Assembly (NCBI GenBank): GCA_903813345.2
Contig: CAIIXF020000006.1
Span: forward strand, 16,310,348-16,374,347
From: Owenia fusiformis
Lineage: Eukaryota; Annelida; Polychaeta; Sabellida; Oweniidae
Length of the DNA: 64,000 nucleotides
Direction of reading: 5' to 3'
Shown piece by piece: positions 1 through 64,000 of this stretch; within the stretch, counting starts at the first letter, position 1, and every line of letters begins with the position of its first letter. The notes under the pieces were generated by a model. That model did no database searches. It had not been told where the DNA came from and was given only the letters and a program-made list of their open reading frames with translations. The position numbers were made by a program, and so were the translations under genes.

Positions 1-177
1 ATCAACCCTATTTAGCCATATGTTAAATGACTATTTATGTTTGACAAATTATCAGTCATAATAACCAACTTAATGAAAATTATGGGAAAATTTGATTTCA
101 AAATAAAACTTGCTTTAACAGGCTTCCCAAAGGGGAGAGTCATGATTGCCACACTTTTGGAGGGGGGTGTACCATAC

Positions 178-409
178 CTGCGCTTTAAGACCCATCTTCT
201 TCAACTTTTTGCCTTTTTTAAATCCTTTCATTCCATCTTCAACCAGGAATAAGCTTATACCATGCGCTGGAGACTTTGCGTCCGGATTTGTTAGAGCCAC
301 TACTACCCCTACCCCCATCATCTGCCCATTTGTGATGAACACTTTGCTCCCATTGAGAATGTAGTCATCACCATCTTTTTTAGCATTTGTTCGCACACTT
401 TGGAGATCA
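178..409 (-). CDS. ACADL: ACADL exon 6 (last one in window)
   Basis: 232 nt ending in phase 0 at a GTATGG donor. It encodes SDLQSVRTNAKKDGDDYILN followed by GSKVFITNG, then SPAHGISLFLVE and KMGLKAQ, all characteristic of the middle beta domain. Bases 1-177 are the following intron; no further exon is visible there. Confidence 0.9.
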
Positions 410-2992
410 CTGTAACCATAGTAACCATGCTGTCAGTTTGGTTGTCATAGCGTAAGCAATGCATTATAACCTATTATAACTAGTGACCATATTTCTTTGT
501 TTGTTTCAATAATGTAATAATGAATGGTAATAGCAATAGCAGCATTTTTTGATTACAGTTACCATAGCACTGACATTGTAAAACAAAGAAAAATATGGAT
601 TTGTCAAATGTGCATCATTCTGATACTCATCACATCTTTCTGTTTTTCTACAAGAAATATCTTTCTAAAAAGGAACTTATAGAAGGCCATGATTTCTAAT
701 GATATATGTGGTTGCTAAAACTAAGGAAATCAAAAATCACAATGTACGTTGATTGTCCAGGTAAAAAAACACAATATAGCACGAACATGATTAATAATAG
801 AGATAATGACTGTTTGAATTGAATTGAACACATTTGTAGGGACATTCTCATTGAAAATTGAAAATTTAGATATCTAAAAAATAGGGAGATCAATGTGTGC
901 CCATTTGTTTTACCTGCCTGCCCCAGGCTCTGTCATAACAATAGCTCCTATACAGCTGCCATCAGCCATCTTGGGAATAAACTTCTCTTTCTGCTCCTGT
1001 GTACCATAATTCTGTAGGTATGGTAATACAACAGCTGAGTGGTTGCCAAATCCACAGCCTGAGTGGTTGATGTAACTCCTACAGTATGGAAAAGGTAAAG
1101 GAGTAATGGGTACAGGTGAAGTCCCATCTTTATTGTAACCAGGTTTGTGAAACAGCAAATTAATCAATACAAGGTATAATACAAAAAACACTGCCATCCC
1201 TCATCAGTTTAAAACTACATAAAGAAATGGGTCTGAGGAACATTTGATGGAAATGATTTATTTGAATCAAGGGATTTAACTTTGTAGACTCATTCTAGCC
1301 AAAAGTGTTAATTGTGTCCATGCAGTATATCCATTGTTTTTCAGCTATGTATGGTTACTTACTGTTCCTCGACCATAATGATGTCATGCAGCCAAGTTCC
1401 CCCAGGACCTCCAAACTCTTCTGATGCAGCACAACACAAGAAACCTTGGGCACCTGCCTTCTTCCAGATCTGAACAAATGTGTAAATCAAAGGGATTGAA
1501 AGATGATTTGATTTTTGAATGTTTTCAATGTTATGAACATTGCAATTATAAAAGAACACAATTCATATTCTGTCATAAAGCTATGAATAAATGAAATATT
1601 ATGTAATGTACATCTCAATTATATCATATCCCAAAAGATTAAGGTAAAAAGTGTGAAAATGTGAATTCTCATAAAAAAACATTTATATAAAAAGAACTGT
1701 AAATATACATTTTTAGTTGTACGTCCTAAAATCAACTTGAGGATTTTTAGAAAATGGATTTGGATCTGATTCTGCCTTTAATTTACATACTTGAATATAT
1801 AGAGGTTATTTAATGGGAGGGATTGAATATGGGTTTTATTCTGTGGGAGAAAGAAAAGATATTTACCTCATAACTAACTTGGCCATCCTCCTCCCATCTG
1901 TAACAGAAAGCATTATATTATAATTTCAAAGCCTTCTTTTCCAATTGTTCAAGTTGTATACACCTCTTTTACCTTGATGCACTCCTTTCCAAGTGTAGAG
2001 GCCATTATTCTGCACTTAATAATGCTGGCACATTCTTTTCAAAAGTCTTTGAAAGTTTCAAAAAATGTCTATAGTAGTTTTTCAAGTCATGAAAATAATA
2101 TTTGAATGATTAAACTATACATTCTTTTAAAACAGGGCACAGGGCCTTTAAAAGGGCAACAATTGAAAGAGATAGGCACATTGATTGTCACAAACACTTT
2201 AAAATGTTTGCTTTCCTCTCAACATAATTTTTATGACTTTAATACTATATTTCTTTGAAATATTTCTATTTTAAGCTTCAATAACAATGAAGCAGACATC
2301 CCCCTTGACCATTTCTGCCATACTTTGTATTTTCAATTTTCAATATTTTCCATTGAATAGGATTGTAGCTGAAAAACATTTGTTTGTTTTTTTGTAAAAA
2401 TTACTTTCAAAATTTAAAGAGCACTCACTATCCAGTCTTTGTTGGTGGTACTTAAATCATTTACTTAATTCAACACAATTCAAACACATACATGTACATA
2501 CTTATCATTATTTGGTGCAACTTCTTCACGGTAAAACCTTCTACAATTTTCTCTGAATATGTCATGCTCCTCTGTAAAAATTTGTCTGGTTCCTATATCC
2601 ATCATGTTAGGAACTGTGGATGTCTCTGGCCTGCTACTGTATGGCCTACAAAATGTGTATAACAGTATTCTGTTTGTGTCCATGTGGTAAGTTATTTTCA
2701 GCTTCTTTCGGTCATTTTAGTGTAATATGGCCATGCATGAATAGAATATATAAAGTATATTGTCGTTATTATCAAAACTTACAGAGACCTTCAAAATTTA
2801 GATATTAACTTTTGCATGGTGACTATTCCTCAACAGTTGATATGAAGAATTGTTGTTGAGAATGTGCAAAATCTAAATTACCCTCTCTCCATAGTATGAA
2901 CAATTTACTTACCTGTTAATGCGAGTGAATGTTGCCTTCTTCAATTGAGACGCAACTTTAGAAGATTTCCTAGCAATATGTCTGAATGCCAT
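178..2992 (-). CDS. ACADL: Long-chain acyl-CoA dehydrogenase, mitochondrial (6 N-terminal exons; gene continues past window start)
   Basis: Spliced from six exons read right to left: 2992-2913, 2645-2502, 1897-1867, 1469-1363, 1078-914 and 409-178. They total 759 nt (253 codons) in one frame, with GT-AG at every junction. The first 35 or so residues are rich in Arg, Lys and Ser and lack acidic residues, as in a mitochondrial presequence. Next comes the acyl-CoA dehydrogenase N-terminal helical domain. The FAD-domain signature MTEPGAGSDL spans the exon 5/6 junction, followed by NGSKVFITNG and GMKGFKKGKKL. The resemblance is closest to ACADL (LCAD) rather than ACADM, ACADVL or ACADS. The family enzyme catalyses the first, FAD-dependent dehydrogenation of long-chain acyl-CoA in mitochondrial beta-oxidation. 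ACADLs have about 430 residues, so roughly 175, including the catalytic glutamate, lie off the left edge. It is divergently oriented from the CRMP gene. Confidence 0.9.
914..1078 (-). CDS. ACADL: ACADL exon 5
   Basis: 165 nt. It encodes the segment with LPYLQNYGTQEQKEKFIPKM and then IGAIVMTEPGAG. The latter is the start of the acyl-CoA dehydrogenase signature that contacts FAD and substrate. Confidence 0.9.
1363..1469 (-). CDS. ACADL: ACADL exon 4
   Basis: 107 nt. It encodes IWKKAGAQGFLCCAASEEFG and then GGPGG and MVEEQ, the conserved Gly-rich segment of the N-terminal domain. The donor is GTAAGT; phase is 2 at the end. Confidence 0.85.
1867..1897 (-). CDS. ACADL: ACADL exon 3 (31-nt microexon)
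   Basis: A 31-nt exon with a TTACAG acceptor and GTA donor. It completes the Lys codon from exon 2 and encodes WEEDGQVSYE, which fits the Trp-Glu region after the first helix in ACADL. Without it exons 2 and 4 would be out of frame. Confidence 0.8.
2502..2645 (-). CDS. ACADL: ACADL exon 2
   Basis: 144 nt. The acceptor TTTGTAG joins exon 1 in phase; the donor is GTATGT. It encodes the end of the presequence and the segment with RQIFTEEHDIFRENCRRFY, the start of the acyl-CoA dehydrogenase N-terminal domain. Confidence 0.85.
2913..2992 (-). CDS. ACADL: ACADL exon 1 (start codon and mitochondrial presequence)
   Basis: The minus-strand ATG is at 2992-2990. It encodes MAFRHIARKSSKVASQ followed by more Lys/Arg-rich sequence, and ends on a consensus GTAAGT donor. 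The exon is 80 nt, leaving AG to complete an Arg codon in exon 2. Confidence 0.8.
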
Positions 2993-4465
2993 TTTATAGC
3001 AGAAATAAATAATATTGTATGAATCTAAATTGTGTAAATGTTATATTATCACAGTCAGGACTTCAGATATTGACACTTGGACTTTGTCCTGTAGCCCTGT
3101 AGCCCTGTAGTTTCAGTCCAAAGATAAATGCTCAATTAATCAAAATCTTTCAAAATACAATCTACTGATATTGGTATTTTTGTCTTTGGAATCATTTGAG
3201 CCATTTTCTGGATTGTTTTCAAATGCTAAATTACCTATAATGATATTTTCCCTTTTCCAATATGGAAAATTTCTTGTAAAGATGAACCTCTCTCTTTACA
3301 CTGAGATAGGGTACATCTATGAATTCCGGGGTTCTTCCTCCTCTGGTGAAGTTCCATAGAAGAACTCTTCCAGAAAAAGAATATATGACCCTTGACCCTG
3401 GCCCTAATAAAAGAATACAATATTCCACACCCCCATGGCCATGACAGTGGCTCAGTAAGACTCAGAACTCATAGAACCCTATCTCCACATGGCGAATAAG
3501 TCACCCCTTCCTCTTATATTCTCTATATTAAAATCTTATATAGAGAATATTATAGGGAGGGGGGATTCACTATCTATCTTTGAATTCTGGGAATCTCCCT
3601 CTCTTCAAAACTTCCAAAACTTTTGACCAATCAATTAGCTGATGTCGTAATTTGCCATAAAGTAGAAGTTCGAAGCGGGACTTGTAAACATAGAAGTGCA
3701 GCTGCAAACATGGTAAGTTTTCTCATTATTTTAATACATTTCACTCATTTACATTCCATTTAACAAAAGATTCTCAAATTTAATACATTAAGCATCAACA
3801 CACACGGAGATTTTTGGTTTGATGAATTGACATACATATCAAAACATTGATGAACTTTCTCAAAAAGTTTCTAAATATTTTCACATGTGTTTCCAATTTT
3901 GTGTTATTTGAGATGACAAACGCTGTAGATCTGTGAGGAGGACAGTTTGTATCAACGCATGCTATTAGGTTAATTAAGAAAGCAGTTTTCACTATATATT
4001 GTTTCCTGCTCATCTGGACAGGCTTTTACCTCCTCTATGTCTATGCACATGGAAGCGGAGGGGGGGGGGAGTAAGGCCGGTGTAAAAGGGTAGGTGGTCC
4101 TATCAAATTTTGGTCCTACTCTCTATTGATTTACATGGTGACCTAATTACAATTATTTTCCTTATTATTTATACACAGCCAGGGCCAGTAAGGGCCGTAA
4201 GGAAAGGGGACCATAATCCCCAGGGGACCATAATTTCTTTTACACCGGGTGTTTCAGTCTATACCCTACACATTCTAAGGGTAGTTTTATGTCACCACCA
4301 AGATTTTGTGACATTTGCTATAGTTACTGTTTTATGTTGATGGTCAGCAATCTGTAACAGATCGTTACACTTTTGCAATAGCTTGCTGGGTGGTGAAATC
4401 TTGTCATGTTAGTACCTTCTTATCACTTATATTGTGATATTGAAGCTGGGGTACTGAGTAATAGC

Positions 4466-4494
4466 ATGGGCTTCTAATTGAAAGCCCATGGTAA
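4466..4494. repeat. Short palindrome (GGGCTT..AAGCCC type)
   Basis: ATGGGCTTC and GAAAGCCCAT face each other across a few bases. A better copy occurs at 11080-11110, and a half-copy near 39971. Small recurrent hairpin of unknown origin. Confidence 0.4.
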
Positions 4495-4956
4495 TAACTT
4501 AAGATGTAATATGTTGACAGCTTTTGTATTGCAAACCTGAATAATCTGATGGTCTGGTACAAAACTCAAAAATAGAAATACAAATCAACAAAGCAGGAAC
4601 TAATGAGTAAACACACAGCAAAGGTATAGAGCAGGATACACTAAGTCATAAATCACAAGGAGCTCAGGTGCTTCATGACCTGTAGTACCTGGTCCTTATC
4701 AGCTAGAATATGTTTTAACATCATATACCCAAAATCCCTATCAGCTACACCACACACACTGAGTTTTACAAATGATTTTATGGAACAATACTCTAAGAAC
4801 TTATCAATAGCCTCTTATGGGTACATGAAGGGTCATGGATTTCTTGCTTTATATTCTCATTAGATATACATGATTATATACATATGTTGGATGTATATGT
4901 TGTATATTTGATCAAAGTATAATCTATCTCCACCCTATCCCTATATCCAAACATTT

Positions 4957-5046
4957 AGATAAGTTACAAGTAGATAAGTTACAAGTAGATAAGTTACAAG
5001 TAGATAAGTTACAAGTAGATAAGTTACAAGTAGATAAGTTAGAAGT
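4957..5046. repeat. 15-bp minisatellite, 6 copies
   Basis: Unit AGATAAGTTACAAGT repeated head to tail, starting at 4957, 4972, 4987, 5002, 5017 and 5032. The last copy differs by one base. The near perfection suggests recent expansion. Confidence 0.95.
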
Positions 5047-6543
5047 GTGAGGGGACTCCAGAAGACTGTTTGTAAAGTACATGTATATGAAAAGATTTGT
5101 AGGTCTAGAAAAGTGCATTGGTTGGTATGGCTAGATGTTAGAATAACCGGAACAAAGATTTGGTATCTTGCTTATAAGTGCTTTGGGATGACTTCCAAAA
5201 ATGCAACAGAATCAAACAATGCCTGTTCCAGTCAATGCAGTTTTTATATCATTATGTGTATACTGTACATGTGCATGTAGATTTATCAATTTTAGAAACT
5301 TAGTTCTCCTCGTTTCTCCTCCAGGAGAAAATGGGATGTTCTCAGGAGTGTTTATGCATGATTACATATTAGTAAACTGATGTTATAACTGGATTTTGAT
5401 AATAGCCTCACATGTTGCACCTACTTGAAACCTTTGTGCAATTGCAAATGTGCACTCTTTTGAGAACAAGTTGCACCCACTTGAAACCTGTCAGCACCCT
5501 ATGGAAAATAAAATAAATTGTAAAAATAAAATAAAAAGGCTTATTTATAATTTGGGGTAGAATTGCATCCATCAGGGACCCGATCAGGGGATATCTCTGA
5601 ATGTACACGTAGCAGTTGTATTTACATATTTGAACCAATTTATATCATGAGATGGAAAAACAAGATTTGCTATTTTATAAGAGAGTCAGGATTTCCCATA
5701 GCTATTTCACCTGGGAAGTTTATGAGAATTCTGTGTCCATTGACACAACAGGTCAAGTCAAGGTGTAGGGTTACTGTACATGTCTCTTTAATCAGCTGTT
5801 AATTAGGTACCCCACTACCCTTTAATTCCCATCATCATCAGCTAGCTACACTACTCTCTGACTGATACAGGTGATTTAACAGTTTTGATAATGATCAGGT
5901 CAAAACAATCTCTTGAATTATGGCCTCTTTTGGTGTATTAAATGTGAACGAATGTTGGCTACATTATAATGAAAATATATTTCTAGTTTTGTGATTTTTA
6001 TATTTCATATGTCTTATTGGATATAGGCTAAAACAGAGGATTTTTGTTACTTGAGAGGGAAGATGATGCCTAGATCTTGTAAAGGGTATTAATTAGGAGT
6101 ACCATAGGGCCTTATACTATCATTCACAGGTTTTTCATCTTAGATACCCTTGGGGCCTTAGGGTAAGGCTTAGAAGATCCAATAATGAACTTATTTTGTC
6201 TCCTGTCCTGAATATTAGATGATGATGGTAAACACCCTGAAATTGAGAGAAAGATGAAATGCAGTCAAACTTTAACTAATAAATTGTATGAATATTAAGC
6301 ATAAAGCAGTAAGTCAGTAAGATTATACTATTGATTATCAAATTAAGAAAATTAATATTCATTGTTAATGAATAGGAAATAATTAAAATTATCTGCTACA
6401 GTTGTGCTTAATCTTATCTTTGGGAGACTGATCTAAATTCTTAAATTCTCTCCTTACCCAGAGCCAGACAGGCTCTACTATCCTCTGGAATAGTCGCAAG
6501 CTTTAGATAGAGAGAGACTCTGATAAATCAGAATGCTCCTTGC

Positions 6544-7010
6544 TAGTGTTGTCGCGATGTGCCATAATCGTACATCGATGCGTCAGCAATTTTCAGTAGT
6601 AAACATCGATGCACATCGCGATGTACATCGAGAAAAAGTCAGAGAAAAGTGCACTGAAATACCGAACGCTAATGCACTAAAATACCGAACAGAACATTTA
6701 ATAAGAGTACGCTGGTACATACGGGAACTTCTAGTAACGGTGAAATGAAAGTAAAGTAATTTTTTTAGATTAATGGTTCATTTCGACTAGCTAAAACAGT
6801 TTTAAAGTGAAAGAATATCAGAAAACATTGGAAATGAAATAAGACATGAGAAAGGTAAGCGATTTGCGTCAAAATAAGATAAGAAAGGGTGATTTTTAGC
6901 AAATTAATTTTTTTTAAAAACATCGATGTTTTGTTTCAGACATCGATGCATCGCCATAATCAGATTTGGCGATGTATATCGCGATGTATCGATTAATCGC
7001 GACAACACTA
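6544..7010. mobile_element. hAT-type MITE, 467 bp
   Basis: The ends are perfect inverted repeats: TAGTGTTGTCGCGAT at 6544 and its complement ending at 7010. The element is flanked by an exact 8-bp duplication, CTCCTTGC, at 6536-6543 and 7011-7018. Eight-base duplications and TAGTG/CAGTG ends are typical of hAT transposons. Subterminal ATCGATG and CGATGTA motifs recur in both orientations. There is no transposase, so it is non-autonomous. Confidence 0.9.
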
Positions 7011-7975
7011 CTCCTTGCCCATCATGATGGTTACCCTGATGCCTAGAAAATACTATATCTAGTTAACACTAGCCTCTGTCAAGGAGGATAGACAATTTTG
7101 AATTTTGATGCTGATAGGATCTTTTATAAAGGGTCTGCTTAAATGTAGTGACTAAATTTGTGATTGGGTCAGGTTAGCCATATTTTGGACCTAAATGTCA
7201 AATTGGGTAAGGCGCGATCAAAGGGTTGTTTATTATTGGAAGAGTGGAGATAATGCTCTTTTTAAAGAGGTACATATAGGTATACATACAGTCAATCATG
7301 ACTTATCAGCATATACATAGAGAGTGTAATTGTAGTTTAAAGTGTACTTTTGACTCGACTTTATGAAAACTAGAACTGCAGAAAATATGACCTTGCATAA
7401 ATGGGGCAGTGGGGAGGGTGTGGGCTAATGCCTGATGTATGCATCTTGTATAATGTATCTTGTTTGGCTTATGTCTGTACATCATGAGAGTCTTGGTTGT
7501 GAATCATTATACAATTATATCATGCATCTGCTATGAAGGTACAACAATGTTAAAGTGTAGAAATGTTAGAACGCATCAGGCATACTAACAATCAGTACTC
7601 TACATATATTAGTCTGTAAAAGAGCTACAAAGATGGTCCATATAGATGGAGATGCAATCCATCTTCAAAAGCATTCTGACACTCAGACCATCTCTGCCTT
7701 GCAAAGAATGCTTCTTGGAAGGTACTGCTCGACGGCTGTGATCTCTCACGATGCTTCGAAAGTGTTTAAAAGTTAATGTTTGGTATCAAGAGAACATTTT
7801 GAATTAATATACATTAAAATTATATTATATATTTGATTATTTGGTATTTAATTATATCATACAGGTTTAATTACTTTGATTTGATAAAATACATGTACCC
7901 TTTTTATCGTACTTAACAAAAGGTACGATATTGTAGTCAGCTTGGCGGGCGGGCGGGCGGCGTCTCACTTTTCAA
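7011..7975. other. Intergenic, no gene seen
   Basis: Nothing codes here. A GGCGGGCGGGCGGGCGG run at about 7944-7960 precedes the 162-bp tandem array. GGTACGATATTG occurs just before the array and again just after it (near 8743). Confidence 0.4.
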
Positions 7976-7977
7976 CT

Positions 7978-8648
7978 TGTCTACAGGTTTCCAGCCAAAC
8001 CATTTGAGGGATTCATCTGAAATTTTCAGGGATGTTTCTACATATCAACGTCAAGAACTGATTAGTTTTTGGGCATTCTGGGTAAATCTTAAGGTGGCCA
8101 TTTTGGATTTTGCGTCCTAAAATTTTCACTTTCAAGAATTGTCTACAGGTTTCCAGCCAAACCATTTGAGGGATTCATCTGAAATTTTCAGGGATGTTTC
8201 TACATATCAACGTCAAGAACTGATTAGTTTTTGGGCATTCTGGGTAAATCTTAAGGTGGCCATTTTGGATTTTCCGTCCTAAAATCTTCACTTTCAAGAC
8301 TTGTCTACAGGTTTCCAGCCAAACCATTTGAGGGATTCATCTGAAATTTTCAGGGATGTTTTACATATCAACATCAAGAACTGATTAGTTTTTGGGCATT
8401 CTGGGTAAATCTTAAGGTGGCCATTTTGGATTTTCCGTCCTAAAATCTTCACTTTCAAGACTTGTCTACAGGTTTCCAGCCAAACCATTTGAGGGATTCA
8501 TCTGAAATTTTCAGGGATGTTTCTACATATCAACGTCAAGAACTGATTGGTTTTTGGGCATTCTGGGTAAATTTTAAGGTGTCCATTTTGGATTTTCCGT
8601 CCTAAAATCTTCACTTTCAAGACTTGTCTACAGGTTTCCAGCCAAACC
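7978..8648. repeat. Tandem array of ~162-bp unit, 4 copies plus a partial
   Basis: TTGTCTACAGGTTTCCAGCC starts units at 7978, 8139, 8301, 8462 and 8624; the last unit stops soon after. Units are 161-162 bp and differ by few substitutions. The flank after it (CTGATTAACTTTTCTGTGGCC, then TTCACGTC and TGTGCCTTG) resembles 39400-39715, so the array sits inside a dispersed repeat family. Confidence 0.95.
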
Positions 8649-9112
8649 GTTCAAATGTTACACAGTGATAAGTTCTAGAGCTGATTAACTTTTCTGTGGC
8701 CATCTTGCTTTCTTGGTCAACAAGACCACAATGCTGTGTTTTAGGTACGATATTGTTCACGTCTGTGCCTTGTTATATTTTACTCTTGATTGTGTCTAGA
8801 TAATCTAGTTTGAAATTCATATGCCCTTTCCAATGATATTTATTAAAGATTTACTTGAAAATTGTGTGCATTGCTCCATTTGAAATGGGATAATAGTTTT
8901 AATGTCTTTATTATTTCAAAGATGGCACTAGTGATCATTCCTATTTTAAAACAAAGATGGCTTACATGTATTGCTTTTAGAGGGATCATCTAATAATTTG
9001 TACATACATGTACGATTGTTAATTACCAATTGCCTAAATTTTATACCTATCATCCCACCCTTGATTTTTGAAAACCTAAATTATTTTGAATAGAGGGGGA
9101 TACGGTAGAACT

Positions 9113-9138
9113 GGGGGGGGGGGGGGGGGGGGGGGGGG
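9113..9138. repeat. Poly-G tract, 26 bases
   Basis: Uninterrupted run of G. A poly-G near 36150, a poly-C near 36240 and others are shorter. Length is likely unstable in sequencing. Confidence 0.9.
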
Positions 9139-12100
9139 AACTGTACTCTAAAGATTTATTTTGAATTGTTGAGGTTACAAAAAAGTTTAGCACTTTAACT
9201 ACCCAGAGTCTTGTAATAATAAATTGAAGCTCTGATTAAAAACATAAAAAGGGTACCATGCTCAAGATATGTCTAGTTACTGTCATCATGGATAATAGAA
9301 TAGGTTTGAGGTCTGTTTTTTCAAAATTGCGAGAATCATTATTGAGTTAATGGAACAAATCAATGATTATCTATTTAAGTCTACATTTTATATCTCAATA
9401 AAAGAGAATTAACAGGATTTCCCTAGTATTGATGCAAGTAGATGCTGGACCTGCTAAACTGATAGAAAATAGGCTTGTATGATGCATCAAGTTGAACCCT
9501 CTTGAAAGAAAAAGCATCATTTTCATCATCACCATTGCTTAAGCTGACCAAATTTAAAGTTATGAACTATGAAAGAATTTATTTTGCAACAACCTGAAAA
9601 AAATCTTGGAGGGGTCATGGTCTAAGCCTATGGAGGGGTGAACAGTATTATTTTTATTCAGTTAGTTTGTCCCAGGCATTGGCATGAGTATTATTGATTT
9701 CCGTAGATGAATCAATCTAAAGTAGGCAATTTGTTTAAAACAAGGACCTTTATATGTATTAACACTTACTACAAATTGCATGTAACTTTACAAAATGATC
9801 TACTTTCGAGAATTTTCATTCTGGTTGCAAAGTCCAATAGAATCAATGAGAATTTTCACAATAGAACTTGTTATTGTCATTTATTCAGCTTGGTAAGTCT
9901 TTTTGTGCAACACTCATACCAGAATATAAATATGATTTTACTTGAAAATTCTGTGAAATTCACATTATTTAAGCTTATATCGCAAAATATTAAATTGGTT
10001 ATGATCAATTTGTGGGTCGACAATAGAAGTTATATCTCGTTAGACTTGAATGATCATTTTGCACTGTAATTTGCATGTTATCTGCCTTAAGGGAGTTGTA
10101 TCACAAACCAACTTGGTCTTTGTGGTGCTCGCAATAAAGACATACGCCATCTGTAGTCTATGAAAACTATTGATTCTATTCTCTGAAGAATTGAATGCTA
10201 ACACAAAGACAAAGCCATATACCATTCTATGAATTATTCCATGGTAATTACCACTAAAAAGTGACAATAAGCTTAACTTAAAAAGATTAATAAAGTCCAT
10301 CAATATGAATAACTCTGAGTCATAAGAGAATGTTAAAATATTAAAATTAATGCTCAATATCAATTTCGTATAATAATTTCTTTGTTTGATGCTTAGTGTT
10401 TCCCTTATGGCACCTCTTATGTTAATGACAAGTATAATATCACGATATTATAATTAAATTGATTTCCCTCTGTCTAGGGGTACACTGTAACCTAGTAAAA
10501 TCAGTCTATTGCCTTTATTAAAGTAAAACATGTCTGAGGTATAGTGATAGACAAAAGGTCTATGCCATAGCATAATGTAAAGTAGGAAATTAAAAAGCGT
10601 ATGATTTTCCGACTGATTGTCTATAGCCTGAATTCATTTCCATAAAGCAAGGAGTCTGTTCATTTTTTCCTGTTTCGTTTCGGTTTTGTTTTTCCAACAT
10701 AGACAGATGTTCCCTGGAAAGGCCCAGATAATGTATAATAAATCGGGACTGACTCATTCTATGAGCATCAAAGTCTTGATTCATGCATATCTTAACTGAT
10801 TGGAAACGGGGGAGATACTCATTTGTTTTTGATCAGAAAGCACAAGAGGCAATAATCAAACAACCAAAACAAACAAAATGTTTTTAACAGCAGTTGGGAA
10901 AAAGTAAGCCAAACGTAAAAAAATAAACATATCTCTACATAATTTTCTAAACCTCTGGTCAATCCAAGAACAGTTAAGTTAATAGAGCAAGCCACAAGAT
11001 TAGCCCCCTGTGCTATGTTTGGGTATATGTACAGCTGACCTTGGTAAGATTATGTACTGAAATATTTTTTCTATTGGACCATGGGCTTTCAATTAGATTG
11101 AAAGCCCATGATTGGACTAAGTTCACACAATTATAATGTTAAAGTACCTCAAATTCTAAATGACCTGATCAAACATTGATTAATAGGTACATCTTAAAAG
11201 TAAAGTTCAGGTAAAATCCTATGATTTGCATATTTTGTCGTTTGATGTTTTAATTTTATTTTTCCTCTAAGGCATGATAAATAAATGTGAAATAAATCTT
11301 TCTCACTGTAAATGAATTCTTCATGGGAAAAAAAACTTATAATCAAAATTCATAAAACAATATACATGTAGTATATAATTTACTATAACTTTATTAAGAT
11401 ATTTTTTAATTTTATTTAAGTTAATTTATTTCATTGACTTAAGAGAATTCCCAAAATATTGATGCTGTTCAAATCTCAAAACTTGAGACAAAGAAATCTA
11501 ATATTGATTTCTAATTTTAATATTAACAAAAGAATGCTTTAATACCAAACTCTTGAAATATTGGCATAGCTAAATGCCCTGAGGGTTAATCAATAATAAC
11601 CAGTTATAAGAAAACTAGGAGTAACCCCCCAGGATTTGCCGATATATTAGTCTGAGAGTGTTCTGTAGAATGCCTTATAGAGATATGTTCCAATACCAAT
11701 CTATTGGCCATGCTCCCGATTGTTGGCTCTCTCGCTAGTTCCTATATGTAGTTAATGAATTATCATTACCAATAGTTTGATGTATGTTCTGTTATAACAG
11801 TACTGACAGTTCCAACTTGAATATCGTCTCAAATATCGTTAAAGTAAGATTAGCATAACAAAATCTAGATCGGGAATTTTGCTGGTATGAGCTTTGTTTA
11901 CATCGAGTAAAATAATAGAATTTGATTGGTTACTTTGTGACGAAGATTTGATGATTTTGCATGATTCATATAACATATTAAGTCAGTGATTACTAATTGA
12001 AGGGCACTAATTCTATAAGGACAATTTCACTACTATCAGTTAGTAGTAGACCTACATCATAAAAACAACATTTTACAAGTACCACAGGGATCTATACCTT

Positions 12101-13596
12101 GTACATGGAGAACTATTAACTACAAACTGGTGATTTTCTACAAAATACTGGAGATTTTGCAGGAGAAACTAGGAGTTTGATGCTGTAGTAAAGAACGGCA
12201 AGGATAGTTCCACACAGGTATGTTATGTAATGAACTAGAGAACACATGTGACTAGTGATTGACTGGATACCTGGAAGGAGATAACAGAGTGAATCAACTG
12301 GCTTATTTCACTGTACACCTGGTTTGAATAATAAGAATGGCGTTTTGATGGTCATGTTTTGAAATGCAAAATATGATACTAAAGAGTGGAATTAGCAAGG
12401 AATTAAGTGAATAGGTGTGAAAGTAACACTCTAAATTGTGTAGAAATGTAAGAAAATCAGATACTTCATTCAAATTTTAGAGAGAAATTGAGTGGAATAA
12501 GCATGAGATATCTTTAGCCTCGGATACCTTTACTCACATGTACTACATGTTATGGTTGTCATACATTCTGAAACTAAATCTAAGATGAATTCAGAGAATG
12601 GAATCAATTACAGATTTTTCAATCTGTCTTGCAGTTATCTTTATAATACCTTTTGACTGATGAGGCATAGCATCTGGTTTTAGATAAATTCTTGGCATTT
12701 AGCTGAAAAAAGTTTTATACTGATTTTATTGGATTGATAAAAAGACAATGTTCGTTAATGTTCATAAAACTTCATCACTGTTCTCTCAGTTCATTCAATT
12801 GAAATCCTACGATTCGTTGAAAAGTGAACGATATATATGATTATCATGGCATGTACTTGTGAGTATAGAGAGCTGGCAGGAACAGATAAAAGCATTTGAG
12901 TGATTTACAGTGAATACAAGTTCTTATACAAGATCCTTAGATTGGTGGAAAAAAACATTTCTTTGACAGCTGCAGGTTTTACATGTTTTCACTTGAAGTA
13001 GGGATAATTACATGGATGATAACATAGAGAAGACCCCAACCAGATACACTATTTAAGGAAGACTTGAGTTGCAACTGGAGAAACCCTTGAAGTTACATCC
13101 CTGGCAATGAGCTACATGTATCATCAATGAAACATTTGCAAAAAATTCAACTTTACATTTTTGATTGTAATCATGTTCTGAGCAAACCATTTAATGCTTG
13201 ACTGGATCTGAAGTTCTATTTATTATGTTTTAGAGTGTTATTTTACCGGCTCCGGAATGACATCATTTATTTTTTCAATTACATTAAGCAGGCCCGGGTC
13301 ATTCCGACATTGGTTTGACGTTTCTGTTGGTATTACACATAGATCTGTTGGAATCATCTGGTTACCTAATGCCACTCAGCGCTCACTACCTTAGATCACT
13401 AAACAGGATTCTAATCAAATTTGTTATAAGTTTTGTCAAATACAATTTTGTATACGTCATCTAGAATTCAACTTTTTACTTTCATAGAATTTTTTCTATT
13501 TTTTAACATAATATGAGTATGTTATATCTGAATATTGTTGTTCTTTTTCAATGAGAAACTACTTGCCAGGGATGTAACTTTTGCCTCTATATACAG
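9139..13596. other. Intergenic, upstream of the CRMP long first exon
   Basis: No exon or full element recognised, apart from the palindrome at 11080-11110. The 11880-11945 stretch has a CCAAT box and TGTGACG. Two possible splice acceptors, near 13596 and 13682, could begin the exon that holds the 13808 start codon. Confidence 0.35.
11080..11110. repeat. Palindrome CATGGGCTTTCAA / TTGAAAGCCCATG
   Basis: A near-perfect inverted repeat with a 5-base centre. Same motif as at 4466-4494. Confidence 0.6.
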
Positions 13597-13807
13597 GTAA
13601 CACACAACAACTAGGAGATCAATCTGGATTGAGCTGTTCACTCTCTTAGTAAAGAGATAAAATAACTGATAAAAACATTTCAGCATCTAACATTGCTTTC
13701 TCTGAAAATACCAAAACACGGACTTTGGCGATTTAGCCCTTAGTGCCAGAAGATTAATTCTGTACATTACCGATTAGGACTGAATAAAAGAGGGCATTGA
13801 ATTCAAA

Positions 13808-14119
13808 ATGGCTGAAAAAGGTTACCAGTATAGTTCTCCACTGACGGGAACTTCATCCGGAGCTCCAAAGCCCAGGATGTTGAAAGGAATGTTTGACGTT
13901 GTTCCCGATGCTTTCGATGGCTATGATAAATCACTTGGCCTTGGTAATCAGTCCCCACGTCACCAAGCAAAGGCCATCAAGAAAGATACTACCGAAGAGG
14001 AAAACAAGGAAGAAATGCTGGAAGTCACCATTAAGGAGAATGATAATGGATCTGTCACTGCAGAGAAGATCGAAGTTAAAGAAATCACAACTGCCATTGG
14101 GGATGAAGGAGTATATGGG
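13808..14119 (+). CDS. CRMP: CRMP first coding exon, long N-terminus
   Basis: The ATG at 13808 (context AAAATGG) opens a 312-nt, 104-codon exon ending at a GTAAAT donor in phase 0, matching the acceptor at 55471. The peptide is hydrophilic. It contains [20 protein letters not shown], resembling the GGMF..VEGAFES stretch of vertebrate long-form CRMP N-termini. The second half is acidic and Lys/Glu-rich, probably disordered. The upstream 5' UTR runs at least to about 13683. Confidence 0.8.
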
Positions 14120-17100
14120 GTAAATATCAACTATTACTCACCCTTTGTTTTTCTTAAAATTACTTGAAATCTCTCTCATACGTAGTTTCCTCGACACTAC
14201 AATAGAGAAACAATTATAAGTTAAAGAAAACACAGAATGAAATTCCATGCTAATGGCTGATGTGAAAAAGTCAGTCCACCCCAGTAGTGATCGAACCCAC
14301 GACCCCTCGCTTACAAGGCGATGCTCTGGAGCATCGATCCCCTCATCTCACCCTTTCACCTGCCATGGAGCACCACTCCTATCATAGAGCATAACTTCCT
14401 ATGATGAAGCACCCATCCACTGTCATGGAACACCCTCATCTCTGTCATAAGGCATGGAACAACCTTTTCCCTGTATTTGGAGCATTATTTCACCAATCAT
14501 GTACCATTTCTCCCTGTCATAGGGCACCCTCCCCTGTCTTTTAGCACCCTTTCCCTATAGGCCCAAAGACACATATAGAATACAATATCTCCACTGCTAT
14601 GACCCCTTTTGCCCTTCTTCTTATAATCAACCATACCTCCTGCCATGGAGCACCAGTCAAATTATTAGTCCTCCTCAACCATGGAGGCACCCATCCCCCT
14701 CTAGTATGGAACACCTTTCCTCATGAAAAAGCACCCATCCCTTACTATGGAGCACCCGTCCCCACTACTGTAGAAAGTCCTTCCCATATAACCACTTCTC
14801 CTGTCATAGAGTATTGTTTCAGCTCGAACCCCTACCACAGAGCACCAGTCTTCTTATCATTGAGCATATAACTTGCTATGCAACACTCATCCTGCAATCA
14901 CATCTATTTCCACAACACCATTCCCCTACCAGTACCATAAAGCAACCTTCCCCTGCATCAAGCCCCTCCCCTTAAGCTTTGTATTAAATTGACGCAATTT
15001 TAAAATAGAATCTCATCTAGGAAGGATACAGTTTTCCTGAATGTAATATGGAACCATCCATTTCCAAATGATATTCCACACAAACTCAAATAAACAGTTC
15101 TCAGAAACAGAAATTGCTGTCTATGAGATAAAATATATATCTTCATATATAATTCACTTTAGTTCATTAAGTAGCATCAAATTACATTGTTTTATATGTA
15201 TTGTCATCATGCTCATTGTGCCTCCTCAGACTCACCATGAATAAATACTTTGACAGATCAGTATCACATTGACCTAATAAATGTAGTTTATAATGACAGA
15301 GTGTAGTAAGCCAACGGCTGTCTCTCAATTACTTTTAATCCATTCTGGTAAAAGTATATATCCCTTGGAATTAGGTAAGACCTATTTGTAATATTAGAAA
15401 TCCCTTTTAGTGATGGGAAGTTTGTTAAATCAGAATAAAGTAACCGAGAAAATATCTCTGTTATGTAATATTTACCCATAAACCTGACTATTCATCCCTT
15501 TTTGATAGTTCAGTTTGCTTCTTTAAAAGTGAGTTTCATCTTTTGATTAAGTTTGATTAAGGTTTAAGATTCAGCTACCTAATAAAAACTGCAATCACTT
15601 TTTGGGGCCATCAAGAATTAAAGATCTTAAACACCACCAGGCTAGAAGCAGTGACATATTGTCTCCAAATTTTTTATGGTGGCGGTTGGTGTTTTGTGGT
15701 CTTCGGTGGTCTGCATCTGTAACAATATTGGGAGGGGTGACCTTGTGGTTTTTGCCCCAATTCCAGATCTTAGATTGTTAAGTTTGATACAGTGATTAAG
15801 GAATAAATAATGATAGGCCATTCAATATGGTGAAATTCAGCACGAGTTGGACAGAATGTTGTACAAAGCACGAACCGAAGGTGAGTGCATTTGTACTAAC
15901 ATTCTGTCCAACGAGTGCTGAATTTCACCATATTGAATGGCCTATCATTATTTATTCCGATTCAAACATAAAAATTAGTAAAAGCCGTGTCTGTGGAACG
16001 GGCATGAAGGAAGAATACGCATGCTGTCAAGATTCTGAAGTCGGCCGGAAAATTTTTTAGAATTTGTTTGGGCTGTTCTATTTTACTCCCCGTTTTAGAT
16101 TTTATACGGTGTATGCAAACATGGGTCAGCCATAGTTAAATAGTTACAGTAGTTACGGAGGGAGTAAAAAAGAACAGCTATCCCCGGACAGAGCCCCAGA
16201 TGTGCAGCTGAGATGTGACGTCACTCAAAACAATGCAAATTGCAGATTGAATAGAGCATGGTCCTGCATCTATGGAGAATTAGAGAACGTTCTATATTGG
16301 CTATGCTGCATTCTGATTGGTTGAGAAATTCGAATAGAGCACGGTCATGTTTGAATGGATAATCATTACTACCTTATGGTCGAGGAAATTAGAAATGGAT
16401 ATTTTTAACAAAGAGTAAATTCTTAAAATAGTTCCAATAGACTAGATGCGAGTAGAAATAATCTTGATTTACGTCATTAAATATTGAAAATTCAAAATGA
16501 TGTAAATATTTGAAATCTACATGTAAAAGTACATCTAGAAATATGGTTTCGAAAATTGTTTATCAACTTTGAAAATTTAATTTGTTTTGAAAATGTGATT
16601 TCTAGTTCGGGTTGAATCCCCATAGACTCCATTTTACAAAGTCACAAAAAGTGAAATATCTTTTCTTGTAATTGACAAATAACATTTTCCTTTACTGGAC
16701 ATCTTTTAATTTGCATAATTATTGGATACATAAGGTTTATATGAAAATTAAACCATAAGAACAGATGTAATTTAATTTAAAGGGAACCTTCTACTATACC
16801 CGCCATGCTATCTGACCCGAACGAGCCACCTGGTGGTGAAATTGGTAACTACCTACTCGCATCTGCGTTATTAAATGATAAAAAATGTTTTTTCTTGCAT
16901 CATGTCTTTGTCCCCTATTATGTACGAGAGGGATGTAACGCAAGGCTTGTAGCAAACCTAATAAACTATGAATCTTGTAAATGTCCAGGTGATCTGGAAG
17001 TGGAATGTGATTAGCCCCAGTGAGTTAATGATTGTCTCTGCACCTGGTTACACCTGTTGTCCATGTATATTCAGGTACACACTTTGTGCTACCCGAAAGT

Positions 17101-20100
17101 GACATTAATAGCCACCATAAACAAGGAGCCAAAATAAGCCTGGACTTTGTGACTTCATCTAGAGAGACCGCCTCTTTGATATATATCCTCATTCCTAACC
17201 AATTGCTAATTGGTTGTCATACCTAAAAAATGTATTTTGTAAAAAAAATTGCATCACTTGTTTTTACATGACCAGTAAATATGAGAATTTAATCGGCAGC
17301 ATTTTTATGTCAATAGCACAAGTGATGAAATATTGTATAACTTTTTTGTCGACAGTGTTCGGCATTAGGCAGTTGGTGTTTGGCATTCAGCTGTTGGTGT
17401 TTGGTATCTGGCATCTGTAACGAATGGTAGGTGGTGACATTTTGCATGTTAATGCCTTGTTCCTTTATATAATTCCTATTTCTTAATTATCTTATGGGCT
17501 TCCTTGTAAGGATGACCATGATAACAACCAACCATTTGGGAGGCAAGTCTTGATAACCCCTAATTTAATGAATTGTACAATCACAATTCTAAATCAAGAT
17601 TGATATACAGCACATAAAATATAACTTTATCTTGATGTATTATTCTCATATCTCTACTTTCTCATATATCACTGTTTATCTGGGATATCAGAAATAGACG
17701 CATTATAATCCATTGTATAAAGGATGGCTATGAGACCACACTGCTCATCATTTTGGTGTTCTGGGTTTGATCCTGTGCAAAATAATTCTCCTAATCATAA
17801 GAAATATGTTTCATCTCCAAGTTGGATTTAGTGACATTTTCTGTATGAAATAGGTATAAATTAACATTGTGAACTACATGTAGTTGATATTGAATACTAC
17901 AGGGTGGTCCAAAAAAAATTGGAACATTTGATAATTGAACTCAAAATCATTATTTTTTCTCTAAAATGCACCAAAATTTTACTGAGTATTGTTCAATCAC
18001 TTATTTATCTGATGTAAAGTTTATAGGTGCAAACAACAAAGTTCATGCATTAAACTAGAGAATGTTTGATATGACCCCTTTTCTCCTGAATTACAAGTTG
18101 AAGCCTGGGACTCAGTTTTGAAATGATTCATTCACTTTGCTGTTCGTTTGATTTTGTCCAAGCCATCTTGTTTAAAAATTCAGCTTGAACAAACTACTTA
18201 TATGTTTGCCTTGGAAGATCAAATATATGAACATATTCAACATTTTTTTAACCCAAATTGATGGGTATCCAGCATATTTTGATGGCTATTGTTGGATATA
18301 TTACTGATTGAATATTCTCCAAAAAGAGGCCAGGGTAGTCTGTTTTGACTGGTAAATGAGCCCCCTCCCCTTTCTTGTTCTAATATGAATAATATTCATT
18401 GAATATATCAATATATGTATATCAATATCATAAAGGAGTTTCCCAGAACACAAATGATATATTATATTATGTATGCTTAGAGGTGGTCTTTAATAAAGCC
18501 TTGTAAATAACTAGTCAGTTTCCCCTCTACTGAAAAGTGGAAACAATGATTTTGTCAGTTTAGTAGCTGTATGGGTTATGCAATCACCCACCTCTGACAT
18601 GTTCTTTCTTTCCTACTCTAATGATTTGGGGTATTCTTAAGTTGACAAGAACACAATTGTTTTCCAGTAAACCATAGATGTTAATACCTCATGTCAACTA
18701 AATATGATTTTATAAAATGTGTATAGCAATCAACATGTTCATAAAAGCTTTGAAATAAAGAATACTTGAAAAAGTAGCTGCGAAATTGACAAGTGTATAT
18801 TTAAGAAAAGGGGGTCATATCAAACATTGACTAGTTTAATGCATTAACTTTGTGGTTTGCACCTATAAACTTAACATCAGAGAGATAAGTGACTGAACTA
18901 TGCTCAGTGAAATTTTGGTGTATTTTAGAGGAAGAATAAAGGTTTTGTGTTCAATTAACAAATGTTCCAATTTTTTTTGGACCACCCTGTATAATCAGTA
19001 TTGGATATGTATTTGATTTTGTAGGAATGATGTTTTCTCGCACATGCCCTTGATGCATCTATAAAAATCCTTTAAAATCTTTGATAGCAATCTTAACATT
19101 TGATTGATGTACATTCAACTTATTTTGTAAAATCAATTTTTTAGCTAAAATTTCTTCCTGGTGTTCAAGTGTTTTCTTTGGGGCTACTTGTTAAATTATC
19201 ACTTTTGGCTAATTGGAGTAATTGGGATACTTAAAGAGACCTAGAGTCAAAGTTCATTATCTGGGAACTCTCAACACTTCTTCTACAAGATAATGTATCA
19301 ATCACATGGCTTCTTCATCACTGTTCATCATGGATAAGCATCCACAATGCACCAGAAACAGATTATCAGAATGTAACAATCATATTTTAGGTCACTCCTC
19401 TTATGTATAACATATGTGTTCATTTGAAAAGGGGTGAAGTTTCCTATTGATTCAGTTCTATTTTGCATACAGACAGTACAGACTTGCCACAAAATCTTCC
19501 TTTTTTGGGTAAGACAAAACCAAAGGGACATGTAACACTAATTATAGTATAAGTACTGTTCTATATATTTGTATGAGTTAAGATAAATCAAAGGAAGCAA
19601 TATATGACATGAGAAACAACAGGTGTATGTATTACATGTATTACATACACAGCAGTGAAACCTGTAAAGTGGAGCACCTCTAGAAGTGGAACACATCTGT
19701 TAGTGGAACACTTTTCAGAGTGCCAAGACCAACTGACTTAATGTTAAATGAACCTCTCTAACATGTAAGTGGAATATCTCCGAAGTACTATCTCCAAACA
19801 CTTTTAGAGGTACCAAAGGTGTTCTACTTAGACAGGTTTTACTTTATATTGTAGATAATAATTACTGATATTGTACATGTATATCGTATATGATATATTC
19901 AGTAGTACATGCATTGCAAAGCCAATATGACGGTGAGTTATCAAAATTACAAAATTACAAAACAAAATTAGACATGTTGGTACCTTGTATGAAGTTTGAA
20001 TCCAGGAAGCAAAATTGTATTTTTAACTGTCGTTGACTTCAAGGTAGGTGTAACTCATTCATGAGGCTTGTGAAATTTATGTTTGGGGCAAAGGGGGCCT

Positions 20101-23100
20101 TTAACCTGCCACCATTTAAAATGAACTTTGTGTAAGGTTGAAAGCTCATTAGAAGTGACCAATTAGTATTTGTACAATGTACAGAGGTAGTAAATAAAGA
20201 GAAGACGCTAATGGGACAGTAATTAGTAAAAAAAGGTACAGGTGAATGTATTTATGGTCTCAGTCGTGTTTATTACAAAAGTATCTTTTTTGACTCAAGC
20301 TTTTGAACTTTATCTTAACATCAATTATTAGTGTGTGAAATTGATATCAAAAGGTAACAGGAACATTTATTTAAGGTAACATTGTAAGAAACACGGTTTT
20401 GAAAAATAAAACATCATCTTTATAACAACATCAATGATTCCGTGCAAAACTTTTTTTCACAAATATTTAAATCCATTTTTACTCAATCTTGATATATTTT
20501 CATATTTTTTACTATTTTCATATTGGTATGCATTTCAGTTATATAAATTCAATGATTATGTTCCCTTTGCAAGAGTAATAAAATGGATTGAGTCAAATAA
20601 GATTTTTGTAAGAATAGTAAATCTGATACCTAAAGTAAAAAAGTGGATTTAACGAAAGATTTATAGTGGCCATAAAAACTGAAATCACTGGATCAGAGAC
20701 AGTCAAAAGACTTGAAAAAAAAGTACATGATAAAAAATGATTAGTAGTAGTAGTGTAAGTGTATCATCTTAAACTATTTAGGCCAAAATCTAGTGTACAG
20801 TAAGCTATTTACGAGTGGATTAACTTCAAATAATCAGGATTCACCAGGAAAATGTATGGTGTAAGTATATTTTATAACATTTTTGATAATGTATTCTATT
20901 TGATTTAAATGAGATGTACGATATACTGATCTTAGTGAAATGGCCTGATTTTAAGATTTTCAGATTGTTGAAATATGAGTGCTTTTCAATATTTATAGAC
21001 TATAATTTTCAATCAAGTATGAATTTTATATGACATTGCATCAATTTATATTATAATAAGTTTCTTTCATTATGCTTTAGCCAACTGGTAAGGTATAATA
21101 TGAATTTCAATGCTTTGTTACATTTAGGTCACACTGACCTTATCAAATAGGTTTTTAATCTGTTCATTTATACAAATTAAATTTTGAGCATAATTGTTAT
21201 GAATCTTAATTTCTCTGAGAAATCTAAATCTGATCAGCAGTCAAGCTAAATATAAGTTTCTATTTCATACAGTTCAATATTTTGATTGACAGGTCTATTT
21301 TTGGAAGTGAAATTGATGGCTTGTGTTAGAATTCCAAGGTCAAGCTGATCTGGTCACTCTCTAAGACAATTTAAAAACAGAATTTTGACTGAAATTGATT
21401 GTTTCTATCTTTATTTTTGTGGGTAAAAACAAATTTATAGAAAAATTTACCTTGCAAATCATTCTTGGCTATCTAATATCAGTTTACTTGAGAGGTTTTA
21501 ATAACAATCATTTTTATTTGAAAGGAGTTTTTGACAGATTTTATAAGACTGTTTTGTCACAGAATTTCAAGGAAAGAACAATTTCAGTTCACAATCTTCA
21601 CAAGTTCAGAGTTTCACTTGGATTTTATTGTCTTAAAGATAAACTGTTATACCAGCTATGATGAATTTGGGAACTATTGCTAGATTTAATCTTAATAACC
21701 ACTCGTTCCATAAGTAAATAGTAATCATATTTTTTGAAATACATTTTACATGTTCAATTTAGAATAATCCAAACTTTGACACCAAAAAGGCAAAATGTTG
21801 CCACAGTTGGTCAATCATTTCAAAACATGCAAATTAAATATATTTTAGATATTATAAAAGTGATATGATATACAAAATACAGTTTTTGATGTTTTGCATT
21901 CATATAAAAAAGAAACAAAATATCTACCAAATGCTTATTTGTTTTGGAATTGCAGCTTTTGGTTTTATATATTGTCAAAAGATGTCATGCTCTGTGCCTT
22001 GATAAGTACCCTTAGAATGTTACATTCTTATCCTCTACAGGAAATTCTGGGATAAAACATAATCAGTTATGTTTATTTTTAACAATTATCAAAAATATGA
22101 AGAACTCAATGCTTCTGGAGAACTAATGATTTTTGAGTCTGATTAAAAAAAATAATGCATTGCAATTTTTCAGGCATGATTTGTCTATATTAGATGGCAC
22201 ATTGCATTATTACTTAGACTCATTAGTATGCAGACATCAGCCTTAACCCTATGAGGCGATTCCCATATTCCCTGGAGTATACGTGTATACGCATCAGCAA
22301 GTACAAGATCTTACAATATCTTACAAAATGTCTTGAATCTGAGGTATTTTCATGTATTGCATCCCATTTCATGGCCATAAATGACTATGGAAAACATTTT
22401 TGATGATGCCTTGAAATATGACTAATATTATTGGAATGAGAATTGATTCTAATAGAGTTCCATGGTAATTACATTGTAACATACCGTTTTGTCATATTGT
22501 TCCATTTTTCTGCCTTAAGGCCGAGTGAACAAACTCACAAGAGAAAGTTGAATTGACCTACCTGCTTTTAGTGCTTCTGAATGGTTTAGCAGCCAACTGG
22601 TAAGGTATGGTAATCATACAGTATAATCGTATAAGTCGGTAAAAGAACACTTTATTTTATGAATACTTTAAGAACACTTTACTTATTATAATTTCATCCC
22701 ATACTAAAAGATGGTTCAAAATGTGAACATTGTTCAACTATAAAAGGTTTCATTGTATATCGTGCAATGATGTACTAAACTACTGTGTGATTGATTAGTG
22801 TCTGATAGAATACATTTATTCATTTTTATGAATGAAATAATAAATGCTTGTCAATATCAATGATTCAGAATTAAATTGGTCTTATATGAGATAATCATCA
22901 TATCCCATTGTCCACGATTATATTAAAAGATAGGATACAAGCAATTTATGATGACACATTTAGCATCCAAGATATCTCGGATAAAAAGGTCACTCTGGCA
23001 TCCGTGTCTAATCAAATATTCTTGCCCAGTTAGAAATTAACTATGCAACAGTACAGTCATGGAAAGGAATCTATTCTTCTGAATTATACATAATACATTA

Positions 23101-26100
23101 CAACGTGAGGCGTGCCTATGTGAAATTATAGCAATCACCAAACCTGTGTCACGCTACAGAAATCTGAATGATTTTTTGCATTAAGTGTGGAGCGTGTAAA
23201 ATGTCGGCAGGTGGGATAAGTCTCGTTGATGATCATGCCGAAATTATCGGGGACCATAAGGAACACTTCTGCTCAGAGTCTGAGGTCTGTATTAACTGTA
23301 TTCTGTTCGTCGATAATCATCTATGTATTATATATTATAAAGGAGGAAATCTCAGAATTAATTGTTTGGATACCTGAAGATTTTTATCTTTGGAACATGG
23401 TGACTTGTTTGATTATTGGTTAATTAATACATATACAGGTATATTCAGGTATGGCCAAGTTACGCTCTCTATGACAGCTTGATCATGTATTGATTGCGGT
23501 GATTGTTCAAATAATATAAAATAATGAGCAGACAGACCTTTAATGTAAGTGAGCTATAAAATGTTTATGGATGTCTATGAAAAAATGGTAATAGAAAAAT
23601 ATTTTTTGATTGTGGGAACTATGTAGGTAGACATATGCTTAGCCAGACAAGAGGAATAATGTATGCTGTTGATTAATAGAAAATTTGAGGTCTTTTGAAA
23701 AAGCCTATTTTATCAAAAATAATGCCTATACTTATATACAGTTGTACAGCCTATTTTTAGGCTCAAAAAGTGCCGGGACTACCAGTACAATGCATATAAC
23801 ATATAGAATAGTGCAGGTTTAAAATATGCAGAACTGGCAACTGAAACACTATTGAGAACTGTCAAGGAGATATCTGTATGTCGTTTACGAACAGGTCTCA
23901 TGATCAGCTTATTTGACCCACCTTAATATGTGACATCAGCTAAAGTTATCCAAGTGATGGTGTTAAAACATATTTAGGATAATATCACCTCATCGTATCA
24001 CATAATGAGCAGACAGAAAACATACTTCATTTAACTGAGTCAGATAAAGTTAGCAATTTTGAAATGTACAGGTATGAGTTTTTTTGTGGCAGCAGTCAAT
24101 GGTTGGTGTTTGACATTAGGTGTTCGGCATTTGGCATTTAGTGTCTGTAACAAATGGCAGTGGTTATATTTTGCATGTTAATGCCCGAAGTAGACTGTTA
24201 TTGGATGGATTGATGTTCAATATTAACCAGAGCTTGTCAAAAGGTTGATTTTCTATGGTCATTTCCCCTGACATCATCGTTGACCCAGAACTGTCCAGTA
24301 TTGAAACATTATTGAAACAAAAATCTTTTCAGCTCACTTGTTGGTTGAGAAAATGTTAACCAATTGTTTGAATTTATTTATAATCTGCTAAACTGTAAAC
24401 TTATTCAGATGTTAGTTTAGAACTTATCTCTTTAATCATAGTAGAATGTCCACAAGAACAAGGTGTTCACTAGACTATGAAGTTTGCTTTTAAGGTGTTC
24501 AAGAGATGGCTACCCAGAGATATGAGACCAAGGGTATGATGTATGTTATCCATTTATGCTTAGGGTAGAGGTGCTCATTAGAGTTGTGTTCACTAGAGAG
24601 ATGTCCTTAGATGGAGGTGTTCACTAGAAAGATGTCCTTAGATAGAGGTGTTCACTAGAGAGATGTCCTTAGATAGAGGTGTTCACTAGAAAAATGCCTT
24701 TAGATGGAGGTGTTCCCTAGAGAGATGTCCTTAGATAGAGGTGTTCCCTAGAGAGATGTCCTTTGATGGATGTGTTCCCTAGAAATATGTCTTTAGATTG
24801 AGGTGTTCCCTAGAAAGATGTCATTAGTTGGAGGTGTTCACTACTAGGGAGATGTCCTCAGATAGAGGTGTTCCCTAGAGAGATGTCCTTTGATGGAGGT
24901 GTTTCCTAGAAATATGTCTTTAGATGGAGGTGTTCACAAGAAAGATGTCTTTAGATAGAGGTGTTCACAAGAAAGATGTCCTTAGACGGAGGTGTTCATA
25001 AGAAAGATGTCTTTAGATAGAGGTGTTCACGAGAAAGATGGTTTTAGATGGAGGTGTTCACAAGAAAGATGTCTTTAGATGGAGATGTTCACGAGAAAGA
25101 TGTCTTTAGATGGGGGTGTTCATGAGAAAGATGTCTTTAGATGGGGGTGTTCATGAGAAAGATGTCTTTAGATGGGGGTGTTCATGAGAAAGATGTCTTT
25201 AGATGGGGGTGTTCATGAGAAAGATGTCCTAAGATGGAGGTGTTCATTAAAGAGCACTGTTACTGATAGATACAACAGAGAGACTGCTAACCGGTGTTCA
25301 TGAAACAGAAACATCAGTGATATGTGTCTATTAGAAAGTCACTACTAAATGCTGTTCTCATGAAACAAATATGTGGTTAGGTGTTCATAAAAGAGAGGTG
25401 TTCAGAGAAATCTGTGTATCATATCATGCTTTTACCTTAACAATCTATTCAGAAGGTGTTCATTAAAGATATGTGGCCACAAGAGATATTAACAAGTGAG
25501 AAGTATTCAGTAAAAATTTGCTATAGAGATATGTTTACTCGACAGAGTTGTTTACTAGAGAGAGGTGTTCAGAGTGATCTTTGTATTATGTTTACTTCAG
25601 AGTGATGTTCAGTAGGTGTTCACTAAAAAGAGGTGTTTACCAGACAGAGCTGGTGCTCACTAAAAAGGTGTTTTATAGTTCTTGGGATAGGAGTTAAGTA
25701 AATAGGCTTATGGGCCATGTAAACCAGCATAGAATATGCAAATTAGATAGATACATATATGTATACATACATATATCTATGTATTCATGCATATATATAT
25801 TATATGCCAGCACAGAATATGCAAATTAGATAGATACATTATTATATGTATTCATATATATGTATGATATATATACAAGCATGGAATATGTTAATTAGAT
25901 AGACTAGATACATATATAGAACTAGATACAGAACAATTAATCTATTAGTTGGCATAGCATATGTTAATTAAATAACAATAATTCATGAATATCTGAGATA
26001 TCTATGAATATGCTTTAAGGTTCAGCTGGAAAGTAACATTTTGGTAAAAAATTGCTATACCTGCACATGTTATTTTCTGGTACAAAATTAAGTATGAAGG

Positions 26101-29100
26101 CATGTGTGTATTTCCTTGCTTTTTTCAGGAAAGTATCATTACACTGTCTACTTTTAGTAAACCTGGAAACAGGTCAATGGTAGCACCTGTGTTGTCCGGA
26201 AACTTTGAAAGAAAATTTGGAAAAAAAGAAAGTGTGAAATATCAGAATTTCCTGGAGTTCCCATTGAACTCCTACTAGATATTCTTAAAGAAGACAATGT
26301 AATGATACTTTCCTGAAAAAAGCAAGGAAATTGACACATGCCTTCATACTTTATTTTGTACCAGAAAATAACATGTGCTGGTATAGCAATTTTTACCAAA
26401 ATGTACTGGTATAGCAATTTTACCAAATGTTACTTTCCAGCTGTACCTTAATTCATGATATATATGTGTATTGTATACATGTTATATATGTATGTATTTC
26501 ATACCTACTGAGGTTCTAGGTACATAACGAGCGGGAATATATATTGTATCTAGCCAAGGCCCGGGGCGGGATGGATACACGCTGTATCCATCCCTGTCCC
26601 GCTTCTGAAATTTTTTTTCACAAGTTTTTCAATTTTTTTTTTGAATTTTTTTACATTTTATTTTCACATTTTTTCCAAAAAATTTTTTCACATTTTTTTC
26701 AAAATTTTTCAAAATATGAGTTATATGAGTTTGAAAATCTCAGAAACTTAAAAAACACTTCAAACACCAAGGAAATGCGTATCTTAAGTATATTTTTGAA
26801 TTTTGGAACTTTATAAGGTATATGACGTACCTAGAACATCAGTAGGTATGAAATACATCTGTTATGTACGGTCGGTTTTGGATACAGGGTTTATCACTCG
26901 GGAAATATGTGAATATCCCTCGGTCCCTGCGGTCCCTCGGGATATACACATATTTCCCTTGGGATAAAACCTGTATCCAAAACCTCCCAGTACATAACCC
27001 TTATGTATTTGTATATCTTCTAAACTGGTCCCCAGTCCCCAGTTCCCAGTTTGAGATATCTATATGCTATTTCGGCTTATGGGCCATGTAAACCAGCACA
27101 GAATATGCAAATTAGATAGATAAATATATGCATATGTATACAGATGCATATATCTATGTATTTCATACTTGAGTGGGTTTGGGGTAGATATCACCCGGGA
27201 ATATATATCATATCTGAGGAGCGGGCAGGATATATTGTATATGTCCCGCTCTAGGCCAAATGCGGGCAGATATAATATATCCATCCCGCTCCCGGGAATT
27301 TTTTCAAAAGTTTAAAAAAGTTTAAAAATTTAAAAAATTTAAAAAATTTAAATTTCAGAAGTTTAAAATTTTTCAAAAAGTTTAAATGTTACAATTCTAT
27401 TGTATTGAACTGAAGGAATATTAAGAAAATGTTAAATATAAATTGTGCTTTTACAGTATAGGCCTATCTTGTCATTTGAAAAAGGTGGTAAAGGTTATAT
27501 CTACCCCAAACCCACTCAAGTATGAGATACACCAGTTATGTACGGTCGGTTTTGGATACAGTGTTTATCCCGCGGGAAATATGTGTATCTCCCTCTGTCC
27601 CTGCGGTCCCTCGTGAGATACACATATTTCCCTTGGGATAAACCCTGTATCCAAAACCTCCCAGTACATAACCCTTATTTATCCCATACTTGGACGTATT
27701 ACGGGTACATAAAGCTGGTTTGTAAAAACTTATATTTTCATCATCGGGCAGATATAGCTTTACGTCCCGCTCCGAGCGGGCAGATATAGTATATCTGCCC
27801 GCTACGTCATAATCGCCGCTCGCATATTTGTTCATAATTTGTAACGTTCGCGTAATGACTGTAAACTACAATGGAGAAAACACAGACAATCGGGATCTGT
27901 TTGATGGTTTAAAATTAATCAATCAAAAATTCGAGAAAATAAATGTGGGAATATTTGAGAGAACAGGAAAATCCACCCACGGCCAAAAAAAACTGGACAT
28001 GAATATTCTAAAATATTTCCACGATTGAACAATGTGAACCAGATGACCAAGATTGGTATGGGATAAACATATTATCCTATAGTCGGTTCAGGATATTGGG
28101 ATTATCCCTTGGCCAATATAATATATTTCCCTCGGGACCTGCGGCCCTCGGGCAAATATATTATATTTGCCTCGGGATAATCCCAATATCCTGAACCTCA
28201 TATAGGATAATCTCTATATATGCCAGCACAGAATATGCAAATTAGATAGATACATGCATTATTATATGTATTTATATATATGTATGATATATATACAAGC
28301 ATGCTGTGCTGGCATATAATATATATATGCATGAATACATAGATATATGTATGTATACATATATGTATCTATCTAATTTGCATATTCTATGCTGGTTTAC
28401 ATGGCCCATAAGCCTTATGGGCCATGTAAACCAGCACAGAATATGCAAATTAGATAGATACATATATGCATATGTATACAGATGCATATATCTATATATG
28501 CCAGCACAGAATATGCAAATTAGATAGATATATGCATTATTATATGTATTTATATATACCGTATTCTCTGTAATTAGCGCCCAGGGCGTTTAGAAAATTG
28601 AAAATACATTATTTAGACCATTCTAATAAGCGCCCATGTATGAAAGAAATCAGAAATCCCGAGGAATTTCATGTATGGCAATTTTTCTTGACAAGAATGC
28701 ATTTTCTTCAACATATTTTTATAATAATATGACAAGTGCTGTTATTGGAGAGAATACGGTAAAGATCGCTTAGACAATATTGACAGTGGTTGAAGACCCG
28801 TCTATGTCTAATTTATTTCCGGCACGCCCACTTTGTCATTATCGCCGATTACCTTCAATATTTCCACTAGAGACTGCTGGATATCGATCTAAAGTTATAC
28901 ATTATTTCTAATTTGATGAGAGATCATCATTATTCGTGCAAAAGTCGTGTAAAAGTCGAGAAACATTAAAAAGAAACCAGAAAGTTCACGACCTTGACAT
29001 GCGCAGAACATCTGCGCAGTAGCTTTTGAAATTTCTGAATGCCGATAAAGAACAATTCCTTCATTCATTATGGACTATTTGGAGACAATATTAGCATGGT

Positions 29101-32100
29101 ATGGTGTGGGAAGCACCCATCGATAGATATGTATCGAGAGGATGCATAGAATTACAAAACGCGTCGTGTTTACAGCAGTTTTAGGGTAAGTACTCTATTA
29201 TCGCCCGCTCCTGGATTTTGAGAAAAAAAAATTTTCTGATATATTCTTCAATTCTTGTTGATTCCTCGATGTTTCTTGAACTTTGTGAAGCGGGGTGGGC
29301 GCTTATTAGAGAGTGGGCGGTAATTACAGAGAATACGGTATGTATGATATATATACAAGCATAATTGTACAAATAGTGACTGCCATTAAGGGAAATAGTG
29401 CAAAATATTTTCCTCAAGGGAATATCCTGTCCACTGACATGGTGGCTCTGTTTTACTTCGGTCCAAAGCCTTCTCTATATTCCGGCTTTGAGTAGAAGTT
29501 GTTTACATGGCCCATAATCCAGTAAATAGAGATGTTTATGAGAATGGTGTCCAATGGGTATATATTTAAGAGATTTTTTACTAGATGTTTTAATTGATGT
29601 TTGTACGAGGTGTTTACTAGAAGGAGGTATATAACACTATAGGGATGTCTTCACAAGATAGAGGTGTTTGCAAGACCACTTGAAAGATACTTCATATGTA
29701 CTAAATATATTTAAAAAGATGGCGCATTACAAATGATATTGAACTCTTGCCTTGAAGTCAAAATTGAGTCACTTTGGATGATTACAAAATGCTTGTAATT
29801 ATCATAAATATACTACTACATTTATTTTATACATTTGCATTAAAACATATTTTGTTTTTGCTTCATTTTTGCCAAATAGCATTAATATCAGTCCCCTCCC
29901 TATTTTTCTGAAAAAGTAAGATTAATATTCTCCAGTATAGAATCACTAATCTTTCTTCTTAGTCATACAATATTCTTGATTGCTTAAGCTTTGCCTCACC
30001 TATTTGAATTTGCCTCACCTATTTGAATTTGCCTCACTTATTTAAATTTGCCTCACCTATTTGAATTTGCCTCACCTATTTCGGGTCTATACACTGCGTC
30101 CTCTGTCATTGCCAATTTTTTTTTATGATTAGACAATATTAAATGTATGTGGATGTACATGAATGATTTTTTATGTGACAGTTAAAGCTTTTAGCAAATT
30201 AGTTTCTTTTTAGTTCATTGATCGAAATTATGTAAGAAACTGTAATTATTACATGTAACAATCCCATTATCTTCTCAAATTGACAATTACATACATATGA
30301 TTTGATTACACATTAGAATGTGAAAATATTATATATTTTAGAGGTAACTTTAATATTATTCCCATTCTTGGTGTAATAGTGTCATTATTGCTACATCCAT
30401 CAGTTTATAAGTGTTTGCTGTTCATATGTCTGTCAAAATCTTCAATATTGACCCATAAGTGGCATCTCAAAAGATTGCCACATTTCAGAATGGCTGCAAT
30501 TTTTATTGTCATAAAACAGGTTTTCGGCACTTTCACCATGTGAGCCCAGTACCCATGGTACTATTCATTTACAAAATTCCTTTCTGTGCTTGGTGGTAAA
30601 AGAAAAGATATTTGTTAGAATTTAAGACCTAAAAAAGCCTATTTTATGCCTAATATTTGGAATGGGTCCTATATCTGCCAGCAGGGTTCACTGGATGACA
30701 AATTATCAATTCACCTATTCCTTTCCAAATTTTTTTTCTAAATTCTTAATACAAGTTAAGTAAAAATGCTATTCCATTTTCCTCTTAGGAAAATACAAAT
30801 TACACATCGTGACCCATTTTTTCTGTGGAAAGTTAAACATATGTGACATGTGACTAACAGGGTAATTATCCCATCAGCTTCATCGAATAATTTCAGACAA
30901 AATGACTAAAACAATCAAAAATCAATATTTATCCCTGGCAAAATTATAACTCACTTTTATAACTCAGCACTTTTGTAAGATTATATATAGGCTTTTATTC
31001 TACAAATAAGCTACTATTGATAAATGACAACTCAAAAAACATTGTATGATAATATCAATGTTTTCAGAATTATTTTGCAGATGAAAATCATTAATAATGT
31101 GAAATAAACTAATAATTTGCAAGGGAAGATCTTGTTCCCATTGGAATAGTCTGTATACCAGAATGAGCATTCTCCTCTGAACAAACCTAATCTGCCGGCT
31201 ATTTAATATTCAGAGCACACTTAATTCATGTTCCAGGGCCCTAGTTTGGCAAATCAATACAGAATATTCTTAGGGAGCCATATTATTAATTCCTGATTGG
31301 AAACTCAACTGAATACTCAATATATGATCCGTGATTTTGACATATTGATAAATAAATGAGTAAGGGGCAGTTTGGGGATAGTGTGCTGAGGTTTGGAGCA
31401 TATCTGATAACAGAAAAAGCAGGAAATCGAGGTGAACTTTTCCAGACACATGAACTAAGTTTGGAGTGAGAATACCCACTGCATATTAGAGTTGAACATA
31501 TTATGTGAGATAGTGTTTCACATACAATACAAACAGCTAAATATAACTGTAAATTCTAAGTACATATTGGACGAGTTTTGTATAAGTAAACATATCACTT
31601 TTGGATAACATAAAATGACTTCGCATCCAGTGAAAAAAGTCCCCATTCATTTACAGGTAAGGAACTTTTGTAGATAGCACACATATTCAGAAATAGCATG
31701 TAAGTATTTAGAACTATGATTATAGTATACATGTTACATGTTCAAAAGGTTAGGTTACTCTGAACTTTCTGAACCATAAAACTTTCTCGAAATCTGTCAT
31801 CTTCAATCAATCTTCAAGTGTAACTGTAAGTTTGTGATGTATTACTAAATGCATGTTAAATATAGGCTGGGTCTCTCAGGTTGAAACATAGACAAAGTAA
31901 TGAATTGTAATGTCTGTCTAGTGTGGCTGCCATCTCTTTTCATGATGTCTATCTCCACATATTGCAGGGTTTGCAACAAATATATGCTCTTCTTCTTCCC
32001 TTCTTCTTACCCCCCCCCCCCCTTCTTTCTCTTATATTTCATCAGGATTTTGATTTTCTTGATTCTAAAGTATCTGTATTGATGCATCTTCTTTATCCAA

Positions 32101-35100
32101 CCATAGTGTTTTTGTTACTGTACAAACACATAGGAACTAATGCGTGTCTAGGTCAGTGGCAGATTCATCAATACAGGTATATGTATTGGTTGTAAGTGAT
32201 GAGATATGATATATTGCGAAACACATATCCTATTATATTGCTTACATGAGTCCAAGAATAGTGAGAGGGGGTATATAAAAGGTCCAAAAGAGGATATGGT
32301 AACACATGAATAAGCATATACTCCCCCTGACTAAATGCCTGTCTGTACCATATATAAGGAGGACTATGTGCTCCAACCCAACCCCCCTACAGCAATTTGG
32401 ATGAATAATTAGAGTACCAAGGGCCCTACCACAATCTGTGAGCTACTTTCCGCATATATACCATGTACCACAGGTACCAGTAGTATGTACAGGTACCAGG
32501 TAGTAAAAGGGTACTGTGACATCAATAATATTTGTTTTGCTCTCTAATTATCAGTGCTATAATAAGTGAAGATTATGACCTGTTGTGTTAAACTGTAGGT
32601 AGCTGTAGATGCTTAATTGCTAGAGAAGCATCTGTCATGTGTATGTACTCTATATGCAATGTACCTGATTGCATTATTTCATGTTATGTATACAGTGAAA
32701 CCTGCAACAGTGAAGCCTGCTATAGTCAAACCTGCCATAGTAATCACCCTGCTCTAGTGAACATGTCATCATTCTGTTTACACCTCTTTCGTGAACAACT
32801 TATTATGATCTGGTGAACACGTTGGTCTGGTAAACATGTCTCTTGTTCATATCTTGTGCATCCAAGAGAACATCTGTCTATTGTACTTTGAAGTAACATA
32901 GTCAGACATAAATGATTTCTGAAATTAACACCTTTTTAAAATTGTTGGTCCACCTTACCACAGAAAATCGCAATTTCTGCAGTGAAAAGTTTTTAATTAT
33001 ATCAAGTGAACTTTATACACGATTTGATTTGCATAATTTGATGCAGTATTTCTCGGGGCTCTTCAGAAGACTGATTGCCCAGCTGGTGTAACTGCACTGT
33101 CTTTGATTATTCAACATTACAAGCAACCTCTGATTGCCAACATTGTGATCTATAATGATTCAAAGTATATTCATGTTCTCCACATATTTATGATTGCCAA
33201 GGGCTATATGATGTTATTTTGATGGTAGACATGGGAAGTTATGGCCATAATATAACCACAGAGATCTATGTTAACATGTACCTCTCACATTTATAGCTTG
33301 TATATTATGCAGCATCTTCATATCTTCATTTGAACAAATGGAATTTTCTGTATTTCAGTTGATATCAGTTTCACTTGAAAAATAACAAGTGAAAAAGCCT
33401 TGTTTCACTTGAAAAATAACAAGTGAAAAAGCCTTCAAATCATTGATCAACATGTTTTCATGAATGCTCTTAATATCTGAAAAGAATTTTATTTCTGCTA
33501 ATTGCAGACCCGTTAAGAAGATTAATGACGATGAACATGAAACAGTCCAGATTTAGCACAGGTATTTCCTAGGAAATGACCAATCGTGTCTTCATCTCTG
33601 AAAAACATTTTCTATTTTCAGTCGAAGATCAAACAATTGTTTGATGATGTAGGAAGTGGTTTTTCAAAAATAACAATGGATGATCATATGATGTCTGTTA
33701 TTTTGATGCTAAATGTAGTACTCTTACATACATACATTCAATCCATGTATGATTGTATCAGTCGTAAAATACCATTGTGGGTCACAAGTCATCCTTGCAG
33801 CAAGGGTATAGTATTTTAAGCAATAAATGAAGTCCTTTGAAGAAGGATGATCAAAAGTTTGACTTTGCCTTTTCAAAAAGAAGGCTTTGTCTGTACTTTT
33901 CAGAGGGTATTATTTGATTGAGTTGCTCAGGGTTTCTTGACCTATAAAATGCAGTGATTGTTCATAGGTCACCTTGTCACACAATGATGTCACGTTTCAT
34001 TGGAGTCCCTTTCATCCAGCCACCAGGATGTTTATACATAGTAATTGTATTACTGGATTATGTCAATCTGGGGAATTAACTATGATAATCCTGTCAACAT
34101 GGAGATCTTATTCAGAATATTAGGCTGAGTCAACTCTTTTATGTTGGTTTTATTGATGTTTTAGGGTATTGTGACGTTCAAATGTTGCTCCTTGATATCG
34201 TTTATGGGGGAATATGAAGAGTTGGGAACCTGGACTTTTGGTACCAGAACTTAAGTTCGGACCTTATGCTTTAACCTCCATATATCTATCATCCACATCC
34301 TTATTGAACAATCACTAATGTATTGAATAAGCTTACTCCCAGAGGAAATTTGTTAGAGATGATAAGTACTTGTAAAAGGGACTTGGATACATTGATTGAA
34401 TGATTGGTTACTGGTATACCCTTTTGCTTCTTCAAAAGATACCTATTTCAAATTTACTAGGCTCTTACATTCATGGTTTGCGTTGACTGGATTTTGGAGT
34501 GGCTGTGGCTCAGCTTCACAAGTCTTTCTTCACAATTTTCTCAAATTCTCTAAGACTTCTAAATGTATCTCTACCAAATCAGGTTGGGTGATTAGTTATT
34601 GATCCGGTATTGCATTACATGGAAATATTGGATATTATAGGATTATCACTGTAACATCTGGTCCTGTTATAGGCCCACATGCTTCTTTTATTGTTCCAGG
34701 CTTATTAGTATCATACCCCCTCTGCCATGTCAGATGTAGCCAAATCAATTAAATATATACATATGTAACTATTATAATTGAATGCATATTCTATCACATC
34801 TGGACTATGGAAAGTGTTAAGCTTTAGATTGGATTGGGTTGCTTTCATCATCTACTACTCTACTATAGCATTCTCAAATGACATAAAGAGAATGGGAGGG
34901 GAGGTGTGATTTGTGTGATACAAGCTTTTCTGGAGTATTCAACATACAAGATTTGGGTAGAAATCTACCTTATATTCTCCAAAAGAAAATAATATAATTT
35001 GTTCTCCATTACAGGTTTTACTGTACATGTGTAGATATTTTCCTTGAAATGTTACATGGAATAGTTGTATGTGCTAACCCTTCAAAATAATGAGCTAAAA

Positions 35101-38100
35101 GTGCTAACAATAATGGAAATACATAAGAATTATGCAGTGATATTTTCGTAAAACCATTCTTGAACAATTGTTTCTAAAATTAAAGAGGTCTAGCAGATGA
35201 ATTTTTTATAGATATTGATCTGCAAATTCTTTCTTCTGAAGGCCTCTGAACCAAATGTTTTCTGTAGTTTCAACTCCTGGCAACATTTCTGCATGTTTTC
35301 CCAAGACAAACTAGTGCTGGTTTATAAGGTCATGTAATCCCTGTGGAAAACAGTAATATCCCAATCATGGTTTACAAAAACATCAATCTAACAGTCATGA
35401 CTTACAGGCATCTATGACTCAGTTAGGTTAATTAGGCATTGTTTTAACAATTATATTTTTTGTTAAAGTAAACACCTCTCTTAATAATTCAACAGTTTGA
35501 TTTTTTGTCTGTATATTTGTCTTATTCGGAGAATAATTATAATGACTTCTTAGCCTCGTGGTTATACTTCTTTAATGCTTGAACACTTTCTGAACACAGC
35601 GACATTATATTCCTCCTATTTATCTCCCATGTAAAAAAGCTTTTGAATGTTGCACATTGAATCACAAAGGTGTTCATATTTGAACACTTGAAAAAGGCAG
35701 ATCCAAAAAAGGTAGAATGAAACACATGTCCTTTTGACTGAACTCCAATGACCAATATCATAACTGGAAGGGGAATTCTAAAAACTAACATGGTGTAAAC
35801 TTACAGGTGCAAGTTAGGAATATCAATTGCTCATAACAAATACATTTTAGCCATTTTATCTCACGTCTAGTATTTAAATGTTACTTATTTAGGGTCAGAC
35901 TTTCACCTTTGATAAATCTGACAGTTAATAGCATAGAGGTACAATTTGTAGAATGTATTATCCGATATCCAGGATTTTTCATGATTTATGATTACAAATT
36001 ATCCAAACTGTAGACTGGTGATCAATATTATCAAAAATGTAGAATTATTCAAAATTAGAGCGTGAAAAGTAGATTGGCAGGAAGTGGATTAAATGATTGT
36101 CTGATCAAATTTGTCTTAATTTCCCTGTGATGTTTAATCTGCTTTGCAGGGGGGGGGGGGGGTGTGGAGGGGGCCTGTCTGCAACTCCCTTACATGCAAA
36201 ATAGATGGCACTGAAGGTACATAGCCCCCTTCCCCATCACCCCCCCCCCCCCTCCATTCACAGATCCTCCCATGGCCCATATAAGTCAATGTTTACTTTA
36301 CAAAGTGATGTGTGATATGGTGTATTAGTTGTCAAATCCCTCTTTTCAGTATTTATTTGATTATATCCCTGTCTTGTGATTTTGGAAGCCAGCACATCGT
36401 TTTGTATATCAACGTCACAGTTGTTTGTCACTTGTGACAGTCTATTTGGTAAATGTGTCACATTGTGTGTTCTTCAAAGTCATAGAACCATAATATATAC
36501 CCATTATATCAAATATTTGCCAAAGGTAATACAGACATCCCTGAAAGCACACAATTAGAATCTGTTTCTGCTATAATACCAGTTACTGGTACTGTTTCTG
36601 CTATAATACCAGTTACTGGTACTTCCTGACCATGATAACCCGTGGCATCTACTTGCTTATCAAGTGTGTTTCTAAACAGATATAGAAATATGTGATGACC
36701 ATGAGAAAAGTACTCCCTATCCCACATATAAGACGGGGTTCTCACTAGGCTTTTAGACTCTGGAGATTCTCTAATCTAATTTTACATTTTTGTCACATTA
36801 TTTGCTGTAAAACTCTTGAGAAAATACATAATATTGGATACAAACAAGGCATAGGAAGTCAGAAACCTTTTAGAAATAAATATTGGGATTAAAATAACAA
36901 GATAATCTTAAGAAGTATGTTGAAAAGTATACTAATAGGATATCTCTGATCTCACATAGGGGAGTAGTAGTCGCGATACCGTGAAAAAAGTAGTCACAGT
37001 ACCGCTAAAAATCCGAGGTCTAAAAGGACCTTATACACCCTCCATTGGGATCTCCCCATGAGAAAAAAATAATTCATCTGATTTTTCAAAATAAAAATAC
37101 TGCTTTTATTATTATATTTATATGTACACTAGTATCTTTTTGACCTATATTCAGCACTGTATTGATGAATGGGCCACTTATTAGGGCCAATATTCAATCA
37201 TAAAGTGTACAGGGGTCGAGATGCCAAACCAGGAAGTGTTTTTGTGTCTGTCAAAACCCATTTGCATCCTAAACATCCCTACATCTTATCCAAATATGTT
37301 ATTAATTAATGAAACATAACAGTATAATCTTTGGATTTACAAATTTGTATGGGATTTCATAAGTGTAAAAGTTGCTTTTGAAGCATATTCCTATAGCCAT
37401 TTTGTAGGAAAAAAATGATGAAAAAAATGTCTAAGCCTTTAATTTGAAGTATGACCTGAATCGATTGCAAACTTAATATTTGCACATCTGATGTGATATA
37501 CCATTTGTGTCATATTGTGAAATTATTTAATTTACAATCGATTCAGGTCATAGTGTATTTTAGGTATTTTTGTGAAAATCAATAGAAACCAATGGCCTCC
37601 ATTGGAATCTGATGATATCCACATGTTAAGTCAATGGAGCACATCCAATGGCAAGTCAATACACCCTTGCTGAACTTAATGACCTCAACCTCAGCCCATG
37701 TGGGTCCAAACGCTTAAATATTTTCCACAGTATTATGTGACATTGTATTCTTTATGTTACACCTAAAATGATTCATTTTGTTCATGGGGAGATCATAATG
37801 GCGGGTGCACTAGATCCTTTCCTGGTGAGAACCCTGTAAGATCGAGGTATCCAAAGCACTAGATCAAAATTATAAAAATGAGATCTTCTCTTTTTGAACA
37901 ACAAAATTAATAGCCACACTTTAGTGGTATTTGTTGAAAATTTACCATAAGTAGAAGTATAACATTACTCTCTGTATTATGTAGATTAATCTTTCTTTTA
38001 AAATTGTGAAGAGAATCTCTTGCAAAGAGTATACTAAGAAACAGGCTTCATAGTCGATTGCCACAGTAACCTTGAATATGTTTGTGAGATGTTCACCTTG

Positions 38101-41100
38101 ATCAAATATAGCTTCCTTAACAGACAGTGGCTCTTTGCGTATATATTATTAGGTCATACTGTACCATAACATACCATACAGACCATAAACCAGAAATGAA
38201 GGTCATGTTATACTAAATTTTACTTCATCAGTCAAACATTTCTCTATCACATAGAGAACAGGGCCCAGAGTCCATGTTTTCCAATTTTGGTTTAAAATTA
38301 GTTTGGGCCTTATTCTCCAAAATAAGCCAAATATAATGTTTGAGAAAAACAAATATAGACCTTAATTTTCAAAAACGGCCTTAGTTCTTTTCAAAAATAT
38401 TTTTAGCCCCTACTTGTGAAATTCCAGATCTACCCCTGTGTATAATTTGAAAAATGATGATGGATGGGATATATACAGAAAGAAATTGAAATGTTCTAAA
38501 TGTTAACAAGGTCAAAATAACTTTTTTACATAGTTGATGCAATTTGATAGCCATTCTGTCAGAAACATATTGCATCAAGAGCTCTTTCAAAAATACAATG
38601 GCAAAAATGCAGAACTTTCAAGCAATACTTTGTGAAATCTGAAATAACAGTAATACATGAATTAAGTTGGAGGTTTTGCTTTGCAGAGTTTTTATGAATG
38701 AATCAGATTGAACATGTACATCAATGAAAATTTAAAAATAGAAATTTAAGAGGAATGGATCTTCAAAGAACTACAATATTGCACAGCAAAGCATACCATG
38801 GCAGGCATTATCTGAAAAGTGTACTTGTATACAAAAATGTATTCACAATGCTGTCAGTTACCATGGTATTCACACAATCATACTGTGATCACCATGGCAA
38901 CCCTACATCAGGTGCTTAATAGCTCAATGGTAAAGAATTGTTTGTGTTCGGTTGTTCACCACTTGTTGGCAGGGTTCATGGGTATAGGTTACCTAAAAAA
39001 GGGTCTCCCTTGCAGATATCTCCATACAGACTACAAATCATGCTGTCAAAGTAGTTGTATTACATATGTAGTTGTCTTAAGAAATGTTTTTAGGAGATTT
39101 ATTATAAATAGAACAATATATGAACACTCCCCAGTTTATTCCCAAACAATCTGTTTTATTTGTGTTGGTGATATTTAGAATGCTTGGATTTGATATTTTT
39201 ATCTCAGTACTTTTTAAAGGTTGCTGAGTAAGTTTAGCTTCACATATGGGTAAATACTGATTTTGGTTGAGTTAGTTCATTGTCTTGTTATCACACCATC
39301 GGTGGGATATAGTCGTGGTCGTGATCGTGGTCGTGATCGTGATCGTCCCGCTTTTTGTCATCGCCGTTTAAGGAAAACTGCTCATCAGATTTTCTCCAAA
39401 TTCACAGAGATGATAGAGCATATGAAGTACTAGAGCTGATTAACTTTTGGGTGACCATCTTGTTTTCTGGCAGCCATTTTGAAGGTTTTTCGAAAAATTT
39501 TGTCATCGCCATTTCAGAAAATCCGCTCATCGGATTTCCTTCAAATTTACACAAATGATAGAGGATATCAAGTACTAGAGCTGATTAACTTTTGGGCGGC
39601 CATCTTGTTTTCTTGTTCTTGAAATTTGTAAACATAATAGGAGAACAGTTTTCCTGGTTCATAGTGTCTGCCTATTTGATGGTGTGATCTCGTTCACGTC
39701 CTGTGCCTTGTTTTTATATGATTGGAGAGAAAGATAATGTTTTTGTGCTGTCTTTTCGTGCAAAATTCTCATTTTACCTAGTTTTACCTAAACTAGAAAT
39801 TTGGTCAATTATCCCAATTTGTATGATTTTTCAATATTCTCTCCTGATAGTACCATACTTGACCTTCATTGTCTTGGCTTTCTATAAGATTCCTTAGTGT
39901 AGCCAAGATGCAACTGAGTGCAGTGAATGGATTTTAGATTTTCAGTTGTGTTCTTGTATTCTCAGCACTTAGTTGAAAGCCCATGGTTGCCATAATGCTA
40001 ACGCTATCCCAGTGTAGTCTAATAATGAGGGTATCTTGATACACATATAGGGTATCAGAGGAACATGACTTAGGTACATCAGACTATTTTTAATTTTGAT
40101 TAAAGTTGTGTATGGCTAAATATATTTCACTTGATATGTGACCTGTATTAATAAAAGATACAATACCAGCCGACCTTCAAAACTAAATGGGAATGCTACA
40201 GCCAACAAAAATCAATTCATACTGAACAGTGTGAAATTTTTTTTTTAGATTGCAAGTTTTAATTTAAGTTATGAATATTATTATTATTTATCTTATAGAC
40301 ATTGCTACGTAATTAATAACTGTAACCACAATTAGAAAAAGTTTATGGGAAATGGGAGTCTAACCTTATATCCTTTGGTTTATTCCAAAGCAATATACTT
40401 ACACTTTCTTGACCTGTAAATTAATCACTGTAGTGGTTAACAATGTTATTAATTAGTTGGGGCATATAAAAAGCCCCAAACAGAAAAAACGGTGGTTGAT
40501 AGGGGACGGTGGAGGGACGAAACAAAATTGCATGCTTACCTACACTTTATTCGTCACAAAAGTGTAAAAAACTTGAGGAGATAATTCAATAATTTGTCTA
40601 CGAGCAGGATGGGCGCTATCTTGTCTTTCAATACCCACACTGCGTTCTGATTGGCTAATCGTCGTGTGCCACTCATTGATTGGCTCCTGGCATGTGTTCA
40701 AGTTCCAGCGGGAAATTCAAATAACCAAAACTCTATTAAAGGCTAGACTCCACAATCTCCCGATAAAATACATTATGTATATAATGTTCATTTATCTTAT
40801 AGACATTGCTACGTAATTAATAACTGTAACCACAATTAGAAAAAGTTTATGGGAAATGGGAGTCTAACCTTATATCCTTTGGTTTATTCCAAAGCAATAT
40901 ACTTACACTTTCTTGACCTGTAAATTAATCACTGTAGTGGTTAACAATGTTATTAATTAGTTGGGGCATATAAAAAGCCATCAAAACGAGTAACCTATGC
41001 GGTATGCTGATTCTATATCAAGTTTAGCCATATATGCACCCGATCCAACTCTTAATAGCTTATCTATCGCCTGATATATTGTTTGATATTGGACTGTGGA

Positions 41101-44100
41101 AAATTCTTCAGATATCCCGTCATTTACTGAAAATCCTTTTGGATGAGACAAGTGGTGGATTCTTCTAAATTTCCCCGGAGTACTTTTAGGAACCACCCCT
41201 GTTGGAGAGACTACACAATGTTTGAATTGCTTTTCCGAGAATGGACCCGAAATTCTACCTAGAATAACTTCTTTTTGTACTTTTTCTAACAATTCTTCAG
41301 GATATTCATAGGCAGAGGGTAAATTTCGTAATGTAGATTTGGGCAAATTTCCAAAATAAGGAACCTTGAAACCCACTGTGAATCCTTCAACAAGATAATC
41401 TTTTATTTCTGAATCATAACCATTTAAAAATTCAAGCAAAACATTTGGTTGAACTGGGGTAGGGAGAGGAGACTCTAACTTTCCTTTTCTTGCGTCCTTA
41501 TTTTCTGCAATCAAACTATGAATGGGATTCTTTGGATTTTTTAACAAATCTACTGGAGTTTTTGTTATTTTGGTTGAAAAGCTTGGACTTTTGCGATCGT
41601 CCTTGTTTGCAATCAGTAGCTCTATGTTTTTCCTGGCAGAATTTACAGACGTGTCTGTATTTACATGAGGAAAATTGGCAAAATTCGCCATCATTCCAGC
41701 GGAAGCATATGGGTGATTCACGAAAAGAATTTTTCCCTGATTTCTGAGACATATTCTTTTGAAAACCTTTTGACTGTTGAGGGTGACTTGGTTTAATAAC
41801 TGTGGCAGCTAACAACAATTCATGATTTAAAACTTCCCACCTGAGCCCTGCCAGTAATTTGTTTCTTCTGAAATCTTCATCGTATTGTTGCCAATTAGCA
41901 TTTGGGGTTTTGCTCAAGGAAAGAATATGGCTCGCGTATTTAACCAAATTGATCGCTTCATTTGGATGTTGCCGGATATACACCGTCATAAAGACAAAGA
42001 AAGCTGATTGCCAGTCACTAATCGACACAATTTTAGATTTTGTTTCAATAGGCTTGAGAATTAACCTTTCTTCCCCATCCTCTTTTTCCGTCACATATTT
42101 GAATTCTTGATTTGAATCTGTTTTCACTAATAGCGTTTTCAAATCGACATATTCATTCTTTACAATCTTTTGACGCAAACTGTCTGAAACATGGGTGTCA
42201 AGTTGATTTCCTGTGAACATTAATGTATTGGTATTACCTTGAGTGGCGAACTGTCCTATTTGATCTGGTCTCCAAGGGCCTGTGGCCTGAGGATTGATTC
42301 CTTGCATCTGGTTGTAGCCCTGGACCATACCGGGGTTTTGGTTGTAGCCCTGGACCATACCTGGGTTTTGGTTGTATCCTTGGCCTATCCCTGGATTCTG
42401 GTTGAAACCCTGATTCATACCTGGGTTTTGGTTCAAACCCTGGACCATACCGGGATTTTGGTTATAACCCTGGACCATACCGGGGTTTTGGTTGTTGCCC
42501 TGGATCATACCGGGATTCTGGTTGTAACCCTGGACCATACCGGGGTTTTGGCCCTGGACCATACCGGGGTTTTGGTTGTTGCCCTGGACCATACCGGGGT
42601 TTTGGTTGTTGCCCTGGCCCATACCGGGGTTGTGGTTGTAGCCTTGGCCTATCATTTGATTCTGGTTGTAGCCCTGATTCATACCGGGTTGTTGATTGTA
42701 GCCCTGGTCCAATCCGGGGTTTTGAAACTGTTGATTTCCTGGTTGCCCCGGATTGATGCCTGGGTTTGGCAGCACTCCCTGGCCTATTCCGTTTCCTGGT
42801 TGACCCTGATTCATGCCTGGATTTGGCATCAAAACCTGACCCATACCGGGATTTGGTATTTGGATATTCCCGGCCTGACCTTGGCCTATCACTGGATTTT
42901 GGAGTGGACCTTGGCCTGGGCCCAATTGTTGGCCCATGTTTGGATTTTGTTGGTGTCCTGCAATAGGAACCTGGGGTTGTGCTTGGCCCCCATTCGCTGC
43001 ATTTTGATTTGGCATCACTGCTTGTTGGCCCGCCATTTGACCCTGTTGGGGTAACTGCTGGGCTGCTTGAGCCACGTTGTCCCCTACCTGATTTAACAGC
43101 TGGGGGTTCCCTCCCGGCTGTTGCGCCATCTAACACTGCAAAAACATACGATTATTACTGTCTTACGACAATAATTTCACACCCAGTGCGTAAACATTTG
43201 ACTCCCGAGCAGAGGATTGAAGCCCTGCCAGCACAAAATGTTTTAGTAACTCATTACGTGATATTTAAATTCAAGTAAGGTGTTACTAATACATTCTTAA
43301 AAAATACACTGGGTGTGTTTAATAAGGTTAACACCAAAATGTTGTTGCAGTGAAGATTATAAAAACCATGCCCGGCTGAAAATCTATCTATAGTACATAT
43401 AAATGTAAGGGAGATACAATCTTTCCAGGTCAGACACCTTCCCAATCGATATCCACAAAGACTAAGATCACCCAAAAACAGGAAACATTGATTGAAAATG
43501 ATGTACCAGGCATGTAAAACAACCCAAAACCTTAAGCAGGATCTTTAAGAACTAAGTTGAAAAACAACATTGTGCAAGCGTGTAAATATATCTTTAGTAA
43601 AACCAGTACAAAATATATCAACTTAGAAGTAGTATTATTAACATCACCCATTAGACCTGTGTATTCACATTCCAAGTGTGTATAGAAGTTAAAAAGACTA
43701 CAACATACCTATAATCTACCTGCAGGTATACAGTCTTAATAAACGTGCTTATTTGGGCCAAGACATTAAGCAATAAAATGCATTGAGCGTATGCAACCAA
43801 AAACTAGCGTGCAAAATTTTTCAACAAGCGTGTGGAAAATATTTAATTTATCTTACATCTTCAATACATACCTGCGGGTATAAAATTCTTGCAAGCGTGC
43901 ATAAAGTGATCATGACAAAATAAAATCACAAAGCGTGCATAAGCGTTCAACAGAGGGCATAAGAGCTCAAAAAGTGTTCATTAAGGCTCAACAAGCGTGT
44001 TGAGAAGTTTAGTTGTACATTTGCCAAAACTACCTGCGGGTTCAACTATATAGCAAGCGTGCCTGCGGAAAAAACAACAACAGCAAAATAAAGTCACAAA

Positions 44101-47100
44101 GCGTGCATAAGCGTTCAACAGCGTGCATAAGAGCTCAAAAAGCGTGCATTGGGCTTTAACAAGCGTGCTTAATATTCAACAAGCGAGTTTGGAATTATAA
44201 TTGTACATTTGCCAAAAATACCTGCGGGTATAACGATATTAGCAAGCGTGCCTATGGAAAAAATAACAAGCGACTTTTGCAAAACTCAAGTATAATCAAA
44301 AACGTGCCATCCCATTATACTCTGCTAAAGTATACAAATTGCTCACGAGCGAAAATTGAACTTTCCACACATGTATATAACTATATTTACAAATATTCAT
44401 TTGTGAACAGCATTAAAATGTAAGCGTGCCCATGAACACTTACTTGCTAAGCCATGTAAAACAGCTCCTCTCAACGAGCGCCAATATTTGTAGTGACCGT
44501 CCTCATTGAAATGGGTCCCATCAACTCCTAGCATGGACAACCCATTCAAGATCTGGCCCTTAGTCCTCCACAAGTATATATTTGTTTCATTCTTTAATTC
44601 GTATGATAAGTTTGCATTGATTTTGTCCACATTAGCATTGTAATTTCTCTGATGGTCAGTACATCTGATCCTAGATGACCTTGATAAAGACGCTTTCCTG
44701 TAGAACAATTTGCATAAGACCACCACCGATACATATTGAAGTAGCCTCTGAACCATATTCAAGGTCTTCATGCATATTCCCTGTATCTCCAGATTTGACA
44801 TCACGATATGTTTAACATCATTCCCTGCAATTTGTGCCACTACTACGTCGAAATTGTTCATGGACTTCCACAAATCCCTCTCATCTAGTTTCTTCAAAGT
44901 ACCGCCTGGCACCCCTTCATAAGAGAGATGACACTGATCTACACTCAAATCCAAAGATGGGGGACACTTATTCCTGAACTCCTCAGAGAAATCCTCACCT
45001 GGTTCTAAAATCCTGTTTATCAGGCTGTGCCCGAACAGGAGCACCCATGGGAGACTCATAGTCGACCACTCATTCACTCACTGCAAAAAGATTTCCATTT
45101 GAAAACCAACACGAAGAAGAAAAATAATACTTTTAGGCCCATGCTTTAAATAAATGGCGTTGAGAAACTTTGTCCAATATAGTCCAAACCAGAACGCTCG
45201 CATTCTTATTCATAATGCATAAAAATTAATCAATTTCGTAACATAGACTTTAAAACTCGTCAAAAATTACATTCATAAAAAGTTTTCATGGGCGCCGCCA
45301 TCTTGCAATCCGGGTAATCCCGAAAAATGCCGAGAAAACCCGAGGGCTCCTCATTGGCCAATGACCGATCCGAAATCACGCTTCACTCACGTGTCAAGAG
45401 CGTGCCTGTGGAATGACCACAAACAACCATCAATATTGCCCTAAAAACGTCTATGTTTGACCCTCCATCTCATATTAACTCTCCTCAATGTCTGATATGG
45501 CCCGTTTTTTCCTTTGACGCGTTTATACCCGTGGCAAATAACTGAAAAGAACCTATAAACCCGTTCATCGAAAACACCCGGGAATTACGAAACAAAAAAT
45601 TTTTTTGCTCTTTCCAATTCCTGGAGGAAACCCGATCTTCCCTTGCTAATTGCACTTTGATTGCGATTCCTTCCATAAACGCCACTTAGATATGTCTTGA
45701 ACCATCCCCACTTATCTCCGCAATGACTTAAAACGGATCAAACCTACGGCAAACTATCGAAACGAGAACTCAACTAGAAAATGGAACAGAAAACGAAACA
45801 AAATTGCATGCTTACCTACACTTTATTCGTCACAAAAGTGTAAAAAACTTGAGGAGATAATTCAATAATTTGTCTTTGAGCAGGATGGGCGCTATCTTGT
45901 CTTTCAATACCCACACTGCGTTCTGATTGGCTGATCGTCGTGTGCCACTCATTGATTGGCTCCTGGCATGTGTTCAAGTTCCAGCGGGAAATTCAAATAA
46001 CCAAAACTCTATTAAAGGCTAGACTCCACAATCTCCCGATAAAATACATTATGTATATAATGTTCATTTGTATTGAGGTATTATGTCAAGAGAACCCATT
46101 GAGAGATTTAGTAAAGAAACCCTCACGTTTAGTTTGTTCTTTTGAGGAAGGTGAAGTAAGTAAAAGAGTAAAGTTCACATAGCAGCAATCTGTAACAAGT
46201 TAAAGTTGCTTTTGATACAGTATTTATTATATTGATAATTAATAGGTAATTTAAAATGCACAATGGGGGTTCGCAGTTTGCATGCTTTCAAAGTTTGTAA
46301 ACATTACTTTGAGATGGATATGGTACTCATGATATGGTATTTATCCACTCATTGATATTGAGTTGATACAGATGTAATCCATTTTGGAATAGAATCATAG
46401 CACTCATAAATCAAAAGATATCATCTAAATATCTACTGGGAGGTACAAAGAAATATCATTTTAACGGCTGGTCTAGACATAAATTGATTTACGGTGAATT
46501 TCAAATTACGTTAGATTGGTTATACATCTGATATGTCTCGCTAGTGAGTCTAGTATGAATCATGGCTGTGCTGCAAATCTCACATTTTAATGGAACTGTA
46601 TTCTGCATCTAGTCTAGCAACAAGCCCCTTTGACCCCCCTCCCATTACTTGACATTATTTGGGGGGGGGGTGCGGGTCACAAAGGCTTGCAAATAGACTA
46701 TTCTTCATCATGAGAGGTCACATCCTTCAAGATCGAGCATCACTGAAATACCCTTGGAATAAAGATGGATCACATCCTCTCTCAGTTCCTTTCCAAGAGG
46801 TATTAATAGTTTGAAAATAGAGAAATGTACTTATGTTGTATGTCTAGAGTCACAAGGGGTTGGTGCAAGACTCTTAAAGAGGTAACGTGTACAACTCAGT
46901 AGGCAATATTCACCAGACTACAATAATGATGTTATAGCAATTCCTTGATTGATGCTGATGTTAACATAATTGAATCTGTCTGGAGATTATATTTCTAACC
47001 TTTCTGAAGTAATTATGGTGAAAAAGTGTTATAACAGTGCAATCAAAACCATTTTAATATATGTATATTATTTAAACTTTTTTAACTTGAACTATCGTGG

Positions 47101-50100
47101 TTTACTCTATTAAAAGAACTAGAATGTTGAAGAACATCATTTTCAGGCTTTCTGATGAATTTGTACTAATTGACCCCAGATGTGGTTGAATGATGAGAGT
47201 GTAACATAAGAAAGCCAGAGTAATTGTTGCTATTACAATAGTGTAATTAGATTAGACCCTAATATGTACACTTAGTAAATTATAGCCTATTGTTTCTGTT
47301 TACAGCTCAGAATAATAATGAGCTGTATATGTTATGATAAATGTGTCTGATACTATTATGGAAGTGTTTTTTCTGATTTTGCTATATGACTATAGCTAAC
47401 ATATGTCCAATTGTCTCCTGAAGGAATCCAGCCCCCTACTTTATGAAGGTATACCAAAATAGTGAGATATTATTTGAATTTTCGTTACCTATATTTGATA
47501 TTCAGTTCGAGACGCGTGTGCTCCTTGTGTTTATTCATCTATGCAATTCCATCATTTCAAAGAAGAAGAAGAAGAGAGGGAGACGTCCAATCTTTCCAAT
47601 TTACCATTTTCAAGTTCCACTTTCAAAATTCATTACTATGTCACCACCAGAAGTGGTGACACATTGTTAATACTCATTGGAGTTCAGCGGTCGGTATCTG
47701 TAACAAATGGCAGGTAGTGACATTTTTTTACATTTTGCATGTTAATGCCTTGTTAACTCGGACGAATATACTTAATTACATGTTCAAAGATGCAACAAAC
47801 ATGATATAAGAGATGTCAGTGTTAAATAGAGGCTTTTAGCAATTGGATCAGTTAAGTTGTCAGCAGTATTGTGGAGTGGGAGGTTGGACCAATTCACCTC
47901 AAGTGGGTGAAAACATTGAAAAGTAGTTGGGTGAAATTCAGTCGTTCTCTCATTTAACAAGCAAGTTATTCTAAGTACATTGGCCTCCAGTCTTTTACTT
48001 TAGTATGAAAAATAGTTTTTTAGGTAACCAACTTTGATTTCGATTACTTTAGAATGTTCTCATGGATATGATGAATCTGGTTTTGAAGCTTCTTCGAAAA
48101 CAATGTTATATTTCAGGTTATTGTATTGTGATATTAGTCTCATCAAACAACCAAACAAATAAACAAGCAAACAAAACAATGAAAAATTCAATCAATCATG
48201 TAGTGCTCTACATGTATAACACATATATATATAGATATATACAAGTGTATTTAGATTTACAGGATTGTTTTGGATTGATAGCTTCATATAACTTATCCTA
48301 TATAAGAGAGATAAGATGGACATTTCGACCATTGCTATGTCATATTTCAACAGATAAACCTTGATGCCTCCTTGAGTTGGATACTGCAGATATAGAAGTG
48401 ATAACATATCCTAGGCATTCTAGGCTGATTTATTTCAGAAAGATTACTTTTGTTTCAAGATACAGGGTTTGGAGCATGTGAGGGGGTTCAAGCTTATTAG
48501 GGTTGGAGGGGGGCGGTTAGAGGGGGGTTTGGGGGCATGAAGGTTTCCTGAATTTCAACTTGAATTTGAACCTGTTATGCCTCTCGATTTGCACTATGCA
48601 TTCCAGTGACTAGTATACTACAGTCTCGTCGTGAATTTTTGCAGATGAAGCTCTCTTTTGAAAATCTATTATCAAACACAGAAAGATGTACTTGATATTA
48701 GGAATTGGAGTTTCATGTGGAATGGTTTGACGAAGAGTAGTCACGTTGATTTATAATATATTTTTATATGTTCTATCACTGAGTCATCTTTGAGTCATAT
48801 TCTTTAGTAAACATGGCAACTGACAACTTTGTCATCAGACGATGTGTATATGATACTTGGATAATAGTCTGTTCAATTCAGCTGATGTTTTGATAAATCA
48901 TACTTTTTTGATCTTATACTAGTTATACTTTTTGCAGCTTATTTGGAAGTTTTGTGTTAAATGTACTGGTAATGATTCAAAATATCATATATCACCCTGG
49001 GTATAGTCTATCACGTGACTTCATGGATGACGTGTGCGCGAGTGATTCGCATTTTCTTTCGCTTGAGGTTTGTAATCACACTTTTTACATGTTTTAAGAT
49101 TTTGTATCTCTGTGAAACTTGTCCCGTACCATCAATGTCTGAAGACAATCTAATTGAAGTTAAAGAATAGTTTGCTATTTTGTAGATGTTTCATGTATGG
49201 CACATACATGTCTACGTTTAATGACAATAAATGTTTTGAAATAGCTTGTAGGGCTGTCCGGCATTGCAGGTGAATTAAAATTTGAACCAAAAATTGAATT
49301 AAATTTTTGGCGGTATTTCAAAACATTTATTGTCATTAAACGTAGACATGTATGTGCCATACATGAAACATCTACAAAATAGCAAACTATTCTTTAACAT
49401 ACTACTTTAAGATGACAAAAACAAATGTCACGTGAGTTGTATTCTGCCTTAGCTTGCAGAATTGTCTCAAGTGAATAAAAATATTTTAGACTCGCGCACC
49501 CATCCTTCGTAAAATTCGATTTACTCGCGCACACGTCATTTTGCGAGACACAAAAGTGCGAATTTCTCTTTAACCGGGACACGCTTGGATGAGATATTTG
49601 GTGAATTAGATCGTCTTCAGACATTGTAGGTACGGGACAAGTTTCACAGAGATACAAAATCTTAAAACATGTAAAAAGTGTGATTACAAACCTCAAGCGA
49701 AAGAAAATGCGAATCACTCGCGCACACGTCATCCATGAAGTCACGTGACAGACTATACCCAGGGTGTATATATAGATTGTTTGTTTGCTTGTGTGTTTGT
49801 TTACTGATTGTATTCAAATTGATCTCTGAGGGTCAATATTTTGTATTGATATTGAAGAAAATTCTAATGAAATCTTTGTCTTGTAATCTCTATCAGTGAT
49901 AGACATGCATGTCAGTGTTCAGGTCAACCATGTTGTTGTTGGTGTTTGGTGTCACATATGATCATTGATGTTGTTGTTTGGTGTCACATATGATCATTGA
50001 TGTTGTTGTTGGTATTTGGTGTCATGCATGATCATTGATGTTGTTGGTATTTGATGTCACATATGATCATTGATGTTGTTGTTGGTATTTGGTGTCACAT

Positions 50101-53100
50101 ATGATCATTGATGTTGTTGAACTGCTTTACGTGAATGACTGCTCTGAAAGCCGTATGTCAATGGTGTTCGCTACAAGTAGGTAATACAGTAGTAGATAGA
50201 AATATTCTCAAACAAGTAGGTTATGATGACAGGCTAGTGATAGAAATAGGTTCCAACTAAACAAACAAGATGAATTGGGCTAATAAAACAAGCAATCTAC
50301 AGTACTTGATAATCAAAGGTGAAACACCTTTTGCCTGATACTGTGAAGGTGCAGTATAGGTATGTTTATGTACATTGTACAGTGAAACTAGTGTGGAGGG
50401 ATCTTTTCATATTTAGAGGTTATGTCACTATCGTGGCATATATGCCCGAGGTCTCAGTGATATATGGCCCGACCTTGGGAGGGACATTGATCTCTTAGAA
50501 CCGAGGGCATATGTGCCACGATAGTGACATAAACGATTTATAACATACCTATGATGATGTAGACTGGTCAGAGAGTACCGTTTTCTTATAGAATTGACAA
50601 AAAATGGTTTGAAAATGATTGAAATGAGTTTAGAAAATTTGCTCGCGCAGTTTTATCTTCGATTGATTGGTTATGACGTCAGCGCCTTGACCAATCAGGA
50701 AGTTAGCGGGCGCGGGCTTTTCAAAACTTATATTGGCCTGCTGTCTTGTGTACACTTTGCACTATACATCATCATAGGTATGTTATAACTAGCATTATTA
50801 TACACTGTAGATACTATGTGAGATCATTTGAGAAACATAACTGAAATATATTTAATACTCTAGAGACTATTTCTTTTAGAGGAGTATTTAGAATAAAAGT
50901 GTTTAAAGACGTTTTTTGCCATAGATAGAGGTGTTCACTTAAGAGTGGTATCAGGCCCTTAGCCAGCTTCTTCTGCCAAGGGGGGGGGGGGGTCACTTTA
51001 AAAAAAATTCTAGGTGGGATTCACATTTGACAACTTTAGCCCAGATAGGTGTCTACCAGAAATGTTGCTTACTAGATAGAGAGGAGTCATTTGCTAAAGG
51101 TGTTCAATCAAAGATGGGTGTTTGAGTGATATTATATTTACATAAGGTGTTCAGGTAGAAGTGTTCACTAGATAGGTATATTTTAAACAACTTTTCATTA
51201 AGATGTAATGGCATCTAAGTGCTTCTGATCATTAGGTAAAACGTGTGGTCAATCCAGATTCAGGGCCTGGTATGATAGCCTAAATATTTTACCATTGCAG
51301 CAAATCTGGCAATATAGCATGCTCTAGCTTCTAGCTAATCAGTGCAGAGACTTATATAAATAAACACTGCTGGAAACTCAAAATGCCACAAATGTCATTG
51401 TTATTCTACGCTATTTCTCTCTAAAATTTGAATGAACTATCAAATTTTCTTGCATTTCTATATAATTTTAAGTCTTTGCTTCACGTCTATTTCGTCTTTG
51501 TTTATCTTTTTTCTATCTTTTTCACTCTATTTTACATTTTAAGTAGGGATATTTCATGTATAGGTGGAGTGACCTGTTTGCTTACAGGAGGATCACCTTA
51601 GTTACTGTGTATGAATATATAGATATTTACCTTTTTGTTACTTATCTGTAATTTATACTTTTAAAAGTAGTATTAATTAATGCTTTGAGAGACCTATAAA
51701 CACATCCATGATACTATTATGTAAAAACCTTCAGATAATAATTTGTTCAAGAAATGTATGAACTGTTTAATTTGATAATTCTAATAAAATGTGGAAAAGC
51801 CAGAATAAATCTTACATTGCCTTGACCAAAATTAATAGGTCACAATAAGTACCTTTGGGAAAGATTCAGCATTTCATCTGCCAAGTTTGTAGTTTTTTAA
51901 AAACTAGATGAAGCAGCAAATGTTATAGAAATTAGGTGTTTCTGTGATCCCTGAAGCTAAATATACATATCTCTTACTTAACTATAGATTGAATGGCTCG
52001 TTGCATAATGGTTGCTATAGCAACTGATTTTCTGATCTCATTGACTTGGAGATAAATTAGTCAATGAGTCATTCTGTAAATGGATAAGATACATGATGTA
52101 AAACAGCAAATTCATTAGCCATGATGTAATGAATTTTTGGAAAAATGAAATGAATTCTGAATTCCACTCAGTTAATTCAAGATAAGATGAATAATGTTGG
52201 ACATTTATGCCTTTATGCACAATTTGGCTTTAATAATTTTTACTTCTCAAAACATTGGATTCATTAGCTGTTATATAATAAATGTGGTCCAAAAATGTAA
52301 TGATATGTGCAGATCAGTTACCATTCATTCATTTAGTATGGTGAGATGATATGTAAACAGTACATATGTTCATTGGAGTAGTCTTGCACCATGCCTCTTT
52401 AGCCAACATCTTCTCTAACACAGATACATCTATCAGGAGTTTAAAGGGGGATTCTGGAGAGTACCTCCTATTCTAATCTCAAATGCAGATGTTAGAGAAG
52501 GGAGTGTAGGGAAGTCTGTAATACCCTGAAACCTTGAAGCTAGCTATAACAACTTCAAATATAAACAAACCCTCCTTTAGAGTTTGCAAAGGGTTGGGAA
52601 TACCAATAAGGGCTTGATGCAAGACTATCTTCAGAGTTTTAGAATGTCACTTATCCACATCAAACATTCCCTACCTGGGTCAATTATTTAATTATTGATG
52701 CACAAGAAGACAGGTGAGATGTTTGTTATTGCAATTAACTTACCTGGGGTTATATCTCTGAAGACAGCTTATGATAATCTTTACTTTATGAGATTGGAAC
52801 TGTTGTGGAACATATGTGTTAAGAACCATATGTTGGTACTTGGGAGTTGTAGCAAATAGCCATTCAGACCCTTTCATAGCTATGCTGGTTGAAGACTTAG
52901 AGTTCTGGTTATCACAATGGCAAATAACATTCTTATACATGTATAATATGATCATCTACTAGTACATATGAGTTTCTGTAATACGTACTTATTACAACCT
53001 CCTAGTTTTGCCACTACCAAGAAGTTGTGACGTTATTCCCACTATTTTGTCTCTGTTTTTATGTCACCACCACAAGTGGTGACATATTATTATAGTCTCC

Positions 53101-56100
53101 AACTTTTTGTGTCAGCATTTGGTGTTTGGTATTCAGCAGTTGGTGTTTGGGGGCTGGTGTTGAGTGATGACATTTTGCATGTTAATGCCTTGTTTTTTAT
53201 CTTTTGCTTGGGTTCAACGCTATATCCCCTGTTCTATTCATCTTGGGTCAACATTTTAATGCTTCCTTTGCAAGGAGGGACGGAGGGGCAGTAATGTTCA
53301 CCTTCATTATAATAAAAATATTGAAGAAAATAATTGAAAAATCTCAAATGAAGATGGGGCGGGCATCTTATCTTTCATTAAATTGATTTGCAGAAATCTT
53401 TTATATTTTTACCTGTACTAAAATATATAGTGGTTGTAAAGAAGTTGACTCTGAATGTTGATATACTTAATGTTTTATCACCATCTGAGACAGGTGAGGA
53501 TCATCTTCACATCTCCCTGATGTACTAAGTTCATACCTGGAATACCTGTATTAATCAGACAGACAGATGTGTACCAAGTGACGGAACTAAAATATGTCTG
53601 CTAGTAGACTATTTGCATTGCAGTTAAACTGTCAAAGAGGAACACCTCTACATGTCTTGTGTGATTTTTATTTTCTATACTTTGTTTTATGTTTGTCTAA
53701 AAATATACCTGGAAAACTTTAAAATCATTCTCACTCGGTATCAACAGTCATTAGTATCCATGGTGATCAAAGTTACCAATAGGGAAATGTGTGTCATGTT
53801 ATTCGTTTTATTCTGCACTCCTCAAATCCTTTGGATTCTGTGTTTGATAACTGTTTGCTTTAGATATGTTTAACTGTATGCGTCAATATGATGGCACTAT
53901 TTCCTGAATTCTAGCATTCAATATATTGGTGAACTACCAAATGCTAGTTCTCAAGAGTATTAGACAGCAGACAGTCTAGAATGCTGGATCTATCTGATCG
54001 GTCAACCATGTAATCACTTGTCATTTTTGATAAAGGGACAGGTGATAGATAGTGGGAAGGGAGGGGGGCAGAGACTCCATATAAGACTGCCATTCATGCA
54101 AATATGGTCCTCTCAGTATGTATCACATTGTATTCTACTATGTATCACACTGTGCTTCTCTATGTATCACATTGTGCTCATATTACATTGTGCTAGACTA
54201 TGAAGCACATAGTGCAAGTAGTCTATAGAGAGATGACCGCCTAGGTACTTCACCCTTAGACCTTTCACCCCATAGATATTTCACTCCTAGATGTTTTACC
54301 CCTTAGACATTTCACCCCCTGGGTATTTCATTCCCGAGACATTTCACCTACTAGACATGATTGAAATGTCCAAGGGGTGTAACATCCAGGGGTGAAATAT
54401 CTAAGGAGTGAAATGTCCAAGGGTGAAATGTCTAACGGGTGAAGCATCAAGGGGTGAAGATTACTTTTTAACTGGTTCAGGTTAGGTAGCAGTTGATGGA
54501 ATCAAGACAATTTAAAATAGTTGGTTACTTTCATATATCAAAACGTTCAAATTATAAAGATAAGTATTAACTTATCACTTATATGTTTAAATAAGTATAA
54601 ATGGCCATTAGGTTTTGAACTCAAACAAAAAAGTGTTTAATTTGTAATTTATAGTTTACTTTAAACCTGGCAGTAGGTTTAGTCTTGATACAACATATCT
54701 ACAATAATGGGATTATAAGATGACTGAATAAGTTTCATATATATGATCTGTAAATAGTTACAATTAATGCCCACATTTAACACCTGTGCTAAGGCTGGGG
54801 ATTATAGGATTAGGATTATCTCACTAAAGGATCCTCACATTTGGATTTGATTCTGAAACACTTTTACCTGCTTCAGTTTTATCACATTGTAAAGTATTTT
54901 TCCTTTGAAGTTTTCACAGATCTGTTTATTTTAGAGAGGATTTAGCGAAGTGCATCCAGAATCTGATTTTGATACTATAGTACGGATGTGCATTTAGGCC
55001 TGAATATGATATACTTGTGATAAGTTACAACAGAAGTGATATGATATATTTGAATATTAGAAGTGACAAGTAGCAAATAAGAATTAATTGATACTTATTC
55101 GAGAGGAAAATGAATGGACATGTCGAGGATGGGGTTTGCTTCTGTGATTGGTGTAAAGACAAAGTGAGCTTATATCTTCTTCACAGATTTTTTGACAACC
55201 TACTGGATGTAGAATTCTTTTTTTTTCAGTTCTAACCAAGAGATGGCAAAAACTGTCATAACAATTTTTCTGGCTCAGTGCTGGGAAGATCATTGTCATG
55301 ACATGGATTTGTTAAATTTTCTAAATGAGCAGACAGGTTTAACCTTGGTTTTTCAGTAATGATTGACTTACATTATATCTGCTATGAACATAGAATGATT
55401 TTCAGGTATTCTTTTTATTTGTATTATGTATGACTTCTATGTCTAATTCACCATTCATCATGTGTTTCAGAGTGCTCAATCAAGGCTCTTCATAAAAGGA
55501 GGTAAAATAGTGAATGACGATTGTTCCTTTGACGCTGACATCTACATTGAAGATGGTATCATCAAGTAAGTCAATCCTGTATATCATATCTTAATTGATT
55601 TATCCTTGATGGAAAATTATTGAGATGCGTAGTCTTACCGAGTCTCTGGCCACTCCCTCTATTAAATAGGGAGGAGGGCACAGGGGCCTGATTCTTTACT
55701 AGGAAAAGCAAGAAACATTTAGAAATTTCTATTTCACATCTTGTTGAAATAAGTTGGCACCTATAGGCTGTCATCATCCTTCTGTAATGGCAAATAAAGA
55801 CTCAAGAGAGATCAAAAACAAACTGCATGCAATATCATAACCAAGATGTTAACTTGAAAGTCTAAATCACTCTCACACACTTTAGTAGCTGAAAGATGCA
55901 GTGAAAAAATGTATGGTTAAACCTGTCGAAGTCGAACACCTTTGGTACCTGTAAAGTGTTCCACTTGGGAGGTGTTCCACTTGGTTCACTTAACATTAAG
56001 TCATTTGGTCTTAGGACTCTGAAAAGTGTTCTACTAACAGAGGTGTTCCACTTATGAAGGTGTTACACTTAACAGGTTTCACTGTACAGTATAACGATTG

Positions 56101-59100
56101 AGTTAACAATGAATTCAAGAAATAGCTCAACCAAAATTAGGCGGTATTCAAAATTCTAGAATTTATTCTTTGTATTTATTTTAAATAAGTTCAAAATCAA
56201 TTATCATTACATCATATTACATAATTGTCACTTTAGATAATAACATAAACGTATACTGTATAACTCCTATAATTCCAGGCAAGTTGGTAACAATCTCGTC
56301 ATTCCTGGTGGCTCACGAACAATTGATGCCCGGGGGCTCCTGGTCCTCCCTGGGGGTATTGACACTCACACCCATTTCCAGCTCCCATTCATGGGTACAC
56401 AGTCTGTAGATGACTTCTATTCAGGCACTAAGGCAGCCCTGGCTGGAGGCACCACAATGATAAGTATGTGGAACATTTCTTATGAGTTCAAATGTGAATG
56501 AATGAGATTTGAACCATCATGGAATAAAGTAAACAGGAATATTGTCAAAAATTGAAATGGGCCAAACAAGAAACATTTATGACTTTAAAATGATCAGTCA
56601 GCAACTTAAAAATTGTTCACACATTGAGGTTGGAAACGATTTTTTTACTCAAATTATAATATAATAGAAGCTGATTGAACCTAGAAGAACTTTGTATTGA
56701 GGCCAAATCAGATTTGTTTTATCTTGAATTTAGAAATTGCATTTTCTTCACATGTAATAAACTAATTGGTTCACAGGTGACAAAATGCCTCTAAATGTAA
56801 ATCCTGTAACCACTGCAACCTAAAGATGCTATTCTGCATTACAGTTGACTTTGTGCTAGATCAGAAGGGTGTTTCACTGCTAGATGCCTATGACAAATGG
56901 AGAGGTTGGGCTGATGCTAAAGTATGTTGTGACTATGGTCTCCATGTCGCTGTCACATGGTGGAGTGAGGATGTATCCAAACAAATGGAAATGCTCTGTG
57001 CAGAGAGAGGTATGTTTTTCCAATATACACAATTGATTTTCAGATAAGGTCCAGTTTTCCATTATACTTCTACTAGAAAATATAGGAAAAAGTGATATCG
57101 TTTTCATGTGATTTCATTTTTTTAATAATATCAGTTTGATGTAAATTCCATATACCATATATAGAGTGTATTTTATATAAACTGATTAAATGACTTATTT
57201 TCAGGTATCAATTCATTCAAGATGTTCCTTGCCTACAAAGATGTGTTCATGTTGGATGATTCAGAGCTCTACAGTGCATTTCAAAAGTGTAAAGAACTTG
57301 GTGCCTTGGCCATGGTACACGCTGAAAATGGACATCTCATTGCTGAAGTATGTTTACATATGTCTTTATCTCTGGCTTTTCATGACCTTTAAAACTCAGA
57401 GAATTTGATAAATATAAATATAAATTGGCCAGTGAAGTTTAGAATTTTGAGAAAGATCAAAGGAAATATCAAGGATATTAGGATAGTATTAACAAATCAC
57501 TATGCGGAAAGATATGTCAGTTTATTCTTTCACCATATATACAGGGTGGGCCAAAAAAAACAATACCCAAATTTAAAGATGAATGATTCATATAATATAT
57601 CTTAAACCTTGGCATGTACTATATATCATTTTAAAGATAAATCATTTCCTAACAATATGACACCATTCGATTGAAAAACTTTTGTTTCCTTGTGAAGATA
57701 GAGGCTAAAATTGACCCACCCTGTACATGTATGATTGTTTCAATTAAATTCATTTTATCAGAAATTGAATTTTTTGATAAAAGTATTTTTGCATTTTTTG
57801 AATATGATTATTATTATTTTGTTACAGAAATCAAAGGAGATGATATCGTCAGGAATTACAGGCCCAGAGGGTCACGCCATGTGCCGACCAGAAGAGGTAT
57901 GACTATGCAATCAATTCATACAAAGTGATCAATATACACAATTTTTTTTTTATTTATTCTTAGTATCAGTATAATAATTTGAAGACAATAATGATTTGAA
58001 CAAAAGATATATTGTAAAGATGGTAAAATTTTGCCAGTTTTTGAAATAGCAAATTTTGTTAAGCATGATTTTTCTTTGGATGCAAGTAAATGTCTAATCT
58101 GTGTTTTATTAATCGAGGGTTCCGTGATAAGGAAAAAGAAGCCACAATTGTTTTCAATGACCTTTAAAAGTCCTCCAAAAACATCCAAATTTGTCAGGGA
58201 AGTTCTGAATTCTGAGAAACATCATGAAAAATGTCAGGGAATTTTAAGCGAGTGAAATTTTGAAAAGTTGAAAATTGGATCGTTGATTGAAAAAAATGAA
58301 ATGAGAAAAAAACTAAATGAAAACTTTAGTCACCAAAAAATGTTTCAATGTTTGGTTTCCTTATTTTGTCAATAAAAACAACACAGTTGGTTTGAAATTT
58401 TACACTTCAATCAGGGAAATACCAGAATTTTGACTTCAAAACACTGTGACAACCCTGTAATTTTAGATGTGTTCAATTAGTGGTCTTCCTTGCATACTAG
58501 AATCATAGGATGTAATATGAAAGAACTGAGTGGGAGATGCCACTAACACAATATTAAGCATGGAGTTCTGTGCTCTTGTGGGCCCGATGTAACAGCATTG
58601 GAATTGAACAGTATTTGCTAACATGTTGCTTGCACGTGTATCTTACCATAGGTTGAAGCTGAAGCTGTAAATCGTGCTGTTACAATTGCGAGCCAGAGCA
58701 ACACCCCTCTTTACATTGTAAAAATCATGAGCAAGCAATCTGCAGATGTCATTGCTCAAGCTAGAAAGTGTGGTGAGTCATGGTGCATATGTGGTGTGCC
58801 ATTGGTGTTGTGAGAAAAAATGCTTAAAATCATATCAACAAATAGTCATATTGGTTTACTGAGAATTTACATGAAGATGTCAAAGTTGCTCTGTTTTTAG
58901 AAAGGATGATATGATTTGTTGTGCATTTTTTATATGTTGTTGTTGTAGTTTGTTGTACTTTATATGTTTTAGTGTTGTCCTGAGGAGCTGCATATGCCCT
59001 TGGGTTGATTTGCTTTCCGTAACCTTTTCATGCATGAACTTATCACAACGTGCATGTTAGATAAATATTTCTGAGTTCATTATCATTTCTCATAAATGCT

Positions 59101-62100
59101 TTCATTATATGCATTAGGTTGAGGCTGAAGCTACTCAGCGAGCTATCACAGTTGCCGATCAGGCAAACTGCCCCCTCTATGTTGTACACGTCATGAGCAA
59201 ATCTGCTGGTGATGTTGTTGCAGCTGCACGGCGGAAAGGTAGGGAGCATGTTGGTATTACTGTGGTCAGTCAATGTGGTAACAAACCAATTATTCGTCGG
59301 TAAGCTTCAGATAAGTCATTCTTTTATGAAAGTGTAACCACTTTCAAATCTCTGTCCATTTGTAAGGAAAGCACATCTTTGCATATATTCTACAATTTTG
59401 TAGATCCAAAGTGAACATGTGATGTTAAAATTCTGAACATGCTACTTTTATTACTATGAAGTTGATAATAACGTGTTCAGATAAAATTGATTGCAAAAAA
59501 GTAAGTGATAAGTCAATATTGGTAAAAACATGTCTGACCTCAAGGGAAACTAGAAGGTGTATATGTAATCGAATTATACTGCATGTTTTGCTTTTATTCA
59601 TATTTTTCACCCTGTAAAAACATTTTTGTAACACCCAGAAGCAGGTCTTGTAGTCATATATGTATGTATATGTGCTTTCTTTTCTTTCTTTTTTGTTGTG
59701 CAAAATGTAAAATAGAGGTTATTTTTATTTTAATTACATGTAATTAATTAATTTAGATTCAAAGAAAATGTATGTCATCTTTTCTGCTATGTCTAATAAG
59801 TTTTATGAATTGTAAACAAAACTTTTTTCCATGTATAATTATTTGAAGTTTACACTCAACGAAGCACCAAGTATTTATAGTACACAAATGTGTTATTTCT
59901 GTTTGAATATACAATTTAGACTCCTCAACTTGAACACTGCGCTAATAATATGTAACCTGAAGACTTTTCCTGTTAATTTAAATTCACCTTTCTTGGCTCT
60001 ATATTGCAGGTAATATAGTGTTTGGTGAGCCAATAGCAGCCAGTCTTGGTACAGATGGTACTCATCAGTGGAACAGATGTTGGCGACACTCTGCAGGACA
60101 CGTCATGGGACCTCCTCTCCGAGATGACCCCACCACCCCCGGGTATTTAATGGATCTCTTAGCAAGGTATGAGGAAGTCCGTCAATTTCATAGTGTGAAT
60201 TTTGTCTTGATGAATATCTAATAAAAAGGTTGATTCATTAAAAATTCATAGCTTGGTGCACGTGATGACTAGGGTCATTTCAGCCCAAAGTAAAATCTCC
60301 ATGATCTGTTCAGGTGTGTCAATAAAATTTGAGACCAATTACTCAGATGCGAGTAGGTAGTTACCAGTTTCGCCACCAGGTGGCTGATTCGGGGGAAATA
60401 ACATGGCAGGGTATTACAAAATTCCCTTAAACTTGAATATTCATCAGTTTTAGTGGTCCACTTTTCATATTACCCGTATGTGTCTGATAGTTATACAAAT
60501 TAAAATAAGTCCAGGAAAAGAAAATATTATCTGCCTAACATAAGAAAAGATATTTCACTTTTTGTGATTTTACAACATGGGGTCTATGGGGAATCTCCTC
60601 GACCTAGAAGTCACATTTTCAAAGAAAATAAAATTTTCAAAGTTGATAAACTCTTTTCTAAACTACATTTCTAGATTTAATTTTACATGTAGATTCCAAA
60701 TATGACATCAGTTTGACGGAATTTTGAATTTTTAATGACATAAATCAAGATTATTTCTACTCGCATCTAGTCTATTGAACTGTGAACCAGTTGCCATGCA
60801 CTGTACCATAGACTGTATAAAATTTATGATGATCATTTCAGCGGTGACCTTCAAGTCACTGGCACCGATAACTGCACATTTAACGCTGAGCAAAAGGCGC
60901 TAGGGAAGGATGACTTCAGAAAAATTCCCAATGGAGTCAATGGTGTAGAGGATAGGATGTCTGTCATATGGGAGAAAGGAGTGGTAAGTGAAATATTAGC
61001 AGTAATGTTGACATATTGGCATACTGACATGATGGGCAGACATGTTAAAAAATCATATTCATGAATAATAGCTAGACTTAAGTTTTAGTTACATTTAATA
61101 TTGAGCTGTAAAGTTTTTACTTTGGCTAATCCAAACTACAATATCCAGTATTTATTATTCGTTAGATTTTTAAAATTCCATTTTCATTTGAGTACCAATT
61201 GATTATCTAATAAAATGCAAACATACATGTACATCTATAATATGTGTAACTGTATGTATCTCCATTTCAGCACTCAGGCAAGATGGACCCCTGCAGGTTT
61301 GTAGCAGTGACCAGCACAAATGCAGCAAAGATATTCAACGTTTATCCTAAAAAGGTAACGTTTTAACTCCTTGATCTTAGCTTGTCTTTTTGAAAACATC
61401 AGTTTTGAGATTCCCGAATTCAAATTACCCAAAATTGGTGATGGTTGTCATTTCAGGTTACATTATTTTTTCAGTTTTCTCCTTTAGGAGAGCATAGAAT
61501 TATTTTGAAATTTCACCTGAGATTGTGTTCCTGACCTATCCTCACAATTTATATACTTAAAGGACCCATAGCATCATGATAATCCATGACATCTCATTTC
61601 TTCTCAGCCCTGAGATGCCATGATATAATGAGCTTGATTTGGCGATCCAGGAGAGCCCAAAATTGAGGATTTTTGAGATCTTTCATCCCAGCTCATATTT
61701 CATTTAATTGGGGTCATTAAACTTGTGTACACGTGCCTGTGCTACTATCTGCTGTTAAATACAATGCTTATTATGTAATGTATTGACATTAGGTAAATGA
61801 TTACATGATAACTATCATACTTATTGACAGTTATAACTCTTCCCATCTGATGTGCTCAGATCACAGAATATGCCTCATAATATCAGAGCATGTTTCAGGT
61901 GAAACAGAAAGATGCTATGAGTATCAGAATGGACCCATAGTAGCTACATTGAATTTATTTATAAGGACTTTTAAATTGAGCATGCATCTTTCATCTATAC
62001 AGGGCCGCATTCAAGTGGGATCAGATGCTGACCTTGTTCTCTGGGATGCCAACAAGACGCGCACTATCTCAGCCAAGACACATCACCAGGCAGTTGACTT

Positions 62101-63061
62101 CAACATATTTGAGGGTATGGTGGTCCATGGTGTTGCTTCTACTGTGATCAGCGGAGGAAGAGTTGTACTGGATGAAGGAGAGGTATGTTCCATCAACACC
62201 ATATTATATAAAAACTGTAAACCTAGACTAAAACAATTCAAGGTACAAGTACATAACATTACTCTTTTAAGTTTTTCAATAAGAGAACAAAGTTTTTTCA
62301 ATCGAATGGTGTCATATGTCATAGGAAATGATTTATCTTTAAAATGATATATAATACATGGCAAAGTTTAACATGTATCATATTTCTTGCATTGAGTAAG
62401 TTATTAATTATTTTGTTGTCACGTTTTAGCTTCACGTCACCCAAGGTGTGGGCAAGTTTGTTCCAACCCCTGTCAATGCTGAACATGTATATGGCCGTGT
62501 ACGAAACAGGGAATCGGTGAGTTAATTAGACAGGCTTACACATTGGTACTGTCTAACTCACGCTACATAGAGTTTGCTCCCCTGTGTTATAGCTAAGGCA
62601 ATTGGCTATGTGCACTAGCAAATTTGATGGGATGATCAGTCCATCATGGTATGATAGGAATTACACCGGAATTAATATATTAATCATCTTAGAATTTGTA
62701 TGTAAATAACTTTAAATTTCCATTAAAATAGTAAAATGTTCTGGACAGAATGTATTCAGGACAGTGATGAAACAATGTTTGAAAGGATGAAAAGAACATT
62801 TTGTAAGAATTTCTCATGGCAATAAATGCATACATTTCTATAAAATACCTTTTTTACAGGCCCGTATTCCACAAAAGGTAGTTCGTGATCCATATGAAGG
62901 CAAAGTCATCGAGATTTCCAATACTGTCGCTGACAGCCATGCTCCCATCAATCCAATCTGTCCCAATGCCATCAATGGTGCAGACCCCTTCTCCACACAT
63001 AGCAGACCCCCTACAAGTAGTGGCGGTAGGAACCTGCAGGATTCTAGCTTCTCTCTTAGTG
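13808..63061 (+). CDS. CRMP: CRMP / dihydropyrimidinase-like protein gene (alternative first exons, mutually exclusive exon 7; last exon beyond window)
   Basis: Coding exons: 13808-14119 (long start) or 31615-31656 (short start), then 55471-55565, 56279-56463, 56845-57009, 57205-57347, 57828-57896, 58652-58772 or 59118-59238, 60010-60166, 60842-60983, 61271-61354, 62003-62182, 62430-62516 and 62860-63061. All junctions are GT-AG and in phase. The long form reaches 647 codons here. The amidohydrolase barrel has the dihydropyrimidinase metal set in long-form numbering: His166 and His168 (THTH), Lys258 (SFKMF), His291 (VHAEN), position 347 in exon 7, and Asp425 (TGTDNC). Their spacings (90, 33, 56, 78) equal those I recall for human DPYS. 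The C-terminus ([12 protein letters not shown]) is CRMP-like. Family roles are cytosolic 5,6-dihydropyrimidine hydrolysis (DHP) or cytoskeletal/axon-guidance signalling (CRMP). Introns 1 and 2 carry most of the transposons in the window. Confidence 0.9.
14272..14350 (-). repeat. tRNA-like sequence (SINE head or tRNA pseudogene)
   Basis: On the minus strand there is a B-box-like GGGTTCGATCA preceded by an anticodon-arm-like GCCTTGTAAGC (loop with TGT, Thr-like) and GAGGGGTCGTG. The A box and acceptor ends do not pair well, so a functional tRNA is unlikely. It lies at the edge of a degenerate tandem region. Confidence 0.45.
14351..14960. repeat. Degenerate short tandem repeat (GGAGCACC units)
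   Basis: About 25 diverged units containing GGAGCACC, CATAGAGCA or similar, mixed with CCATCCC, spaced roughly 20-35 bases apart. It keeps no frame; an old minisatellite. Confidence 0.6.
14961..15802. other. CRMP intron 1 segment, no feature seen
   Basis: AT-rich sequence with no recognisable element or exon on either strand. Confidence 0.4.
15803..15957. repeat. Long hairpin, ~65-bp arms
   Basis: The arm AATGATAGGCCATTCAATAT, continuing to ACAGAATGTTGTAC, is answered by its near-perfect complement, which ends at TTATTTATTCC. The loop is about 25 bases. It directly abuts a region whose ends (TTCAAACAT at 15961 and ATGTTTGAA near 16350) are also inverted. The layout resembles the paired modules at 26496-28211 and 50420-50788. 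Confidence 0.8.
15958..16372. mobile_element. Short non-coding element with CRE and CCAAT motifs
   Basis: Bounded by ATTCAAACAT and ATGTTTGAAT. It contains TGACGTCA at 16216-16223 and ATTGGTTGAG near 16315. The companion element at 50538-50788 has the same motif pair. Boundaries are approximate. Confidence 0.45.
16435..16865 (+). mobile_element. MITE-like element, copy 1 (partner at 60344-60777)
   Basis: 431 bp. It starts CAATAGACTAGATGCGAGTA and ends CTACCTACTCGCATCTG, so the terminal AGATGCGAGTAG is inverted. The same element occurs at 60344-60777 in the opposite orientation (434 bp) with the same internal landmarks (CCCATAGACTCC, GAGCCACCTGGTGG). No protein coded. Confidence 0.85.
17345..17460 (+). 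repeat. Dispersed repeat (TGTTAATGCCTTGTT 3' end), copy
   Basis: Contains repeated GTTGGTGTTTGGCATTC-like units and ends TTTTGCATGTTAATGCCTTG. The same end occurs at 24185, 47755 and 53195. Confidence 0.7.
17900..18989. mobile_element. Tc1/mariner-like element with ~190-bp inverted ends, 1090 bp
   Basis: Begins CAGGGTGGTCCAAAAAAAAT and ends with the complement, flanked by TA on both sides (17898-17899, 18990-18991). The inverted repeats extend about 190 bp with scattered mismatches, past TATAGGTGCAAAC, into the centre. TA duplication and CAGGGTG ends fit Tc1/mariner. The middle has no transposase reading frame, so it is a non-autonomous, foldback-type derivative. Confidence 0.88.
18992..19652. 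other. CRMP intron 1 segment, nothing recognised
   Basis: AT-rich; no exon, hairpin or tandem array seen. Confidence 0.35.
19653..19843 (+). mobile_element. Small MITE, CAGTGAAACCTG ends, copy 1
   Basis: Starts CAGTGAAACCTGTAAAGTGG and ends with a degenerate complement (CAGGTTTTACT). The interior repeats GTGGAACAC. A related copy lies in reverse orientation at 55915-56084, with partial similarity at 32693-32800. Confidence 0.7.
19844..24089. other. CRMP intron 1 segment, nothing recognised
   Basis: About 4.2 kb of AT-rich sequence. Short open frames (for example 20434-20652, 21395-21661) have low-complexity AT-driven composition and no family resemblance. GCCAACTGGTAAGGTAT recurs near 21081 and 22591. 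Confidence 0.4.
24090..24185 (+). repeat. Dispersed repeat (TGTTAATGCC end), diverged copy
   Basis: GTTGGTGTTTGACATTAGG, then GTCTGTAACAAATGGCAG and TTTTGCATGTTAATGCC, as at 17345-17460 and 47638-47755. Confidence 0.6.
24569..25245. repeat. 31-bp minisatellite, about 21 copies, with degenerate tail
   Basis: Units such as GATGTCCTTAGATGGAGGTG followed by TTCACTAGAAA recur every 31 bases. The last few copies (25100-25230) are almost identical (GATGGGGGTGTTCATGAGAA), implying recent duplication there. Decayed GTGTTCACTA units continue to about 25675 and resume at 29525-29690, beyond an inserted 3.8-kb block. Confidence 0.95.
25730..25890 (+). repeat. GCACAGAATATGCAAATTAG block with AT-rich tails
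   Basis: CAGAATATGCAAATTAGATA followed by TATATGTATA-like sequence occurs here twice, again at 27100 and 28215, and inverted/direct around 28310-28560. These are subterminal parts of the composite element. Confidence 0.75.
26019..26447. mobile_element. Foldback element flanked by TTAA, 429 bp
   Basis: TTAA (26015-26018) then GGTTCAGCTGGAAAGTAAC; the complement ends at 26447 before TTAA (26448-26451). Arms of about 130 bp pair, including CAGGAAAGTATCATTACA. TTAA duplications are typical of piggyBac-type insertion, but the end sequence is not a classic piggyBac end and no transposase is present. Confidence 0.85.
26496..26854. repeat. Module A1: terminal inverted repeat element
   Basis: ATTTCATACCTACTGAGGTT at the left and its near complement ending GTAGGTATGAAAT at the right. 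Inside are a GCGGGATGGATACAC hairpin (about 26572-26602) and a T-rich tract. Followed at once by module B1. Confidence 0.8.
26861..26998. repeat. Module B1: 138-bp hairpin
   Basis: GTTATGTACGGTCGGTTTTG pairs with CAAAACCTCCCAGTACATAAC. The arms run about 60 bp around a loop with CCCTGCGGTCCCTCGG. Same length and almost the same sequence as B2. Confidence 0.9.
27074..27158 (+). repeat. Internal copy of the composite element's left end
   Basis: GGCTTATGGGCCATGTAAAC followed by CAGCACAGAATATGCAAATT, as at 25705. It separates module pair 1 from pair 2. Confidence 0.85.
27160..27528. repeat. Module A2: terminal inverted repeat element
   Basis: TTCATACTTGAGTGGGTTTG with the matching complement CCAAACCCACTCAAGTATG near 27506-27524. 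The terminal stem differs from A1 on both arms yet pairs perfectly with itself. The interior is GC-rich hairpin (GCGGGCAGATATAATATATC and similar), then a run of TTTAAAAA repeats. Confidence 0.85.
27535..27672. repeat. Module B2: 138-bp hairpin
   Basis: Nearly identical to B1, with paired arms GGTTTTGGATACAG and its complement, and loop CCCTGCGGTCCCTCG. Confidence 0.9.
27680..28065. repeat. Module A3: terminal inverted repeat element
   Basis: TATCCCATACTTGG at the left and ATTGGTATGGGATA at the right. The GC-rich GAGCGGGCAGATATAG hairpin is near 27770-27802. A short open frame at 27828-28028 has no recognisable similarity. Confidence 0.7.
28071..28211. repeat. Module B3: hairpin with a different stem but the same loop
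   Basis: ATTATCCTATAGTCGGTTCA pairs with TGAACCTCATATAGGATAAT. The stem GGATATTGGGATTATCCC differs from B1/B2 at many positions on both arms, while the loop CCTGCGGCCCTCGGG is kept. Confidence 0.9.
28305..28505. repeat. Back-to-back element ends forming a ~200-bp palindrome
   Basis: GCTGGTTTACATGGCCCATAA (28391-28411), GCC, then its exact complement (28415-28435). The pairing extends outward through ATATGCAAATTAGATAGATA into AT-rich tails. It looks like two composite-element ends joined head to head. Confidence 0.85.
28557..29339. mobile_element. TA-flanked DNA element, 783 bp, inserted in the composite block
   Basis: The ends TACCGTATTCTCTGTAATTA and its complement at 29320-29339 include a TA on each side. 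Removing the element and one TA recreates the sequence at 28268-28303 (GTATTTATATATATGTATGA), an in-window empty site. The interior has GCGCCC/GGGCGC motifs near both ends and no transposase frame. The superfamily is not certain. Confidence 0.88.
29521..29700. repeat. Continuation of the 31-bp minisatellite
   Basis: Decayed units (GGTGTTTACTAGAAGGAGGT, GATAGAGGTGTTTGCAAGA) resume right after the composite block, showing the block inserted into the array. Confidence 0.65.
29991..30081. repeat. 19-bp minisatellite, 5 copies
   Basis: TTGCCTCACCTATTTGAAT units begin at 29991, 30010, 30029, 30048 and 30067. Confidence 0.95.
30082..31614. other. CRMP intron 1 and likely promoter region of the short isoform
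   Basis: No repeat or exon recognised. The part just upstream of 31615 probably contains the promoter and 5' UTR of the short transcript, but no firm core-promoter motif can be named. Confidence 0.3.
31615..31656 (+). CDS. CRMP: CRMP alternative first coding exon, short N-terminus
   Basis: The ATG at 31615 starts 14 codons, [14 protein letters not shown], ending exactly at a consensus CAG|GTAAGG donor in phase 0, the same phase as the long first exon. The peptide aligns with the short N-terminus of vertebrate CRMPs (MSHQGKKSIPHIT type), directly upstream of the conserved RLFIKGG in exon 2. The match of sequence, length, phase and splice site makes this more than chance, though transcript evidence is absent. 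Confidence 0.75.
33368..33435. repeat. 34-bp tandem duplication
   Basis: GTTTCACTTGAAAAATAACA with AGTGAAAAAGCCTT occurs twice exactly, head to tail. Each unit is itself a short TTCACTTG/CAAGTGAA hairpin. Confidence 0.9.
36562..36621. repeat. 30-bp tandem duplication
   Basis: CTGTTTCTGCTATAATACCA followed by GTTACTGGTA occurs twice in a row, exactly. Confidence 0.9.
37034..37810. mobile_element. Possible MITE with ~45-bp imperfect inverted ends
   Basis: TCCATTGGGATCTCCCCATG (left, near 37041) faces CATGGGGAGATCATAATGGC (right, near 37784). The interior contains a second inverted pair, TATGACCTGAATCGATTG / CAATCGATTCAGGTCATA (37449-37552). Exact ends and target duplication are not clear. Confidence 0.5.
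39400..39715 (+). repeat. Dispersed repeat related to the flank of the 162-bp array
   Basis: Two units share TACTAGAGCTGATTAACTTT, GGCCATCTTGTTTTCT and TGTCATCGCC. The end TCTCGTTCACGTCCTGTGCC matches the sequence after the array at about 8758. Preceded by GTGGTCGTGATCG microsatellite (39313-39345). Confidence 0.6.
40286..40475 (-). repeat. Ngaro split repeat B2 (3' end)
   Basis: 190 bp, essentially identical to 40790-40979. A 41-bp spacer (40476-40516) separates it from A2. Confidence 0.92.
40517..40793 (-). repeat. Ngaro split repeat A2
   Basis: 277 bp, same length as A1 at 45793-46069 with only a few differences (for example TCTACGAGC against TCTTTGAGC). Contains CCAAT-type motifs (GATTGGCT twice) that could act in the element's promoter. 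Confidence 0.92.
40790..40979 (-). repeat. Ngaro split repeat B1
   Basis: 190-bp partner of B2. It begins one base after the stop of the truncated RT frame and overlaps A2 by 4 bases. Confidence 0.92.
40981..41721 (-). pseudogene. Reverse transcriptase of the Ngaro-like element, truncated
   Basis: A 246-codon frame. From about residue 90 it matches the DIRS/Ngaro RT N-terminus: [38 protein letters not shown], then [11 protein letters not shown]. Fingers and the start of the palm are present. The frame reaches motif A ([11 protein letters not shown], about residues 232-242), then has GYSF and a stop. The YxDD motif, RNase H and tyrosine recombinase are absent. Its first 68 codons overlap the Gag end in another frame, so RT was probably made by frameshift or reinitiation. 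The GYSF tail may be the remnant of the last ORF joined by an internal deletion near 40993. Confidence 0.85.
41516..43129 (-). CDS. Gag-like protein of the Ngaro-like element, Gln/Asn/Gly/Pro-rich
   Basis: 537 codons from ATG 43129. Residues 1-140 are rich in Gln, Pro, Gly, Asn and Met. Residues about 140-280 are a tandem decapeptide, [10 protein letters not shown] and variants, with about 14 copies. Residues about 290-450 look folded. The C-terminus has a CCCH-like finger (C-x8-C-x4-C-x3-H, from residue 475) and a knuckle-like C-x2-C-x3-H-x4-C, followed by a basic tail. Such fingers are usual in DIRS/Ngaro Gag and bind RNA. The low-complexity domain resembles prion-like, condensate-forming sequences (inference). 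The frame is intact. Confidence 0.85.
   Translation of the reverse strand: MAQQPGGNPQLLNQVGDNVAQAAQQLPQQGQMAGQQAVMPNQNAANGGQAQPQVPIAGHQQNPNMGQQLGPGQGPLQNPVIGQGQAGNIQIPNPGMGQVLMPNPGMNQGQPGNGIGQGVLPNPGINPGQPGNQQFQNPGLDQGYNQQPGMNQGYNQNQMIGQGYNHNPGMGQGNNQNPGMVQGNNQNPGMVQGQNPGMVQGYNQNPGMIQGNNQNPGMVQGYNQNPGMVQGLNQNPGMNQGFNQNPGIGQGYNQNPGMVQGYNQNPGMVQGYNQMQGINPQATGPWRPDQIGQFATQGNTNTLMFTGNQLDTHVSDSLRQKIVKNEYVDLKTLLVKTDSNQEFKYVTEKEDGEERLILKPIETKSKIVSISDWQSAFFVFMTVYIRQHPNEAINLVKYASHILSLSKTPNANWQQYDEDFRRNKLLAGLRWEVLNHELLLAATVIKPSHPQQSKGFQKNMSQKSGKNSFRESPICFRWNDGEFCQFSSCKYRHVCKFCQEKHRATDCKQGRSQKSKLFNQNNKNSSRFVKKSKESHS
42295..42700. repeat. 30-bp coding minisatellite in Gag
   Basis: Units such as CTGGACCATACCGGGGTTTT plus GGTTGTAGCC recur every 30 bases in frame, with occasional 24-bp units. 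Third-position differences between units suggest selection or older divergence in part of the array. Confidence 0.9.
43540..44340. repeat. Irregular AGCGTGC-rich spacer between Gag and SGNH frames
   Basis: About 20 copies of AGCGTG or GCAAGCGTGC, with AAGCGTTCAACA and TACCTGCGGGTA interspersed at irregular intervals. There is no open frame. It could be a packaging, splicing or translational control region (inference). Confidence 0.7.
44397..45077 (-). CDS. SGNH/GDSL-like hydrolase of the Ngaro-like element
   Basis: 226 codons from ATG 45077. Block I is [11 protein letters not shown], with the nucleophile Ser18 in GHS instead of GDS. Block II is [12 protein letters not shown] (Gly near 55-58). 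Block III is QIAGNDV (Asn86). Block V is [12 protein letters not shown], with Asp186 and His189. All four SGNH positions are present, so an esterase-like fold is likely. SGNH domains are known passengers of Ngaro and some other non-LTR/YR retroelements; their role is unclear. The frame is intact and lies first in the element, upstream of Gag. Confidence 0.85.
   Translation of the reverse strand: MNEWSTMSLPWVLLFGHSLINRILEPGEDFSEEFRNKCPPSLDLSVDQCHLSYEGVPGGTLKKLDERDLWKSMNNFDVVVAQIAGNDVKHIVMSNLEIQGICMKTLNMVQRLLQYVSVVVLCKLFYRKASLSRSSRIRCTDHQRNYNANVDKINANLSYELKNETNIYLWRTKGQILNGLSMLGVDGTHFNEDGHYKYWRSLRGAVLHGLASKCSWARLHFNAVHK
45078..45792 (-). other. 5' leader of the Ngaro-like element
   Basis: No convincing protein. 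It contains the palindromic CCAAT motif CATTGGCCAATG (about 45352-45363). A small 66-codon frame at 45485-45685 has no recognisable similarity. Confidence 0.4.
45793..46069 (-). repeat. Ngaro split repeat A1 (5' end)
   Basis: 277-bp partner of A2 and the left terminus of the element on its coding strand. The sequence after it (GTATTGAGG) is host DNA. Confidence 0.92.
46070..48993. other. CRMP intron, little recognised
   Basis: Only the dispersed repeat at 47638-47755 stands out. No exon seen. Confidence 0.35.
47638..47755 (+). repeat. Dispersed repeat with GTCACCACC..GTGGTGAC hairpin head
   Basis: ATGTCACCACCAGAAGTGGT opens a hairpin; then GTATCTGTAACAAATGGCAG and the end TTTTGCATGTTAATGCCTTG. 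The same layout is at 53061-53195. Confidence 0.75.
48994..49765. mobile_element. Nested foldback element, 772 bp
   Basis: The outer arms of about 138 bp (48994-49131 and 49628-49765) are near-perfect complements, starting ACCCTGGGTATAGTCTATCA. An inner inverted pair of about 80 bp (49165-49245 and 49312-49395; AGAATAGTTTGCTATTTTGT) sits between them. The outer arms contain TCACGTGAC and GATGACGTGTGCGCGAGTGA. No coding frame. Confidence 0.9.
49931..50111. repeat. ~38-bp minisatellite, 5 copies
   Basis: GGTGTCACATATGATCATTG recurs in units of 38, 32, 38, 35 and 38 bp. Length differences are multiples of the internal GTT step. Confidence 0.92.
50420..50532. repeat. Module B-type hairpin with unique stem
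   Basis: TTATGTCACTATCGTGGCAT pairs with ATGTGCCACGATAGTGACAT and on to TAA. GCCCGAGG and CCGAGGGC border the loop, as in B1-B3. Confidence 0.9.
50538..50788. mobile_element. Module A-type element with CRE-like palindrome
   Basis: TTATAACATACCTATGATGA at the left and TCATCATAGGTATGTTATAA at the right. Inside, GATTGGT and ACCAATC flank TGACGTCA (50674-50681), followed by GCGGGCGCGGGC. It sits 5 bases from the B-type hairpin. Confidence 0.85.
50789..53060. other. CRMP intron, nothing recognised
   Basis: Decayed GTGTTCACTA units at about 50930-51180 resemble the 31-bp array; there is a poly-G near 50980. No exon seen. Confidence 0.35.
53061..53195 (+). repeat. Dispersed repeat with GTCACCACC..GTGGTGAC hairpin head
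   Basis: ATGTCACCACCACAAGTGGT and GACAT form a perfect hairpin. The GTTGGTGTTTGG units and the TTGCATGTTAATGCCTTGTT end follow. Confidence 0.8.
53196..54240. other. CRMP intron, nothing recognised
   Basis: Three loose copies of CTATGTATCACATTGTG near 54115-54180; otherwise plain sequence. Confidence 0.35.
54241..54457. repeat. Inverted pair of short tandem arrays (TAGACATTTCACCCC)
   Basis: Six or seven units of the TAGACATTTCACCCC type run to about 54350. They are followed by six units of the complement (GGGGTGAAATGTCTA type) to 54457. The whole can fold into one long imperfect hairpin. Confidence 0.85.
54458..55470. other. CRMP intron before exon 2, nothing recognised
   Basis: No repeat or alternative first exon identified. 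Confidence 0.35.
55471..55565 (+). CDS. CRMP: CRMP exon 2 (first shared exon)
   Basis: TTTCAG acceptor, phase 0; GTAAGT donor after 95 nt. Encodes [17 protein letters not shown] and then [10 protein letters not shown], the beta-sandwich start of dihydropyrimidinase/CRMP proteins. Confidence 0.92.
55915..56084 (-). mobile_element. Small MITE, CAGTGAAACCTG ends, copy 2
   Basis: Ends at ...ACAGGTTTCACTG; the interior repeats GTGTTCCACTT. Reverse-oriented relative of 19653-19843, in CRMP intron 2. Confidence 0.75.
56279..56463 (+). CDS. CRMP: CRMP exon 3 (His-x-His metal site)
   Basis: 185 nt between a TTCCAG acceptor and GTATGT donor. Encodes [19 protein letters not shown], giving the two barrel zinc ligands His166 and His168, then [20 protein letters not shown]-like THTH is retained; several vertebrate CRMPs have lost the second His. 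Confidence 0.95.
56845..57009 (+). CDS. CRMP: CRMP exon 4
   Basis: 165 nt. Encodes [20 protein letters not shown], then a segment with [13 protein letters not shown]. Phase 1 at both ends. Confidence 0.93.
57205..57347 (+). CDS. CRMP: CRMP exon 5 (carboxylated Lys and third His)
   Basis: 143 nt. Encodes [13 protein letters not shown], in which Lys258 is at the carboxylated-lysine position, and [15 protein letters not shown], in which His291 is a zinc ligand. The spacing of 33 residues equals that in dihydropyrimidinases. Confidence 0.95.
57542..57723. mobile_element. TA-flanked MITE, 182 bp, in CRMP intron 5
   Basis: CAGGGTGGGCCAAAAAAAAC at the left and TTGACCCACCCTG at the right, with TA on both sides. 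Tc1/mariner-like ends; no coding. A related fragment lies at about 62263-62370. Confidence 0.85.
57828..57896 (+). CDS. CRMP: CRMP exon 6
   Basis: 69 nt, phase 0 at both ends. Encodes [16 protein letters not shown], the conserved TGPEGH loop. Confidence 0.93.
58652..58772 (+). CDS. CRMP: CRMP alternative exon 7a (CRMP-type, Lys at ligand site)
   Basis: 121 nt, phase 0 in, phase 1 out, CATAG acceptor and GTGAGT donor. Encodes [17 protein letters not shown], then [20 protein letters not shown]. The residue at the fourth zinc-ligand position (347) is Lys, as in vertebrate CRMPs (YVTKVMSK). Without His the binuclear site should not form, so this isoform is predicted to be non-catalytic. Including both 7a and 7b would shift the frame. 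Confidence 0.92.
59118..59238 (+). CDS. CRMP: CRMP alternative exon 7b (dihydropyrimidinase-type, His at ligand site)
   Basis: 121 nt, same phases as 7a, ATTAG acceptor and GTAGGG donor. Encodes [17 protein letters not shown], then [20 protein letters not shown]. His347 lies 56 residues after His291 and 78 before Asp425, exactly the dihydropyrimidinase spacing. This isoform is predicted to be an active 5,6-dihydropyrimidine amidohydrolase. Confidence 0.92.
60010..60166 (+). CDS. CRMP: CRMP exon 8
   Basis: 157 nt. Encodes [19 protein letters not shown] and then [28 protein letters not shown] is of dihydropyrimidinase type, unlike the vertebrate CRMP version of this loop. Confidence 0.95.
60344..60777 (-). 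mobile_element. MITE-like element, copy 2, in CRMP intron 8
   Basis: Reverse-oriented partner of 16435-16865. Ends CAGATGCGAGTAGGTAG (left) and CTACTCGCATCTAGTCTATT (right). Confidence 0.85.
60842..60983 (+). CDS. CRMP: CRMP exon 9 (catalytic Asp)
   Basis: 142 nt. Encodes [20 protein letters not shown], where Asp425 is the catalytic/metal Asp, then [20 protein letters not shown]. Vertebrate CRMPs lack this Asp. Confidence 0.95.
61271..61354 (+). CDS. CRMP: CRMP exon 10
   Basis: 84 nt, phase 0. Encodes [20 protein letters not shown] and then IFNVYPKK. Confidence 0.95.
62003..62182 (+). CDS. CRMP: CRMP exon 11
   Basis: 180 nt, phase 0. Encodes [20 protein letters not shown], then [20 protein letters not shown], the C-terminal sandwich domain. 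Confidence 0.95.
62263..62370 (-). repeat. Fragment related to the MITE at 57542-57723
   Basis: TCAATCGAATGGTGTCATAT and GGAAATGATTTATCTTTAAA match the complement of the interior of 57542-57723. The terminal CAGGGTG ends are missing. Confidence 0.7.
62430..62516 (+). CDS. CRMP: CRMP exon 12
   Basis: 87 nt, phase 0. Encodes [20 protein letters not shown] then YGRVRNRES. Confidence 0.93.
62860..63061 (+). CDS. CRMP: CRMP exon 13 (C-terminal regulatory tail)
   Basis: 202 nt with an ACAG acceptor and G|GTAGGC donor. Encodes [17 protein letters not shown], then a Ser/Thr/Pro-rich part ending [14 protein letters not shown]. The ending matches the CRMP tail NLHQSGFSLSG, and vertebrate genes splice at the same Gly. 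If the donor is skipped, the frame runs on to a stop near 63243, giving a different tail. Confidence 0.88.
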
Positions 63062-64000
63062 GTAGGCGTGGTTTGGCTTTTATATGGCACACCCAGCAGA
63101 AAACTTTGATATCTCAAATATTATCTGACACAGGGTTAATTTGGGGGAGTATGAGTTTCATAGGGACTAGGAGTTTCACTTATGTGACATGTAAAGTCTC
63201 AATTGTACAATTGTATATTGCAGTGTCATTCACATGCCTTTAAATTACCTTCTACAATGTATTTATTCAGAAAATATCAAATTGTAAAAATTTCACTTAG
63301 GGCAAATCTGCACTGGGCTTATCAAAGGGAAAATGGGCCTATTAGGCTAATTATTAGTGCAATTTTATCTTTATACTTCATCCTCTTTTTTAGTCACACA
63401 TAGCACATTAACTTTAATCTCACATCATCATTGTAATTTCAATACTATTTCATAACAAAATTTAAAGTTTTCTGCTTCGGTCATAGCTACATTATTTAAC
63501 AAACAAATCAGTCAACGATTCCTTTATTGAAAGATTTTGCTCATGTATTTGAGGGGTAATCGTTGATATGGTCAGCTCATAAAGCTGCACAGAAGTGTGT
63601 AATTTTCTACATGTGAATTGAAACCTTCCAAATTACAATTTCTTTGTGTCATGATGTCCAATCAAGACAGTATCTAGTGGGCTTTGTATAAAAAACCTCC
63701 TACCTCATAACCACCTACCCACCTACGTGGGACATGATACAGTCATTGAAGGGTTGAATTTTAAAGATTTTTAAATCTCAAAATAGCTCTAATTATTAAC
63801 ATTTCTACAATTCTGTCTTTATTTTATGACTAGACGGATGACAGATCCATAAATAAAGGCATATGGGTGCATTGTAATGTGTAATGACCCAAGGGCGCCC
63901 CAGGGGAATAACTAACTAAAGACAGCGAGCATAGGTCCAACAAGCCAGATAAAGAAATTGAAAGAAAGTGTGCTAAATTCGATGCCCCAAGTGGGAATCA
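63062..64000. other. CRMP last intron (part)
   Basis: No exon with the expected CRMP C-terminal end (APPGG-like) was found, so the last exon is probably beyond the window. No repeat recognised. Confidence 0.4.

Follow-up and report, generated by a model that had tools for sequence, protein, structure and literature searches.

In vertebrates, DPYS and DPYSL (CRMP) are separate genes. In Drosophila, exons 9a and 9b of the CRMP gene were reportedly described by Morris et al. in 2012. These exons are mutually exclusive and lead to dihydropyrimidinase and CRMP products (PMC8652244, PMC7954323), exon 9a being non-neuronal and needed for pyrimidine catabolism and exon 9b neuronal (PMC8652244); an enzyme role of the gene is also given in a further paper (PMC3650022). 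The change appears in print as His to Gly at 'residue 192'. This position would be the third metal ligand if human numbering is applied, or the fourth if domain numbering is applied. For GNAO, one of the copies left by the teleost genome duplication is reported to have dropped one set of its mutually exclusive exons (PMC5896119). A sequence-only reading of the locus studied here had stated that Drosophila CRMP makes an enzyme and a CRMP by exon choice; the same principle is indeed published, and the switch described below is a further case of it. Among the matches listed (titles and openings of abstracts, outside subscription papers and annotation databases), no splice pair of this type was found outside the fly.

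The window, i.e., the whole stretch of 64,000 nucleotides of Owenia fusiformis DNA that was analysed, contains a gene that very probably encodes both a dihydropyrimidinase and a CRMP-type protein, by choice of one homologous exon (7b and 7a, respectively). The exons were assigned as follows:

13808..14119, forward strand: long alternative first exon, 104 amino acids, ending in ...EGVYG; donor GTAAATAT, phase 0
31615..31656, forward strand: short alternative first exon; donor GTAAGGAA, phase 0
55471..55565, forward strand: exon 2, shared, 95 nt
56279..56463, forward strand: exon 3, shared, 185 nt, with ligands 1 and 2 within HTH
56845..57009, forward strand: exon 4, shared, 165 nt
57205..57347, forward strand: exon 5, shared, 143 nt, with the ligand Lys (FKMF) and the third-site His (VHAEN)
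57828..57896, forward strand: exon 6, shared, 69 nt
58652..58772, forward strand: exon 7a, alternative, 121 nt, CRMP type, fourth ligand Lys
59118..59238, forward strand: exon 7b, alternative, 121 nt, dihydropyrimidinase type, fourth ligand His
60010..60166, forward strand: exon 8, shared, 157 nt
60842..60983, forward strand: exon 9, shared, 142 nt, with the ligand Asp (TGTDNC)
61271..61354, forward strand: exon 10, shared, 84 nt
62003..62182, forward strand: exon 11, shared, 180 nt
62430..62516, forward strand: exon 12, shared, 87 nt
62860..63061, forward strand: exon 13, shared, 202 nt, tail ending in (G)

A Pfam search with the long first exon (13808–14119) returned zero matches passing the cut-off. 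No 3' end of the gene could be identified within the 64-kb window; it is presumably located past the window edge.

Exons 7a and 7b are adjacent and homologous, with equal length and equal phase; 74 of 121 nucleotides and 24 of 41 residues are identical between them. The sequence-only reading had proposed two neighbouring 121-nt exons with identical phases, inclusion of both of which breaks the frame. Exon ends, GT-AG sites and phases proved exact to the base, and a stop codon arises inside the first five bases of 7b when both exons are included; when neither is included, a stop is met in the third codon of exon 8. Wrong combinations (both or neither) would be removed because of these early stops, presumably by decay of such RNA. 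From the sequence we infer that 7a and 7b exclude each other in transcripts, each of which would carry exactly one of them. When the 7a and 7b peptides were compared with the whole window by tblastn, each matched the other with an E value of 2e-13, and no third copy was found above noise (next best E values 1.1 for 7a and 3.1 for 7b).

The two exons resemble different vertebrate proteins. Exon 7a is closest to CRMP2 (32/41 residues identical), and 7b to dihydropyrimidinases (30/41 and 32/41). In searches with either exon alone, CRMP2 was the top match of 7a (5e-14; dihydropyrimidinases 4e-10 to 1e-8), and dihydropyrimidinases were the top matches of 7b (6e-15 to 5e-13; best CRMP2 2.5e-12). CRMP1 is no nearer to 7a (26/41) than the enzymes are (27/41 and 26/41), and both CRMP1 and CRMP5 rank under one of the dihydropyrimidinases in the 7a search. 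Because of the shared exons, the whole 7a isoform still scores higher against dihydropyrimidinase (774 bits) than it does against any of the CRMPs (683 bits or less). The C-terminal tail of the gene contains the motif RNL..S.FSLSG, as in CRMP/DPYSL, and aligns through FSLSG with DPYSL3 (3e-5) and CRMP1 (7e-5), both scores being weak; the single best tail match is DPYS (1.5e-5), which covers the first 55 of 97 residues only.

These resemblances also bear on whether either exon has become a relic that splicing now skips, which is highly unlikely. Identity of 30–32 of 41 residues has been kept to different vertebrate proteins, both exons are open and phase-matched with GT-AG sites present, and the divergence between them (dN 0.41, dS 1.41, dN/dS about 0.29) likewise speaks against such a loss. 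The splice sites would fit it better: the 7a and 7b acceptors terminate in TAG, an ending otherwise seen in one of the 11 shared acceptors, and the 7b donor is GTAGGG, whereas GTAAGT or GTATGT is present in six of the 11 shared donors. The donor of exon 13, which is shared, is GTAGGC. The TAG endings, like the dN and dS values, also count in favour of the switch itself.

The ligand assignments made earlier from the letters also held: the fourth ligand is His in 7b and Lys in 7a, the remaining five sit in shared exons, and the spacings (92, 33, 56 and 78) are those of the dihydropyrimidinase family. Counted from exon 2, the fourth ligand is residue 243; the residue numbers 166, 258, 291 and 425 used previously are exon-2-based numbers plus a constant 104, an offset that results from the 104 amino acids of the long first exon. 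The 7b isoform has six metal ligands at family spacing and aligns with human dihydropyrimidinase without gaps from the first to the last ligand. The fourth site is His in 70/70 bacterial relatives examined, and among 70 bacterial and seven animal rows Lys is present only in 7a and in CRMP1, CRMP2 and CRMP4, the residue in CRMP5 being Asn. The vertebrate CRMP comparison took in CRMP1, 2, 4 and 5, with CRMP3/DPYSL4 left out. Two, three and four other ligands are lost in CRMP4, CRMP2 and CRMP1, respectively, in patterns that are unlike, and the only ligand loss identical across these three is that at the exon 7 site. The 7a isoform, unlike them, keeps five of the six ligands; the exons that carry these five are common with the enzyme form, and the Asp and the ligand Lys, both lost in CRMP1, 2 and 4, are retained in these shared exons.

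The earlier claim that one gene can make an enzyme and an inactive signalling form is well supported as regards the switch, given the ligand swap, the equal phases, the frame break and the likeness of 7a to CRMP2 and of 7b to dihydropyrimidinase; the inactivity of 7a stands as a prediction. With a complete six-ligand metal site, the 7b protein would be an active enzyme. The 7a protein, by analogy with the fly gene, may have lost or weakened activity and may serve in the nervous system; as it keeps five of six ligands, one zinc might still bind, and the loss of activity is therefore not certain.

The choice between the exons would probably be made through splicing regulators at the 7a and 7b acceptor sites. 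Three features of the surrounding introns are listed as leads only:

58588..58634, forward strand: upstream arm of a long stem that may form, lying across the probable 7a branch region
58917..58978, forward strand: tract rich in UGUUGU within the 7a–7b intron, a candidate site for a splicing regulator
59239..59283, forward strand: downstream arm of the same possible stem, from the 7b 5' splice site onward

Pairing as strong as that between introns 6 and 8 was reached by 0/100 shuffles, yet by 4/80 genomic control pairs; the stem would mask sites of both exons and therefore gives no explanation for exon choice. Competing RNA structures between introns 6 and 7 and between introns 7 and 8 were rejected, as 8/12 and 11/12 shuffles, respectively, pair as strongly. 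Twelve motifs were tried in a motif scan, including UGCAUG, an Rbfox-type site. Two UGCAUG copies, at 59031 and at 59051, give a Poisson p of 0.006; their enrichment was discarded as not significant, with 592/5000 shuffles containing as many.

In the exon tree, 7a groups with the CRMPs and 7b with the enzymes, so that the His/Lys split may date from before this lineage and vertebrates separated; the tree, if right, points to an origin earlier than protostomes. The sequence-only reading had suggested that the arrangement is old in protostomes, a weaker part of its interpretation that would require the fly exons to be the same pair. In a possible history, slightly less likely than not, the last common ancestor with vertebrates possessed one gene with the exon pair, of which the DPYS and DPYSL copies each kept one exon, the CRMP copies then being free to lose ligands in formerly shared exons. 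It is rather unlikely that the exon was copied within this lineage and that 7a converged on the CRMPs by the same ligand loss: the observed difference is reached by 0/200 simulations under the local-duplication tree (7a and 7b as sisters), and 7a shares 32/41 residues with CRMP2 versus 24/41 with 7b. The older split, however, leans on few columns, much of the exon-tree signal coming from two of the alignment (lnL difference 9.4, falling to 4.9 without the ligand column and to 1.6 without columns 6 and 24), and AU tests with 7a and 7b as sisters give p values of 0.05–0.11, which do not exclude that arrangement. In another scheme, enzyme and CRMP genes were already separate in the ancestor, the CRMP exon being gained here (perhaps in insects too) by recombination and the other gene lost; in its favour, the shared exons fit with vertebrate dihydropyrimidinases just as well as outside both vertebrate families (difference 0.09 log units). 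This scheme is judged improbable: an exact in-phase exon insertion would be required, possibly twice, and the C-terminal tail of the gene can likewise be aligned with those of CRMPs. No relatives were found in viral contigs, and no Lys-type exon pattern was found in bacterial genomes.

Should the exon pair be as old as the tree suggests, splice isoforms would have come first and vertebrate gene copies would have divided them later. The locus is a compact example in which a single exon makes the difference between an enzyme and what is probably a signalling protein, and the 7a and 7b isoforms represent a natural protein pair, 17 residues apart, for probing the requirements of CRMP function. The possible novelty lies in the age of the His/Lys split.

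The Drosophila CRMP gene and the present one agree in having two exons that are mutually exclusive in the fly and probably so here, with dihydropyrimidinase and CRMP products, and the swap of which removes a histidine of zinc binding or catalysis. They differ in the change itself (the published fly swap replaces His by Gly at 'residue 192', whereas at this locus Lys takes the place of His at the fourth ligand) and in its basis: the exon roles are reported there from expression and function and predicted here from sequence. The two exon pairs are possibly homologous. The vertebrate DPYS and DPYSL genes encode the same two protein types, with DPYS nearest to 7b and CRMP2 nearest to 7a, and share the fourth-site Lys in CRMP1, 2 and 4; in contrast to 7a, CRMP4, 2 and 1 show further ligand losses, and the fourth site of CRMP5 is Asn. 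GNAO concerns another gene and clade, and both exon sets are still present together in one of the copies in zebrafish, medaka and stickleback; the loss of an exon set after duplication, as reported there, is the process that is proposed here for DPYS and DPYSL (PMC5896119).

The dihydropyrimidinase/CRMP gene lies on the plus strand and extends from at least 13808 to beyond 63061; no last exon was found inside the window. Two candidate first exons are followed by twelve coding segments with GT-AG at every splice site, one segment being present as two versions of exon 7, designated 7a and 7b:

13808-14119, plus strand, long candidate first exon, 104 aa (104 codons)
31615-31656, plus strand, short candidate first exon, 14 codons
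58652-58772, plus strand, exon 7a, 121 nt
58917-58978, plus strand, tract dense in UGUUGU, within the intron separating 7a from 7b
59118-59238, plus strand, exon 7b, 121 nt

The two first exons are reminiscent of vertebrate CRMPs, which likewise have a long and a short form. When the spliced proteins were compared with solved structures, the top match of both isoforms was human dihydropyrimidinase (774 bits for the 7a isoform, 787 bits for the 7b isoform), followed by the fish enzyme and then the CRMPs (683 bits or less). The 7b isoform matched Pfam Amidohydro_1 (E 6e-27). The C-terminal tail, common to both isoforms, was aligned weakly to CRMP tails, through FSLSG; its best single match was DPYS, the vertebrate dihydropyrimidinase, limited to the first half of the stretch.

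Two introns of the gene carry inverted copies (57590-57691 and 62281-62383, ca. 90% complementary), probably of a dispersed element. Within the long first intron, a minus-strand open frame (41516-43129, 537 aa) gave no Pfam match; it contains Q/N/G/P-rich repeats as well as stretches rich in Cys/His, and a retroelement gag-like protein would be a guess. Minus-strand open frames at 115-396 and 910-1197, with acyl-CoA dehydrogenase domains (Pfam PF02770, 1e-14; PF02771, 1e-6), are probably exons of a neighbouring gene.

Exons 7a and 7b are separated by 345 nt, have equal phases and are homologous (74/121 identical nucleotides, 24/41 residues), in agreement with the sequence-only reading, which had also held that inclusion of both breaks the frame. 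This is indeed the case: splicing in series leads to a stop inside the first five bases of 7b, and skipping of both leads to a stop at the third codon of the following shared exon. Because both stops sit upstream of several later junctions, either transcript would be expected to decay. No third copy of exon 7 was found in the window by tblastn. Rough values for this one short pair (dN 0.41, dS 1.41) indicate constraint.

Ligand spacings, counted from the first ligand, are 92, 33, 56 and 78; the alignment with the human enzyme is ungapped from first to last ligand and the spacings are the same, as had been claimed. Five of the six ligands were located in shared exons and the remaining one in the alternative exon, and residue 243 (exon-2 numbering), at the fourth site, is Lys with 7a and His with 7b. 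At the level of the sequence, the finding of the exon pair with its ligand swap is real and was correctly read. All six ligands are retained in 70/70 bacterial relatives (the best 80 of 556, minus 10 whose translated match contained a stop); since the HTH pair was part of one search pattern, the open test covers the other four ligand positions only.

The fourth site is Lys in CRMP1, 2 and 4 and Asn in CRMP5. The other five positions (CRMP4/CRMP2/CRMP1) read H/H/N, H/R/Y, M/L/Q, H/H/H and A/A/G, corresponding to two further losses in CRMP4, three in CRMP2 and four in CRMP1. Only the fourth ligand, the site carried by the alternative exon, is lost identically across the three. The differing losses map to exons that both isoforms use here and in which such changes would harm the enzyme. 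Such a pattern would be expected if exon choice preceded the vertebrate gene copies, which is an argument, not a proof.

Searched alone, 7a matched CRMP2 best (5e-14), then DPYSL3 (3e-12) and DPYSL4 (6e-11). Dihydropyrimidinases scored 4e-10 to 1e-8, and CRMP1 (9e-10 to 4e-9) and CRMP5 (6e-6 to 9e-6) ranked below the fish enzyme. With 7b, dihydropyrimidinases came first (5.6e-15 to 5e-13; best CRMP2 2.5e-12). Identities over 41 residues were 32 (CRMP2), 28 (CRMP4), 26 (CRMP1) and 27 and 26 (DPYS) for 7a, and 30 and 32 (DPYS) and 25 to 27 (CRMPs) for 7b. Eight positions have no residue common to CRMP1/2/4 and the two enzymes; of these, 7a carries the CRMP residue at five, the enzyme residue at one and neither at two; 7b carries the enzyme residue at four, the CRMP residue at two and neither at two.

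In the animals-only exon tree, 7a with the CRMPs was split from 7b with the enzymes at a support of 92/90 (SH-aLRT/ultrafast bootstrap); with outgroups, support was 87/91 for the former group and only 43/63 for the latter. Alternatively, 7a and 7b could be sisters, 7a having converged on the vertebrate CRMPs. With outgroups, the sister tree was worse by 12.4 log units if the pair stood with the enzymes or outside both families and by 11.1 if it stood with the CRMPs (AU p 0.08-0.11); without them it was 9.35 units worse (AU p 0.05). Convergence is possible because the log-unit difference shrinks on removal of few columns (to 4.9 without the ligand column, 5.8 without columns 23-25 and 1.6 without columns 6 and 24), but none of 200 simulations under the sister tree reached the observed 9.49 (maximum 5.87). 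When the shared exons were placed with the enzymes or outside both vertebrate families, the trees differed by 0.09 log units; placement with the CRMPs was worse by 4.6 (AU p 0.054). As the first two placements fit equally, the present alignments do not tell a gene-first from an exon-first history. The age of the exon pair is a possible deeper point, which public genomes could decide quickly.

Of the two isoforms, the one with 7b is expected to be the dihydropyrimidinase. In known structures the fourth-ligand His serves the second zinc, so the Lys of the 7a isoform would abolish or weaken that site; one zinc might remain. As regards exon choice, three features are leads only. TAG ends the acceptors of 7a and 7b and 1/11 shared acceptors. 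The 7a-7b intron contains seven UGUUGU hexamers (expected 0.15; 0/5000 shuffles), six of which form the densest plus-strand cluster in the window, presumably a CELF/Bruno-type site. A long imperfect complementarity between 58588-58634 (intron before 7a) and 59239-59283 (7b 5' splice site) would cover sites of both exons; it beats 100/100 shuffles, and 4/80 genomic control pairs were equally strong.

A literature search gave no report of the same splice pair in another invertebrate among the matches listed. For the fly, a passage of a review (PMC8652244) describes exon 9a as non-neuronal, with a conserved histidine and supporting pyrimidine catabolism, and 9b as neuronal; an excerpt of an exon-switching survey (PMC7954323) gives a His to Gly change at a zinc-binding residue numbered 192 between the fly CRMP isoforms. 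The principle of the switch is therefore already known from the fly, and the Owenia pair adds another case.
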